Of a stretch of DNA of 64,000 bases, positions 1-64,000 are shown piece after piece. Under the pieces are notes generated by a model. It worked only from the letters and a program-made list of their open reading frames with translations. It was not told where the DNA came from and searched no databases. Position 1 is the first letter of the stretch. Each line of letters starts with the position of its first letter. The translations under genes and the position numbers were made by a program. Location of the stretch: positions 5,828,001 through 5,892,000 of the forward strand of contig CP099650.1 of the NCBI GenBank assembly GCA_024123915.1, read 5' to 3'. Origin of the DNA: Oxalobacteraceae bacterium OTU3CAMAD1. GTDB lineage: Bacteria; Pseudomonadota; Gammaproteobacteria; Burkholderiales; Burkholderiaceae_D.

Positions 1-548
1 TCGGCCTTCATGTGTTCCGCGTCGATACCGAAGCCGAACGAATGATGCTGGTTCAGCTTGAACGACACCGATGGATTGAGCGTGATCGCCTCCACCAGCA
101 CGTCGGTCAGCGCGTAGCGGCCGTTCCAGGTGCTGCCGTAGTCCAGCTTGGCGCCATACGGCACGAACAGGCCCAGGCCGACGGTCCACTGATCGTTCAG
201 CTTCTTGGTCGCGTACAGCGACGGCGCGGCCACCGCGTCCGGCGCGTAGCCGGACGCCTGGGTGCCGCCGGTGCGCGACCCGGTGAAGCGGGTCGAGCCG
301 GTGTCGGTATAGGTCGAATGCGGCACCACGACGGTGGCGCCGGCGCTGATCTGCGTGCCTTCCAGGCGCGACATGCCGGCCGGGTTGTAGAAGATAGTCG
401 AAGCGTCGTTGGCTTCGGCGCCGCTGGCGTCGGCGGTGCCTTGGGCGGCCACGCTCTGCGAACCGAAACGGTAGCCGGAAGCGCTGGCGCCGGTGGTCAC
501 CAGGCTCAGGGCGGCGGCGATAATCAGGGGAAGATGCTTGCGTTGCAT
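1..548 (-). CDS. FadL-family outer membrane transport protein (partial)
   Basis: The gene runs off the left edge of the window, so only about 182 N-terminal residues are present. It starts MQRKHLPLIIAAALSLV and has a typical Sec signal peptide ending near GASAS. The mature part begins with GYRFGSQSVAAQGTADASGAE and contains FYNPAGMSRLEG, the NPAG-type N-terminal signature of FadL/OMPP1/TodX porins, which import long-chain fatty acids or aromatic hydrocarbons across the outer membrane. Later segments (LYATKKLNDQWTVGLGLFVPYG, SFKLNQHHSFGFGIDAEHMKA) fit beta-strands of this family. The substrate cannot be told from the fragment. It lies downstream of the RND pump on the same strand but is separated from it by a terminator and a repeat cluster, so it is probably transcribed on its own. 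Confidence 0.85.
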   Translation of the reverse strand, partial: MQRKHLPLIIAAALSLVTTGASASGYRFGSQSVAAQGTADASGAEANDASTIFYNPAGMSRLEGTQISAGATVVVPHSTYTDTGSTRFTGSRTGGTQASGYAPDAVAAPSLYATKKLNDQWTVGLGLFVPYGAKLDYGSTWNGRYALTDVLVEAITLNPSVSFKLNQHHSFGFGIDAEHMKA

Positions 549-691
549 GGTGGAGTCTCTCATTGTAGTCGGCGACTTTGCGCCAGGTTTTTTCTGGTCC
601 GACAGCAAATCAAACCGATGAGGCCGGATTTGGTGCTGGAAGGCCAGCAGCTTACTACATTAATAAACTTTACCGAAAGGCCTGTTCCTAG

Positions 692-733
692 AGTGCAAGC
701 ACTAAATTTCACCTTGAAACCGAGCACTTGCTC
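692..733. promoter_or_regulatory. Paired palindromes upstream of the FadL-type gene
   Basis: Two short perfect dyads lie about 30 bp apart in the region that should hold the promoter of the FadL-type gene: AGTGCAAGCACT at 692-703 and GAGCACTTGCTC at 722-733. Their half-sites are related (AGTGC, GAGCA). They could be operators for a dimeric repressor of the porin gene; this is inference, with no regulator identified. Confidence 0.3.
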
Positions 734-747
734 TGCATCCCAGACGT

Positions 748-773
748 AAAAAAAGGGCCAAAAGCCCTTTTTT
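748..773. terminator. Bidirectional Rho-independent terminator
   Basis: The stem AAAAAAGGGC / GCCCTTTTTT (749-758 with 764-773) has a 5-nt loop, with an A-run on one side and a T-run on the other. It ends the RND operon arriving on the minus strand and insulates the FadL-type gene. Confidence 0.75.
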
Positions 774-781
774 CAACCCCG

Positions 782-915
782 GGGGTCAGGTCCGACATTC
801 GGACACGAACTGGTCCGCAAGCTGCCTTTACGGCAGGGCCCGTGTCCGAATGTCGGACCTGACCCCGCTGGTTAAAGGCCGAGGCCGTGTCCGAATGTCG
901 GACCTGACCCCGCTG
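782..915. repeat. Family C palindromic repeat cluster (three copies)
   Basis: There are three copies of a 26-bp unit: one inverted (782-807) and two direct (841-866, 886-911). The direct copies share a further GCTG at their 3' end. Each unit contains the small palindrome GTCCGA-ATG-TCGGAC followed by CTGACCCC. The first two copies face each other and could form a 26-bp hairpin with a 33-nt loop. The third ends 2 bp before the stop codon of the RND pump gene (918-920). No transposase is nearby; the pattern is REP/BIME-like. Confidence 0.8.
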
Positions 916-917
916 TT

Positions 918-3900
918 TTATTGCGGATCGAAGGCGCTCTTGTTGAGCGATACTGTCGGCGCGACGATGGCTGGCGTGCCGCCGCCGCTCTTGCCCGTGA
1001 CCTTGCGGACAACCCACATCAGCGAGCGGTAGACGTAGCGGATGAACGTCAGGAACAACAGCACTTCGATCGCCGTCAGAACGAACGCGACCGCCGTGCC
1101 CCAGGCGCCGAAGCGGCCGGTCCAGTGATTCACCCGGCGGTTGTACTTGATCGCCAGGTTGTCCTTGTTGATCTCGATGCTGTCGTAGAAGGTCGGTACC
1201 ATCAGCAACGTCAGCACGGTCGAGGTGATCGTGCCGCCGATGATGGCGATCGCCATCGGACGATAAAACTCGCCACCCTCGCCCAACGCCAGCGCGACCG
1301 GGAACATGCCGGCGATCAGCGCGAACGTCGTCATCAGGATCGGACGCAGACGCATGCGGCCGGCGTACATCAGCGCGTCCTCGCGGCTGTAGCCCTCCTC
1401 CTCGCGCTTGCGGGCGGCGTCGAGCAGCAGGATGGCGTTCTTCGCCACCAAGCCCATCAGCATGATCACCCCGATCAAACTCATCAGGTTAATCGTGCCC
1501 TTGGTCATCAGCAGGCCCAGCACCACGCCGATCAACGACAGCGGCAGCGACAGCATCACCGCGATCGGCGCCGTGAACGAACCGAACTGCATCACCAGGA
1601 TCAGGTACATCAAACCGATACCGGCCAGCAGCGAGATCATCATCTGGCTGAACACTTCGTTCATGTCCTTGCCGGCGCCGCCCAGCGACAGACCGTAGCC
1701 CGGCGGGAAGTCGATTTCCTTGGCCAGTTTCATGGCGTCGTTGGTCACCTCGCCGGGCGAACGGCCCTGGGCGTTGGCGCTCACCGAGATGATGCGCTTG
1801 CCATCCTTGTGCTTGATGGTGGACGGTCCCTTGCCCATCGTCACGCTGGCGATCTGGTCGAGCGGCACCATTTGGTTGGTGCCGGCCACGCCGATCGGCA
1901 GGCGCTCGATGTTTTCGGCGCTGGTGCGGTCCTCCGGCGCCAGGCGCACGGCAACGTCGCGCGATTCGCCGGTCGGGTCGACCCAGTCGCCCACCTCGAT
2001 ACCGGCGAAGGCCACGCGCAGCGCCTGGGCGGCGTCGCCGGCGGCGATGCCCATCGAGTTCGCCAAGCCCCGGTTCAGCTCGATCTGCAGTTCGTCCTTG
2101 GGGTCCTGCTCGGACAGGCTGACGTCGACCGCGCCCGGCACCTTGCGCAGGCGGTCCATATAGGCGTTGGTGATTTCCATCAGCTTGCGCGAATCGGCGC
2201 CGGTGAACTGGATCTCGACCGGCTTGGCGGCGTTGTTGCTCAGGTCTTCCAGCACCGTGTATTCGGCGCCGACCAGCCCGGCCAGCTTCTCGCGCAATTC
2301 CTTGGCGATCTCGATGGCCGAACGCTTGCGCTCGGTCTTTTTGCCGATGTCGACATAGATGCGTCCACCGGTCGGGTTGACGTAGGCGTTGGTCTGCTTG
2401 GTTTCCTTGATGGTGAAGGCGATCTTGGCGGCGCGGTCCAGTTTCAGGCGCGAGTATTCCAGACTGGCCGACGACGGCGCCCGCACGTCGATGGCGATGG
2501 TGCCGAAGTCCGACGCCGGCAGGAAGCTGAAGCCGCCCAGCTTGGCTTGCAGGCCCAGCGCGGCCACGAAGGTCAGCACCGCCAGTATGGCCATCGCTTT
2601 GCGGTGGTGCAATGCCCAGGCGATGACGTTGCCATAACGGTCGGCCTGATGGTCGAACCAGTTATTGAAGCGTTCGAGCACCTTGCCCAGGCCCTTGCGC
2701 GGCGCCGTGTGGTGATCCGGCGGGTCGCCCCAGAAGGCCGACAGCATCGGGTCCAGGGTGAACGAGATCAGCAGCGAGACAGCGACCGAGCACGTCACTG
2801 TCAAGGCGAACGGACGGAACCACTCGCCGGTGATGCCCGGCATGAAGGCCACCGGAATGAACACGGCCATGATGGAGAAGGTCGTGGCGGCCACGGCCAT
2901 GCCGATCTCGGCCGTGCCGTTGAGCGCGGCGGTGCGGCGGTCGGCGCCCATCTGCATGTGGCGCACGATGTTTTCCCGCACCACGATGGCGTCGTCGATC
3001 AGCACGCCGATCGCCAGCGACAGACCCAGCAGTGTCATGAAGTTCAGGGTGAAGCCGCACAGCCAGACGCCGATGAAGGCGGCGATCACCGAAGTGGGCA
3101 GGCTGAGCGCGGTGATCATCGTCGAACGCCACGAATTCAAAAACGCGTAGACCACGAAAATGGTCAGGCCGGCGCCGAACACCAGCGCCTCGATCACGTT
3201 GTTCAGGCTGTTCTCGGCGTCCTCGCCGCCATCCTCGGTCACTTCCAGCGTGGCGCCGGATGGCAATTCCTTGCGCATCTCCTCGACCATCTCGCGCACC
3301 TTGTGCGCCACCGTCACGGTCGACGCGTCCTTGGAGCGGGTGATCGAGATGCCGACGTTCGGTTTGCCCGAGCGCACGCTGAGCGAGCTCATCTCAGCGA
3401 AACCGTCCTCGATCGTCGCCACTTGCGCCAGGCGCACCAGCTCGTTGCCGTTGCGCTTGACCACCACTTGCTGGAAGTCCTCGGGACGCTCGATGCGGCC
3501 GACCAGGCGGATGCTCTTCTCGTCGAGGTCGCCCTTGACCTTGCCGACCGGCGCGTTGGTGTTCTGGTTGCGCAAGGCGTTGACGACCTCGCCCACGGAG
3601 ACGTTGTATTCCCGCAGCTTCTCGGCCTTGAGCAGCACGCTCAGCTCGCGCTTGAGCGAACCGTCGATGTTGACCGACGCTACGCCGTCGATGCCGCGGA
3701 AGCGGTCGGCCAGCTTGTCCTCGGCCAGGCGCGAGATGACGGCGTGGCTTTGCACGCTCGACGACAGCGCCAGTTGCATGACCGGCTGGGCGGAGGTGTC
3801 GATGCGTTGCAGAATCGGCTCGCGCATCTCGATCGGCAGCTTGTAGCGTACCGACGCGATCGAATTGCGGATCTCGTCGGAGGCCTCGATCAGGTTCTTG

Positions 3901-4193
3901 CTGAAGGCGAACTTGATGAACACCCGCGCCTGGCCTTCGGACGCGGTCGAATTAACCTCGGTCACGCCGGTGATCGACTGGAACGACTTTTCAAGCCGGT
4001 TGACGATCTCGCGCTCGACCGTCTCCGGCGACGCGCCCGGATACGGGATCATGACGACGATGAACGGCACTTCGACGTCAGGATTCTGGTTGACCCGCAA
4101 TTTGCTCAGGGCCATCAGGCCCAGGCACATCATGGCGACGATCAGGACGATGGTCGCGACCGGCCGTTTGATACTGAAATCGGATAAGAACAT
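918..4193 (-). CDS. RND efflux transporter permease subunit (HAE1/AcrB type)
   Basis: This is the inner-membrane pump of a tripartite efflux system; it exports hydrophobic or amphiphilic compounds using the proton gradient. The 1091-residue protein begins FLSDFSIKRPVATIVLIVAM, the canonical first helix. The proton-relay Asp pair is in GVLIDDAIVVREN and the conserved Lys is in GLVAKNAILLLDAA. Two large periplasmic regions each follow an N-terminal helix of their half, as in AcrB/MexB. The gene follows the adaptor gene by 12 bp, with the ribosome site AAGGA in between, so the two form an operon. The protein is about 40-70 residues longer than usual. After the normal last helix (LLMVPTFYDSIE) comes an extra segment with one more hydrophobic helix (AVAFVLTAIEVLLFLTFI) and a basic tail. 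No outer-membrane TolC-type gene is present here. Confidence 0.93.
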   Translation of the reverse strand: MFLSDFSIKRPVATIVLIVAMMCLGLMALSKLRVNQNPDVEVPFIVVMIPYPGASPETVEREIVNRLEKSFQSITGVTEVNSTASEGQARVFIKFAFSKNLIEASDEIRNSIASVRYKLPIEMREPILQRIDTSAQPVMQLALSSSVQSHAVISRLAEDKLADRFRGIDGVASVNIDGSLKRELSVLLKAEKLREYNVSVGEVVNALRNQNTNAPVGKVKGDLDEKSIRLVGRIERPEDFQQVVVKRNGNELVRLAQVATIEDGFAEMSSLSVRSGKPNVGISITRSKDASTVTVAHKVREMVEEMRKELPSGATLEVTEDGGEDAENSLNNVIEALVFGAGLTIFVVYAFLNSWRSTMITALSLPTSVIAAFIGVWLCGFTLNFMTLLGLSLAIGVLIDDAIVVRENIVRHMQMGADRRTAALNGTAEIGMAVAATTFSIMAVFIPVAFMPGITGEWFRPFALTVTCSVAVSLLISFTLDPMLSAFWGDPPDHHTAPRKGLGKVLERFNNWFDHQADRYGNVIAWALHHRKAMAILAVLTFVAALGLQAKLGGFSFLPASDFGTIAIDVRAPSSASLEYSRLKLDRAAKIAFTIKETKQTNAYVNPTGGRIYVDIGKKTERKRSAIEIAKELREKLAGLVGAEYTVLEDLSNNAAKPVEIQFTGADSRKLMEITNAYMDRLRKVPGAVDVSLSEQDPKDELQIELNRGLANSMGIAAGDAAQALRVAFAGIEVGDWVDPTGESRDVAVRLAPEDRTSAENIERLPIGVAGTNQMVPLDQIASVTMGKGPSTIKHKDGKRIISVSANAQGRSPGEVTNDAMKLAKEIDFPPGYGLSLGGAGKDMNEVFSQMMISLLAGIGLMYLILVMQFGSFTAPIAVMLSLPLSLIGVVLGLLMTKGTINLMSLIGVIMLMGLVAKNAILLLDAARKREEEGYSREDALMYAGRMRLRPILMTTFALIAGMFPVALALGEGGEFYRPMAIAIIGGTITSTVLTLLMVPTFYDSIEINKDNLAIKYNRRVNHWTGRFGAWGTAVAFVLTAIEVLLFLTFIRYVYRSLMWVVRKVTGKSGGGTPAIVAPTVSLNKSAFDPQ

Positions 4194-4205
4194 GGCGGTG
4201 ATTCC

Positions 4206-5405
4206 TTATTTTTCTACCGCGGTGGAGGCCGAGGCCGACGCGGTGGCCGAAGACACCGGCTTCGGCGCGCTGAGCACAACCTTTTGGCCGTCCTTGAAGC
4301 CCGAGCCGGGCACGCGCACGATGGTGTCGCCGGCGGCCAGGCCGGACAGCACCTGCCAGCGGCCGCTGCGCTCGTCGCGCGCCCCGATGGTCAGCGGCAC
4401 CTTGTTGACGGTGCCGCCCTTGACGCGCCACACATAATTGTTGTCGCCGGCCTGCACCAGCGCCGACGGCGGCACCATCAGCGACGACGACGATTTCGAC
4501 TCGACCCGGCCTTCGGCGTACAGGCCGGCCACCCTCGGCTGGGCCGATTCGGCGAACTCGACCAGCACCTCGACCTGGCGGGTAACGGCGTTGGCGGCAG
4601 GATCGACCCGCTTGATCTTGCCGGTGAAGTTCTGGCCAGGATAGCCGTTGACGCGGAACAGCACCGGCTGGCCCACCTTGACCTCGCCGATCTTGTCGGC
4701 CGACACCAGGCCCTCGAAGCGCATGCTCGCCGGATCGATCACCTTGATCAGCTCTTTGCCGACCTGGGCGGTGTCGCCGTTGGAGACCTTGCGCTCGCTG
4801 ACGATGCCGTCGAACGGCGCGCGCACGGTGGTGCGGCTCAGTTGCTGGCGCGCCGCCACCAGACGCGAACGGGCCGCCGACAGGTCGCTCAGGGCGTTGT
4901 TGCGGCGGATTTCGGCGTCTTCCAGCGCCTGCGTCGAGACCATGCCGGAGGCGCGCAGGGTCGTGTTACGTTCGTGCATGCGCTCGGCCTGGGCCAGCGA
5001 TTGCTGGGCCGCGCGCGAGGCTTCCTCGGCCGAGGTCAGGCTGTCGCGGATCGAGGTCTCGTCCAGGCGCACCAGCACGTCGCCCTTTTTGACGGCCTCG
5101 CCGTTTTCCTTGAGTACTTGAATTACGACGGCGCTGACTTCGGCGCGCAGGTCGGCGCGGCGCTCGGGCTGGATCGAACCCGTGATCACCGGGCCGGACG
5201 CGAGCGAGTTCGATTCGACAGCGAGGATGTCCTCCTGCGCCATTTGCAACACCACCTCCGGTTCTTTCTTGGCATCCTTGTCGCCCTTGCCGTCCGCCTT
5301 GGCGGTGGCCGAGGCTGCCGCCCCTTTCTCGGGCTCCTTGGCAGACTTGCCGCATGCAACCAAGGCTGCAGCGACGGCGAGAGCGAGTAGGGTTTTGCGC
5401 AACAT
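4206..5405 (-). CDS. RND efflux periplasmic adaptor (membrane fusion) lipoprotein
   Basis: This 399-residue membrane-fusion protein couples the RND pump encoded just downstream to an outer-membrane channel. The N-terminus MLRKTLLALAVAAALVACGK carries a lipobox (LVAC), so the protein should be lipid-anchored in the periplasm. A charged, Ala/Lys-rich linker (residues about 20-50) precedes the lipoyl/barrel-sandwich half (RADLRAEVSAVVIQVLKENG, paired with TVRAPFDGIVSERKVSNGD). Between these lies a coiled-coil hairpin (SAEEASRAAQQSLAQAERMHE). The C-terminal beta-barrel and membrane-proximal parts contain VPPSALVQAGDNNYVWRV. The Ala/Ser-rich tail is low complexity. The start is supported by GGAGAAC just upstream. 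It is first in the operon with the RND gene. Confidence 0.93.
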   Translation of the reverse strand: MLRKTLLALAVAAALVACGKSAKEPEKGAAASATAKADGKGDKDAKKEPEVVLQMAQEDILAVESNSLASGPVITGSIQPERRADLRAEVSAVVIQVLKENGEAVKKGDVLVRLDETSIRDSLTSAEEASRAAQQSLAQAERMHERNTTLRASGMVSTQALEDAEIRRNNALSDLSAARSRLVAARQQLSRTTVRAPFDGIVSERKVSNGDTAQVGKELIKVIDPASMRFEGLVSADKIGEVKVGQPVLFRVNGYPGQNFTGKIKRVDPAANAVTRQVEVLVEFAESAQPRVAGLYAEGRVESKSSSSLMVPPSALVQAGDNNYVWRVKGGTVNKVPLTIGARDERSGRWQVLSGLAAGDTIVRVPGSGFKDGQKVVLSAPKPVSSATASASASTAVEK

Positions 5406-5608
5406 AAAGTTCTCCGAGATAGTGGACGTGGTGCTATTAGTATTTTAGCCAGACTACAGCGCGCAGAGTATCCCCGAGTGGCTCCCGGAGGTCAATCAAC
5501 GTGCGACGGACGGTAGAATTTGTGGCTGAAATGCCAAATTGGAGGATGAACGGTAAAGGTGAAGGGAATTACGTCGGTGGATTGAGCCTGGCGGCAACCC
5601 CGTGAGGC

Positions 5609-5635
5609 GGGGTCGTACCCGACGGGTACGACCCC
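5609..5635. repeat. Family A palindromic repeat, copy 1
   Basis: Perfect 12-bp arms GGGGTCGTACCC / GGGTACGACCCC surround a 3-nt loop. Flanking sequence (AACCCCGTGAGGC before, CCGTGCGGGTT after) matches the outer arms of other copies. The repeat lies between the DUF212 gene and the efflux adaptor gene. The rest of 5406-5684 shows no gene. Confidence 0.85.
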
Positions 5636-5684
5636 TGTGCGCCGCCGTGCGGGTTGAACGGTGCCGGCGGCGCTGCGGCCAAAA

Positions 5685-6128
5685 TCAACCGCGGCCGAAA
5701 ATGGCGTGGATGGCGTGCGCGATCGCGATCCCGGTGCACAGGCCGCCGATGATCTCGACCACCGTGTGGCCCATGCGTTCGCGCAGCCAGGTGTGGCCGG
5801 CGGGCACGGCGGCTGGCCGGCTTTCCGCCGACGCCAGCCTGTTAATAGCGGCGGCCTGCTTGCCGACGTGCTGGCGCAAGCTGTTGGCGTCGATGACGAC
5901 GATGAAGCACAAGGCCACGGCAACCCCGAACGCCGGATGCCCGATGCCCTCGCGCAGCGCGATCAGGGTCGCCATGCTGGACACCACCGCGCTGTGGTTG
6001 CTCGGAAAGCCGCCGTTGCCGACCAGATTGAAGGCCCATTTGCGCGCCTTGGCGCTATTAATAAGAAACTTGATCGGGCCGACGGTGACCCAGGTGATCA
6101 GGGGCGTGACGAGGTAAGCGATGTCCAT
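5685..6128 (-). CDS. DUF212 / divergent PAP2 family membrane protein (YuiD-like)
   Basis: This 147-residue integral membrane protein belongs to the DUF212 family, which is distantly related to PAP2 acid phosphatases and vanadium haloperoxidases. Family hallmarks are visible: GGFPSNHSAVVSSMATLIALREG (the SNHS phosphatase-like motif), VIDANSLRQHVGKQA, and a C-terminal GHTVVEIIGGLCTGI corresponding to the second conserved His segment. Hydrophobic stretches near the N-terminus, in the middle (GVAVALCFIVVID) and at the end fit three or four helices. A start at 6128 (MDIAYLVTPL) is chosen over 6158 because AAGGAAT lies just upstream of it. Substrate and role are unknown for this family. Confidence 0.85.
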   Translation of the reverse strand: MDIAYLVTPLITWVTVGPIKFLINSAKARKWAFNLVGNGGFPSNHSAVVSSMATLIALREGIGHPAFGVAVALCFIVVIDANSLRQHVGKQAAAINRLASAESRPAAVPAGHTWLRERMGHTVVEIIGGLCTGIAIAHAIHAIFGRG

Positions 6129-6236
6129 CCGGAATTCCTTTGCATTTTTGTGGCGCAATTATCGCAGATGGGTTCACAGTGGCGGAAGCAAGTCAGCTAA
6201 AATTCAATACATCACATCATTTCCATAAAGACAATT

Positions 6237-7295
6237 ATGCGACATTTCGGCGTCTCCTTCATAGTCACCTTCATCCTCCTGGGCCTGGCCGGCTGGTGGG
6301 GCTTCAGCCACGGCGGCAGCTCCGGCCTGCTGCAAGCGTTGTGGATTTGCACAGTGCTGGGCATCATGGAAGTGTCGCTGTCGTTCGACAATGCCGTGGT
6401 CAACGCCTCCGTGCTGCGCCACTGGAACGAATTCTGGCGCAAGCTGTTCCTGACGGTCGGTATCCTGGTCGCGGTGTTCGGCATGCGGCTGGTGTTTCCG
6501 CTGCTGATCGTATCCATGGCCACCGGCCTGGGCTTGATGGACGTGTGGACCATGGCCACCAAGAATCCGGACGAATATTCCCGCTATCTGACCGGCGCGC
6601 ACGCCCAGGTGGCGGCCTTCGGCGGCGCTTTCCTGTTGCTGGTGTTCCTCAATTTCCTGTTCGACGAGGAAAAAGAGCTGCACTGGCTCGGCTGGATCGA
6701 GGCCAAGCTGGGCGAGCACGGCACCGAGAGCCTGGCCGTGCTGTTGGCCCTGGCGACGGTGTTCGGCTGCGTCTATCTGGTGCCGGAAACGGAGAAATTG
6801 AGCGTGCTGACCGCCGGCGTGGTCGGCGTGCTGGTGTATCTGGCGGTGGGCTGGATCAGCAGCCTGCTGGAGGAAGATCCGCCGGCCGAGGACGGCGACA
6901 CCACCGAGGCCGGCGTCGGCGCGGTCGTTTCGGCCGTGTCGCGCGGCAGCATCGGCGGCTTCCTGTATCTGGAGGTGCTGGACGCGTCGTTCAGCTTTGA
7001 CGGCGTGATCGGCGCGTTCGCCATCACCAAAGATGTCGTCATCATCATGTTGGGCCTGGCGATCGGCGCCATGTTCGTGCGCTCGCTGACGGTGTTCCTG
7101 GTGCACAAGGGCACACTGGACGAATATGTCTATCTGGAACACGGCGCGCACTATGCGATCGGTATTTTGGCACTGATCATGCTGGCCAGTGTCAAATACC
7201 ATATCCCGGAGTGGTTCACGGGCCTGTCCGGGGTGGCGTTCATCGCCGTATCGCTGTGGTCGTCAATACGTCACAAGCGACTGCACCCCGCATGA
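6237..7295 (+). CDS. DUF475 / TerC-like integral membrane protein
   Basis: This 352-residue polytopic membrane protein has about nine hydrophobic segments. The paired motifs MEVSLSFDNAVVNASVL (residues about 44-60) and ASFSFDGVIGAFAIT (about 248-262) are the internally repeated Asp-containing membrane signatures of the TerC superfamily (DUF475 branch), whose members are linked to tellurite resistance or metal-ion export. There is a charged cytosolic loop around EEDPPAEDGDTTEAG. It is transcribed divergently from the DUF212 gene, with 108 bp between them. No other ter genes are nearby, so a housekeeping metal-homeostasis role is more likely than tellurite resistance; this is inference. Confidence 0.85.
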   Translation: MRHFGVSFIVTFILLGLAGWWGFSHGGSSGLLQALWICTVLGIMEVSLSFDNAVVNASVLRHWNEFWRKLFLTVGILVAVFGMRLVFPLLIVSMATGLGLMDVWTMATKNPDEYSRYLTGAHAQVAAFGGAFLLLVFLNFLFDEEKELHWLGWIEAKLGEHGTESLAVLLALATVFGCVYLVPETEKLSVLTAGVVGVLVYLAVGWISSLLEEDPPAEDGDTTEAGVGAVVSAVSRGSIGGFLYLEVLDASFSFDGVIGAFAITKDVVIIMLGLAIGAMFVRSLTVFLVHKGTLDEYVYLEHGAHYAIGILALIMLASVKYHIPEWFTGLSGVAFIAVSLWSSIRHKRLHPA

Positions 7296-7344
7296 TAAGA
7301 TTGAAAACATTGCGGACTTACCTGGATATTCAACCGGCTTACTT

Positions 7345-7716
7345 ATGACAAAATCATCGCGTATCGTTCTGTATTTCATCGCCCTGGTGGCTGCCACCCT
7401 GCTGGTCTTCGTCGCCTATACCTGGGCGATGTTGCATATTTCCTATTCGGATGGCGAGCGCGCGGGCTACCTGCAAAAGTTCTCCACCCGTGGCTGGATC
7501 TGCAAGACCTGGGAAGGGGAGATTTTGCTGACCTCGATGCCGGGTGCGATACCGGAGAAGTTCGAGTTCAGCGTGCGCGATGAGAATGTGGCCAAGCAAT
7601 TGACCGACGCCACCGGCAAGCGCGTGATTTTGAGCTACTCGCAGCACAAGGGGGTGCCGACGCAGTGCTTCGGCGAGACGGAGTATTACATCACCAAAGT
7701 GCAAGTACAGCAATAA
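7345..7716 (+). CDS. Conserved hypothetical single-pass membrane protein
   Basis: A 123-residue protein with an N-terminal membrane anchor (IVLYFIALVAATLLVFVAYTW) followed by a soluble, presumably periplasmic domain. The first conserved block contains SYSDGERAGYLQKFSTRGW followed by CKTWEGE; the end is CFGETEYYITKVQVQ. I recognise the pattern YSDGERAG-x-QKFS-x2-GW-x-CKTWEGE as a small family widespread in Burkholderiales, but its function is unknown to me. The two cysteines (CKTWE and QCFGE) could form a disulfide. The start at 7345 (MTKSSR) is preferred because the 52-codon upstream extension overlaps the preceding gene and has no membrane or domain character. Confidence 0.75.
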   Translation: MTKSSRIVLYFIALVAATLLVFVAYTWAMLHISYSDGERAGYLQKFSTRGWICKTWEGEILLTSMPGAIPEKFEFSVRDENVAKQLTDATGKRVILSYSQHKGVPTQCFGETEYYITKVQVQQ

Positions 7717-7726
7717 CAGTTCTAAA

Positions 7727-7826
7727 ACACGTAGGGCGGATTAGCGAAGCGTAATCGGCCATTTATGCGCCGCCGACGGCGTAACCATGGCCGATTACGG
7801 CGTTCCGCCTAATCCGCCCTACGTGT
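7727..7826. repeat. Family B palindromic repeat, copy 1
   Basis: A 100-bp imperfect palindrome begins ACACGTAGGGCGGATTA and ends with its complement TAATCCGCCCTACGTGT. One arm contains GCGAAGCG and the other GGCGTTCCGCC, which gives the element a direction; this copy is inverted relative to the other three. It lies between two convergently transcribed genes. Confidence 0.88.
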
Positions 7827-7851
7827 CTCCCCGTATCGCCACTGTTCTGTA

Positions 7852-10152
7852 TCAGCGTGCGCGCCACACCGGCTGGGCCTGACGCGCTTCCTTGCGGGCG
7901 CGGGCCGCGTCCAAGGTTTCGACCACGGCGCCTTCGGCAGCATCCACCTTGGCCTGCACCGTTGCCAGCGCCTTCTGCACCGCGCCATGACGGCGGGTTT
8001 CCAAATCCAACAGCTTCTGCTTGGCGGCGGTCATCGCGGCCGTCGTGTCGGCCACTTTGCGCTGCATGCCGGCATACGCCTTGGCAGTTTCCAGCAACGC
8101 CAACTGACCGGCTGCCTTGTCCACCGCCGCTTGCGCCGCGGCCTGCTCAGCCTGCGCGCGCTGCGTCATCGCATCCGTTTCCGCCTGCTCCGCGTCGGCA
8201 CGCTGACGCGCCGCCTCGGCAACCTGCCGCTCCGCCTCCAAACGCCCGGCGATCGCCTTCGAAGCACGCACTTCCGACGCCGTCGTCAAGCGTTGCTGCG
8301 CCAGCTTCTGCTCGATCAGCGCCAGCGACTCGCGCTCGGTCTCGATGAATTCACGCTCGGCCTGCAACAGCGCTTCGGCGGCTGCCGCCTTGTCCTGCTC
8401 GATCCGGGCGCGCTCTGCATGCACCACGCCCAATTCCACGGCCAGGCGCGCCTGCGCGGCCAGCGCCTGCGCGGCTGTGGCCTGCTGCCCGGCTTCCAAA
8501 GCCACCTGCGCGGCGATCACGTTTGCGGCTTCGGCTTGCTTGTCGGCGGCGGCGGCCAGGCGCTGCTCGGCTTCCTGTTGCTGGCGCAGCGCTTCGGTCT
8601 GCGCGCGCTCGGCGGCGACGCGCTGCTTGGCGGCGGCGCTGGCGCCCTCCTCGGCCGCCAATTTTTCCTTGAGCGCGGCGATGGCTTGCTGCTCGTCGGC
8701 GGCGCGCGCCTGCTCGGCTTGCAGCAACACCTCGGCCTGACCGGCCTTTTGCCTGGCCAGCGCGTCGGCCTGGCGTTGCGCCTCGACCTGGCGCGCGATC
8801 GTGGCCACTTCCGCTTGCTCGGCGGTATTGACGCTGGCGGCCAGCTCGGCGGCCGTGCGCGACAATGCGGCGCGCTCCTCGGCCAGCGCGGCGGCGCGCT
8901 GCTGTTCCTGGGTCTCGACGCGGGCCGCCTCGGCGGCGACCTCGTCCGCCGCCTGGCGCTGCTTGGCTTGCGCCAGCGCCAGCGACTCGGCTTCGACCTT
9001 GGCGTGGGTGCTCAGCTCGGCTTCCTGCTCGGCCTGCACGCGGGCCAGCGCGACGGCGCGCAGCTGGCTGTCGACTTCGATGCGCGCTTCGGTGGCGGCC
9101 ATGATGCTGGCGTCGGCGTCGCGGCGCGCCTTGGCGCTGGCGGCGGCCACCATTTCCAGGCGTTCGCGGTGGATCGCGGCGTCGCGGATTTCCTTTTCGG
9201 TTTGCAGGCGCAGGTGCAGCGACTGCGCGGCGCTGCGTTCGGATTCGGCTTTGGCCAGGGCGATCTGCTCGCGCTCCTGTTCCAGATGGGCCAGCGCGCG
9301 CGCTTCTTCCAGCGCGCGCACTTCGGCGGCGGCGCGGTTGAAAGCCGATTCGAGGGCGATCTGGTCGGCGCGCTCGCGCTGGACGGTCAAGTCCAGCGCT
9401 TCGGCCTCGGCCTGGACCAGCATTTGCGCGGTCTGGCGCGCGGCGTAGGCCTGGCGCTCGCGTTCGCGCGCCATGGTGGCGACGCGGGCGTCGGCGCTGG
9501 CGATGCCGACCACTTCATCCTTGGCGGCCTGCACGGCGGCGACGCGCTCGACCGCTTGGATGCGGGCTTGTTCGGTTTGGGCTTGCAGTTCCTCGGCGGC
9601 GCGCGCGGCCTGCTCGGCGAGCTCCGATTCGGCGGCGATCTGCTCGAAGGCGCGCTGGCGGCTTTCGTTTTCTGCCTTGGCGCGCGTTTCGGCGGCCAGG
9701 CGGATTTGGGTGTCGGCTTCGACGCGGGCGCGCAACTCGGCGGTTTCCTGTTTCACGGCATCCAGGCGGGCGACGCTGGCCTGGGCGGCGGCGCGCAGCG
9801 ATTCGAGGCGGTCGCGGTTGGCGGCGATGGCTTCTTCCGAGGCCTGGGCGTTTTGCTGGGCGACGGCGGCGGCGGCAGCGTCGATGGCGGCGCGGTCCTC
9901 GGCCAGCGAGCGGGCGCGGGCTTCGGCGTGGGCGCGGTTTTCGGCGGCGCAGGCGGCCTTGGCCTCGGCTTCGACGCGGGCGATGGCTTCCTGGATGGCC
10001 TTCATTTCCATCGCCGCGCGCGGAGTCGGCTCCTTGTTGGCAGGCTCATCCGGGTCATGCAAGACAACGGTGGGAACGGTATCGGCGGAAAAAGCCACGC
10101 CCAATTGGACGTCTTCGATTGCGCTTTCGCGTTGAGCCAGTTCTGCTTGCAT
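7852..10152 (-). CDS. Very long Ala/Glu/Gln-rich coiled-coil protein, function unknown
   Basis: About 766 residues. From residue about 45 to the end the protein is almost entirely Ala, Glu, Arg and Gln with no helix breakers, predicting a continuous coiled coil. Degenerate blocks recur, for example AEARARSLAEDRAAIDAAAA, RAKAENESRQRAFEQIAAES and RADAEQAETDAMTQRAQAEQ. The short N-terminal part (QAELAQRESAIEDVQLGVAF, then a Pro/Glu-rich stretch) is the only non-repetitive segment. No signal peptide or membrane helix is seen, so a cytoplasmic filament-like or scaffold role is possible but unproven. The start at 10152 is chosen because the open frame upstream (to 10374) is made by a family A repeat and reads as Arg/Pro-rich nonsense. 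It resembles TolA/SMC-like coiled coils only in composition. Confidence 0.75.
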   Translation of the reverse strand: MQAELAQRESAIEDVQLGVAFSADTVPTVVLHDPDEPANKEPTPRAAMEMKAIQEAIARVEAEAKAACAAENRAHAEARARSLAEDRAAIDAAAAAVAQQNAQASEEAIAANRDRLESLRAAAQASVARLDAVKQETAELRARVEADTQIRLAAETRAKAENESRQRAFEQIAAESELAEQAARAAEELQAQTEQARIQAVERVAAVQAAKDEVVGIASADARVATMARERERQAYAARQTAQMLVQAEAEALDLTVQRERADQIALESAFNRAAAEVRALEEARALAHLEQEREQIALAKAESERSAAQSLHLRLQTEKEIRDAAIHRERLEMVAAASAKARRDADASIMAATEARIEVDSQLRAVALARVQAEQEAELSTHAKVEAESLALAQAKQRQAADEVAAEAARVETQEQQRAAALAEERAALSRTAAELAASVNTAEQAEVATIARQVEAQRQADALARQKAGQAEVLLQAEQARAADEQQAIAALKEKLAAEEGASAAAKQRVAAERAQTEALRQQQEAEQRLAAAADKQAEAANVIAAQVALEAGQQATAAQALAAQARLAVELGVVHAERARIEQDKAAAAEALLQAEREFIETERESLALIEQKLAQQRLTTASEVRASKAIAGRLEAERQVAEAARQRADAEQAETDAMTQRAQAEQAAAQAAVDKAAGQLALLETAKAYAGMQRKVADTTAAMTAAKQKLLDLETRRHGAVQKALATVQAKVDAAEGAVVETLDAARARKEARQAQPVWRAR

Positions 10153-10310
10153 GAGATTTCTCGCTAGAGGATGCGTCCCGGCACACGACGGGACTTCTGA
10201 GCTCTCATTATCAAACAGCGAACATGCGGGCCGAACAGCAAGCAGAGGGGGGAAAACCCGCTTATTCCGGTTTAACCCCACGCAGCCATGCCAAACCCGC
10301 ACAGCCAGGC

Positions 10311-10352
10311 GGGGACTCGGCGTCCCCGTCGTACCCCTTGGGGTACGACCCC
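10311..10352. repeat. Family A palindromic repeat, copy 2 (twin hairpin form)
   Basis: Two adjacent hairpins: GGGGAC-TCGGC-GTCCCC at 10311-10327, then GTCGTACCCC-TT-GGGGTACGAC at 10328-10349. The upstream AAACCCGCACAGCC matches the outer arm seen in copy 4. It lies between srkA and the coiled-coil gene and has created a false N-terminal extension of the latter. Confidence 0.85.
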
Positions 10353-10405
10353 AAACCCGGGGCGCGGGCCTCAAGGCGGCATGGTTGACGGGTTTGGGTT
10401 ACATA

Positions 10406-11524
10406 TCAAACCGGCAACGGCGGCTCTTCCATCAACGCGACCTGCTCGCGCAATTCGAGGATGCGGTCTTGCCAGTAACGTTGTGTATTAAACCACGGGA
10501 ACGCGGCCGGGAAGGCCGGGTCGTCCCAGCGCCGCGCCAGCCACGCCGAGTAGTGGATCAACCGCAACGTGCGCAACGCCTCGACCAGATGCAACTGGCG
10601 CGGGTTGAATTCGCAGAAATCCTCATATCCGGCCAGGATGTCGCACATCTGACGCACCTGCTCGGCCCGCTCGCCGGACAGCATCATCCACAAATCCTGG
10701 ATCGCCGGTCCCATGCGGCTGTCGTCGAAGTCGACGAAGTGCGGCCCGGCATCGGTCCACAAGACGTTGCCACCATGGCAATCGCCATGCAGACGCAGTT
10801 GCGGCAACTCCCCCGCCCTGTCGTACGCGCGCCGCACGCCGTCCAGCGCCTGCTCCGAAACGCTGGCGTACGCCTCCCGCAGATCCGCCGGAATGAATTG
10901 ATTGGTCTGCAAGAATTCGCAAGGCTCGGTGCCGAACGTGGCGATGTCGAGCGCGGGCCGCTCCAGATACGGCTTGACCGCGCCGACGGCGTGAATGCGG
11001 GCGATGAAACGCCCGGTCCACTCCAGCACCGACGGATCGCTCAATTCCGGCGCGCGGCCGCCGTGGCGGGTGAAGACGGCAAAGCGGAAGCCGTTAAATT
11101 GGTGCAAAGTCCGGCCGTCCAGCGCCAGCGCCGGCACCACCGGAATTTCGCGCGCTGCCAACTCCTCGGTAAAGGCGTGCTCCTCCAGGATGGCGGCGTC
11201 GCTCCAGCGTCCCGGACGATAGAACTTGACCACCAGCGGCAGCGAGTCCTCGATGCCAACCTGGTAGACGCGGTTTTCATAGCTGTTCAGCGCCAGCAGT
11301 CGGCCATCGCCGCGCAGGCCGATGCTGTCGAGCGCATCGAGCACGCATTCGGGATTGAGAGCGGAATACGGGTGCGGCACGTGCACCGGCGCGGCGGCGC
11401 CGTCCAGCTCGGCGAAATCGCCGCCGTCGGCGCCGCCCTGCGGCCCGGCCATGGCGGCGGCCAGCGCGGCGGCGCGGGCGTCTTCTTCTTCGTCGTCTAA
11501 ATGATCTTGGTTATCTTGGTTCAT
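10406..11524 (-). CDS. srkA: Serine/threonine protein kinase SrkA (YihE/RdoA family)
   Basis: A 372-residue kinase of the SrkA family, which in E. coli protects against stress-induced programmed death; the fold is close to choline/homoserine kinases. The kinase core shows VVKFYRPGRWSDAAILEEHAF (ATP-binding Lys and helix-C Glu), the catalytic loop LRLHGDCHGGNVLW, and the metal-binding HFVDFDDSRMGPAIQDLWM. The C-terminus LRLIHYSAWLARRWDDPAFP is strongly conserved in the family. An N-terminal Asp/Glu/Ala-rich extension of about 45 residues is unlike the E. coli protein (about 328 residues) and looks disordered. It is divergent from the UPF0149 gene with 63 bp between starts. The assignment rests on motif order and length. 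Confidence 0.9.
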   Translation of the reverse strand: MNQDNQDHLDDEEEDARAAALAAAMAGPQGGADGGDFAELDGAAAPVHVPHPYSALNPECVLDALDSIGLRGDGRLLALNSYENRVYQVGIEDSLPLVVKFYRPGRWSDAAILEEHAFTEELAAREIPVVPALALDGRTLHQFNGFRFAVFTRHGGRAPELSDPSVLEWTGRFIARIHAVGAVKPYLERPALDIATFGTEPCEFLQTNQFIPADLREAYASVSEQALDGVRRAYDRAGELPQLRLHGDCHGGNVLWTDAGPHFVDFDDSRMGPAIQDLWMMLSGERAEQVRQMCDILAGYEDFCEFNPRQLHLVEALRTLRLIHYSAWLARRWDDPAFPAAFPWFNTQRYWQDRILELREQVALMEEPPLPV

Positions 11525-11587
11525 CCCCGCATTGTACGGGGCGCGACGTGTATACTGTCGCCTTCAACCCAATAAAAAGAGCAAGCC

Positions 11588-12295
<708 letters not shown>

Positions 12296-12306
12296 GGCCA
12301 TGCCAT

Positions 12307-12332
12307 CCCTATCCGCTCCGCAAGGGATAGGG
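12307..12332. terminator. Hairpin between UPF0149 gene and mntH
   Basis: The stem CCCTATCC / GGATAGGG has a 10-nt loop and lies 12 bp after the UPF0149 stop codon. It has no T-tract, so it is a weak terminator candidate or an RNA-stability hairpin rather than a classic intrinsic terminator. Confidence 0.35.
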
Positions 12333-12361
12333 ACAAAGTTGCACCAACTCAAGTAGAATTT

Positions 12362-12384
12362 GGGCATTCATTGTCAGGATGCCC
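12362..12384 (+). promoter_or_regulatory. Translation-initiation hairpin of mntH and start choice
   Basis: GGGCAT (12362-12367) can pair with ATGCCC (12379-12384), placing most of the ribosome site AGGA (12376-12379) in the loop next to the stem. The spacing of AGGA supports the ATG at 12385 rather than the ATG at 12379, which would itself be part of the stem. A regulatory role is speculative. Confidence 0.35.
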
Positions 12385-13716
12385 ATGTTCTCACTGCCCT
12401 TCAAGCTCCCCACCACGGCCACGGCGCCGTTCTGCCCGTCGGAAGTGGCCGGCACCGTCCAGGTGCCAGAGGGCGATCCGTTCTGGAAGAAAGTGCTGCG
12501 CTTCGCCGGTCCCGGCCTGCTGGTCTCGGTCGGCTACATGGACCCGGGCAACTGGGCCACGGCCATCCAGGGCGGCTCGCAGTTCGGCTACCAGCTCTTG
12601 TTCGTGGTGGTGCTGTCGAGTCTGGCCGCCATCGTGCTGCAATGTTTGAGCATGCGCCTGGGCATCGTCACCGGCAAGGACCTGGCGGTGCATTGCCGCG
12701 AGCAGTACAAGCCGCCGGTGGCCAAGACATTGTGGGGCTTCGCAGAAATTTCCATCATCGCCTGCGACCTGGCCGAGGTGCTCGGCTGCGCGCTGGCGTT
12801 CAAGCTGCTGCTGGGCGTGTCGCTGCCGACCGGCGTGGCACTCACCGCGCTCGACACGCTGCTCATCCTTGGCCTGAAAGGCAAGGGCTTCCGCCAGATC
12901 GAGGCGATCGTGCTGGCGCTGATCCTGACGGTGGCCACCTGCCTGTTCACCGAGCTCATTTTCGTCAAGCCGGACTGGAATGCCGTCATGGCCGGACTGG
13001 TGCCGTCGCTGTCGACCCTGTCGTCGCGTGAGCCGCTGTACCTGGCCATCGGCATCCTCGGCGCGACCGTGATGCCGCACAATCTGTACTTGCACTCATC
13101 CGTGGTGCAAACGCGCGTGGTGTCGCAAAAGGCCAGCGCCAAGCGCGAGGCGATCGGCCTGTCGCGCATCGACACTGTCGTCTCGCTGCTGCTGGCGTTG
13201 CTGATCAACGGCTCCATCCTGGTGCTGGCGGCGGCGGCCTTCCACGAGCCGGGCAACACCCGCGTGCTCGACATCGACGAGGCCTATCTGCTGCTCGCCC
13301 CCGTGGCCGGCACGGCGCTGGCGGCGACCTTGTTCGCGCTGGCGCTGCTCGCGTCCGGACAAAGCTCCACCTTCACCGGCACCATCGCCGGCCAGGTCAT
13401 CATGGAAGGGTTTCTGAAAATGAAGATCCCGTGCTGGCAGCGACGCGCCCTCACGCGCGGACTGGCGCTGATCCCGGCCATGATCGGCGTGCTGACCTTG
13501 GGTGAACATTCTGTCGGCAAGCTGCTGGTGTTGAGCCAGGTGGTGCTGAGCATGCAGCTGCCGTTCGCCATGTATCCGCTGATCAGCCTGACGTCGCAGC
13601 GCCGCATCATGGGCGAGTTCGTCAACGCATGGTGGACGACCGGGTTGTCGTGGTTCCTGTTCGCGGTGATTTCCAGCGCCAACGCGTGGCTGGTGTGGCA
13701 GGCGTTCGCGGGATAA
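12385..13716 (+). CDS. mntH: Nramp family divalent metal (manganese) transporter MntH
   Basis: A 443-residue proton-coupled Mn2+/Fe2+ importer of the inner membrane. The two Nramp signatures are intact: SVGYMDPGNWATAI (DPGN metal-binding motif in helix 1) and LGATVMPHNLYLHSSVVQTR (MPH motif in helix 6, followed by the family consensus). About eleven hydrophobic helices are visible, ending FLFAVISSANAWLVW. The length is typical of bacterial MntH (about 410-450). ATG 12385 (MFSLPFKL) is preferred over 12379 for its AGGA site. No MntR or Fur gene is adjacent. The downstream boundary is a family B repeat 24 bp after the stop. Confidence 0.93.
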   Translation: MFSLPFKLPTTATAPFCPSEVAGTVQVPEGDPFWKKVLRFAGPGLLVSVGYMDPGNWATAIQGGSQFGYQLLFVVVLSSLAAIVLQCLSMRLGIVTGKDLAVHCREQYKPPVAKTLWGFAEISIIACDLAEVLGCALAFKLLLGVSLPTGVALTALDTLLILGLKGKGFRQIEAIVLALILTVATCLFTELIFVKPDWNAVMAGLVPSLSTLSSREPLYLAIGILGATVMPHNLYLHSSVVQTRVVSQKASAKREAIGLSRIDTVVSLLLALLINGSILVLAAAAFHEPGNTRVLDIDEAYLLLAPVAGTALAATLFALALLASGQSSTFTGTIAGQVIMEGFLKMKIPCWQRRALTRGLALIPAMIGVLTLGEHSVGKLLVLSQVVLSMQLPFAMYPLISLTSQRRIMGEFVNAWWTTGLSWFLFAVISSANAWLVWQAFAG

Positions 13717-13740
13717 CGAGGCGGGGATATAACCTTGGAG

Positions 13741-13834
13741 ACACGTAGGGCGGATGAGGCGGAACGCCGTAATCCGCCATGCACGAGCCGCCGACGGAGC
13801 TTGGCGGATTACGCTACGCTAATCCGCCCTACGT
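13741..13834. repeat. Family B palindromic repeat, copy 2
   Basis: Begins ACACGTAGGGCGGATGA and ends TAATCCGCCCTACGTGG; the internal arms are GGCGGAACGCCGTAATCCGCC and GGCGGATTACGCTACGCTAA. Its right end overlaps the 3' end of the alpha/beta-hydrolase gene and supplies that gene's stop codon (13819-13821). Confidence 0.9.
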
Positions 13835-14733
13835 GGTTCAGATGGTTTTAGGCTTCCCTGTCCATCGCCGTCGCGCAAGACAAACGCTGCCACATCATCC
13901 AGCGTGGGCGCCAGCCAGCGCAGCGGCGCACCAATCGAGCCAACCAGCGTTGTGTGGCTGACCTTGTCGTAATAAAGCTCTGTGACATCTACTTGGTTAG
14001 CGCGCAGCCGCTCCGCCAGATGACCTGTGTTTTGCTGCGGATCCACCAACTTGTCACTACGCGCCGCGATCAGCAGCGCCGGCGGCGACGCGGCCGACAC
14101 ATGCCTCACAGGCTGCGATTCCGGCGGCGAATCCGGGAAGTGAAACACCGGCTTGGTTGTCGGATTCTCGATCGGCAAAAAGTCATACGGGCCGGCCAGG
14201 CCGATCCATCCGCGCAGATCCCGCACGGACATGCCCTGCTTCTTAAGCCAGCGCTCGTCGAGCGCCACCATCGCCGCATTGTACGCGCCGGAACTGTGCC
14301 CCATCACATACAGGCGCTTGGGATCGCCGCCGTAGCGGACGGCCTGCCTGGCGGCCCACGCCACGGCCTGCGCCGCGTCGTCCAGAAAATCGGGATAGCT
14401 CACCTCGGGATAGAGCCGGTAGTCGGCGACCACGGCGACAATGCCGCGCGACGCCAGCGCCCGGCCGACGAACGCATAGTCGGCCCGTTCGCCCGCCACC
14501 CAGTTGCCGCCGTAGAAAAACACCACCACCGGCGCCTTGCCGCCGGCGTCTTTCGGCCGGTAAACGTCGAGCATGCGGCGTGGCCCCTCGCCATACGACA
14601 GATTAGCGGTGCGTTCGGAGGCGCCGCCGGGCGACAACGCGTTGAGCGCCGTCAGCGGGGAGCAGGCAGCCAGCGCCAGCAGGACAGGCACGGCGACGGC
14701 AAGCGCGAGATAAGGACGAGGGATGCGGGGCAT
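13819..14733 (-). CDS. Alpha/beta hydrolase, lipoprotein (BD-FAE/HSL-like esterase)
   Basis: A 304-residue hydrolase with an N-terminal lipoprotein signal, MPRIPRPYLALAVAVPVLLA followed by lipobox LAAC. The oxyanion-hole region reads VVVFFYGGNWVAGERADYAF (YGGNW replaces the usual HGGGW). The nucleophile elbow is VMGHSSGAYNAAMVALD (GHSSG). The acid is in IAARSDKLVDPQQN and the catalytic His in DKVSHTTLVGS. This matches small-molecule carboxylesterases of the alpha/beta hydrolase 3 / BD-FAE group; the substrate is unknown. A longer GTG start at 14826 exists, but the ATG at 14733 gives a clean signal peptide, though without a strong ribosome site. The last five codons and the stop (reading PRRAD) lie in a family B repeat, so the original C-terminus has been replaced or extended. 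Confidence 0.85.
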   Translation of the reverse strand: MPRIPRPYLALAVAVPVLLALAACSPLTALNALSPGGASERTANLSYGEGPRRMLDVYRPKDAGGKAPVVVFFYGGNWVAGERADYAFVGRALASRGIVAVVADYRLYPEVSYPDFLDDAAQAVAWAARQAVRYGGDPKRLYVMGHSSGAYNAAMVALDERWLKKQGMSVRDLRGWIGLAGPYDFLPIENPTTKPVFHFPDSPPESQPVRHVSAASPPALLIAARSDKLVDPQQNTGHLAERLRANQVDVTELYYDKVSHTTLVGSIGAPLRWLAPTLDDVAAFVLRDGDGQGSLKPSEPRRAD

Positions 14734-14863
14734 GGCAATGGATGAGTTCGTTGGAATCCAGGCCAGTGTAGAACGGCGCGTCGACCCGCCCTCCTCGTTT
14801 CCGTAACGAACGGTGCGTTGATTCACTTATGAGGCGGCCTGCAGACGTGGCTACCTCGAGGAG

Positions 14864-14961
14864 ACACGTAGGGCGGATTAGGCGGAACGCCGTAATCCGC
14901 CATCTATGTGCCGCTGGCAACGCATACATGGCGGATTACGCTTCGCTAATCCGCCTACGTG
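14864..14961. repeat. Family B palindromic repeat, copy 3
   Basis: Begins ACACGTAGGGCGGATTAGG and ends TAATCCGCCTACGTG, with one C missing from the usual CCGCCCTACG. It has the same orientation as copy 2, and the two copies bracket the hydrolase gene at 13819-14733. Confidence 0.88.
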
Positions 14962-14992
14962 ATTCAGAATTTTCCGTCGTCCGATGCCACCG

Positions 14993-16003
14993 CTATTTAA
15001 CCTGCGCGCTCCAGTCGCTCAGCATATAACCACCCGGCACGCCACGGCACAAACGCGCCGATGACGCCGACGACAGCTTGAAGCCTTCCGCCGTCCACAG
15101 CCACGTCGCCTGCATGTTGCAGTCGCCCAGTCCGCGCCCTTTCGCGAAGCTGCCCAGCTCGCCCTTGTCGAACGACACATTGAGCAACTCGTTGTCCGGA
15201 GCGCCGTCGGCGTCCGTCAGCTTAGCCCGCTGCGCCGCGTACGGCGCCTTGTCATTGGCCGTCCACACAGCAAAGCTGGACTGGTAGGCGCCACGCCCGC
15301 ATTCGATCAGCAACAACACCTTCGACGCCGACAAACGATAAATCTCGCTCTGCGACTCACCGCCGCCAATCAAATCCGGCTGCTCGTCACACCCGCCCTT
15401 CGGCAACTTCTTAGTGATCATCGGCAGCAAAGCGGCATCCTGCTTGCGCTGCGCCACCGGCGCCAAGCCGCGCAGCACCGGCACGGGCACAGCCGGCAAT
15501 ACCGTGCTCGCCGGTTTGGCACCCGGCTTAACCAGTGCAGTCACAGTACCAACACGCCCCTGCAAATCATCCATCTTCAGCAACGCCGCCTTCATGCCCG
15601 CCAGCGACAGCCGCCACTTGGTTTTACCGTCCGTGACATCCGCGTACCCGGCATCCAGCAGCGCCGGCAGCAACTGAGCAATCTGCGCTGGCTTCAACTC
15701 GGCCTCCGAGGTCAAACCGGGCAAAGCCAGCTTCCCAACCCGCAAGGTCAGCGGGCCGACCGCCGTCTCATCCTGGTTGATCGCGGTCAGTTTCGCCGCC
15801 ACGGCCCCTGTCGGCCCCGCCGGACGTCCCAGCCACAACGCCACCGGCGCGCTATCGCCCTCGTCCGCCTGGTAACCAACCGCCTCGCAAGCGCGCGTAT
15901 TGTCGCAGGCAACCTCCCAATCCTTGATCGTGAAATGGGCCGCGAAGGCCGTCGAGCCAACCAGCGCCAGCGCTGCGGCAACAACATATTGCAAAATTTT
16001 CAT
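14993..16003 (-). CDS. DUF1176 domain-containing secreted protein
   Basis: A 336-residue protein with a Sec signal peptide (MKILQYVVAAALALVGSTAFA) and a mature start HFTIKDWEVACDNTRACEAVGY, the characteristic opening of DUF1176 proteins: an Asp-Trp followed by two Cys flanking a short loop. Further cysteines (GGCDEQPDLIGG, LLIECGRG, GDCNMQATWLW, ARLCRGVPGGYML) are spaced as in the family and probably form disulfides in the periplasm. Function is not known. GGAGAG six bases before the start supports 16003. It lies downstream of orn on the same strand but behind a strong terminator, so it probably has its own promoter. Confidence 0.85.
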   Translation of the reverse strand: MKILQYVVAAALALVGSTAFAAHFTIKDWEVACDNTRACEAVGYQADEGDSAPVALWLGRPAGPTGAVAAKLTAINQDETAVGPLTLRVGKLALPGLTSEAELKPAQIAQLLPALLDAGYADVTDGKTKWRLSLAGMKAALLKMDDLQGRVGTVTALVKPGAKPASTVLPAVPVPVLRGLAPVAQRKQDAALLPMITKKLPKGGCDEQPDLIGGGESQSEIYRLSASKVLLLIECGRGAYQSSFAVWTANDKAPYAAQRAKLTDADGAPDNELLNVSFDKGELGSFAKGRGLGDCNMQATWLWTAEGFKLSSASSARLCRGVPGGYMLSDWSAQVK

Positions 16004-16020
16004 GACTTACTCTCCGGACG

Positions 16021-16048
16021 AAAAAAAACAGGTTCAACCGAACCTGTT
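16021..16048 (-). terminator. Rho-independent terminator of orn
   Basis: A 9-bp perfect stem AACAGGTTC / GAACCTGTT with a 4-nt loop is followed, reading on the minus strand, by eight Ts (A-run at 16021-16028). It lies 20 bp after the orn stop codon. Confidence 0.85.
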
Positions 16049-16068
16049 CCGATGGACGCGGGCGCCCC

Positions 16069-16665
16069 TTACAGCTTGATGAAATGCTCGCGGTAGTACT
16101 TGAGCTCTTCGATCGATTCGATGATGTCGGCCATGGCCGTGTGCATCTGGTGCTTCTTGAAGCCAGCCACCATCTCGGGCTTCCAGCGCTTGCCCAGTTC
16201 CTTCAACGTCGATACGTCAATGTTGCGATAATGGAAATACGCCTCCAGCTTCGGCATATAACGCACCATGAAGCGGCGGTCCTGGCCGATGGTGTTGCCG
16301 CACATCGGCGCTTTGCCCTTCGGCACCCACTGCTTCATGAACTTGATCAACTCTTCCTCGGCCTGCGCCTCGGTCACCGTCGACGCCTTGACCTTGTCGA
16401 TCAGGCCGGAACGGCCGTGCGTGCCCTTGTTCCAGGCGTCCATGCCGTCGAGCACCGCGTCGCTCTGGTGCACCACCATCACCGGACCCTCGGCCAGCAC
16501 GTTCAGGTGCATGTCGGTGACGACCACGGCCACTTCGATGATGCGGTCGGTGTCCGGCTCCAGACCGGTCATCTCCATATCGACCCAGACCAGATTCATT
16601 TCATTCTGGCGCGGGGTAATGACCGCAGGAGCGGAACCTTCTGGCAAATCGTTAGCTTGTGACAT
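16069..16665 (-). CDS. orn: Oligoribonuclease
   Basis: A 198-residue 3'-5' exoribonuclease that degrades 2-5-nt RNAs and linear pGpG, the final step of c-di-GMP breakdown, which is relevant to the c-di-GMP operon in this window. The DEDDh catalytic residues are visible: [20 protein letters not shown] (Asp, Glu), [16 protein letters not shown] (Asp), and [19 protein letters not shown] (His and Asp). In the last block the usual HRALDDI is HTAMADI; the catalytic His and the Asp five residues later are kept. An N-terminal extension of about 20 residues precedes the core. It is divergent from the M48 protease gene. Confidence 0.95.
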
Positions 16666-16729
16666 AATTCTCTCTTGGCTCGCGTGAGCCCACGTTAATC
16701 CGAATCCGCCATTTTCTCACAGGCATAGA

Positions 16730-18001
16730 ATGTATTCACTCGCGTTTTCGATTTTGTTCGTATCTTTCATCATTTTGACCTTGATCGTGCGCTTCTGGCT
16801 GGCCTCGCGCCATATCCGCCATGTGCTGACCCATCGCGGCGCCGTGCCGGCCGAATTTGCCGAAAAAATCCCCCTCGCCGCCCACCAGAAGGCGGCGGAT
16901 TACACCATCGCGCGCACCAAATTCGGCCTGTTCACCCTGCTGGTCAACACCCTGGTGCTGGTCGGTTTCACGCTGCTCGGCGGCCTGCAGTGGCTGTCGG
17001 TCGAGATCTTTAAACTGACTGGCGGCGGCATGGGCTACCAACTGGCGCTGCTGGCCGCGTTCGCGCTGATCTCGGGCGTGATCGACCTGCCGTTCGACTA
17101 TTACAAGCAGTTCCGCCTGGAACAGCGTTTCGGCTTTAACAAGATGACGCGCGGCCTGTTCTTCGCCGACATGGTCAAGGGCGCCTTGCTGGCTGCGGCC
17201 ATCGGACTGCCGCTGATGTGGGTCATGCTGACGCTGATGGAAAAATCGGGCGACCTGTGGTGGTTCTACGCCTGGCTGGTGTGGAGCGGCTTCCAGTTGC
17301 TGATGATGGTGCTGTTCCCGACCGTCATCGCGCCGATGTTCAACAAGTTCACGCCGCTGGAAGACCAGTCGCTCAAGTCGCGCATCGAGGGACTGATGAA
17401 GCGCGTCGGCTTCGCCTCCAAAGGCCTGTTCGTGATGGACGGCTCCAAGCGCAGCGCCCACGGCAACGCCTACTTCTCCGGCTTCGGCGCCAACAAGCGC
17501 ATCGTGTTCTTCGACACCCTGCTCTCGCGCCTGCAGCCGCAGGAGATCGAGGCGGTGCTGGCGCACGAGCTGGGCCACTTCAAGCTCAAGCACATCATCA
17601 AGCGCATCGTGATGATGTTCGCCATCTCGCTCGGTTTCCTGGCGCTGCTGGGCTACCTGAAGAACCAAGTCTGGTTCTACACCGGCCTTGGTGTCGATCC
17701 GCTGCTGCTGCCGGGCCAGAGCAACGACGCCATGGTGCTGCTGCTGTTCATGCTGGCGCTGCCGGTGTTCACCTTCCTGTTCAGCCCCCTGACGTCGATC
17801 GGCTCGCGCAAGCACGAGTTCGAGGCCGACGCCTTCGCCGCCAAGCACACCGATTCGCGCGACCTGGTGTCGGCGCTGGTCAAGATGTATGAGGACAACG
17901 CCTCGACCTTGACGCCGGACCCGCTGCACTCGGCGTTCTACGACTCCCACCCGCCGGCGAGCGTGCGCATCCGGCATCTGAACGCGGCGGCCGCAACATG
18001 A
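16730..18001 (+). CDS. M48 family membrane metalloprotease (Ste24/CAAX protease-like)
   Basis: A 423-residue polytopic zinc protease. Four to five hydrophobic helices precede the catalytic motif AVLAHELGHFKLKH (HELGH at residues 279-283); the third zinc ligand is the Glu of SRKHEFEADAFAAKH near residue 364. This architecture and length fit bacterial Ste24-like M48A proteases, implicated in membrane-protein quality control, rather than the shorter HtpX. The gene is the first of a tight three-gene unit: its TGA overlaps the ATG of phhB in an ATGA tetranucleotide, and phhB overlaps rsgA the same way, so the three are probably co-transcribed and translationally coupled. Confidence 0.92.
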   Translation: MYSLAFSILFVSFIILTLIVRFWLASRHIRHVLTHRGAVPAEFAEKIPLAAHQKAADYTIARTKFGLFTLLVNTLVLVGFTLLGGLQWLSVEIFKLTGGGMGYQLALLAAFALISGVIDLPFDYYKQFRLEQRFGFNKMTRGLFFADMVKGALLAAAIGLPLMWVMLTLMEKSGDLWWFYAWLVWSGFQLLMMVLFPTVIAPMFNKFTPLEDQSLKSRIEGLMKRVGFASKGLFVMDGSKRSAHGNAYFSGFGANKRIVFFDTLLSRLQPQEIEAVLAHELGHFKLKHIIKRIVMMFAISLGFLALLGYLKNQVWFYTGLGVDPLLLPGQSNDAMVLLLFMLALPVFTFLFSPLTSIGSRKHEFEADAFAAKHTDSRDLVSALVKMYEDNASTLTPDPLHSAFYDSHPPASVRIRHLNAAAAT

Positions 18002-18378
18002 TCGCCACCCTCGCTACCAGCGCCACCCTCCTTGACCTGCTCGCGGGCCACAGCCGGCCCGCCAAGCAAGCGCTGACAGCCGACGAGGCCGCGCACATGG
18101 CAACGCTCGTGCCGGACTGGTCGCTGGAAGACGGCAAACTGTGCCGCACCTTCGGCTTTCTCAATTACTATCGCACCATGGCCTTCGTCAATGCGTTGGC
18201 CTACCTGAGCCACGCCGAAGACCACCACCCGGAAATGACCGTGACTTATAAAAACTGCACCGTGCGCTACGATACCCATTCGGTCAACGATGGCCGTGGC
18301 GGCCTGTCGGACAACGACTTCATCTGCGCGGCCAAGGCCGACGCGCTGTTCGCCCAACTGGCCAAGGCGTCCGCATGA
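17998..18378 (+). CDS. phhB: 4a-hydroxytetrahydrobiopterin dehydratase (pterin carbinolamine dehydratase)
   Basis: A 126-residue enzyme that dehydrates 4a-carbinolamine pterin to recycle the cofactor of phenylalanine hydroxylase. The signature [20 protein letters not shown] holds the catalytic His pair (HHPE), followed by the conserved [20 protein letters not shown]. No phenylalanine hydroxylase gene is nearby; the gene is wedged between the M48 protease and rsgA with 4-bp overlaps on both sides. The N-terminal 25 residues are longer than in the shortest family members. Confidence 0.92.
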
Positions 18379-19289
18379 GCCAGCAAGCACCAACCAAGCT
18401 CAAGGCGACCATCATCGCCGCCCACGGCCGCCACTATCTGGCCGAGGCCGGCGGCGTCAAGCTGCAATGCGTCACGCGCGGCAAGAAGACCAACGTCGCC
18501 GTCGGCGACATCGTCGACGTCACCATGACCTCGCCCGACCAGGGCGTGATCGACAAGATCGAAGAACGCAAGACCCTGCTGTACCGCTCCGACCAGTACA
18601 AATCCAAGCTGCTGGCGGCCAACCTGACGCAGTTGTTCATCGTCGTCGCGACCGAGCCCGGCTTCGCCGACGACCTGGTGTCGCGCTCGCTGGTGGCGGC
18701 CGAGGCGGCCGGCATCCAGGCGCGCCTGATCCTCAACAAGACCGACGTCACCGAATCGCTGGCGCGCACCCGCGAGCGGCTGCAACCGTACGCCTCGCTC
18801 GGCTATCCTGTGCACGAGGTGTCGGCCAAGGCGCACCCGGACCAGGCGCTGGCCGTTCTCAGGCCGCTCCTGGCGGGCCAGTCGTCGATCCTGATCGGCC
18901 AGTCGGGCATGGGCAAGTCGTCGCTGATCAACCTGCTGGTGCCGGACGCCGACATCGCCGTGCGCGAAATCTCGGCGGCGCTCGACACCGGCAAGCACAC
19001 CACCACTTTCACGCGTTTATACCAGCTGCCAGAACTGGGTGAAGGTTCGTCCATCATCGATTCGCCGGGCTTCCAGGAGTTCGGCCTGTACCATCTCAGC
19101 GAAGGCATGCTGGAGCGCGCCTTCGTCGATTTCGCGCCCTACCTCGGACATTGCAAATATTACAATTGCCGGCATCTGATCGAGCCGCAATGCGCCATCC
19201 TGGCGGCTGTCGCCGAGGGCAAGATCACCAAGATGCGCCATACCTTGTACGGCCAGTTGTTGCATGAATCGTCACAAACGCTGTATTAA
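18375..19289 (+). CDS. rsgA: Ribosome small-subunit-dependent GTPase A
   Basis: A 304-residue circularly permuted GTPase that assists late 30S subunit maturation. An N-terminal OB-fold (residues about 8-75) is followed by the G domain in permuted order: G4 [10 protein letters not shown] first, then G1 [16 protein letters not shown] and G3 [13 protein letters not shown]. The C-terminal zinc finger is formed by [16 protein letters not shown]. All GTP-binding motifs appear intact. It is last of the M48-phhB-rsgA unit. The 137 bp that follow hold only a possible TATAAT for the next gene. Confidence 0.96.
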
Positions 19290-19356
19290 CCAGTATTGAG
19301 GCATCACAAAGTCCATCTTTTGCACGACCCGCGCACACGATATCCGGTTTGGCGAT

Positions 19357-19362
19357 TATAAT
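19357..19362 (+). promoter_or_regulatory. Possible -10 element of the histidine kinase gene
   Basis: A perfect TATAAT lies 64 bp before the chosen start of the histidine kinase. No convincing -35 hexamer is found at 16-18 bp spacing, so this is a weak call. Confidence 0.3.
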
Positions 19363-19426
19363 TCCCAAGGGAAATTATGCGTGCGTTTCCATCAACAGTT
19401 ATCTGACGCGCGGTTCGAGGACATCG

Positions 19427-22342
19427 ATGGACATGTTTGCGCTCGACGACGAAGTATCGCAGTGGGAAACGGCCCTGCCGACCCTGCGCGGTCCGGCCCG
19501 CCTGCCGGTACTGGTGCCGCTCGCCTGGCATTTGCGCCAGCGCGACAGCGCGCGCGCCACCGCCCTCGCCCGCGAAGGGCTAGCCCTGCTGCCGGCCACC
19601 GCGCTGACGCCCGAGGCGCAAACCCTGACCTCGGCGCGCCTGCGCCTGGTGGAAGCCGAGGCGGCCTGGCTGCAGGGCCGCCTGGCGGAGGCCGAAACCC
19701 TGGCCGCCGCCATCGCCGACCAATTGCACGCGCAGGGCGACCGGCGCGGCTGCGCCGACACCCGCTGGCTGCGCGCGTGGATCGCCATCGACGGCGGCGA
19801 TCACCAGGGCGGCATCGTCCACCTGGAACACATGGCGGCCATCGCCGGCCAGGCCGGCGACGCCGAACGCGTCTCCATCGCCGAGGCCACCATCGCGCGC
19901 TGGGCCGTCATCGAGGACATGCGCGCGGCCGACCTGCGCTGGGGCACGCGCTTTCAACACTTCCAGCACCATCTGGTGGCCGACGCCGGCGCCACGGTGG
20001 AACCGGCCGCGCCGATCGCGCCGGGGGAACAAGGCGTGGCGGCGTGGATCGGCGACTACTTCGGCACCCGCGCCAGCCAGGGTGGCCACTACGGCGCCGC
20101 CGCCGGCCACTTCATCCGCGCCTACGAGGCCGCGCGCGCCACCGGCCAGCTGCGCGCGGCCATCACCGCCGCCGTCAACGTCGGCCTCGATTTCGCCATC
20201 CTGCACGACCACCACGCCGCGCTCGACTGGCTGCAGCGCGCGCTCCACCTGGCCCGCCCCACCGGCTGGCCGCGCAGCGTCGGCGCCTGCCTGTCGCACA
20301 CGGCCGACACCATGCGCCGCCTGGGCCGGCTCGACGCCAGCGCCGACCTGCTGGCCGAGGCGCTGGCGGTGCTGGCGCCGCTGCCGGCCGGCCGCAGCTA
20401 CGCCTCGGCGCTGCACTTCCTGGGCGAGCTCTCGCTCGAGCGCGCCGACTACGCCGCCGCGTTCGACGCCTTCAGCGGCCTGGAACAGCGCGCCGCCGCG
20501 CTGCGCCAGGCCGACCTGCACAGCATCGCCCGCCGCGGCCAGGCCCACGCGCTGTGCTTCCTCGGCCGCCCGCAGGAGGCGCTGGCCGCCGCCGGGCACG
20601 CGATCGAACTGGCCACCGCCCAGGACCACCTGGACAACCACGTGGCCGCGCTGCGGGTGCTGTCGGAGATCCACGCGCGGCACGCGTTGCCGGCGCCACG
20701 AGGCATGACCGAGCCTAACGCCACCCTGCACTATCTGCACCGGGCGCTGGCGGTGGCCTCGCGCATCGACGGCTACACCCTGCCGGGCGACCTGCTTGAC
20801 GCGCTGGGCGCCCAGTATGCCCGCATCGGCGACCATGCCCAGGCCTACGCCTCGGCGCTGGCGGCGGCCGCCGCGCGCGACAAGACCCACGGCCAGGAGG
20901 CCACCAACCGCGCCATCGCCATGCAGGTGCACCACCAGACCGAGCGCGCCCGCGCCGAGGGCCTGCACCACCGGTTGCTGGCCGCGTCCGAGGCCCACCG
21001 CGCCGAGCTGCTGCTGCAAACCACCGCCACCCTCGAACGGCTGTCGGTGATCGGGCGCGAGATCACCACCCACCTCGACGCCGGCGCCATCTTCGCCGCG
21101 CTCAACGCCCACGTCCAGGCGCTGCTGCCGGCCAACACCTTCGCCATCTACCTGTGCGACCCCGGCTTCGACACCCTGAGCCGGGTGTTCGGCGTCGAGA
21201 ACGGCGTGCCGCTGGCCAGCAACACCATCGCCGTCGACAATCCGCGCGCCAACGCCGCGCGCAGCCTGCGCGAGCGCGCCGAGATCTACGTCGACGACGC
21301 CGGCCCGGACGACATCTTCCTCGCGCCCGGCACGCAACTGATGTCGTGCGCGTTGTACGTGCCGCTGCTGGTCGGCGAGCGCACGCTGGGCGTGATGACG
21401 GTGCAGGCGGCCCGCGCGCGCGCCTACGGCGAGCGCGAACGGCTGATCTTCCGCACCTTGTGCGCCTACGGCGCCATCGCGCTCGACAACGCCCAGGCCT
21501 ACCGCCAGCTGCAGGACGCGCAGGCGCAGCTGGTGTCGCAGCAAAAGCTGGCGGCGCTCGGCGCGCTGATGGCCGGCGTCGCCCACGAATTGAACACGCC
21601 GATCGGCAACAGCCTGCTGATCGCCAGCACCCTGCACCAAAAGACCGAAGAGCTGGCCAAGCGCCTGGACGGCCCCGGCCTGCGCCGCTCCGACCTGTCG
21701 ACCTACCTGGAGGACGCCGTCGCCGCGCACGCGCTGGTCATGCGCGGGCTCACCAGCGCGGCCGACCTGGTCAACAGCTTCAAGCAGGTGGCGGTCGACC
21801 GCACCACCGAGCAGCGCCGCCGCTTCGACCTGCAGCAGGTGGCCGCCGAGGTGATCGCCACGATGATGAACCGGGTGCGCGCCTGCGGCCACCGCATCGA
21901 GGTCGAGGTGCCGGCCGATATCGCCATGGACAGCTATCCCGGCCCGCTGGGCCAGGTCATCGCCAATTTCATCAACAACGCGCTGCTGCACGCGTTCGGC
22001 GGCGATGCCGGCTCCGCTCCGGGCGACGGCGGCGGCGGCGGGCGCATGTGGCTGCGGGCGTCGACGCCGGCCGACGGCAAAGTGACCCTGGTGTTCGGCG
22101 ACGACGGCGCCGGCATCGCGCCCGAGCACATGTCGCGCATCTTCGATCCGTTCTTCACCACCAAGCTGGGCCAGGGCGGCAGCGGGCTGGGATTGTCGAT
22201 CAGTTATAATATTGTCACGTCCCTGCTGGGCGGGCAGATCACCGTCCACAGCGCCCCCGGCGGCACCACCTTCACCCTGGAGCTGCCGCTGACCGCGCCG
22301 GCGCCGGCGCCCGGGACGGCGGCGGCGCGGATCTACCACTAA
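19427..22342 (+). CDS. Large soluble sensor histidine kinase (TPR-like, GAF, HisKA/HATPase)
   Basis: About 971 residues with no clear membrane helix. Residues about 10-490 are Ala-rich helical repeats of TPR type (for example RGQAHALCFLGRPQEALAAA). A GAF domain follows (about 545-690; TFAIYLCDPGFDTLSRVFGV through GVMTVQAARARAYGERERLI). The kinase core has an H-box GVAHELNTPIGNSLLIAS with phospho-acceptor His720, an N-box QVIANFINNALLHAF, DDGAGIAPEHMSRIFDPFF, and a G-box GSGLGLSISYNIV. The sequence AHELNTPIGN puts it among kinases related to those in multidomain hybrid sensors. No receiver domain or response-regulator gene is adjacent, so it is an orphan kinase. The start at 19427 has GAGG eight bases upstream; an in-frame ATG at 19349 overlaps the probable -10. 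The ligand is unknown. Confidence 0.88.
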   Translation: MDMFALDDEVSQWETALPTLRGPARLPVLVPLAWHLRQRDSARATALAREGLALLPATALTPEAQTLTSARLRLVEAEAAWLQGRLAEAETLAAAIADQLHAQGDRRGCADTRWLRAWIAIDGGDHQGGIVHLEHMAAIAGQAGDAERVSIAEATIARWAVIEDMRAADLRWGTRFQHFQHHLVADAGATVEPAAPIAPGEQGVAAWIGDYFGTRASQGGHYGAAAGHFIRAYEAARATGQLRAAITAAVNVGLDFAILHDHHAALDWLQRALHLARPTGWPRSVGACLSHTADTMRRLGRLDASADLLAEALAVLAPLPAGRSYASALHFLGELSLERADYAAAFDAFSGLEQRAAALRQADLHSIARRGQAHALCFLGRPQEALAAAGHAIELATAQDHLDNHVAALRVLSEIHARHALPAPRGMTEPNATLHYLHRALAVASRIDGYTLPGDLLDALGAQYARIGDHAQAYASALAAAAARDKTHGQEATNRAIAMQVHHQTERARAEGLHHRLLAASEAHRAELLLQTTATLERLSVIGREITTHLDAGAIFAALNAHVQALLPANTFAIYLCDPGFDTLSRVFGVENGVPLASNTIAVDNPRANAARSLRERAEIYVDDAGPDDIFLAPGTQLMSCALYVPLLVGERTLGVMTVQAARARAYGERERLIFRTLCAYGAIALDNAQAYRQLQDAQAQLVSQQKLAALGALMAGVAHELNTPIGNSLLIASTLHQKTEELAKRLDGPGLRRSDLSTYLEDAVAAHALVMRGLTSAADLVNSFKQVAVDRTTEQRRRFDLQQVAAEVIATMMNRVRACGHRIEVEVPADIAMDSYPGPLGQVIANFINNALLHAFGGDAGSAPGDGGGGGRMWLRASTPADGKVTLVFGDDGAGIAPEHMSRIFDPFFTTKLGQGGSGLGLSISYNIVTSLLGGQITVHSAPGGTTFTLELPLTAPAPAPGTAAARIYH

Positions 22343-22388
22343 AGTCTAACCCGGCGCGCATTTTGCGATACGCATGCGCCACCGCTTA

Positions 22389-22444
22389 GGGGTCGTACCC
22401 CGTACGGGTACGACCCCGGTTGGCCGTGCGGGTTAAAAACCCGC
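22389..22444. repeat. Family A palindromic repeat, copy 3, with adjoining hairpin
   Basis: Core arms GGGGTCGTACCC / GGGTACGACCCC with a 5-nt loop lie at 22389-22417. Directly after comes GCGGGTT-AAA-AACCCGC (22428-22444), a 7-bp hairpin whose left half matches the outer GTGCGGGTT arm of other copies. It lies 46 bp after the histidine kinase stop and could act as its transcript end. Confidence 0.85.
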
Positions 22445-22464
22445 CCGCCGACAGCACAATCTGC

Positions 22465-22500
22465 GGCAATTCGCCCCTTTGGCCGAATTGCCTTTATAAT
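22465..22500 (+). promoter_or_regulatory. Probable argF promoter with overlapping dyad
   Basis: The dyad GGCAATTCG / CGAATTGCC (22465-22473 and 22484-22492) sits directly upstream of a perfect -10 TATAAT (22495-22500), 59 bp before the argF start. The dyad covers the place of the -35 and could be an operator, for instance for an arginine-responsive repressor, or an attenuator-like hairpin; neither is established. Confidence 0.45.
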
Positions 22501-22559
22501 TGTTCGGCTCAGCCGGCCGCGCATCCAATCACGGGCCAGTTCACCTGTCAGTTGTCATT

Positions 22560-23486
22560 ATGCCTATCCAAAAACCGATCAAGCATTACCTGCAGTTTTC
22601 CGACTTCACGTTGGCCGAATACGAATACGTCATCGAGCGCGCGCACCTGATCAAGCGAAAGTTCAAGAATTACGAGATCTACCACCCGCTGATCGACCGC
22701 ACCCTGGTCATGGTGTTCGAGAAGAACTCCACCCGCACCCGCCTGTCGTTCGAGGCCGGCATGCACCAGCTGGGCGGCGCCGCCATCTACCTGAACACGC
22801 GCGACTCCCAGCTGGGACGCGGCGAGCCGGTGGAAGACGCCGGCCAGGTGATGAGCCGGATGTGCGACATCATCATGGTGCGCACCTTCGGCCAGGACAT
22901 CATCGAGCGCTTCGCCGCTCATTCGCGCGTGCCGGTGATTAACGGCCTGACCAACGAGCACCACCCGTGCCAGGTGTTCGCCGACATCTTCACCTTCTAC
23001 GAGCACCGCGGCCCGATCGCCGGCAAGACCGTGGCGTGGATCGGCGACGCCAACAACATGCTGTATTCGTGGCTGCAGGCGGCCGAGGTGTTCGGCTTCC
23101 ACGTCAACGTCTCCACGCCCAAGGGCTACGACATGGACATGTCGCTGGTGACGACCGACCGCTACACCTTCTTCGCCAACCCGGCCGACGCCTGCGAAGG
23201 CGCGCACCTGGTCAACACCGACGTGTGGACCAGCATGGGCTACGAAGAGGAAAACGCCGCCCGCATCAAAGCCTTCGACGGCTGGATCGTCGACGGCGCC
23301 AAGATGGCGCGCGCCGCGCCCGACGCGCTGTTCATGCACTGCCTGCCCGCCCACCGCGGAGAGGAAGTGGCCGCCGAGGTGATCGACGGCCCGCAGTCGG
23401 TAGTCTGGGACGAGGCGGAAAACCGCCTCCACATCCAGAAGGCGCTGATCGAATACCTGCTGCTCGGCCGCCTCGACGCGCAGTGA
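22560..23486 (+). CDS. argF: Ornithine carbamoyltransferase
   Basis: A 308-residue enzyme that condenses ornithine with carbamoyl phosphate to citrulline in arginine synthesis. The carbamoyl-phosphate site FEKNSTRTRLSFEAGMHQLG, the HPCQVFAD motif, the ornithine-binding TDVWTSMGYEEE region and the catalytic MHCLPAHRGEEV are all present. An upstream in-frame ATG at 22500 would add 20 residues over the promoter region; 22560 (MPIQKPIKHY) matches family length. It is followed after 44 bp by argG, the next enzyme of the pathway, as is common in betaproteobacteria. Confidence 0.97.
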   Translation: MPIQKPIKHYLQFSDFTLAEYEYVIERAHLIKRKFKNYEIYHPLIDRTLVMVFEKNSTRTRLSFEAGMHQLGGAAIYLNTRDSQLGRGEPVEDAGQVMSRMCDIIMVRTFGQDIIERFAAHSRVPVINGLTNEHHPCQVFADIFTFYEHRGPIAGKTVAWIGDANNMLYSWLQAAEVFGFHVNVSTPKGYDMDMSLVTTDRYTFFANPADACEGAHLVNTDVWTSMGYEEENAARIKAFDGWIVDGAKMARAAPDALFMHCLPAHRGEEVAAEVIDGPQSVVWDEAENRLHIQKALIEYLLLGRLDAQ

Positions 23487-23530
23487 TCTCCACATAACAA
23501 CTACACCATTTCACCTCCATTGGAACTAGC

Positions 23531-24763
<1,233 letters not shown>

Positions 24764-24802
24764 AAAAAGAGCATCGCGGCTTATACGCCACGCTTGACGC
24801 CG

Positions 24803-24836
24803 AAACGGGCCGCTGATTCAGCGGCCCGTTTTTTTT
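24803..24836 (+). terminator. Rho-independent terminator of argF-argG
   Basis: The stem AACGGGCCGCT / AGCGGCCCGTT has a 5-nt loop followed by an eight-base T-tract. Confidence 0.92.
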
Positions 24837-24898
24837 GTCCTCCACAATGCGCGACAAGATGATACATTGCTTGCACCGCATCATCGTCGTGGAATGAC

Positions 24899-26713
24899 AT
24901 GCTTAAAGACCTCGGTATCAAGACAAAACTCGCCATCGGCTTCGGCGCCATCGTCGCCATCATCCTGGTGCTGCTGCTGGTGGCGTTCACCAATTTCAGC
25001 AAGCTCTCGGCCGCCAGCGACTGGGACCGCCACACGCAGGAAGTACTGCTCGAAGTGACCGTCATCGACAACGCCATGCTGCAGGTGCAAAGCGCCAACC
25101 GCGGCTTCATGCTGACCGGCGTCGAGGCCATCGCCGCGCCGCTGGTCGCGGCCGAGGCGCTGGTGCGCACTCAGATCGACAAGATCGCCCTGCTCACGCG
25201 CGACAATCCGTCGCAGCAGGCGCGCATCGCCAAACTGCGGCCGCTGTTCGACCAGTGGATGCACAACACCGTCGAGCCGCTGGTGGCCAAGCGCCGCGCG
25301 TTGAACAAGAGCGTCGGCATGTCGGTGCAGGCGGCCACGATCGACGACATCCGGGGCGGCACCGCCACCGTGAACGCCATCCGCCAGCTGATCGGCGAGA
25401 TCACCGCCGAGGAAAAGCGCCTGCTCGATCAGCGCTCGACCACCGCCGCAGAACTGCAGCGCACCATGCTGCTGTTGCTGGGCGTCGGCGGCGCCGCCTG
25501 CGTGCTGCTGGCCATCGTGGTCGGCATGGTCCTGACCAAGGCGCTGCTGGCGCCCCTCAACAACCTGACCCACGCGGTCGGCCGCATCGCCGCCGGCGAG
25601 CAGTCGGCGCGCGCGCCGGTGCTGTCGGCCGATGAACTGGGCAAGGTCACCGTCGAATTCAACCGCATGGCGCAATCGATCCAGGACAGCCAGGCCAACG
25701 AGCAAGCCGCCACCAACCTGCTCAAGTCCAAGGTCGATTCGCTGCTCGGCGTGGTGTCCAAGGCCGCCTCGGGCGACCTGACCGGCCGCATCGAGGTCGC
25801 CGGCGCCGACGCCATCGGCCAGCTGGCGCATGGCCTCGACCGCATGTTCGAGAACCTGCGCGCCCTGCTCAACAACGTGCAGAAGGCCGGCATCCAGGTC
25901 ACCACTTCGGCCACCCAGATCGCCGCCTCGACCAAGCAGCAGGAGGCCACCGGCATCGAACAGGCGCAGACCAGCATCGAGATCCTCAGCACCACCAAGC
26001 AGATCTCCGCCAACACGGCCGAGCTGCTCAAAACGATGGAGGACGCCACCGCCGTCGCCGACTACACCACCAACGCCACCGCCGAAGCCCAGAACAACCT
26101 GCAGCGCATGGACGGCACCATGCAGCACATGGTATCGGCCACCGATTCGATCAACGCCAAGCTGGCCGCGCTGTCGGAAAAGGCGTCCAACATCAACAGC
26201 GTTTTGATCACCATCACCAAGGTCGCCGACCAGACCAACATCCTCTCGCTCAACGCCGCCATCGAGGCCGAGAAGGCCGGCGACGCCGGCCGCGGATTCT
26301 CGGTCGTGGCCACCGAGATCCGCCGCCTGGCCGACCAGACCTCGGTGTCGACCTGGGACATCGAACAGATGCTCAAGGAGATGCAATCGGCCGTCTCGGC
26401 CAGCGTGATGGGCATGGACAAATTCTCCGAGGAGATCCGCCGCAGCGTCGGCGAGGTGCGCCAGGTGACCGACCAGCTCTCCGGCGTGATGGACCAGGTG
26501 CAAAAACTGGCGCCGCAGTTCGACGCCGTGCTGCAGGGGATGCAGTCGCAGGCGGTTGGCGCGCAGCAGATCTCGGAGACGATGATGCAGCTGAACGACG
26601 CCACCCAGCAGACGGTCGACTCGCTCAAGGCCACCAGCGAGGCGGTGCACCAATTGCAGTACGCCGCCGGCGACCTGCAAACGAGCGTCGCCAATTTTGC
26701 CGTCGCGGCCTAA
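24899..26713 (+). CDS. wspA: WspA-type methyl-accepting chemotaxis receptor, first copy
   Basis: A 604-residue membrane receptor at the head of a Wsp operon; in Pseudomonas, WspA senses surface contact and drives c-di-GMP synthesis through WspE and WspR. Helix 1 is at residues about 10-30 and helix 2 at about 190-215, enclosing an alpha-helical periplasmic sensor. A HAMP domain follows (about 215-270), then a long cytoplasmic coiled coil. The signalling tip is [20 protein letters not shown], then [20 protein letters not shown], the WspA form of the methyl-accepting tip. It lies 62 bp after the argG terminator. Residues 221-604 are about 96% identical to the next gene (16 differences counted by eye), whereas the sensor half is clearly divergent. 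Confidence 0.9.
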
Positions 26714-26757
26714 GCATGGGACAATGCCGCGCCTAACGTGGCCATGGGAGAAGGAAA

Positions 26758-28572
26758 ATGTTGAAGCACTTTAGCATCAAGACCAAACTGTATCTGGGCT
26801 TCGGCGCCATCCTGGCCATCATCCTGCTGCTGCTGACGATCGCCTACAACCGGTTTAACAGCCTGTCGGACGCCAACGCGCTAGACCGCCACACGATGGT
26901 CGTGATCCAGGCCATCGACGGCCTGCGCAACGATTTGCTGCAAGTGCAGGTGGAGGCGCGCGGCTATTACCTCACCGGCGCGCCGGTGCGCCTTGAGCGC
27001 ACACGCAAGGAGCTGCTCGACATCCCCGCCTCGATCCACCGGCTGCAAGGCCTTGTGCGCGACAATCCGCCCCAGCTGGAGCGGTTCAAGAAGCTCGAAT
27101 CGATGATCGACGTCTGGGCCAAGGACGTCATCGCCTCGCAACTGGCGCTGCGCGAACAAATGGGCGACAAGCCCGGCGCCGCCGACGCCATGGGCCGCAC
27201 GCCGCAACTAGCCGGCGGCAATTCGGTCATCGGCGGCGTCTACAAATTCATGAACGACGCGGCCGCCGAGGAAAACCGGCTGCTGGCCGAGCGCACCGCC
27301 GCCGCCGAGAGCCTGCAAGCGAGCATGCGGCTGGTGCTGTCGGCCGGCGGCGTGGCCTGCGTGGCGCTGGGGGCGCTGGTGGCCTGGCTGCTGGTGCGGG
27401 CGCTGTCCGCGCCGATCAACAATCTCACCCACGCCGTCGGGCGCATCGCCGCCGGCGACCAGTCGGCGCGCGCGCCGGTGCTGTCGGCCGATGAACTGGG
27501 CAAGGTCACCGTCGAATTCAACCGCATGGCGCAGTCGATCCAGGACAGCCAGGCCAACGAGCTGGCGGCCACCAACCTGCTCAAGTCCAAGGTCGACTCG
27601 CTGCTGGGCGTGGTGTCCAAGGCCGCCTCGGGCGACCTGACCGGCCGCATCGAGATCACCGGCGCCGACGCCATCGGCCAATTGGGCCATGGGCTCGACC
27701 GCATGTTCGAGAACCTGCGCGCCCTGCTCAACAACGTGCAGAAGGCCGGCATCCAGGTCACCACCTCGGCCACCGAGATCGCCGCCTCGGCCAAGCAGCA
27801 GGAGGCCACCGGCATCGAACAGGCGCAGACCAGCGTCGAGATCCTCAGCACCACCAAGGAGATCTCCGCCAACACTATCCAGCTGCTCAAGACGATGGAG
27901 GACGCCACCGCCGTCGCCGACTACACCACCAGCGCCACCGCCGAGGCCCAGGGCAACCTTAAACGCATGGACGGCACCATGCAGCACATGGTCTCGGCCA
28001 CTGATTCGATCAACGCCAAGCTGGCCGCGCTGTCGGAGAAAGCGTCCAACATCAACAGCGTTTTGATCACCATCACCAAGGTCGCCGACCAGACCAACAT
28101 CCTCTCGCTCAACGCCGCCATCGAGGCCGAGAAGGCCGGCGACGCCGGCCGGGGATTCTCCGTCGTGGCCACGGAGATCCGCCGCCTGGCCGACCAGACC
28201 TCCGTGTCGACCTGGGACATCGAACAGATGCTCAAGGAGATGCAGTCGGCCGTCTCGGCCAGCGTGATGGGCATGGACAAATTCTCCGAGGAGATCCGCC
28301 GCAGCGTCGGCGAGGTGCGCCAAGTGACCGACCAGCTCTCCGGCGTGATGGACCAGGTGCAGAAACTGGCGCCGCAGTTCGACGCCGTGCTGCAGGGGAT
28401 GCAGTCGCAGGCGGTCGGCGCGCAGCAGATCTCGGAGACGATGATGCAGCTGAACGACGCCACCCAGCAGACGGTGGAGTCGCTCAAGGCCACCAGCGAG
28501 GCGGTGCACCAGTTGCAGTACGCGGCCGGCGACCTGCAAACGAGCGTGGCCAACTTCGCCGTCGCGGTCTAG
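26758..28572 (+). CDS. wspA: WspA-type methyl-accepting chemotaxis receptor, second tandem copy
   Basis: Also 604 residues, 44 bp after the first copy and with the same layout: helix 1 ([20 protein letters not shown]), periplasmic helical sensor, helix 2 ([20 protein letters not shown]), HAMP and methyl-accepting domain. From [19 protein letters not shown] to the penultimate residue only one position differs from copy 1. Its sensor contains a Gly/Pro/Ala insertion ([19 protein letters not shown]) absent from copy 1. The two receptors could form mixed trimers and feed one WspE. The start at 26758 has GAGAAGGAAA just upstream. Confidence 0.9.
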
Positions 28573-28586
28573 GAACGGGCAGCGCG

Positions 28587-29048
28587 ATGAAACTGCTCGT
28601 CTTCCACATCGGCGCCGACCGCTATGGCCTGCGCCTGCGCGACGTGGTGCGCGTGGTGCCGCTGCTCGAGCTCAAACACCTGCCGCTGGCGCCCGACGCC
28701 GTGGCCGGCCTGATGGACTACCACGGCCGCTCGGTGCCGGTGATCGATCTGTGCCGCATCAGCGGCCTGCCCACCGGCGAGGATTATTTCGACACCCGCA
28801 TCATCGTGGTCGATTACCACACGCCGGAAGGGACCAGCCATCCGCTCGGGCTGCGCGCCGAGCGCGTGCTGGGCGTCCAGGAAGTGGGCGAGGCGCGCCT
28901 GACCGACAGCGGCGTGCTGGCCGCGCCCTTCCTCGGCCAGGTGGCCGGCGACGCCGAGGGCATGCTGCAACTGGTCGAACTGGAGCAGCTGCTACCGGCG
29001 CCGTTGCGCGCCACGCTGTTCCAGACTGCAACGGACGCGCTGCCATGA
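28587..29048 (+). CDS. wspB: WspB, CheW-like coupling protein
   Basis: A 153-residue single CheW domain protein (MKLLVFHIGADRYGLRLRDV, then VVRVVPLLELKHLPLAPDAV and the CheW-like PVIDLC strand). It should link the receptor tip to the WspE kinase. Its TGA overlaps the ATG of wspC (ATGA), and it starts 14 bp after the second wspA, in standard wsp gene order. Confidence 0.9.
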   Translation: MKLLVFHIGADRYGLRLRDVVRVVPLLELKHLPLAPDAVAGLMDYHGRSVPVIDLCRISGLPTGEDYFDTRIIVVDYHTPEGTSHPLGLRAERVLGVQEVGEARLTDSGVLAAPFLGQVAGDAEGMLQLVELEQLLPAPLRATLFQTATDALP

Positions 29049-30307
29049 CCCAGGCCCAAACCATGCTGCACGCCGCGACCGGCCTGAGCCTGTCGAAGGC
29101 CGTCGCCGACCGCGCCATCCGGCAGCGCGTGGAGGTGACCGGCGCGCGCGACGCCGGCGCCTACCTGGAGGGCATGACGCCGGAGGAACTGGAAGCGCTG
29201 GTGGAGCTGGTGGTGGTGCCGGAATCGTGGTTCTACCGCGACCAGCAAGCCTTCCATGCGGCGGCAGACTATCTCGCCACGCGACTGGCGGCCGCGCCGG
29301 AGCGCATGCTGCGCCTCCTGTCGGTGCCGTGCGCCGGCGGCGAGGAACCCTACACGATGGCGATGGCGCTGTCGGACGCCGGCATCGCCCACGACCGCTT
29401 CATCATCGACGCCGTCGATATCAGTAAGGGCTGCATCGAGCGCGCCAGGACCGGCATCTATGGCCGCAACGCTTTCCGCAACCAGGACCTGGGCTTCCGC
29501 GAGCGCCATTTCACCGGCTGCGACGGCGACGAGTTCCGCATCAACGACGATATCCGCAAGCAGGTGCGCTTCAAGCAAGGCAATCTACTGGAAGCGGACC
29601 TGGACGCGCGCACCGGCTCCTACGACGTCATCTTCTGCCGCAACCTGCTGATCTACTTCGACAAGCCGACCACGCGCGCGGCCATCGCCAAGCTCGATCA
29701 GCTGCTGCGGCGCGACGGCCTGCTGTTCGTCGGCTATGCGGAAGTGCCGTCGCTGTGCCAGAACGGCTTCGCGCCGCTGCCGTACGCGCAGGCATTCGGC
29801 TTGACCCGCGAAGCGGCCGTTGAACGGCGCAAGGTGGCGCGCGTGGCGCCGCCGGCGTCTTCCCTGCCGCCGCCGCCCGCCCGGCCGCCCACCCTGCCGC
29901 CGCGCCCTGCGTCCACCACCGCGTCCACCGCCGCGCCCACGCACGCCCGTTCGCAGCGTCCTCCTTCCGCGCCGTCCACTCCGGCGGCGGCCGGCGACCT
30001 GCTGGCCGACGCGCGCCGCCTGGCCGATCTGGGACAACTCAAGGAAGCCGAGGGCAAATGCCGCGATTATCTGGCACAGGTGCCCGATTCGGCCGAGGCC
30101 TACTTCATACTCGGGCTGCTCAACGAGTTGACCAAGAAGCTGCGGCAGGCGGAGGACTACTGGAAGCGCTGCATCTACCTGCAGCCGGACCACTACGAAG
30201 CGTTGTGCCATCTGGCCCTGCTGGCCGAAACCAACAGCGACGCGGCCACCGCCGCCGCGCTCAAGGCGCGCGCGGCGCGCATCTACAAACGCCAGCAGGC
30301 ATCATAA
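29045..30307 (+). CDS. wspC: WspC, CheR-type receptor methyltransferase with TPR tail
   Basis: A 420-residue S-adenosylmethionine-dependent methyltransferase that should methylate WspA glutamates. Residues 1-260 are the CheR domain: an N-terminal helical part, then PESWFYRDQQAFHAAADYL, the SAM-binding LLSVPCAGGEEPYTMAMAL, VDISKGCIERARTGIYGRNAF and DVIFCRNLLIYFDK. A Pro/Ala-rich linker (about 270-320) leads to a TPR segment (EAYFILGLLNELTKKLRQAE, then YYLQPDHYEALCHLALLAE-type repeats), as in Pseudomonas WspC. The start at 29045 is fixed by the ATGA overlap with wspB; a longer open frame from 28751 reads into wspB out of frame and is rejected. Confidence 0.92.
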   Translation: MTQAQTMLHAATGLSLSKAVADRAIRQRVEVTGARDAGAYLEGMTPEELEALVELVVVPESWFYRDQQAFHAAADYLATRLAAAPERMLRLLSVPCAGGEEPYTMAMALSDAGIAHDRFIIDAVDISKGCIERARTGIYGRNAFRNQDLGFRERHFTGCDGDEFRINDDIRKQVRFKQGNLLEADLDARTGSYDVIFCRNLLIYFDKPTTRAAIAKLDQLLRRDGLLFVGYAEVPSLCQNGFAPLPYAQAFGLTREAAVERRKVARVAPPASSLPPPPARPPTLPPRPASTTASTAAPTHARSQRPPSAPSTPAAAGDLLADARRLADLGQLKEAEGKCRDYLAQVPDSAEAYFILGLLNELTKKLRQAEDYWKRCIYLQPDHYEALCHLALLAETNSDAATAAALKARAARIYKRQQAS

Positions 30308-30319
30308 GGGCGTCCACAC

Positions 30320-31015
30320 ATGACGATCACCACCCAACCCACCTCGCCCATCCTGCCCGCCGCCATCGAAGACTGCTGGAACCGCATCGGCGTGGTCGGC
30401 GACCAGAGTTGCGAAAAGCTGGAGCAGTACATCCACTGCCGCAATTGCGACGTCCACGCCGGCGCCGCGCAACGCAACCTGCAGCGCCTCGTCGGCGACG
30501 ACTATAAAAGGGACTGGGCCACGCACTTCCGCCAGGCCGCCACCGACACGCAAGCGCTGGACGCCTCGTGCCTGGTGTTCCGCATCGGCCGCGAATGGCT
30601 GTCGCTGCCGACCAAGCTGTTCGTCTCGGTGGCGCCGCAGGCCAAGCCGCACCGGCTGCCGCACCGCGCCGCGCTGGGACTGATCGGCATCGTCAACGTC
30701 GGCGGCACCCTGCATCCCTGCATGTCGCTGGCGGCGCTGCTGGGCATCGACGAAAGCGAAGGCGAGGCCGCGACCCACCGCCACACCTTCGCGCGCTTGC
30801 TGCTGATCCAGTGGGAAGGCCAGTCCTTTGCACTGCCGGTGGCCGACCTGCACGGCATCATGCGCTACGCCTCCGCCACCGTGCAGGCGCCGGCGGCCAC
30901 CATCAACAAAGGCCTGAGCCGCTACCTGTCGGGCGTGATATCGGAGCGGGACATGCATATCGGGATGCTCGATTCCGCGCTGATCGGCTACCAACTCGCG
31001 AGGACGCTGCGATGA
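30320..31015 (+). CDS. wspD: WspD, CheW-like coupling protein
   Basis: A 231-residue second CheW-like adaptor. The N-terminal 60 residues include CWNRIGVVGDQSCEKLEQYI and the Cys pair HCRNCDVHAG, typical of WspD. The CheW domain follows (CLVFRIGREWLSLPTKLFVS through GIVNVGGTLHPCMSLAALLG). Its stop codon overlaps the start of wspE by 4 bp. Function follows from Wsp order and domain content. Confidence 0.9.
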   Translation: MTITTQPTSPILPAAIEDCWNRIGVVGDQSCEKLEQYIHCRNCDVHAGAAQRNLQRLVGDDYKRDWATHFRQAATDTQALDASCLVFRIGREWLSLPTKLFVSVAPQAKPHRLPHRAALGLIGIVNVGGTLHPCMSLAALLGIDESEGEAATHRHTFARLLLIQWEGQSFALPVADLHGIMRYASATVQAPAATINKGLSRYLSGVISERDMHIGMLDSALIGYQLARTLR

Positions 31016-33330
31016 GCCAGGATAACAACGAAGACCTGAGCCAGTTCTCCATGATGGACCTGTTCCGCATGGAGGCGGACAGCCAGACCCAGATCCTGAC
31101 CGACGGCCTGCTGGCCATGGAGCGCCTGAAGGACGCCGGCACGGTTGAATCGATGATGCGCGCCGCCCACTCGATCAAGGGCGCGGCCGCCATCGTCGGC
31201 CTGGAAGTGGTGGTGCAACTGGCGCACCGCATGGAGGACGCCTTCATCGCCGCCCAACACGGCAAGCTGGCGCTGACGCCCAACCGGGTCGACGTGCTAT
31301 TGGCCGGCGTCGATCTGATACTGCAGCTGTCGCGCCTCGAGGACAGCGGCCTTGACGCCTGGCTGGGCGCCAACGCAGCCCACATCACGCGCACGCTCGA
31401 CGCCATTACCACCATCGCCTTCCTGCCCGAACCGTTCGACCTGCAGGCGGAGGCTGGCCTGCTGCCGCCCATCCCGGCGCCGGTGACGGCTGCGCCGCAC
31501 TTCCCGCCCGGCGAGCTGCCGGTGGCGGCGCCCTCGCCCGCGCCGGCGCCGCCCTCGACGTCGATCTCGGCGCCTGCGCCGGCCGCGCGCGCGCACGCCG
31601 CCCCCAAGGCCGCCCAAAACTTCGACAAGCTGCTCTCGCTGGCCAGCGAGTCGCGCATCAATGCGCACCAGATGCATCCGTTCGTGCAGAACATGCAGCG
31701 CTTCAAGCGCAACCAGAGCAGCCTTTTTTCTATCATCGAGCAGTTGCACGAGGCGATCGCCAACAGCACCGACGCCAAGCTGAAGGAACAGTCGCTGGTG
31801 GCGCTGCAAAAGACCCATCCGCTCAAGCAGTTCGTGCTGGAGCACATCGCCGATATCGAAGCCTACGAGCGCCGCTTGCTGGCCGTCTCGCAAGGGATGG
31901 TGGACGAGGTGCTGACCATGCGCATGCGGCCGTTCCGCGACGGCGTGCAATCCTTCCCCCGCATGGTGCGCGACCTGGCGCGTACCTTGGGCAAGGATGT
32001 GAGGCTGGAGATTGTCGGCGAGGACACGCTGGTCGACCGCGACATTCTGGCCAGGATCGAAAGTCCGCTGAACCACATGCTGCGCAACGCCATCGACCAC
32101 GGCATGGACACGGCGTCGGCGCGCATCGCGGCCGGCAAGCCGGGCACCGGCACCATCGTGCTGGAGGCGAAACACCGCGCCGGCATGCTCAGTATCGAGA
32201 TCAGCGACGACGGCCGTGGCGTCGACCTGGAGAAAATCCGCCGCCGGGTGATCGAACGGAAGATGGCCAGCGCGCAGATGGCCGGCTCGATGTCGTCGGC
32301 CGAGCTGATGGAATTCCTGTTCCTGCCGGCCTTCAGCCTGAAGGAAAGCACCACCGAGATTTCCGGGCGTGGGGTGGGCCTGGACATCGTCCACGAAACC
32401 ATCCGTTCGCAAAACGGCACCGTGCGCATCGAATCGGAGCTCGGCGTCGGCTTCCGCACCTTCATCACCCTGCCGCTGACGCAGTCGATCGTGCGGGCGC
32501 TGGTGGTCGACGTCAAGGGCGAAGCCTACGCCATGCCCATCGCCCAGGTCGAACGGGTGGTCAAGATACCGCAGTCGGCTATCCACACGCTGGAGAACAA
32601 GCAGTTCTTCGACTTCGGCGGCGAGCATCTGGGCCTGGTCTCGTCCTCGCAGGTGCTGGAACTGGGCGACACCGACGCCGGCAGCGGCGAACTGGCGGTG
32701 GTCGTCATCGGCACCGGCACGCGGCGCTATGCGCTGGTGGTCGACACCATTCGCGGCGAACAAAGCCTGGCGGTGCAAAGCATCGATCCGATCTTCGGCA
32801 AGATGCGCGACATCTCGGCCGCCGCCCTGCTCGACGACGGCGAGCCGGTGCTGATACTGGACGTGCCGGACTTGCTGTTGTCGATCGAAAAGCTGCTGCA
32901 CGAGGGCGGCCTGCATCAACTGACCAAGTCCGACCACGCGGAGCGGCGCAAGACCAAGCGCATCCTGGTGGTCGACGATTCGCTGACGGTGCGCGAAATG
33001 GAGCGCAAACTGTTGCTCAGCAGGGGCTTCCAGGTCGATATCGCCATCGACGGCATCGACGGCTGGAACGTGGTGCGCAGCGGCGACTACGACCTGGTGA
33101 TCACCGACGTCGACATGCCGCGCATGGACGGTATCGAACTTGTCACGCTTATTAAGAAGGACATTCACCTCCATAAGCTGCCAGTCATGATAGTCTCCTA
33201 TAAAGACAGGCCCGAAGACCGGGCGCGTGGGCTCTCGGCCGGCGCAGACTACTACCTGACCAAGGGCAGCTTCCATGACGAGACGCTGCTTGACGCGGTC
33301 AGCGATTTGATTGGAGACGCCAGTAGATGA
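31012..33330 (+). CDS. wspE: WspE, CheA-type hybrid histidine kinase with receiver domain
   Basis: A 772-residue kinase that should phosphorylate WspR and WspF. The HPt domain carries phospho-acceptor His53 in MRAAHSIKGAAAIVG. A Pro/Ala linker is followed by the dimer/ATPase core (LTMRMRPFRDGVQSFPRMVR; NHMLRNAIDHGMD; IEISDDGRGVDLEKI; ISGRGVGLDIVHETI). A CheW-like domain (about 480-620) and a C-terminal receiver with Asp699 in LVITDVDMPRMDGIELV complete it. All catalytic blocks look intact. The start at 31012 comes from the ATGA overlap with wspD; the open frame extends to 30568, but that part is a shadow of wspD. Confidence 0.94.
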   Translation: MSQDNNEDLSQFSMMDLFRMEADSQTQILTDGLLAMERLKDAGTVESMMRAAHSIKGAAAIVGLEVVVQLAHRMEDAFIAAQHGKLALTPNRVDVLLAGVDLILQLSRLEDSGLDAWLGANAAHITRTLDAITTIAFLPEPFDLQAEAGLLPPIPAPVTAAPHFPPGELPVAAPSPAPAPPSTSISAPAPAARAHAAPKAAQNFDKLLSLASESRINAHQMHPFVQNMQRFKRNQSSLFSIIEQLHEAIANSTDAKLKEQSLVALQKTHPLKQFVLEHIADIEAYERRLLAVSQGMVDEVLTMRMRPFRDGVQSFPRMVRDLARTLGKDVRLEIVGEDTLVDRDILARIESPLNHMLRNAIDHGMDTASARIAAGKPGTGTIVLEAKHRAGMLSIEISDDGRGVDLEKIRRRVIERKMASAQMAGSMSSAELMEFLFLPAFSLKESTTEISGRGVGLDIVHETIRSQNGTVRIESELGVGFRTFITLPLTQSIVRALVVDVKGEAYAMPIAQVERVVKIPQSAIHTLENKQFFDFGGEHLGLVSSSQVLELGDTDAGSGELAVVVIGTGTRRYALVVDTIRGEQSLAVQSIDPIFGKMRDISAAALLDDGEPVLILDVPDLLLSIEKLLHEGGLHQLTKSDHAERRKTKRILVVDDSLTVREMERKLLLSRGFQVDIAIDGIDGWNVVRSGDYDLVITDVDMPRMDGIELVTLIKKDIHLHKLPVMIVSYKDRPEDRARGLSAGADYYLTKGSFHDETLLDAVSDLIGDASR

Positions 33331-34379
33331 AGATCGCCATCGCCAACGATGTCGCCATGGCGGCGGAAGCGCTGCGACGCGTGGTGGCCAGCACCGCCGA
33401 ACACCAGGTGCTGTGGATCGCCCGCACCGGCGCGGAGGCGGTGCGCATGTGCGCCGACAACCGGCCGGACCTGATCCTGATGGACTTGAACATGCCGGAG
33501 CTGGACGGCGTCGAGGCGACCCGCCAGATCATGGAACACAGCCCGTGCGCGATCCTGGTGGTGACCGGACGGCCGCAGGACAACGTCAACCAGGTGTTCC
33601 GCGCGCTGGGCGCCGGCGCGCTGGACGTGACGGCGACCCCGGTGTTGCAGGGCCAGCCCGGCGGCGACGCCGAGCTGCTGGCCAAGATCCGCACGATGGA
33701 CAAGCTGATACGCCACAGCGGCGGCAGCCAGGCGATGGCGCCGCGCACCTCGCTCCATGGCGCCGCCAACGGCAACGGCCATGGCGCCGACGCGCCGGGC
33801 ATGCCGGTGCCGGTGACGTCGCTGCTGGCGATCGGCGCCTCGACCGGCGGCCCGATGGCCGTCTCCAAGATGCTGGCCGGCTGGACGCCGCCGCGCGGCT
33901 GCGCCATCGTGGTGGTGCAGCACATCGACCAGCACTTTGCCGACAACTTCGCCCGCTGGCTCGGCGAGCAGCTCGACATGCCGGTGCGCGCGGCCGAGGA
34001 AGGCGACGAACTGGCCGCCGGCACGGTCCTTGTCGCCAAGAGCAACGACCACTTAACGCTGGATCAAAATTATCGCTTGCGGTACGATGCCAATCCGAAG
34101 GAATACGCCTACCGGCCGTCGGTCGACGTGTTTTTCCATTGCGTCGCCCAGCACTGGAAGGGCGAGGCGATCGGCGTGCTGCTGACCGGCATGGGCCGCG
34201 ACGGCGCCGAGGGCCTGCTGGCGATGCGCCGCGCCGGCCACACCACGATCGCCCAGGACCAGGCCAGCAGCGCGGTCTACGGCATGCCGCGCGCCGCCGC
34301 CGACCTCGACGCGGCGCAGATGATTTTACCGCTGACGAAGATCGGCCCCGTTTTGCGCAGCACCCTGGGCAGCCGCTAA
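33327..34379 (+). CDS. wspF: WspF, CheB-type receptor methylesterase response regulator
   Basis: A 350-residue protein with a receiver (phospho-Asp53 in LILMDLNMPELDGVEATRQI) and a CheB methylesterase domain. Catalytic Ser172 lies in LLAIGASTGGPMAVSKM, His in VVVQHIDQHFADNFARWL and Asp in LLTGMGRDGAEGLLAMR. WspF removes receptor methyl groups and resets the pathway; loss in Pseudomonas locks WspR on and gives wrinkly colonies. The N-terminus MKIAIANDVAMAAEALRRVV matches WspF. It overlaps wspE by 4 bp. Confidence 0.94.
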   Translation: MKIAIANDVAMAAEALRRVVASTAEHQVLWIARTGAEAVRMCADNRPDLILMDLNMPELDGVEATRQIMEHSPCAILVVTGRPQDNVNQVFRALGAGALDVTATPVLQGQPGGDAELLAKIRTMDKLIRHSGGSQAMAPRTSLHGAANGNGHGADAPGMPVPVTSLLAIGASTGGPMAVSKMLAGWTPPRGCAIVVVQHIDQHFADNFARWLGEQLDMPVRAAEEGDELAAGTVLVAKSNDHLTLDQNYRLRYDANPKEYAYRPSVDVFFHCVAQHWKGEAIGVLLTGMGRDGAEGLLAMRRAGHTTIAQDQASSAVYGMPRAAADLDAAQMILPLTKIGPVLRSTLGSR

Positions 34380-34412
34380 TCCGCGCGGGCGCCGACACAT
34401 AAAGAGAACACG

Positions 34413-35456
34413 ATGTCCGATGTAAATGCATTCGCAGCAGATCCAGAAGCGGCGCTGACCGCCTTCAAAGTCCGGGTACTCCTGGTCGACGACCAGTTGA
34501 TCATCGTCGAAGCGGTGCGCCGCATGCTCAGCGATCAGACCGATATCGAGTTCCATTACACGACCGACGCCGGCCAGGCGCTGCAGACGGCGATGCAGCT
34601 GCAACCGACCGTGATCCTGCAGGACCTGGTAATGCCGACCATCGACGGTTTCGGCCTGATCAAGATCTACCGCGACGAGGAAGCGTTGCGCCACGTGCCG
34701 GTGATCGTGCTGTCGGCGAAGGAAGACCCCAAGCTCAAGGCGCACAGTTTCTCAATGGGTGCCAACGACTACATGGTCAAGCTGCCCGACAAGCTGGAAT
34801 TGCTGGCCCGCGTGCGCTATCACTCAGGCGCCCATATCAGCCGCCTGCAGCGCGACCAGGCGTTCCGCTTCCTGCGCGAGAGCCAGAAGAACCTGGCCGA
34901 CGCCAACATCGAACTGCAAAAGCTGGCGGCGCTCGACGCGCTCACCGGCATCGCCAACCGGCGCCGCTTCGACGAGACCATGGCGATCGAATGGCAGCGC
35001 GCCCAGCGCGACAAGAAACCACTGACCTTGCTGCTGTGCGACGTGGATTTCTTCAAACTGTATAACGACAGCTTCGGCCACCTTGCGGGCGATTTGTGCC
35101 TGAAAAAGGTGGCGGCCGTCCTGACCGAACATTTAAAGCGTCCCGCCGATCTGGCGGCGCGCTACGGCGGCGAGGAATTCGTCATTATCCTGCCTGAGAC
35201 ACCGCTGACCGGAGCACTGATCGTGGCCGAGTCATGCCGCCGACACCTGGAACACCTGGCCATCGAGAACCCGCAGGCCACCACCGAGCTTTCATCCGTG
35301 ACGATGTCGATCGGCGTGGCAAGCGTGATACCTTCGCCGCAGTCGAGTATCGAGGATCTGATCGAGCTGGCCGACCAGGCGCTGTACGCCGCCAAGAACG
35401 CAGGCCGCAACCGCGTCATGAGCGCGGACGACCTGCCCGGCTCCACACCTACCTAA
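34413..35456 (+). CDS. wspR: WspR, response regulator diguanylate cyclase
   Basis: A 347-residue output protein with a receiver (Asp71 in VILQDLVMPTIDGFG), a helical stalk (SRLQRDQAFRFLRESQKNLA) and a GGDEF domain. The active site is GGEEF at 252-256, and the inhibitory I-site RPAD is at 243-246, five residues before it, so the enzyme should make c-di-GMP and be product-inhibited. When phosphorylated by WspE it is expected to cluster and become active, favouring surface attachment. It follows wspF by 33 bp and is the last wsp gene. Confidence 0.95.
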   Translation: MSDVNAFAADPEAALTAFKVRVLLVDDQLIIVEAVRRMLSDQTDIEFHYTTDAGQALQTAMQLQPTVILQDLVMPTIDGFGLIKIYRDEEALRHVPVIVLSAKEDPKLKAHSFSMGANDYMVKLPDKLELLARVRYHSGAHISRLQRDQAFRFLRESQKNLADANIELQKLAALDALTGIANRRRFDETMAIEWQRAQRDKKPLTLLLCDVDFFKLYNDSFGHLAGDLCLKKVAAVLTEHLKRPADLAARYGGEEFVIILPETPLTGALIVAESCRRHLEHLAIENPQATTELSSVTMSIGVASVIPSPQSSIEDLIELADQALYAAKNAGRNRVMSADDLPGSTPT

Positions 35457-35479
35457 TCCCAACAAGGAAAAACAGCAGC

Positions 35480-35794
35480 ATGAGTGCTCAATTTGATCAA
35501 GTCAGCGTCGTCAAGAAATCGAACATCTACTTCGACGGCAAATGCGTGTCGCACAATATCATCCTCGCCGACGGCAGCAAGAAGAGCGTCGGCGTGATCT
35601 TCCCATCGAGCCTGACGTTCAACACCGGCGCGCCGGAGACGATGGAAATCACCGGCGGCGTGTGCAAGGTGCGCCAGGCCGGCGCCAGCGAATGGCAGAC
35701 TTACGGCGCGGGGCAGGAATTCAAAGTGGCCGGAAACAGCCACTTCGACATCGAGACGGTGGAGACGGTCGATTACGTCTGCCACTTCGGCTAA
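35480..35794 (+). CDS. ppnP: Pyrimidine/purine nucleoside phosphorylase PpnP (DUF1255)
   Basis: A 104-residue cupin-fold enzyme that phosphorolyses several nucleosides to base and ribose-1-phosphate. Family pattern: VVKKSNIYFDGKCVSHNIIL, SVGVIFPSSLTFNTGAPETM, and the C-terminal EFKVAGNSHFDIETVETVDY; the length is typical. It starts 23 bp after wspR, with AAGGAAAAA upstream, so it may be read through from the wsp operon although it has no known signalling role. Confidence 0.93.
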   Translation: MSAQFDQVSVVKKSNIYFDGKCVSHNIILADGSKKSVGVIFPSSLTFNTGAPETMEITGGVCKVRQAGASEWQTYGAGQEFKVAGNSHFDIETVETVDYVCHFG

Positions 35795-35800
35795 AAGATT

Positions 35801-35880
35801 AACCCCGCACGGCGATCCACACCAGGGACTCGGCGTCCCCGTCGTACCCCTGGGGGTACGACCCCTCTGTCCTGCGGGTT
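35801..35880. repeat. Family A palindromic repeat, copy 4 (full-length form)
   Basis: This shows the complete element: outer arm AACCCCGCACGGC, first hairpin GGAC-TCGGC-GTCC (35827-35839), core GTCGTACCCC-TG-GGGGTACGAC (35841-35862), then outer arm GCGGGTT. The right end abuts the stop codon of murB (35880-35882). It lies between convergent ppnP and murB and may serve as a transcript end for both. Confidence 0.85.
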
Positions 35881-36908
35881 TAAACAAACACCGGTTCCGG
35901 CTCCAGCAGCACGCCGTACTTCGCCTGCACATCCGCCTGGATCGCCCGCGCCAGCGCCACCACATCGGCGCCGGTCGCGCCGCCGTTATTGACCAGCACC
36001 AGCGCCTGTTTCGGATAGACGCCGGCCGCGCCGAGGTTCCTGCCCTTCCATCCGCACTGATCGATCAACCAGCCGGCCGCCAGCTTCTCCGTGCCGTCGG
36101 GCTGCAAGTGATGCACCAGCGCCGGAAAGCGCGCCAGCAGCGCCGCGCACTGCGCGCCCGTCACCACCGGATTTTTGAAGAAGCTGCCGGCGTTGCCGAT
36201 CACCGCCGGATCGGGCAGTTTGCGGCGGCGGATCGCCACCACCGTATCGGCCACCTGTTGCGCGCTTGGCGTGGCAAAACCCTGCTCGGCCACCGCCTGC
36301 GCCAATTCCGCGTACCGCAAATTCGGCTGCCACTGCTTCGGCAGCGCGAACGTCACATCCAGAATAATCAGATGACGCCCGGCGTCCTGCTTGAAGACGC
36401 TGTCGCGATATCCAAACCGGCACTCGCCGGCATCCATCGCATAGGTGCTCGCGCTGACCGGATCGAACACCGTCACGCTGTGGAACACGTCCTTGGTCTC
36501 CAGTCCATACGCGCCGATATTCTGTATCGGCGCCGCGCCGACGGTGCCGGGGATCAGCGACAGATTTTCCAGCCCGCCCATGCCCTGCTCCAGGGTCCAC
36601 TGCACGAAGGCGTGCCAGTTCTCGCCGGCCGCCGCGCGCACAAAATGGCTGCGCTCATCGCCGCCGATGACCTGCTTGCCCTCGAGTGCGATGTGCAGCA
36701 CCAGTCCGGGAAAGTCGCCCGTCAGCAGCAGATTGCTGCCGCCGCCTAACACGAGCCGCGGCAAAGCGGCCCAGGCGGGATCGGCAAGAGCGCCGAGCAA
36801 TTGCTCTGTTTTTGTCACGCGCAAATACGCGTGCGCGGTCGCGGCGATACCGAAGGTGTTGAGGGACTGTAAGGGAAACTGATGCTGGATGGGAGACTGT
36901 GGATGCAT
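35880..36908 (-). CDS. murB: UDP-N-acetylenolpyruvoylglucosamine reductase
   Basis: A 342-residue FAD enzyme that reduces enolpyruvyl-UDP-GlcNAc to UDP-MurNAc in peptidoglycan synthesis. The opening LQSLNTFGIAATAHAYLRV, FAD-binding VLGGGSNLLLTGDFPGLVLH, SLIPGTVGAAPIQNIGAYG and GNAGSFFKNPVV (catalytic Ser) identify a type I MurB. No strong ribosome site is seen ahead of ATG 36908. It is divergent from yajQ. Confidence 0.95.
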   Translation of the reverse strand: MHPQSPIQHQFPLQSLNTFGIAATAHAYLRVTKTEQLLGALADPAWAALPRLVLGGGSNLLLTGDFPGLVLHIALEGKQVIGGDERSHFVRAAAGENWHAFVQWTLEQGMGGLENLSLIPGTVGAAPIQNIGAYGLETKDVFHSVTVFDPVSASTYAMDAGECRFGYRDSVFKQDAGRHLIILDVTFALPKQWQPNLRYAELAQAVAEQGFATPSAQQVADTVVAIRRRKLPDPAVIGNAGSFFKNPVVTGAQCAALLARFPALVHHLQPDGTEKLAAGWLIDQCGWKGRNLGAAGVYPKQALVLVNNGGATGADVVALARAIQADVQAKYGVLLEPEPVFV

Positions 36909-37057
36909 GGAGGAAAAACCGATTAATTTAGTCGATTATAGAGCGAAACAAGCAAAAAACCAGCGCCCGTATGGGGGTGACTGGCCGGTTGTCCGTTAAA
37001 ATGTCAGACTTTGATGGGGAGCGGTAGCACCCCATGCCACACGAAAAGGAAATAGCC

Positions 37058-37543
37058 ATGCCGTCGTTTGATGTAGTGTCCGAAGCAGATATGATCGAAG
37101 TGAAGAATGCCGTCGAGCAATCTCAAAAGGAAATCGCCACCCGCTTTGACTTCAAGGGGACCGGCGCATCCGTCGAGCACAAGGAAAACGAACTGACCGT
37201 TGTCGCCGATTCCGAGTTCCAGCTGCAGCAGGTGCGTGACGTGCTGACCAACAAACTGTCCAAGCGCAAGGTCGATGTGCGCTTCCTTGAGGACGGCGAC
37301 ATCAAGAAGGTCGGCGGCGACAAGGTCAAGCAGGTCATCAAGATCAAGAATGGCATCGAGGCCGACGCGGCCAAGAAGATCGTGCGCGTCATCAAGGATA
37401 GCAAAATGAAGGTGCAGGCCAGCATCCAGGGCGAGGCCGTGCGCGTGACCGGCGCCAAGCGCGACGATCTGCAGGCCGCGATGGCCATGCTGCGCAAGGA
37501 CGTCCCCGACATGCCGCTCGAGTTCAACAACTTCCGCGACTGA
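37058..37543 (+). CDS. yajQ: YajQ family nucleotide (c-di-GMP)-binding protein
   Basis: A 161-residue protein of the YajQ/UPF0234 family; a Xanthomonas homologue binds c-di-GMP and acts as an effector. It begins [20 protein letters not shown] and contains [20 protein letters not shown] and [20 protein letters not shown], the family's conserved blocks. AAGGAAATAGCC sets the start at 37058 rather than 37034. Being 1.6 kb from wspR is suggestive of a c-di-GMP link but could be chance, since yajQ is widespread and usually unlinked. Confidence 0.94.
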
Positions 37544-37692
37544 TCCCGCCCGCGCGGCGTTGCCGCGCCGTCACAGAGCGGTAGCACACTTGGAGTAGAA
37601 TTAGTTTAGTCTCCATCGACGATGCTGCCGCGCGACCCGCATAGCGCCGGGCTCCACGCCCGGCAAACAACCTCGGTAGTCTAAGGATAGCA

Positions 37693-38946
37693 ATGAAACG
37701 TGTTGATGATTTCCGCCTGCGATTTGGCAAAAACGAGTACGTGCCCATCATGGTCGGCGGAATGGGGGTGGACATTTCGACTTCGGAACTGGCGCTGGAA
37801 GCGGCCCGCCTGGGCGGCATCGGCCACATCTCCGATGCGATGGTCGAGGACGTGTCCGACCGCAAGTTCGATACGAGCTTCGTCAAGGATAAAACCAAGC
37901 TCTACAAGTTCAACATCAACAATTCGGACAAGTCGGTCGTGCAGTTCGACCTCGAGCGCCTGGCCGACGCCCAGCGCCGCCACATCGGCGCCACCATGGC
38001 GGCGAAAAAAGGCGACGGCCTGATCTTCGTGAACTGCATGGAAAAGCTGACCATGAACGGTCCGCGCGAAACCCTGCGCACGCGCCTGAACGCGGCGCTG
38101 GACGCCGGCATCGACGGCATCACGCTGTCGGCCGGCCTGCACTTCGGCTCGTTCGCCTTGATGGCCGACCATCCGCGTTTCCGCGAAGCCAAGCTGGGCA
38201 TCATCGTTTCGTCGGTGCGCGCGCTGCAGATCTTCCTGCGCAAGAACGCCAAGCTGAACCGCCTGCCCGACTTCATCATCGTCGAAGGCCCGCTGGCCGG
38301 CGGCCACCTGGGCTTCGGCATGGACTGGGCCGAGTACGACCTGATGGCGATCACCAAGGAATTGCTGGCCTATCTGAAGACCGAGAACCTCGACATTCCG
38401 CTGATCGCGGCCGGCGGCATCTTCACCGGTAGCGACGCCGTCAGCTTCCTCGAAGCGGGCGCGGCAGGCGTACAGGTGGCGACCCGTTTCACCATCACCA
38501 ACGAATGCGGCCTGCCGGCCAAGGTCAAGCAGGAATACGTCAAGGCCACCGAGGACGACATCATCGTCAATGGCGTCTCGCCGACCGGTTACCCGATGCG
38601 CATGCTCAAGAGCACGCCGGCGATCGGCGCCGGCATCCGTCCGGGCTGCGAATCCTACGGCTACCTGTTGGACGCCACCGGCAACTGCGCCTACATCAAT
38701 TCGTACAACCGCGAGGTGGCGGCCCATCCGAACGAGAAAAACATCGTCGTGATGGACAAGACCTGCCTGTGCACGCATATGCGCAACTTCAACTGCTGGA
38801 CCTGCGGCCACTACACCTACCGCCTGAAGGACACCACGCACAAGAAGCCGGATGGCGAGTACCAGCTGCTGTCGGCCGAGCACGTGTTCAAGGACTATCA
38901 GTTCAGCACCGACAACCAGATCGCGCTGCCGGAAAAAGAGTTCTGA
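37693..38946 (+). CDS. Nitronate monooxygenase (2-nitropropane dioxygenase family)
   Basis: A 417-residue FMN TIM-barrel enzyme. N-terminal VPIMVGGMGVDISTSELALE and the FMN-phosphate loop IPLIAAGGIFTGSDAVSFLE, then GAAGVQVATRFTITNECGLP, match the NMO/FabK-like family. FVEGPLAGGHLGFG-type residues (IIVEGPLAGGHLGFGMDWAE) supply the conserved Gly-Gly-His. A C-terminal extension of about 100 residues carries a Cys cluster (KTCLCTHMRNFNCWTCGHY) that could bind a metal or Fe-S cluster. The physiological substrate is unclear. Confidence 0.85.
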   Translation: MKRVDDFRLRFGKNEYVPIMVGGMGVDISTSELALEAARLGGIGHISDAMVEDVSDRKFDTSFVKDKTKLYKFNINNSDKSVVQFDLERLADAQRRHIGATMAAKKGDGLIFVNCMEKLTMNGPRETLRTRLNAALDAGIDGITLSAGLHFGSFALMADHPRFREAKLGIIVSSVRALQIFLRKNAKLNRLPDFIIVEGPLAGGHLGFGMDWAEYDLMAITKELLAYLKTENLDIPLIAAGGIFTGSDAVSFLEAGAAGVQVATRFTITNECGLPAKVKQEYVKATEDDIIVNGVSPTGYPMRMLKSTPAIGAGIRPGCESYGYLLDATGNCAYINSYNREVAAHPNEKNIVVMDKTCLCTHMRNFNCWTCGHYTYRLKDTTHKKPDGEYQLLSAEHVFKDYQFSTDNQIALPEKEF

Positions 38947-38968
38947 CCGGCGACGGATCGCGAACATG

Positions 38969-38997
38969 AAAAACGGCGCCTCGGCGCCGTTTTTTTT
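38969..38997. terminator. Bidirectional terminator shared by convergent genes
   Basis: The stem AACGGCGCC / GGCGCCGTT with a 2-nt loop has an A-run on the left and eight Ts on the right. The T-run overlaps the stop codon (38996-38998) of the DHH gene on the other strand, so one hairpin serves both genes. Confidence 0.9.
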
Positions 38998-39925
38998 ATC
39001 CTTCGGAATTGATCCGGTGGATCAGCGCGCCTAGTACATCCTCGGCGCGCTCGTTGTCGACCTGGCAGGTGCCGGCGTTCTCGTGTCCGCCGCCGCCGTA
39101 CTCCAGCATCAGGGCGCCGATGTTGGTCTTCGACGTGCGGTTCAGAATCGATTTGCCGGTGGCGAACACGGTGTTCTGGTTCTTCAGCCCCCACAGCACG
39201 TGGATCGAGATGTTCGTCTGCGGGAAAAGCGCGTAGATGATGAAGCGGTTGCCGGCAAAGATGATTTCCTCGTTGCGCAGATCCAGCACCACCAGGTTCT
39301 TGTGCACTTGCGCGCAGCGGCGGATCTGGTCCTTGCACTTTTCCGCGTGCTCAAAGTACAGGTCCTTGCGTTCTTTCACGTCCGGCAAGGCCATGATCTG
39401 CTCGATCGTGTGGTTCTTGCAGTACTCGATCAAATCCATCATCAGGTTGTAGTTCGAGATCCGGAACTCGCGGAAGCGGCCCAGGCCGGTGCGTGCGTCC
39501 ATCAGGAAGTTCAGCAAGTCCCAGCCTTCCGGATTGAGCACTTCCTGCTCGTTGAAGCGCGCGGCGTCGCCCTTGTCGACGGCGGCCATCATATCGCCCC
39601 ATGAGGCCGGGAAGGCTTTCTCGGCGCCGTAGTAATCGTAGACCACCCGCGCGGCCGATGGCGCCTCCGGATGGATCACATGGTTGGCGCGCTCGCCGGT
39701 GTTGCGGATGGTTTCAGACAAGTGGTGGTCGAAGGCGATGTGCACGCCCGGCACGTAGGGAAGATTGGTCGTGATGTCGTTGTCGGTGATCGCGATCTTG
39801 CCGTCCTGCATATCCTTCGGATGAACGAACAGAATGTCATCGATCATATCCAGGTGCTTCAGCAGCACGGCGCAGACGAGGCCGTCGAAATCGCTGCGAG
39901 TGACCAGACGGAATTTATTTGCCAT
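38996..39925 (-). CDS. DHH superfamily phosphoesterase (exopolyphosphatase-like)
   Basis: A 309-residue protein. Motif I is VTRSDFDGLVCAVLLKHLD, motif III GVHIAFDHHLSETIRNTGE (the DHH triad), and the DHHA1 C-terminal domain ends with GALMLEYGGGGHENAGTCQV. These match DHH phosphoesterases annotated as exopolyphosphatases or nanoRNase-like enzymes; the exact substrate (polyphosphate, pNpN, pAp) is not decided by sequence. GAGGTG precedes the start. Confidence 0.88.
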   Translation of the reverse strand: MANKFRLVTRSDFDGLVCAVLLKHLDMIDDILFVHPKDMQDGKIAITDNDITTNLPYVPGVHIAFDHHLSETIRNTGERANHVIHPEAPSAARVVYDYYGAEKAFPASWGDMMAAVDKGDAARFNEQEVLNPEGWDLLNFLMDARTGLGRFREFRISNYNLMMDLIEYCKNHTIEQIMALPDVKERKDLYFEHAEKCKDQIRRCAQVHKNLVVLDLRNEEIIFAGNRFIIYALFPQTNISIHVLWGLKNQNTVFATGKSILNRTSKTNIGALMLEYGGGGHENAGTCQVDNERAEDVLGALIHRINSEG

Positions 39926-40052
39926 GAATACACCTCAAGAGTTGAACAGTGCGATCATCCATCATACATGCCCCAAGGCACAAATAGCGCGGAAGCCAAC
40001 GCTATTAGTTGCGTCGAATCATTTATGCATCAACTGTTCAATAGAATCGCGT

Positions 40053-40081
40053 TTGACATGCTCGATTCCGGGCAGTACGAT
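40053..40081 (+). promoter_or_regulatory. Sigma-70 type promoter upstream of the otsB-like gene
   Basis: A consensus -35 TTGACA (40053-40058), 17-bp spacer and -10 TACGAT (40076-40081). Transcription would start near 40088, leaving about 145 nt of leader. That leader contains the GC-rich imperfect hairpin CGTGGCACGGCG / CGCCGCCACG around 40127-40153. The rest of the gap 39926-40233 holds no gene. Confidence 0.6.
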
Positions 40082-40233
40082 AATTTTCTTTGACTGGGTT
40101 TGAACGGGCGATGTCGGCCCGAGCTCCGTGGCACGGCGTTCCGCGCCGCCACGATACGGTTCAGTTCGAACCCCTCTGACCACCCGCAGGCTGCCACTTT
40201 CAACGAGCAAGGCGCCGCGCAACAAGGAGGGGC

Positions 40234-41016
40234 ATGATTCATTTGCTTTCATTAGCCGGCAGGCGGGCGCTCGCGGAGCTTGTCGCGACCGAGCCGGTAC
40301 TCGCTTTCACTTTCGACGGCACCCTGGCGCCGCCGGTTGTGCTGCCCAGCCAGGCACGCATGCAGCCGGCGCTGGAACGCTGCTTCCGCGACCTGTGCGC
40401 GTTGCTGCCGGTCGCCGTCATTACCGGCCGCAGCCTGGACGATGTCGAGGCGCGGCTGCCCGTGCGTCCCGCTTATCTGGTCGGCAATCACGGCTCGGGG
40501 TGTTTGCCCGGGCAGGAGAATGACGCGCCACGCGCGCGGAATATCTGCGCCGCCTGGCTGCGGCAGATGATCGACGAGCATGGCTTGCACAAGGTCGATC
40601 CTGGGTTGCTGATCGCCGATCATGGGTGTTCGTTGTGGCTGCATTACAGGCTGCTGCGCGACCGGCCGCGAACGATGCGTGAGATCGAGCGGGTGCTGGG
40701 GGCGCTGCATCCGGCGCCGGTGGTGGTTGGCGCGCGCAGCGGCATCAATTTGCTGCCGCCGGATGCTCCGGGTAAGCGCACGACGTTGAACACCGTGCTG
40801 GCTCATGCCTCGCGGCAGACGGCGCTGTATATCGGCGAGGATGAGGCGGATGAGCAGATCTTCAGGGATGCGCCGGAGTCGTGGCTGACCGTGCGCATAG
40901 GCCGCAGCAAGGACAGTGCGGCGCGGTATTTCCTGCACCATCAGTTTGAGGTGCTGGAGTGTCTGCAGTTTTTGTTGGGGAGGATTCGACGGCATGAGGC
41001 GGTTGTTCATGCATAA
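40234..41016 (+). CDS. otsB: Trehalose-6-phosphate phosphatase homologue with altered active site
   Basis: A 260-residue HAD-superfamily protein matching OtsB in length and layout. Motif II is AVITGRSLDDVEARLP; LVGNHGSGCLPG is the OtsB core-cap segment; the Lys of motif III is in PPDAPGKRTTLNTVL; motif IV is LYIGEDEADEQIF. HAD motif I should read D-x-D-G-T, but here it is LAFTFDGTLAPP: the nucleophilic Asp is Thr26 (codon ACT), and only the second Asp (Asp28) is kept. That predicts loss or strong change of phosphatase activity. No otsA is adjacent. GGAGGG lies just before the start. Confidence 0.8.
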   Translation: MIHLLSLAGRRALAELVATEPVLAFTFDGTLAPPVVLPSQARMQPALERCFRDLCALLPVAVITGRSLDDVEARLPVRPAYLVGNHGSGCLPGQENDAPRARNICAAWLRQMIDEHGLHKVDPGLLIADHGCSLWLHYRLLRDRPRTMREIERVLGALHPAPVVVGARSGINLLPPDAPGKRTTLNTVLAHASRQTALYIGEDEADEQIFRDAPESWLTVRIGRSKDSAARYFLHHQFEVLECLQFLLGRIRRHEAVVHA

Positions 41017-41056
41017 ACCCGACCGACCGCCGCCGCCCTGCGCGCCGCCGGGGTAT

Positions 41057-41084
41057 GGGGTCGTACCCCAAGGGGTACGACCCC
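41057..41084. repeat. Family A palindromic repeat, copy 5
   Basis: Perfect 13-bp arms GGGGTCGTACCCC / GGGGTACGACCCC with a 2-nt loop. Outer arms AAACCCG (from 41024) and GTGCGGGTTT (41093-41102) are also present. It lies between the otsB-like gene and the rRNA operon terminator. Confidence 0.88.
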
Positions 41085-41110
41085 GCATGGCGGTGCGGGT
41101 TTCCAAACGC

Positions 41111-41170
41111 AAAAAACCCCCACCTGCACTGAACGCGATCTTGAGCGCGTTCAGGCTGATGGGGGTTTTT
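41111..41170. terminator. Terminator of rRNA operon 1 (bidirectional)
   Basis: A long stem AAAAACCCCCA / TGGGGGTTTTT (41112-41122 and 41160-41170) encloses a second stem CTGAACGCG / CGCGTTCAG. It ends the rRNA transcript on the minus strand and also faces the otsB-like gene. Confidence 0.9.
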
Positions 41171-41181
41171 CTATATAACTA

Positions 41182-41296
41182 GCCTGACGATAACCTACTT
41201 TCACACTGGTTGCAGCACTATCATCGGCGCAGAGTTGTTTCACGGTCCTGTTCGGGATGGGAAGGGGTGGGACCAACTTGCTATGGTCATCAGGCA
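41182..41296 (-). rRNA. rrf: 5S ribosomal RNA, operon 1
   Basis: 115 nt; the RNA begins TGCCTGATGACCATAGCAAG and ends GTTATCGTCAGGC, with complementary ends as in 5S rRNA. It is last in the operon. Confidence 0.96.
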
Positions 41297-41428
41297 TTGA
41301 CTTGTCTGAGTGGTCGTTCCCAATCGGGCAACGGCACTCTAATCTGGAAGTAGTAAGTAATATGGGTAATGAAGTTGTGTATCAACGAACGCCTCAACGT
41401 ACTTCTTATTCAACCATAACCTGCTAAG

Positions 41429-44313
<2,885 letters not shown>

Positions 44314-44457
44314 GTTAGCCCCTTGCGACTAAACAAAGGAGCGGTTATAGAAATAAGAAGTACTACGTTGTTGCGTTTGTTGATACATACAATCATTACC
44401 CATCGCACCCACCTGTCGGTGTTTGCGATCAATAAAAATTTACTTACTTCTTCCAGA

Positions 44458-44469
44458 TTGTTAAAGAAC
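44458..44469 (-). promoter_or_regulatory. boxA antitermination site in the 16S-23S spacer, operon 1
   Basis: The minus strand reads GTTCTTTAACAA followed by TCTGGAAGAAGTAAG, the typical spacer boxA for Nus-factor antitermination. Confidence 0.75.
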
Positions 44470-44531
44470 GTACAGCACTTGATCTCTAAAAGATCAAATC
44501 TAAAGCGCTTACGCGCTTACATTTGAACTCT

Positions 44532-44607
44532 TGGTGGAGGATGACGGGATCGAACCGACGACCCCCTGCTTGCAAAGCAGGTGCTCTCCCAGCTGAGCTA
44601 ATCCCCC
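44532..44607 (-). tRNA. tRNA-Ala (TGC)
   Basis: 76 nt including CCA; 5' GGGGGATTAGCTCAGCTGGG, anticodon TGC in CTTTGCAAG, TpsiC loop GGTTCGATCC. It is in the 16S-23S spacer of operon 1. Confidence 0.97.
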
Positions 44608-44632
44608 TGAGATTTACTACTAGGGCAGAAAC

Positions 44633-44709
44633 TGGTAGGGCTGGTTGGACTCGAACCAACGACCCCCGCGTTATCAACACGGTGCTCTAACCAGCTGAGC
44701 TACAGCCCC
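44633..44709 (-). tRNA. tRNA-Ile (GAT)
   Basis: 77 nt including CCA; 5' GGGGCTGTAGCTCAGCTGGT, anticodon GAT in TTGATAAC, TpsiC loop GGTTCGAGTCC. It precedes tRNA-Ala in the operon 1 spacer. Confidence 0.97.
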
Positions 44710-44785
44710 AAATGCTGTTCTTTGATATTTACAGTCGATAAGTGTGAACGCTTGATGAGTGAGTTATTGCTAACTCGTGCGACTC

Positions 44786-46317
<1,532 letters not shown>

Positions 46318-46688
46318 AATCTCTGTTACTTTTGCCGTTTTACCGGCTCTCTTATTGCTAAGAGGTCGCTCACTCAAAATACTGACAGGCCACTACTTTC
46401 GTAGCGCCTATTTCATTACTTCTTGTGAACATTTGATATTTTAAGTATCGCGGAACTCGGTTACCCTTGCTCCGCGTGCACTTTCATCAAACGTCCACAC
46501 TTATCGACTGTTAATTTTTAAAGAACTTTGTTTGGTACTGCTTGGCACTGCGTCGCTAACAAATCGTTTTGTCTGTCAGCGAAGAAGGAAGAGTATGAAT
46601 CGTTTAGACCGTTTCGTCAACCTTCTTTTTTGCCCCGCCTCACGCTGCAACACCTTGTTTTGTGTGCACCGTTTTGCGAGGAGGCGAA
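46318..46688 (-). promoter_or_regulatory. Promoter and leader of rRNA operon 1
   Basis: On the minus strand the promoter is TTGACG (46615-46620), 17 bp, CATACT (46592-46597), preceded by an A-rich UP-like tract. The leader contains boxA-like GTTCTTTAAAAATTAACA near 46519-46532, a hairpin at 46449-46476 and CTCTTA-TTGC-TAAGAG at 46349-46364. The upstream MFS gene ends only about 70 bp before the -35. No gene is present in the stretch. Confidence 0.75.
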
Positions 46689-47894
46689 CTATAGCAAAGC
46701 CCCTCCGGGCTTGGCAAGAACTTTCTTCACGCCATCAGCTAGTACTGCGATTAACAACGCTCCCGCCCCTATTCCCATCAACAAACGATGATCGCCGCCG
46801 CTCTGCGCGAACAGGTAGGAATAGGCATACCCGGACAGCGCCTGGAACAGGGCGAACACCGTAGTGGCCCGACTCCATACCGCGCTCTGGGCGTGCGCAT
46901 CGCCCGGCAATATCTGATGCACGCGGCCCAGCACGATCGGCACAATACCCGGCGGGAAGGAACCGACCACCACGGTAGCGGCAATCAGCACCACGTGATT
47001 GGTCGAAAACATCATCAACGCGATGACGCCCGCCTGCATGACCAACGCCAACTGCGCGGTGCGTGTTGGACCGATGCGGTCAGTCATGGCCCCATACATC
47101 ATCGGACCGGCGATCGCGCCGATGCCGTAGGCGATCCAGAACAAGGCCGCCGTGTGCGTCCCCCACCCCAAACCGCGCGCGACGTAATCGACCAGAAACA
47201 CCATCAACGGAACGAGACCGATCGCCATCAGGGCATATTGCACATAGAGCACGTTCAGATCGAGACGCGCGCCTGCTTTGGGCGCCGCAGACTGCGCGCC
47301 GGCAGCGGCGACATGGCCTTGCGACGCGTGCGGCCAGCAGAACCAGCTCGCGATACTCAGCACCAGCGCCAGCGTGCCCAGGCCCAGCCAAGTCTCCCGC
47401 AGCCCGACGCCCAGCAACATCGGCACCACTGTGCCTGAGGCGGCGATGCCGACACCGACGCCCAGAAAGATCGCCCCGCTTGCCATTCCCCTGCGCTCGA
47501 CCGGCACATGCGGTAACACGGTAGAAGCGACCAGCACCATGATGATACCGCCCGAGACACCCGACAACAGGCGCCAGACAAAGAACCAGCTCACCGACAA
47601 GGGGAACGCGCAGGCAAAGAATGCGAGGGACGCCAACATCATCATGATGCGCAGCGTTGCGCGCGCCGTCAGCCGCGCGGCCAGCGGACGCCCCACCAGC
47701 GCGCCCACCAAATAACCGACCAGGTTGGCCGCGCCCAGGTAGACCACGTCTTGCGCGGCGAACCAGTGCGCCTCGATCAATGGCGGGATCAACGGCGTGT
47801 AGCCGAAGCGCGCCAGACCGATACCGACCAGGCTGGCGCAAAGGCCGGCGAATATGGCGCGCGCAGCGGCGCCCTTGTCTGTTGCGATACTCAT
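46689..47894 (-). CDS. YbfB/YjiJ-type MFS transporter
   Basis: A 401-residue transporter with about twelve hydrophobic helices. The opening AGLCASLVGIGLARFGYTPL and PPLIEAHWFAAQDVVYLGAA are the signature of the YbfB/YjiJ (Bordetella-type DUF1228) MFS family, and RPLAARLTARATLRIMMM holds the basic loop between helices 2 and 3. Substrate is unknown; family members are often drug or sugar exporters. The start at 47894 has AAAGGGAT upstream. It is divergent from a TetR gene across an 82-bp gap with two palindromic operators, so it is very probably that regulator's target. Confidence 0.88.
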   Translation of the reverse strand: MSIATDKGAAARAIFAGLCASLVGIGLARFGYTPLIPPLIEAHWFAAQDVVYLGAANLVGYLVGALVGRPLAARLTARATLRIMMMLASLAFFACAFPLSVSWFFVWRLLSGVSGGIIMVLVASTVLPHVPVERRGMASGAIFLGVGVGIAASGTVVPMLLGVGLRETWLGLGTLALVLSIASWFCWPHASQGHVAAAGAQSAAPKAGARLDLNVLYVQYALMAIGLVPLMVFLVDYVARGLGWGTHTAALFWIAYGIGAIAGPMMYGAMTDRIGPTRTAQLALVMQAGVIALMMFSTNHVVLIAATVVVGSFPPGIVPIVLGRVHQILPGDAHAQSAVWSRATTVFALFQALSGYAYSYLFAQSGGDHRLLMGIGAGALLIAVLADGVKKVLAKPGGALL

Positions 47895-47920
47895 CAACGA
47901 TCCCTTTAATGGCTCATCAT

Positions 47921-47957
47921 GTTTGACAGCATAGTCAAACTTGACACCACTGTCAAG
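47921..47957. promoter_or_regulatory. Double palindromic operator between MFS and TetR genes
   Basis: Two abutting dyads: GTTTGAC-N6-GTCAAAC (47921-47940) and CTTGACA-N4-TGTCAAG (47940-47957). The shared half-site TTGAC suggests binding of one dimeric regulator, the adjacent TetR protein. TTGACA also resembles a -35 element, so binding would block transcription both ways. Confidence 0.7.
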
Positions 47958-47976
47958 AATGCCGATAATCCGATCC

Positions 47977-48582
47977 ATGGCAGGCATAAAACAATTTAAT
48001 GAAGAAGAAACGCTGGAGTGCGCGATGCACGTTTTCTGGCGGCGCGGCTATGCATCGACGTCGATGCAGGATCTCGCGCAGGCCACCGGCGTGCTGCGCG
48101 GCTCGCTCTACAACGCCTATGGCGACAAGCAATCGATCTTCCTACTGGCGTTCGCGCGTTATAAGCAGCGCTATCTGGCGGCGGTGCGCCAACAGATGAC
48201 CGCGGACGATCCTGTGATCGCGCTGCGCAATTTCTTTGCCTACGTCATCGCCTCGATGTCGGAGCCGATCCCGCCGCATGGAGACACGCCCTCCTCGTCC
48301 ACGCGAGGCTGCCTGACGACCAAGATCGCCACCGACGAGACAGCAATGGATGACGCCGTACGCCAGGCGCTGCGCGACATGCTGGAAGGACTGGCCGAGG
48401 TGCTGGAAGAACGGCTGTCGGCACCGGACGCTGTGGCACGCCTGAATCTGTCGCCAACGGAAGCTTCCCGCCTGCTGGTCACGTTCACTCGCGGCAATGT
48501 GGTGATGGAACGCATCTACCATGCGCCCGAAGAACTGCAGGCGACGGCCGACACGCTGCTAAAAATATTGTTCAGGCCGTAG
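47977..48582 (+). CDS. TetR/AcrR family transcriptional regulator
   Basis: A 201-residue regulator. The N-terminal helix-turn-helix is in ETLECAMHVFWRRGYASTSM followed by QDLAQATGVLRGSLYNAYGD, the strongly conserved TetR recognition region; the C-terminal part is an all-helical ligand domain with PSSSTRGCLTTKIATDETAM, as in the AcrR/YxaF-like branch. ATG 47977 is preferred; 47959 in the same frame is possible but lies against the operator. It is divergent from the MFS transporter, probably repressing both. Confidence 0.9.
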   Translation: MAGIKQFNEEETLECAMHVFWRRGYASTSMQDLAQATGVLRGSLYNAYGDKQSIFLLAFARYKQRYLAAVRQQMTADDPVIALRNFFAYVIASMSEPIPPHGDTPSSSTRGCLTTKIATDETAMDDAVRQALRDMLEGLAEVLEERLSAPDAVARLNLSPTEASRLLVTFTRGNVVMERIYHAPEELQATADTLLKILFRP

Positions 48583-48595
48583 CGTCACGACCTCC

Positions 48596-48880
48596 TCAGC
48601 AATTGTTGATGACGACGTCGATCCGCTTGTGCACGTCCTCGCCGAAGGCCAGGAATTCACGCATTTCCTCCGGCCGTGAGACGTCCAGCGCGAACCACTC
48701 CGCCGAGCCGCCGGCGTTGCGGATCTCCGTCACCAGTGCGTGCAGCTTGGCGGAGCGGCGCGCGCCGAGCACCACGTGATGGCCTTCGCCGGCGAGCTGG
48801 CGCGCCGTGGCAGGACCGCTGCCCCGGCTGGCGCCGGCAATCAGAATCACCTTTCGCTTGGTGTGTGCAACAGCAGTCAT
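48596..48880 (-). pseudogene. Truncated short-chain dehydrogenase/reductase (remnant)
   Basis: Only the first 94 residues of an SDR remain, where about 240 are expected. The Rossmann start KRKVILIAGASRGSGPATAR (dinucleotide-binding G-x3-G-x-G) and VSRPEEMREFLAFGEDVHKR are present, and the frame stops right after IDVVINNC; the usual continuation NNAG, the catalytic Ser and the YxxxK motif are missing. The 3' end is 13 bp from the TetR stop codon, so a deletion or insertion joined the TetR/MFS pair to it. AraC genes of the type found just upstream are commonly divergent from such SDR genes. Confidence 0.8.
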
Positions 48881-49070
48881 GATGCGGTCCTTTCAATGGC
48901 AATAAAACCAGCATGCATCATACGAACATCCGGCTTTGCTGCGAATGCACATGTCTATGTGTTTCTTGCCTAATCCTATACATCGACGATAGCCCCGTAG
49001 CCATCGCGGCCGCTTTGATGGATCATTCCTATTCGCCACCGTATTTTTGGAAGGACTTGAATTGGAACGG

Positions 49071-49967
49071 ATGATCGCGCTGCACACCAGCCTGGCCAAG
49101 CACGACGGCTACACCGAGACGGCGCTCGAAGACGTGCGCCTGACCCGCGCCACGCAAAGCGTGACGAAGGCGCCGGCCATGTCCGACCCCTGCATCGCCA
49201 TCGTGCTACAAGGCCGCAAGCGCGCCCACTTCGGCGACGACGTGCTGCAGTTCGACGCCGAGCACTACCTGGTGGTCGCCATCCCCACGCCATTCATCAG
49301 CGCCACCGAGGCGTCGGTCGAGGAACCGTTCATGGGCCTGGTCATCCGCGTCGATCGCACCACGCTGGCCGACCTGATGTTCGCCATCGACCAGACCGCC
49401 AACGAGGTGCCGGCCATGCCCAAGGGGATGATGACCACGCGGATGGACGAGCGCCTGCGCGGAACCGTGCTGCGCCTGCTGGAGGCGCTGAGCTGCCCGC
49501 TGGAGGCGCGCGTGCTCGGGCCGGCCATCGTGCGCGAAATCTGCTTCCGCGTGCTGATGGGCGAGCAAGGGGCGGCGATGCGCGCCGCGCTGACCAGCCA
49601 GGGCCAGTTCGGCCGTATCGCCAAGGCGCTGCGCCGCATCCACGCCGATTGCGCGGCCGACATGGACGTCGGCATGCTGGCTGCCGAGGCCAGCATGAGC
49701 GTACCGGCCTTCCACGTGCACTTCAAATCGGTGACGCACTGTTCGCCGATCCAGTATCTGAAATCGGCGCGGCTGCACCAGGCGCGGCTGCTGATGGCGC
49801 GCAGCGACATGACGGCGCAGGCGGCATCGGCCCAGGTGGGCTACGAAAGCCCGTCACAGTTCAGCCGCGAGTTCAAGCGCTACTTTGGGCGCAGTCCCGG
49901 CGAGGAGGCCGAGGCGGTGCGCCGCATGCTGGCGCCCCAGCCGGCGGAAACGGCAAGGTTGCCGTAA
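49071..49967 (+). CDS. AraC family transcriptional regulator (AraC_N type)
   Basis: About 298 residues. The N-terminal domain (SVTKAPAMSDPCIAIVLQGR, then AEHYLVVAIPTPFISATEAS) matches the AraC-type N-terminal arm found in regulators of oxidoreductase genes. The C-terminal DNA-binding domain has two helix-turn-helix units, MDVGMLAAEASMSVPAFHVH and AQVGYESPSQFSREFKRYFG. Start choice is uncertain: ATG 49071, or TTG 49062 with AAGGA six bases before it. The natural divergent partner is the truncated SDR gene. Confidence 0.88.
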   Translation: MIALHTSLAKHDGYTETALEDVRLTRATQSVTKAPAMSDPCIAIVLQGRKRAHFGDDVLQFDAEHYLVVAIPTPFISATEASVEEPFMGLVIRVDRTTLADLMFAIDQTANEVPAMPKGMMTTRMDERLRGTVLRLLEALSCPLEARVLGPAIVREICFRVLMGEQGAAMRAALTSQGQFGRIAKALRRIHADCAADMDVGMLAAEASMSVPAFHVHFKSVTHCSPIQYLKSARLHQARLLMARSDMTAQAASAQVGYESPSQFSREFKRYFGRSPGEEAEAVRRMLAPQPAETARLP

Positions 49968-50051
49968 AGATAATTTAAGCGTAGGATGCAGGGCGGATGC
50001 ATTGCAAATAAATCAATGCCGCCACTTCCAGTCCCAACCTTAAGGAACTTT

Positions 50052-50570
50052 ATGCGACTCTTGATTATCGCGGCGGCCGCGTTCGCCATTGCCGGCCCAT
50101 CGTTTGCGGCCCCGTTCGAACCTGGCGTTTATCTCGGCGTCTCCGGCGGACGCGCGTCGGTCTCGTCCCAATACGCGGACAACAGCAGCGACTTTTCAGT
50201 CGGCGGCGCGATCGGCTACCAGTACACCCCCAACTTCGGCTTCGACGTCTACACACGCGGCCTGAGCCTCAATCCGTTCCGTGGCATGTACACCGAGGCA
50301 GGTTACTATCCGGATCGCACCTTTGGCATCGCCGTCCAGGGCACGGTACCGCTCAACGAGCGCTTAAGCCTGTTCGGCCGCGCCGGCGTCGGCCGTACCT
50401 CGATGCACGCCACCCGCAGCGATATGCCCGACCGCGACGAGACCGATCCGATGGTCGGCGTCGGCATCAGCTACGCCTTCAACCGCCACTGGTCGATCGG
50501 CGCGGACGTTAGCTATCTGACCAAAACGGAAGTCTCGCTGTATTCGTTCGGCGCGCGCTTCAATTTCTAG
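50052..50570 (+). CDS. Small outer-membrane beta-barrel protein
   Basis: A 172-residue protein with a signal peptide (MRLLIIAAAAFAIAGPSFA) and an eight-strand-type barrel: GVYLGVSGGRASVSSQYADN, SVGGAIGYQYTPNFGFDVYT, then SIGADVSYLTKTEVSLYSFG. It ends ARFNF with the C-terminal Phe needed for barrel insertion. It resembles the OmpX/OmpA-N-terminal fold; ligand unknown. AAGGA sits five bases before the start. Its TAG shares CTAG with the stop codon of the convergent LysR gene. Confidence 0.82.
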   Translation: MRLLIIAAAAFAIAGPSFAAPFEPGVYLGVSGGRASVSSQYADNSSDFSVGGAIGYQYTPNFGFDVYTRGLSLNPFRGMYTEAGYYPDRTFGIAVQGTVPLNERLSLFGRAGVGRTSMHATRSDMPDRDETDPMVGVGISYAFNRHWSIGADVSYLTKTEVSLYSFGARFNF

Positions 50571-51472
50571 GCGCAACCGCGCACGATCCACTCGCTCAGG
50601 CTGTCGAGCGCTTCCCACGGCTCGCGGCCGTGGGGACGCAGCAGGAAATAACCGCGCCGCGTGCTCAGCGCCGGCGCCGGCAGCGTGACCAGCTGACCGT
50701 CCCGCACCAACTCATCGACCAACGGACGCCAGCCCAGCGCCACGCCGTGCCCGGCGATCGCCGCCTGGATCAACAACGGGTAATTGCCCAGGGTGAGGCT
50801 CGGAATATCGCCGCCGTCGGGCAGCCCCTGCAGCCGCGCCCAGTCCTGCCAGGTCATCCAGCGGTTTTGGCCGCCCCCACCCAAATGCAGCAACGGCAAG
50901 CGCAGCACGTCGGCGGACGCGCCGCCCGCTTGCGCATGCCGCTCCAGCCAGGCCGGCGCGCAGACCGGCACCACCAGCTCCGGCAAGATCTGCCGCGCAT
51001 CGCAGCCGGGCCATTGGCCGTCGCCGAACGAGATCGCCAGATCCACCGCCTCGCCACGGATGTCGAACGCGTTTTGCGAAGTGACGATGCGCACGTCGAG
51101 CTCGGGTCGCAACTCCTGAAACGCCGCCAGACGCGGCATCAGCCAGAACTGCGCGAAGGCGAAATCGGTCGCCACCGTCACCACTTGCCGGGTGCGCCGC
51201 GCGCGCAGCTTGTCGACGGCCACATGGATCGCCGCCAGATGATCGCGCACCGCCTCGTGCAAGGTGACACCGTCGGCCGTCAACGTCACGCCGCGATGGG
51301 CGCGCTTGAACAGGGGCGTGCCCAAATCCTTTTCCAGCGCGGCGATGCGCTGGCTGACGGCCGGCTGGCTGGTGCCGAATTCCTCCGCCACCAGCGTGAA
51401 GTTCAGGTGCCGCACCGCCGATTCGAAGAACACCAAACTGTGCAGCGGGACGCCTTGATGTGGATTAGCCAT
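50567..51472 (-). CDS. LysR-type regulator of choline-sulfate utilization
   Basis: A 301-residue LysR protein. The winged helix is in FFESAVRHLNFTLVAEEFGT and SQPAVSQRIAALEKDLGTPL; the effector domain contains VVTVATDFAFAQFWLMPRLA and a GcvA-like end (GHGVALGWRPLVDELVRDGQ). It is divergent from betC with a 175-bp gap, and its sequence and position fit the choline-sulfate utilization transcription factor family that accompanies betC-choXWV. It probably senses choline, choline-O-sulfate or betaine; the ligand is inferred. Confidence 0.85.
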   Translation of the reverse strand: MANPHQGVPLHSLVFFESAVRHLNFTLVAEEFGTSQPAVSQRIAALEKDLGTPLFKRAHRGVTLTADGVTLHEAVRDHLAAIHVAVDKLRARRTRQVVTVATDFAFAQFWLMPRLAAFQELRPELDVRIVTSQNAFDIRGEAVDLAISFGDGQWPGCDARQILPELVVPVCAPAWLERHAQAGGASADVLRLPLLHLGGGGQNRWMTWQDWARLQGLPDGGDIPSLTLGNYPLLIQAAIAGHGVALGWRPLVDELVRDGQLVTLPAPALSTRRGYFLLRPHGREPWEALDSLSEWIVRGCA

Positions 51473-51647
51473 AAATTTTTCTTATGTTCCGATAATTTAT
51501 TCTGCCCTCAAGACGCTGAATTTGCAAAGGAATTCTCAAATTCATACATAAGCGCGGTTTATATTATCCGAATATGAATATGCAAATTGATACGTTCATA
51601 ATTTTCGGCCGGCATCGCAGAATGCGTGCATCGAACCATTTACGCAG
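51473..51647. promoter_or_regulatory. Intergenic control region of the choline-sulfate cluster
   Basis: An AT-rich gap between divergent lysR and betC. TTATCCGAATATGAATATGC (about 51565-51584) and TTCTTATGTTCCGATAAT (51479-51496) contain related TTATCCGA/TCCGATAA half-sites, plausible LysR binding sites near each promoter. No gene is seen. Confidence 0.4.
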
Positions 51648-53213
51648 ATGCCCCTTATGCAGCCTTCCCAGCCCGCTTTACAACCGAATATCCTGATCCT
51701 GATGGCCGACCAACTGACCGCGCGTGCCTTGGCTGCATACGGTAATTCGGTCACCTCGACGCCGCAGATCGACGCCCTCGCCGCCGCCGGCGTGGTCTTC
51801 GATTCGGCCTATTGCAATTCGCCGCTGTGCGCGCCGTCACGCTATGCGCTGATGACCGGCACCCTGCCGTCGGCCAACGGCGGCTACGACAACGCCGCCG
51901 CACTGTCCTCCGAGGCGGTGACGTTCGCCCATTACCTGCGCCACGCCGGCTACCGCACCATCCTCTCGGGCAAGATGCACTTTTGCGGCGCCGACCAGTT
52001 GCACGGCTTCGAGGAACGCCTGACGACCGACATCTATCCCGCCGACTTCGGCTGGACGCCGGACTGGACGCAACCGGACGCGCGCCCGGACTGGTATCAC
52101 AACATGTCGTCGGTGATCGACGCCGGCCACTGCGCGCGCAGCAACCAGCTCGATTTCGACGACGAGGTCGTGTTCGCCGCGCGCCAGAAACTGTTCGACC
52201 TCGCCCGCGATCCCGACCGCAGACCGTTCTGCATGACGGTGGCGATGACGCACCCGCACGACCCCTACGCCATCTGCTCGCCGTACTGGGAGCAATACGG
52301 CGATGACGAGATCGACATGCCGCGCGTGCCCGAGGCGCCGGCCGGCGAGGACCCGCATTCGCGCCGCCTGCGCGCCGTGATCGGCCTGGACCAGACGCCG
52401 GTCACGCTGGAGCAGACGCGCCGCGCGCGCCGCGCCTACTACGGCGCCATCTCGTATGTCGACGAGCAAATCGGCGTGCTGCTGCGCGCGCTGCGCGAAT
52501 CTGGCCAAGCCGACGACACCGTCATCATTGTCACCTCCGACCACGGCGACATGCTGGGCGAACGCGGCCTCTGGTACAAGATGAACTTCTTCGAACCGGC
52601 CAGCCGCGTGCCGCTGATTGTCCATGCGCCGCAACGGTTCCAGCCGCATCGCGTGGCCGAGTCGGTGTCGCTGGTCGATCTGCTGCCGACCTTGCTCGAC
52701 CTGGCACGCGATGGCGCGACGCCGCCGGCGGGTGCGGCATTCCCGCTCGACATCGCCGGTCGCAGCCTGCTGCCGCACCTGAACCAACGCGGCGGCCACG
52801 ACGGCGTAGTGGCCGAGTATCTGGCCGAGGGCGCGCTGGCGCCCATCGTCATGCTGCGCCGGGGCGCCTGGAAATTCATCCACTCGCCGGCCGATCCCGA
52901 CCAGCTCTACCACCTCGGCGACGATCCCGACGAGTTGCACAACCTGGCATCGAACCCGGCCAGCGCCGACGTGCTGGCCGGGTTCCGCGCCGACACCGTG
53001 CGGCGCTGGGACTTGCCGGCGCTGCACGGCCAAGTGCTGGCCAGCCAGGCGCGCCGGCGCTTTATCGGCGCCGCCAACGCGCTCGGCGTCCATCACGCGT
53101 GGGATTACGAGCCGCCGCGCGACGCCAGCAAACGCTACATCCGCAACCATCTCGACCTCGACGCGCTGGAAGCCAGGGCGCGCCTGTCCGCCCGACCAGG
53201 AGCCGACGCATGA
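51648..53213 (+). CDS. betC: Choline-sulfatase
   Basis: A 521-residue type I sulfatase that hydrolyses choline-O-sulfate to choline and sulfate. The formylglycine signature is CNSPLCAPSRYALMTG (Cys61-Ala-Pro-Ser-Arg65, to be oxidised to formylglycine); metal ligands lie in NILILMADQLTARALAAYG and in VTSDHGDMLGERGLWYKMNF. The C-terminal domain of choline sulfatases is present (RRWDLPALHGQVLASQARRR). No signal peptide, so it acts in the cytoplasm after uptake. Two ATGs (51648, 51657) are possible starts. Its stop overlaps choX (ATGA), coupling substrate cleavage to choline transport genes. Confidence 0.94.
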   Translation: MPLMQPSQPALQPNILILMADQLTARALAAYGNSVTSTPQIDALAAAGVVFDSAYCNSPLCAPSRYALMTGTLPSANGGYDNAAALSSEAVTFAHYLRHAGYRTILSGKMHFCGADQLHGFEERLTTDIYPADFGWTPDWTQPDARPDWYHNMSSVIDAGHCARSNQLDFDDEVVFAARQKLFDLARDPDRRPFCMTVAMTHPHDPYAICSPYWEQYGDDEIDMPRVPEAPAGEDPHSRRLRAVIGLDQTPVTLEQTRRARRAYYGAISYVDEQIGVLLRALRESGQADDTVIIVTSDHGDMLGERGLWYKMNFFEPASRVPLIVHAPQRFQPHRVAESVSLVDLLPTLLDLARDGATPPAGAAFPLDIAGRSLLPHLNQRGGHDGVVAEYLAEGALAPIVMLRRGAWKFIHSPADPDQLYHLGDDPDELHNLASNPASADVLAGFRADTVRRWDLPALHGQVLASQARRRFIGAANALGVHHAWDYEPPRDASKRYIRNHLDLDALEARARLSARPGADA

Positions 53214-54217
53214 ATTACGCATCCCCACAGAACCGTCTTCATACGGCGCACCGCTCCATTCGCCGCGCCGCCACCACGCTGGCCGCGCTGGCCGCCGCCG
53301 CCGTCATGATCGCCGCGATCGCCGACACCGCCCGCGCCGCCGAACCCGAATCCTGCCGCGCTGTACGCATGGCCGATCCCGGCTGGACCGACATCGGCGC
53401 CGCCAATGCGCTGGCCGGCATCGTCCTCGAAGCGCTCGGCTACGAACAAAAGGTGCTGCCGCTGTCGGTGCCGATCACCTACGCAGGCTTGCAAAAAGGC
53501 CAGATCGACGTCTTCCTCGGCAACTGGATGCCGGCCCAGCGTCAGCTGGTCGACCCGCTACTGAAGGCCGGCACCATCGACTTCCTGCACGCCAACCTGC
53601 CGGGCGCCAAGTTCACGCTGGCCGTGCCGGACTACGTGGCGCGCGCCGGCGTGCGCACCTTCAGCGACCTGGCCAAACACGCCGACAAGTTCGACCGCAA
53701 AATCTATGGCATCGAATCGGGCGCGCCGGCCAATCAATCCATCAAGAAAATGCTGGCTGCCCAAAGCTACGGCCTCGCCGGTTGGACCCTGGTCGAGTCG
53801 AGCGAACAAGGCATGCTGAGCCAAGTGGCCCGCAAAGGCCGCAACGCCGAATGGATCGTGTTCCTCGCCTGGGAACCGCACCAGATGAACAATACCTACA
53901 AGCTAGTCTACCTCGACGGCGACGACCTGTATTTCGGACCGAAATTCGGCAGCGCCAGCGTCAACACTGTGGCGCGCCGTGGCTACCGCGCGGCCTGCCC
54001 CAACGTCGGCCGGCTGTTCGCCCAGATCGAATTCAGCGCGCCGCTCGAACACGCCATCATGGCCGATATGCTCGACAAGAAGCAGCCTGCGCGGACCGCC
54101 GCCCTGCGCCAATTGCGCGCCCGGCCCGAGCTGGTGAACGCCTGGCTGGCGGGCGTCACCACCCGCGCCGGCGGCGACGCCGCGTCCGCCGTGCGCGCCC
54201 GCCTGGCCCAGCCTTGA
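53210..54217 (+). CDS. choX: Choline ABC transporter periplasmic substrate-binding protein
   Basis: A 335-residue protein with a long twin-Arg-like or Sec signal peptide ending near DTARAA. The mature start CRAVRMADPGWTDIGAANAL and IDVFLGNWMPAQRQLVDPLL are typical of ChoX (OpuAC family), including aromatic residues that cage the trimethylammonium group (Trp in DPGW and GNW, further aromatics in WEPHQMNNTYKLVYL). It should deliver choline to ChoVW. The start at 53210 is fixed by overlap with betC; the longer frame from 53099 is a betC shadow. Confidence 0.93.
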   Translation: MNYASPQNRLHTAHRSIRRAATTLAALAAAAVMIAAIADTARAAEPESCRAVRMADPGWTDIGAANALAGIVLEALGYEQKVLPLSVPITYAGLQKGQIDVFLGNWMPAQRQLVDPLLKAGTIDFLHANLPGAKFTLAVPDYVARAGVRTFSDLAKHADKFDRKIYGIESGAPANQSIKKMLAAQSYGLAGWTLVESSEQGMLSQVARKGRNAEWIVFLAWEPHQMNNTYKLVYLDGDDLYFGPKFGSASVNTVARRGYRAACPNVGRLFAQIEFSAPLEHAIMADMLDKKQPARTAALRQLRARPELVNAWLAGVTTRAGGDAASAVRARLAQP

Positions 54218-54255
54218 TTTCCCCATCTCTTCATCCACTACCGCCGGAGCCACCG

Positions 54256-56490
54256 ATGCGACACGCACTGCGATTCAAACCCCTTCACCTTCTCGTGTTG
54301 CAGGCGCTGGCCTGCTCCGCCCAAGCCTACGCGGCGGCCGACCCGGCCCCGATCGCCGCCACCACCGATACGCCGATCGAAACCGTGTTCGTGCAGGGAC
54401 AAGGCCGCCAGGTACAAAACATCACGCGCAAGGATCTGGCCGAGGCCATCCCCGGCACCAGTCCGCTCAAGACGTTGGAGAAGTTACCGGGCGTATCGTT
54501 CCAGTCTGCCGATCCATTCGGCGCCTACGAGTGGTCGGCGCACATCTCCATCCGTGGCTTCAGCCAGAACCAGCTGGGGTTCACCCTGGACGACATTCCG
54601 CTCGGCGACATGAGCTACCGCAACCACAACGGCCTGCACATCAGCCGCGCCATCTCGTCCGAAAATGTCGGCAACGTTACGGTGTCGCAAGGCACGGGCG
54701 CGCTCGGCACGGCGTCGACCAGCAATCTGGGCGGCACCGTCAGCTTCACCACGCGCGGGCCGACCGACGTTGCCGGCGCCACCTTGGCGCAAACGCTGGG
54801 CAGCGACAGCACGTCGCGCACTTTCGTCCGCTACGACACCGGCCTGCTGCCGACCGACACCAAAGCCTACTTGTCGCTGACGCGCCAGCGCGCCGAAAAA
54901 TGGAAAGGCGACGGCGGCCAGGACCAGAACCAGTTCAATTCCAAGGTCGTGCAAAAACTGGGCGCCAGCCAGTTGAGCGCCTTCTTCAATTACTCCGAGC
55001 GCGACGAGACCGACTACCAGGACTTGTCGTTCGACAGCGTGCGCCGGCTCGGCTACAAATGGGACAACTACGCGCCCGACTGGCAGCGCGCGGTCGCGGC
55101 CGCACAGGGCGTCTATAGCGGCGGCGTCAACAATCTCGACGATGCCTATTACCTGGGGCGCGGCTTGCGCAACGACTGGCTCGGCGGCGTCGCGCTGGAG
55201 TGGAATCCAAGCGATACCTTGCGCTTGAAAACCACTGTCTACGATCACCGCAACCACGGCGAAAGCCATTGGTACACGCCATACACGCCGTCGTCGGCCA
55301 TCGTGCCGATCTCGGTGCGGGCGCAAACCTACGCCATCGACCGCACCGGCGTGGTCAGCGATTTGACGTGGGAGGTGGGCAATCACACCCTTACGGCTGG
55401 CGTCTGGGGCGAGCGCAGCGTGCACCGCTGGTCGCGCGCCTTCTTCGCCGTCAATGGTCCCGAAAGCACCGACCACTTCCTCGACAATCCGTTCTCGACG
55501 GTGATCGCCCAGCGCTTCGTCAGCAAGACCACGCAGCTGTATTTGCAGGACAGTTTCGCGGTGCTGGACGACAAGCTCAAGCTCAGCTACGGCTTCAAGA
55601 GCACCAAGGCGCGCATCGACGGCGACAATCAGATCGGCGGGCGCGCCGGCGGCAAGCTGGAGGCGTCGAAAAAATTCCTGCCGCAGGCCGGCCTGACCTA
55701 TGCGTTGACCGACCGCGAGGAATTGTTCTCGTCGTGGGCCAAAAACATGAACGCCTACCAGGCAGGCGCCGACGGTCCGTTCTCGCAGACGCAAGCGGCA
55801 TTCGACCTGAGCGCCGGCAAAGTCAAGCCGCAGACCTCCACCACGGTCGACCTCGGCGTGCGCTCGCGACGCGGTCCGCTGCAGGCGTCGCTGGCGCTGT
55901 ACGCGGCCGACTTCAAGAACCGGCAGTTGAATGTGGCGACCTGCACCGGCATCGTCGGTTGCCCGACCACCTTGGCCAACGTGGGCAAGGTAGAGACCAA
56001 GGGACTGGAAGCGGCGCTGGACTGGAAGATCGCGCGTGAATGGGCCTGGTTCAATTCCTTCACCTACAACGACTCCACCTACAAGCAGGCGCCGGTGTAC
56101 TACGAGGGCGCCACACCAATCAACGTCAACGGCAAGCGCGTCGTCGACGCGCCGAAAGTGCTGTTCAACACCGAAGTGTCATATGAACACGCCGGCTGGT
56201 TCGCGCGCGCCGACGCCAAATATACGGGAAAACGCTACTACACCTATCTCAACGACAGCCCGGTGCCGTCGTTCTGGCTGGCAAACCTGAGCGGGGGCTA
56301 CAAGCTCGGCAACATCGGGCCGTTCAAGAGCGCGTCGCTGCAGTTGAACGTGACCAATGTGTTCGACAAGCGCTACTTCGCCACCATCGGCACCAATGGC
56401 TTCGCCAGCAGCGACCCGTCGGGCGGTTTCGCCACCATGCTGGCCGGAGCTCCGCGCGCCGCCTTCCTGACCCTGAACGGCAAGCTGTAA
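54256..56490 (+). CDS. TonB-dependent outer-membrane receptor within the choline cluster
   Basis: A 744-residue receptor: signal peptide ending near AQAYAAA; plug domain with ITRKDLAEAIPGTSPLKTLE, LPGVSFQSADPFGAYEWSAH, ISIRGFSQNQLGFTLDDIPL and the GTASTSNLGGTVSFTTRGP block; then a 22-strand-type barrel with the TonB-receptor ending LNVTNVFDKRYFATIG. The terminus LTLNGKL lacks the usual aromatic last residue. It lies 38 bp after choX and 24 bp before choV in one operon, which suggests import of choline-O-sulfate or a choline-containing compound across the outer membrane. The start at 54256 has GGAG; the frame upstream is a choX shadow. Confidence 0.92.
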   Translation: MRHALRFKPLHLLVLQALACSAQAYAAADPAPIAATTDTPIETVFVQGQGRQVQNITRKDLAEAIPGTSPLKTLEKLPGVSFQSADPFGAYEWSAHISIRGFSQNQLGFTLDDIPLGDMSYRNHNGLHISRAISSENVGNVTVSQGTGALGTASTSNLGGTVSFTTRGPTDVAGATLAQTLGSDSTSRTFVRYDTGLLPTDTKAYLSLTRQRAEKWKGDGGQDQNQFNSKVVQKLGASQLSAFFNYSERDETDYQDLSFDSVRRLGYKWDNYAPDWQRAVAAAQGVYSGGVNNLDDAYYLGRGLRNDWLGGVALEWNPSDTLRLKTTVYDHRNHGESHWYTPYTPSSAIVPISVRAQTYAIDRTGVVSDLTWEVGNHTLTAGVWGERSVHRWSRAFFAVNGPESTDHFLDNPFSTVIAQRFVSKTTQLYLQDSFAVLDDKLKLSYGFKSTKARIDGDNQIGGRAGGKLEASKKFLPQAGLTYALTDREELFSSWAKNMNAYQAGADGPFSQTQAAFDLSAGKVKPQTSTTVDLGVRSRRGPLQASLALYAADFKNRQLNVATCTGIVGCPTTLANVGKVETKGLEAALDWKIAREWAWFNSFTYNDSTYKQAPVYYEGATPINVNGKRVVDAPKVLFNTEVSYEHAGWFARADAKYTGKRYYTYLNDSPVPSFWLANLSGGYKLGNIGPFKSASLQLNVTNVFDKRYFATIGTNGFASSDPSGGFATMLAGAPRAAFLTLNGKL

Positions 56491-56514
56491 ACGCCACCTT
56501 CGAGAAAGCATGCC

Positions 56515-57486
56515 ATGTCCAACGTTAAAGTCTCACTGCGCAATGTCTGCAAGGTGTTCGAGTCGAGTCCCGCGGCCGCGCTTGACGATGTCTCGCTCGA
56601 CATTGCCGAAGGTGGCATCTGCGTGCTGATGGGATTGTCGGGTTCGGGTAAGTCGACCTTGCTGCGCACCATCAACGGCCTGGCGCCGCCGTCGAGCGGC
56701 CAGGTGCTGATCGACGGCGTCGACCTGAACCGCCTGGCGCCGCGCCAGTTGCAGCAACTGCGGCGCGAGACGATGGGCATGGTGTTCCAGTCGTCCGCGC
56801 TGTTTCCGCATCGAAGTGTGATCGACAACGCCGCCTTTGGCCTGGAGATCGCCGGTGTCGGACGGGCGGAGCGGCACCGGCGCGCGTCGGCCATGCTGGA
56901 ACAGGTCGGGCTGCTGGCGCATGCGCAACAGTACCCTCATCAGCTGTCCGGCGGCATGCGCCAGCGGGTCGGCCTGGCGCGCGCGCTGGCGGTGGACCCG
57001 GCGCTGCTGCTGATGGACGAGGCGTTCTCCGCGCTCGATCCGCTCAAGCGCCGCGAAATGCAGGAGTTGCTGCTGGCCTTGCAGCGCGAGCGGCGTCGCA
57101 CCATTGTGTTTGTGTCGCACGACATCGATGAAGCGTTGCATCTTGGCGACCAGATCGCCCTGCTGCGTGGTGGCCGCCTGGTTCAGCAAGGTACCTCGCG
57201 TGAACTGTTGAGCAATCCGGTCAACGACCACGTGCGCGAATTCTTCCACAGCGCCGATACGTCCAGCCATTTGCTCGCGACCGACCTGATCGATCACGAA
57301 GCGGTGGCCACGCCGGCGCCCGAGCAGCCCAGCGTCGCCGCCGATGCGAGGCTGAGCGAATTGATACCGCGACTGACTGCTTATCAGATGCCATTGACCG
57401 TGCGCGACGCCAGCGGTGTGGCGTTGGGGCTGATCACCGCCGCCAGCGCGCTGCGCATCATCTCGCGCGCCAGCGCACGGGGCTGA
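56515..57486 (+). CDS. choV: Choline ABC transporter ATP-binding protein
   Basis: A 323-residue ATPase of the ProV/OpuAA type. Walker A LMGLSGSGKSTLLRTINGL, Q-loop VFQSSALFPHRSVIDNAAFG, signature HQLSGGMRQRVGLARALAVD and Walker B LLLMDEAFSALDPLKRREMQ are intact, with H-loop VSHDIDEAL. A C-terminal regulatory tail (about 240-323) is short compared with full ProV. It is followed after 1 bp by choW. Gene order here is X-receptor-V-W rather than the common X-W-V. Confidence 0.93.
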   Translation: MSNVKVSLRNVCKVFESSPAAALDDVSLDIAEGGICVLMGLSGSGKSTLLRTINGLAPPSSGQVLIDGVDLNRLAPRQLQQLRRETMGMVFQSSALFPHRSVIDNAAFGLEIAGVGRAERHRRASAMLEQVGLLAHAQQYPHQLSGGMRQRVGLARALAVDPALLLMDEAFSALDPLKRREMQELLLALQRERRRTIVFVSHDIDEALHLGDQIALLRGGRLVQQGTSRELLSNPVNDHVREFFHSADTSSHLLATDLIDHEAVATPAPEQPSVAADARLSELIPRLTAYQMPLTVRDASGVALGLITAASALRIISRASARG

Positions 57487-57487
57487 C

Positions 57488-58324
57488 ATGTTCGAACAAC
57501 TCCATCAATATTTGCCGCTGGGAGACGCGGTCAACGGGGTCGTCCGAATGCTGATCGATCACAACGGCGGCCTGTTCGACAGCGCCGGGCGCGTCATCGA
57601 AGGTTTGGCCGGTGTTATTGAAAATGTGCTGCAACTGGCGCCAGCGTGGGTGGTGATTACCTTTGCCGTGTTCGTTGGCTGGCGTCGCCTCTCGTGGCGC
57701 TTCGCGGTGTTTGCAGGATTGTCCTTGTTGCTGATCGCGGTGCTGGGCTATTGGCCGCAGATGATCGTCACCTTGGGACTGACCTTGTCGGCCACGTTGA
57801 TCAGCCTGGCGTTGGGCGTACCGCTTGGAATTTTAGCGGCCAGGAACCGGCATGTGCACGCGGTGCTACGCCCGGTGCTGGATTTCATGCAGACCATGCC
57901 GGCCTTTGTTTATCTGATCCCGGCGGTGATGCTGTTCGGCCTCGGCCGCGTTCCGGGCATCATCGCTACCGTGATTTTCGCGATGCCGCCGGCGGTGCGG
58001 CTGACGACCATCGGGATTTTGCAGGTGGATAAGGAGCAGCTGGAAGCCGGGCAGGCGTTTGGCGCCAGCGGGTGGCAGTTGCTGTTCAAGGTGCAGTTGC
58101 CGCTGGCTTTGCCGGCGCTGATGGGCGGCATCAATCAGACCATCATGATGGCCTTGTCGATGGTGATCGTCACGTCGATGGTCGGCGCCGGCGGATTGGG
58201 TGGAGAGGTATTAAGCAGCATCCAGCAACTGGACGTGGGATTGGGTTTTGAAAGCGGCTTATGCGTGGTGTTGTTGGCCATCATATTGGACCGCATCACA
58301 CAGAGTTTTGGCGAACGGTCATGA
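57488..58324 (+). CDS. choW: Choline ABC transporter permease
   Basis: A 278-residue inner-membrane permease of the ProW/OpuAB type with about six helices. After an amphipathic start come WVVITFAVFVGWRRLSWRFA, LGLTLSATLISLALGVPLGI, DFMQTMPAFVYLIPAVMLFG and the cytoplasmic coupling segment EAGQAFGASGWQLLFKVQLP, then GINQTIMMALSMVIVTSMVG. All agree with choline/betaine permeases. It ends the operon; a family B repeat and a terminator follow. Confidence 0.93.
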   Translation: MFEQLHQYLPLGDAVNGVVRMLIDHNGGLFDSAGRVIEGLAGVIENVLQLAPAWVVITFAVFVGWRRLSWRFAVFAGLSLLLIAVLGYWPQMIVTLGLTLSATLISLALGVPLGILAARNRHVHAVLRPVLDFMQTMPAFVYLIPAVMLFGLGRVPGIIATVIFAMPPAVRLTTIGILQVDKEQLEAGQAFGASGWQLLFKVQLPLALPALMGGINQTIMMALSMVIVTSMVGAGGLGGEVLSSIQQLDVGLGFESGLCVVLLAIILDRITQSFGERS

Positions 58325-58353
58325 AGAACCACGGCGCTTGATGTACTGCGGAA

Positions 58354-58453
58354 AGACGTAGGGCGGATTAGGCGGGACGCCGTAATCGGCCATCTATGAG
58401 CCGGTGGCAGCGCTGACATGGCCGATTACGCTTCGCTAATCCGCCCTACGTGT
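58354..58453. repeat. Family B palindromic repeat, copy 4
   Basis: Begins AGACGTAGGGCGGATTAGG and ends TAATCCGCCCTACGTGT, orientation as copies 2 and 3. It lies 30 bp after choW and before the rRNA operon 2 terminator. Confidence 0.88.
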
Positions 58454-58485
58454 CTCCACAGTATCATTGAGGTTTCGTCCGAACG

Positions 58486-58523
58486 AAAAAAAGCCCCGAC
58501 CAGATCACTGGAAGGGGCTTTTT
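58486..58523. terminator. Terminator of rRNA operon 2 and of the choline operon (bidirectional)
   Basis: The stem AAAAAGCCCC / GGGGCTTTTT with a 16-nt loop serves choW transcripts on the plus strand and rRNA operon 2 on the minus strand. It is unrelated in sequence to the terminator of operon 1. Confidence 0.88.
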
Positions 58524-58533
58524 AATATAACTA

Positions 58534-58648
58534 GCCTGACGATAACCTACTTTCACACTGGTTGCAGCACTATCATCGGCGCAGAGTTGTTTCACGGTCC
58601 TGTTCGGGATGGGAAGGGGTGGGACCAACTTGCTATGGTCATCAGGCA
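58534..58648 (-). rRNA. rrf: 5S ribosomal RNA, operon 2
   Basis: 115 nt, the same sequence as operon 1, starting TGCCTGATGACCATAGCAAG on the minus strand. The spacer to 23S differs from operon 1 in a block just upstream. Confidence 0.96.
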
Positions 58649-58774
58649 TTGACTTGTACGAGCCGCGTTCTTGTGAACGTTGCTCAGAATCTGGAGAAGT
58701 AAGTAAATGGGGTAATGAAGTTGTGTATCAACGAACGTTTCAACGCACTTCTTATTCAACCATAACCTGCTAAG

Positions 58775-61659
<2,885 letters not shown>

Positions 61660-61813
61660 GTTAGCCCCTGCGCCGCTGACCGCGCGTCTACAAGGAGCGT
61701 TTATAGGAATAAGAAGTACTACGTTGTTGCGTTTGTTGATACATACAATCATTACCCATCGCACCCACCTGTCGGTGTTTGCGATCAATAAAAATTTACT
61801 TACTTCTTCCAGA

Positions 61814-61825
61814 TTGTTAAAGAAC
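61814..61825 (-). promoter_or_regulatory. boxA antitermination site in the 16S-23S spacer, operon 2
   Basis: The minus strand reads GTTCTTTAACAA, identical to operon 1. Confidence 0.75.
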
Positions 61826-61884
61826 GTACAGCACTTGATCTCTAAAAGATCAAATCTAAAGGCTTACCCTTACATTTGAACTCT

Positions 61885-61960
61885 TGGTGGAGGATGACGG
61901 GATCGAACCGACGACCCCCTGCTTGCAAAGCAGGTGCTCTCCCAGCTGAGCTAATCCCCC
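61885..61960 (-). tRNA. tRNA-Ala (TGC), operon 2
   Basis: 76 nt including CCA, identical to the operon 1 copy; anticodon TGC in CTTTGCAAG. Confidence 0.97.
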
Positions 61961-61984
61961 TGAGATTTACTACTAGGGTAAAAC

Positions 61985-62061
61985 TGGTAGGGCTGGTTGG
62001 ACTCGAACCAACGACCCCCGCGTTATCAACACGGTGCTCTAACCAGCTGAGCTACAGCCCC
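61985..62061 (-). tRNA. tRNA-Ile (GAT), operon 2
   Basis: 77 nt including CCA, identical to the operon 1 copy; anticodon GAT in TTGATAAC. Confidence 0.97.
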
Positions 62062-62136
62062 AAATGCTGTTCTTTGAATTTACAGTCGATAAGTGTGAAC
62101 GCTTGATGAGTGAGTTATTGCTAACTCGTGCGACTC

Positions 62137-63668
<1,532 letters not shown>

Positions 63669-64000
63669 AATCTCTGTTACTTTTGCCGTTTTACCGGCAC
63701 TCTTATTACTAAGAGGTCGCTCACTCAAAATACTGACAGGCCACTACTTTCGTAGCGCCTATTTCATTACTTCTTGTGAACATTTGATATTTTAAGTATC
63801 GCGAAACTCGGTTGCCCTTGTTCCGCGTGCACTTTCATCAAACGTCCACACTTATCGACTGTTAATTTTTAAAGAACTTTGTTTGGTGCTGCTTGCACGC
63901 TTGACAAATCGTTTTGTTCGTCAGCGCAGAAGAAAGAGTATGAAGCGTTTCGCTTATTTCGTCAACCCCTCAAACCACTTCTTCTTTCGCTCGTTTCACT
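63669..64000 (-). promoter_or_regulatory. Promoter and leader of rRNA operon 2
   Basis: On the minus strand the promoter is TTGACG (63960-63965), 17 bp, CATACT (63937-63942), the same hexamers as operon 1 with a different spacer. The leader hairpin at 63800-63827 differs from its operon 1 counterpart by changes that keep pairing. No gene is seen to the window end. Confidence 0.75.

Follow-up and report, generated by a model that had tools for sequence, protein, structure and literature searches.

A TonB-dependent receptor encoded within a choline-O-sulfate operon, a candidate outer-membrane gate for a very small nutrient

A TonB-dependent receptor (TBDR) encoded in the middle of a choline sulfatase operon of Oxalobacteraceae bacterium OTU3CAMAD1 probably provides the TonB-powered step by which choline-O-sulfate enters through the outer membrane, which would make this operon a complete scavenging route. 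Porins are generally regarded as the route by which solutes below ~600 Da pass the outer membrane. Typical TBDR ligands are large; choline-O-sulfate is a molecule of ~183 Da. If our reading is correct, one receptor family, whose members are matched to choline-sulfate or taurine genes, supplied a receptor dedicated to such a solute on more than one occasion, and some bacteria spend energy on scavenging small organic sulfur and phosphorus compounds.

Results

The operon lies in the 64-kb stretch of DNA that we analyzed (the window). ORF coordinates and junctions (Table 1) confirm the five-gene arrangement proposed in a first-pass annotation, that is, betC-choX-TBDR-choV-choW on the + strand, with successive gaps of -4, 38, 24, and 1 bp. 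They also bear out its remark that the X-V-W order departs from choXWV, X-W-V being the order seen elsewhere in the phylum, at several loci from other classes (L089, L092, and L095). A divergent lysR gene on the - strand, absent from that annotation, is found just upstream of betC. No + strand promoter- or terminator-like site was detected in the intergenic gaps, by a weak scan that detected none upstream of betC either. Judging only by spacing, overlap, and conservation, the receptor gene would be co-transcribed with its neighbors, and it looks like a true member of the operon.

Table 1. Features of the operon, with positions in the window
Feature	Position	Strand	Basis
lysR-type regulator of choline sulfate use	50567..51472	-	TIGR03418, 336 bits (cut-off 324.8)
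Intergenic region, expected promoter and LysR site	51473..51647	.	Inferred from divergent arrangement; no element identified
betC, choline sulfatase	51648..53213	+	TIGR03417, 783.5 bits (cut-off 433); PDB 6fny, E 1.2e-141
choX, periplasmic choline-type binding protein	53210..54217	+	TIGR03414, 402 bits (cut-off 379); PDB 2reg, E 2.4e-83; overlaps betC by 4
TonB-dependent receptor, 744 aa	54256..56490	+	Pfam PF07715, 42.5 bits (cut-off 23.9), and PF00593, 158.2 bits (cut-off 27); AlphaFold2; Foldseek PqqU
Codon of receptor Ser337	55264..55266	+	Alignment and predicted model
choV, ABC ATPase of betaine/choline type	56515..57486	+	TIGR01186, 317 bits (cut-off 327); TIGR03415, 313 bits (cut-off 484)
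choW, ABC permease of choline type	57488..58324	+	TIGR03416, 335 bits (cut-off 363)

BetC, ChoX, and the LysR protein (model "choline sulfate utilization transcriptional regulator") pass their NCBIfam cut-offs, and the best PDB matches of the first two are the choline sulfatase 6fny and 2reg, respectively. BetC displays the motif C-A-P-S-R-Y-A-L-M-T-G, which we take to be the sulfatase signature, and no signal peptide is seen in its sequence by eye. The aromatic-box residues of ChoX are W, D, W, F, and W. By their scores, ChoV and ChoW are recognizable as related proteins yet fall short of the ChoXWV equivalog cut-offs, and the substrate range of the ABC transporter is therefore unsure.

As for the receptor, Pfam identifies both TBDR domains, plug and barrel, above cut-off, and a TonB-box-like stretch can be read near residue 40. 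Its AlphaFold2 model (pLDDT 84.6, pTM 0.86) has structure matches spanning the whole receptor, with PqqU and YncD, presumably one and the same protein, as Foldseek ranks 1 and 2 at ~21% identity. A sequence comparison with solved structures also puts these two nearest, with E values of 4.9e-17 and 1.7e-16 for residues 429-714. PqqU, the pyrroloquinoline quinone receptor, was solved with the small metal-free ligand PQQ; the receptor studied here nevertheless scores far below the NCBIfam PqqU model (NF041535), with 79.7 against a cut-off of 1200.

A siderophore or vitamin B12 receptor identity could be rejected by score and tree. The best NCBIfam match, the siderophore model TIGR01783, reaches 133.9 bits, below its cut-off of 223.5, and there is no match to BtuB (TIGR01779) at E<=0.001. 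Clustering with siderophore or B12 receptors, which the first-pass annotation had named as counting against its proposal, was looked for in a 32-row tree including four siderophore-type receptors and one B12-type receptor from the same genome. Three of the four exceed the TIGR01783 cut-off and the fourth has 219 bits vs. 223.5, while the B12-type comparator (L143) is itself below cut-off (428/600 bits). The receptor family forms one clade (100/99), apart from the siderophore-type receptors (98/96) and from L143.

The receptor is tightly tied to betC within the genus (Duganella and kin). Among 74 genomes, betC occurs in 8, exactly those with a receptor orthologue (77% or more identity), and both are absent from the other 66, two of which are 83% (G006) and 60% (G056) complete. 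In all eight, the orthologue is found in this operon, the whole arrangement recurring in seven genomes besides the one studied here, with receptors 77-96% identical. Each of the eight also holds, elsewhere, a second copy that is 60-63% identical. The search of other betC clusters called for by the first-pass annotation thus turned up the family in seven more Duganella genomes and, outside these, at the betC loci of genome G144 (order betC-TBDR-choX) and of a Xylophilus MAG (order betC-TBDR-choW-choX).

Such linkage is confined to a minority of betC loci. A receptor is in the operon at 9 of the 86 loci surveyed, eight of the nine coming from the fully searched genus, and at the 77 others a different entry route, presumably porins, must suffice. 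Since a family-only profile missed other receptors, giving no score for those at L119, L123, and L125, we searched the loci again by tblastn, using 21 diverse receptors as queries. Apart from family members, this revealed parts of STN-domain receptors (with full Pfam matches for that type) at these three loci, encoded on the strand opposite to betC and ~3.2 kb away, and L038 and L042 gave further receptor matches at their far edges; none was counted as an operon member. At the order level, with the best three and best two candidates per genome scored, the family and betC are found together in 2 of 399 genomes vs. ~1 expected, that is, without enrichment. The genome under study (G000) has 112 receptor-barrel matches. 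Scoring the best 7 of 52 candidates in it showed at least three to belong to the family at E<=1e-40.

In a 71-row receptor tree, the betC-linked receptors fall into two groups, the Duganella group and the G144/Xylophilus group, and a single betC-linked clade is rejected (p-AU 0.00015). The family was thus probably recruited twice into betC operons, whereas a single origin of BetC itself is not rejected (p 0.154). The first-pass annotation had asked whether the receptor tree follows the BetC tree: it does so within Duganella, apart from where the root falls, but the two trees disagree across lineages, owing to the apparent double recruitment of the receptor.

The two groups have one residue in common that is private to them. 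Position 337 is Ser in 10/10 betC-linked receptors and Gly in 90/90 other distinct family members aligned (duplicate loci L232, L195, and L229 left out), a pattern noticed post hoc. In the null comparison for private residues, one or two are likewise common to the Duganella group and its partner in 5 of 1566 other pairs. In the AlphaFold2 model, Ser337 is at the end of barrel strand 322-341, before loop 342-352. W308 and R420, also common to both groups, are not private and are weaker markers that we did not retain.

Genes next to other family members suggest that small sulfur or phosphorus compounds are a recurrent theme. The sister receptors of the G144/Xylophilus group are encoded at tauABCD (L171 and L166, from Methylobacillus glycogenes and a Gammaproteobacteria MAG) or near the taurine dioxygenase gene tauD (L169, from an Aquabacterium MAG); in contrast to the betC-linked receptors, they have taurine genes nearby and Gly at position 337. 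The Duganella group falls within a set of receptors, many of them encoded beside PF04185 phosphoesterases, and further members adjoin PF04185 or PhoD-like phosphoesterases or, in some cases, polyamine-type ABC genes. The best models for one PF04185 neighbor were acid phosphatase, then phosphocholine-specific phospholipase C, all below cut-off, and the PF04185 neighbor at L186 gave similar sub-cut-off matches.

Discussion

The proposal of the first-pass annotation, energized capture of choline-O-sulfate or a larger choline-bearing molecule, is supported by the receptor tree and by the linkage to betC. In the route that we favor, the receptor would bind choline-O-sulfate at the cell surface and move it into the periplasm on TonB-ExbBD energy, ChoX would pass it to the ChoVW importer, and a cytoplasmic BetC would split it into choline and sulfate, with the divergent LysR protein controlling the operon. 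The small ester is favored as ligand because of the taurine-linked sister receptors and the lack of a visible BetC signal peptide.

A larger choline- or phosphocholine-bearing import substrate (a lipid headgroup, glycerophosphocholine, or a conjugate), with the operon handling only its choline part, would suit the usual size of TBDR ligands, the nesting of the Duganella group among PF04185-linked receptors, and the sub-cut-off phospholipase C matches. We consider it rather unlikely since, BetC aside, none of the five operon genes encodes an esterase, phospholipase, or phosphatase, BetC is of the choline-sulfate type, and the sisters of the second betC lineage point to a very small solute. It is also quite unlikely that the receptor has a broad range for small organosulfur and organophosphorus zwitterions and is merely co-regulated with betC. 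The variety of neighbors in one family (tauABCD or tauD, PhoD-like, PF04185, polyamine-type ABC, and betC) speaks for this, but the copies linked to betC make up two clades of their own and have a private residue in common, and the second copy kept in each betC-bearing Duganella genome argues for specialization. That an iron-siderophore or unrelated receptor was inserted in the operon by chance was already disfavored and is highly improbable: the abundance of receptors in the genome and the TIGR01783 best match would allow it, but the arrangement is kept in eight species and relinked with other orders in two further genomes, and the clade is separate from the siderophore-type receptors tested.

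Returning to choline-O-sulfate import, the wider pattern suggests that the family is a dedicated gate for small sulfur- or phosphorus-bearing nutrients. More tentatively, it might be an undescribed TBDR family for very small N+-C-C-(O)-(S or P)O3 zwitterions (choline-O-sulfate, taurine, phosphocholine or phosphoethanolamine, and 2-aminoethylphosphonate), each copy beside the importer or esterase for its own ligand, in which receptors became linked to betC on two occasions, each time with the same Gly-to-Ser change at the binding lumen. The choline-O-sulfate reading gives one of the 112 receptor-barrel matches a testable ligand, with residue 337 as a test point for specificity.

Known betC/choX(WV) clusters, such as the bet operon of Sinorhizobium meliloti, contain the same or related BetC, ChoX, ABC, and LysR families; what differs here is the TBDR inside the operon and the X-receptor-V-W order. 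No report of a TBDR in a betC operon appeared among the literature matches listed, which were mostly outside subscription journals. A possible parallel is SftP, the receptor of a Pseudomonas putida sulfate-ester cluster, where a LysR-type regulator likewise governs the use of sulfate esters. One study lists SftP together with PupA, FhuE, FpvA, and other receptors in a single large cluster (PMC3400609).

Two minor observations concern the choline side of the operon. For BetA (TIGR01810), five of the eight betC-bearing Duganella genomes have only sub-threshold matches (E<=1e-120), and the other three have no match at that E value. In ChoX, box position Y119 is Phe at 10/10 receptor-linked loci and also at many receptor-less betC loci, and is thus uninformative as a receptor marker.

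The Receptor as a Probable Member of a Choline-O-Sulfate Operon

The first-pass annotation had placed the receptor gene inside an operon, and both the order betC-choX-receptor-choV-choW and the gaps of -4, 38, 24, and 1 bp are borne out by gene calls and by the junctions read in the sequence of this single-contig, 7.48-Mb genome. A LysR gene of the choline-sulfate type (NCBIfam) lies upstream in divergent orientation, and what appears from its sequence to be a ribosomal RNA operon lies downstream. BetC, ChoX, and LysR pass the curated NCBIfam cut-offs; ChoV and ChoW fall under them, their best matches being nonetheless betaine/choline types. Three Duganella genomes carry an additional ABC ATPase gene, 1.5-3.4 kb past the choW end of the operon, whose product matches ChoV at 48-50% over ~206 residues.

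Within Duganella and kin, all 74 genomes of which were searched, BetC is present in 8, and the window receptor and its seven orthologues (77-96% identity) are confined to these same 8 genomes among the 148 relatives searched, the genus included. All seven orthologue loci have the identical order lysR (minus strand), betC, choX, receptor, choV, choW, while no other member of the receptor family within the genus exceeds 66% identity to the window receptor. The search for receptors of this kind beside betC and choX elsewhere, which the first-pass annotation had proposed, finds these seven loci and, with receptors from another group of the same family, genome G144 (betC, receptor, choX; gaps of ~20 bp), and a Xylophilus MAG (betC, receptor, choW, choX, with LysR downstream on the opposite strand). 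G144 also has a second receptor fragment ~4 kb past the LysR gene of its betC cluster, adjoining a taurine-dioxygenase-related gene (213 bits, below the cut-off of 313).

At the order level (399 genomes, best three and two candidates per genome scored), betC was found in 22 genomes (E<=1e-120), the receptor family in 18 (E<=1e-60), and both in 2, which is about the chance expectation; the genes are adjacent in both. The phylum search found betC in 60 of 398 genomes (E<=1e-190), and the family search in 7 of 245. The survey took in 86 loci of the 87 genomes with betC, G1036 being excluded as a contig-end fragment and three loci (L059, L061, and L102) ending early at contig ends. An in-operon receptor occurs in 9 of the 86, namely 8 from the genus, which is over-sampled in this survey, and G144. 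The Xylophilus MAG, found by a receptor-led scan outside the survey, is a tenth case. In the loci L119, L123, and L125, all from one family, an STN-type receptor lies ~3.2 kb off on the opposite strand.

Coordinates of the operon and of related loci
Locus	Position	Feature
Window	51648..58324 (+)	betC-choX-receptor-choV-choW
Window	from ~58.5 kb	putative ribosomal RNA operon
L036	2284-4095	additional ABC ATPase gene
L037	14195-15811	additional ABC ATPase gene
L039	14364-16178	additional ABC ATPase gene
L042 (G144)	1-2434	second receptor fragment
L031	G000:C1:1606190-1608430	second receptor copy, window genome
L041	2470-14949	receptor with exbB/exbD-like and phosphoesterase genes
L171	10001-15866	receptor in tauABCD operon
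L166	about 9881-16379	receptor in tauABCD operon
L169	9896-15774	receptor near taurine dioxygenase gene
L229 (Undibacterium)	12403-16411	receptor beside polyamine-type binding protein

The Receptor Family and Its Genomic Neighbors

A siderophore or vitamin B12 receptor, the identity that the first-pass annotation had set against its own reading, is rejected by scores below the cut-offs and by separate placement, the window receptor grouping with neither type among the receptors tested. In a tree that includes 20 receptors from the window genome, the 12 family rows form one clade (100/99), four siderophore-type receptors form another (98/96; three above the TIGR01783 cut-off, one just under), and the B12-type receptor is placed apart from the family clade. 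Among solved structures, YncD and PqqU come closest, but VIA-align ranks FoxA, FhuA, PqqU, and YncD no more than about one Z unit apart, with BtuB close behind, and ranks so nearly equal mean that the fold by itself cannot tell the ligand.

The receptor-led scan, with one genome for each of 84,980 species, matched at least 597 stretches; at least 560 encode relatives, of which the best 80 were kept. Together with earlier loci and the window, these gave 112 receptors sorted by neighbors within 4 kb (one short locus omitted). After removal of five duplicate copies, the 107 distinct receptors comprise 10 with betC, 23 with a phosphoesterase of the PF04185 type, 27 with a PhoD-like gene, 1 with exbB/exbD only, and 46 others; L162 and L197 have a PF04185-type match only beyond 4 kb. 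Pfam found PF04185 in 7 of ten neighbors picked by size and confirmed PhoD in both neighbors run. Several family members have exbB- and exbD-like genes beside them, and tonB-like ones too, the latter recognized through blast against a protein whose name was assigned by eye.

In L041, L040, L073, L074, L075, L076, L199, and L228, the receptor adjoins exbB/exbD-like and PF04185-type genes; L041, L199, and L228 also have PhoX-like genes and genes judged by eye to be tonB-like, and L041 further has PhoD and a second receptor. Such an arrangement looks like a phosphate-ester uptake cluster. The context of L171, where all four tau proteins exceed the taurine cut-offs, of L166, where the dioxygenase does and the binding-protein and permease fragments do not, and of L169 suggests a taurine receptor. 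In L229 the binding protein scores below its cut-off, and an apparent polyamine-type ABC transporter follows the receptor. In L160, L164, L168, and similar Roseateles/Burkholderiales loci, the receptor is accompanied by a PhoD-like enzyme, a binding protein, an ATPase, permease-like ORFs, and a protein resembling phosphodiesterases; for the L160 ATPase the closest model, matched below its cut-off, is 2-aminoethylphosphonate transport.

The second copy in the window genome, 60% identical, stands alone between a GGDEF/EAL-type and a chemotaxis-receptor-like gene (named by eye); in several related genomes (e.g., L237 and L223) a PF04185-type gene occupies the place after its counterpart. MAG records titled Klebsiella pneumoniae (L174 and L201) and Kuenenia (L198) contain family members. 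In the 71-row tree described below, L174 falls among rows from Cellvibrio/Steroidobacteraceae, and L198 pairs with a MAG of the Sphingomonadales; the neighborhood of L201, outside that tree, is like that of L202; these titles may be misassigned.

Origin of the betC-Linked Receptors

In a 71-row maximum-likelihood tree, the eight Duganella receptors form one clade (100/100), nested in a 34-row clade (100/100) containing 15 PF04185-linked rows. The G144 and Xylophilus receptors group together (100/100), and their sister is a set of three taurine-linked receptors (all five, 100/99). Forcing the ten betC-linked receptors into one clade costs 247 log-likelihood units and is rejected (p-AU 0.00015), which implies two separate joinings of receptor and betC or else the displacement of one family member by another. 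The BetC tree likewise parts Duganella from G144/Xylophilus, with receptor-less Burkholderiales closer to Duganella (93/91, unstarred), and its constraint to one origin is not rejected (p 0.154). Double joining and replacement both mean repeated choice of the same receptor family, which accounts for 3 of 112 receptor-barrel matches in the window genome (best 7 of 52 candidates scored).

Proposed Function and a Distinguishing Residue

We propose that the receptor would bind choline-O-sulfate and pass the ester inward with TonB energy, that ChoX would then catch it and ChoVW carry it across, and that BetC would cut it in the cytoplasm. Receptor binding and BetC cleavage rest on gene content, and we infer each transport step. 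Most betC loci are without a receptor, so its presence is probably not a requirement but an extra that serves scavenging when concentrations are low. In the betC-bearing Duganella genomes, betA-type matches are below the cut-off in five and absent in three (E<=1e-120). SftP is a sulfate-ester receptor. Among the matches listed in open-licence full-text papers, none was found to describe a receptor within a betC operon. In excerpts of PMC9281055, PMC3400609, PMC5443232, PMC7142613, PMC12581299, PMC3557214, PMC2864759, and PMC8079746, choline sulfate/taurine and TonB receptors, where named, stand in separate passages; the name SftP appears in a table of PMC3400609, and an excerpt of PMC7142613 has sulfonate-related receptors of sphingomonads predicted from gene context.

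Position 337 is Ser in all 10 betC-linked receptors and Gly in all 90 other distinct members aligned, seven distant rows having been removed beforehand. Of 1567 non-Duganella row pairs at 50-72% identity, 6 have at least one private residue in common with Duganella, the betC-linked pair among them, in a test devised after the column was seen and using non-independent pairs. In the window receptor as modeled by AlphaFold2 (27 rows; pLDDT 84.6), residue 337 falls close to where strand 322-341 ends and loop 342-352 follows; that loop should be extracellular, given that short turns alternate with long loops. Because it shares the parity of the flanking residues G335 and W339, neither of which varies among those 27 rows, residue 337 probably faces the lumen, as judged from the modeled strand pattern.
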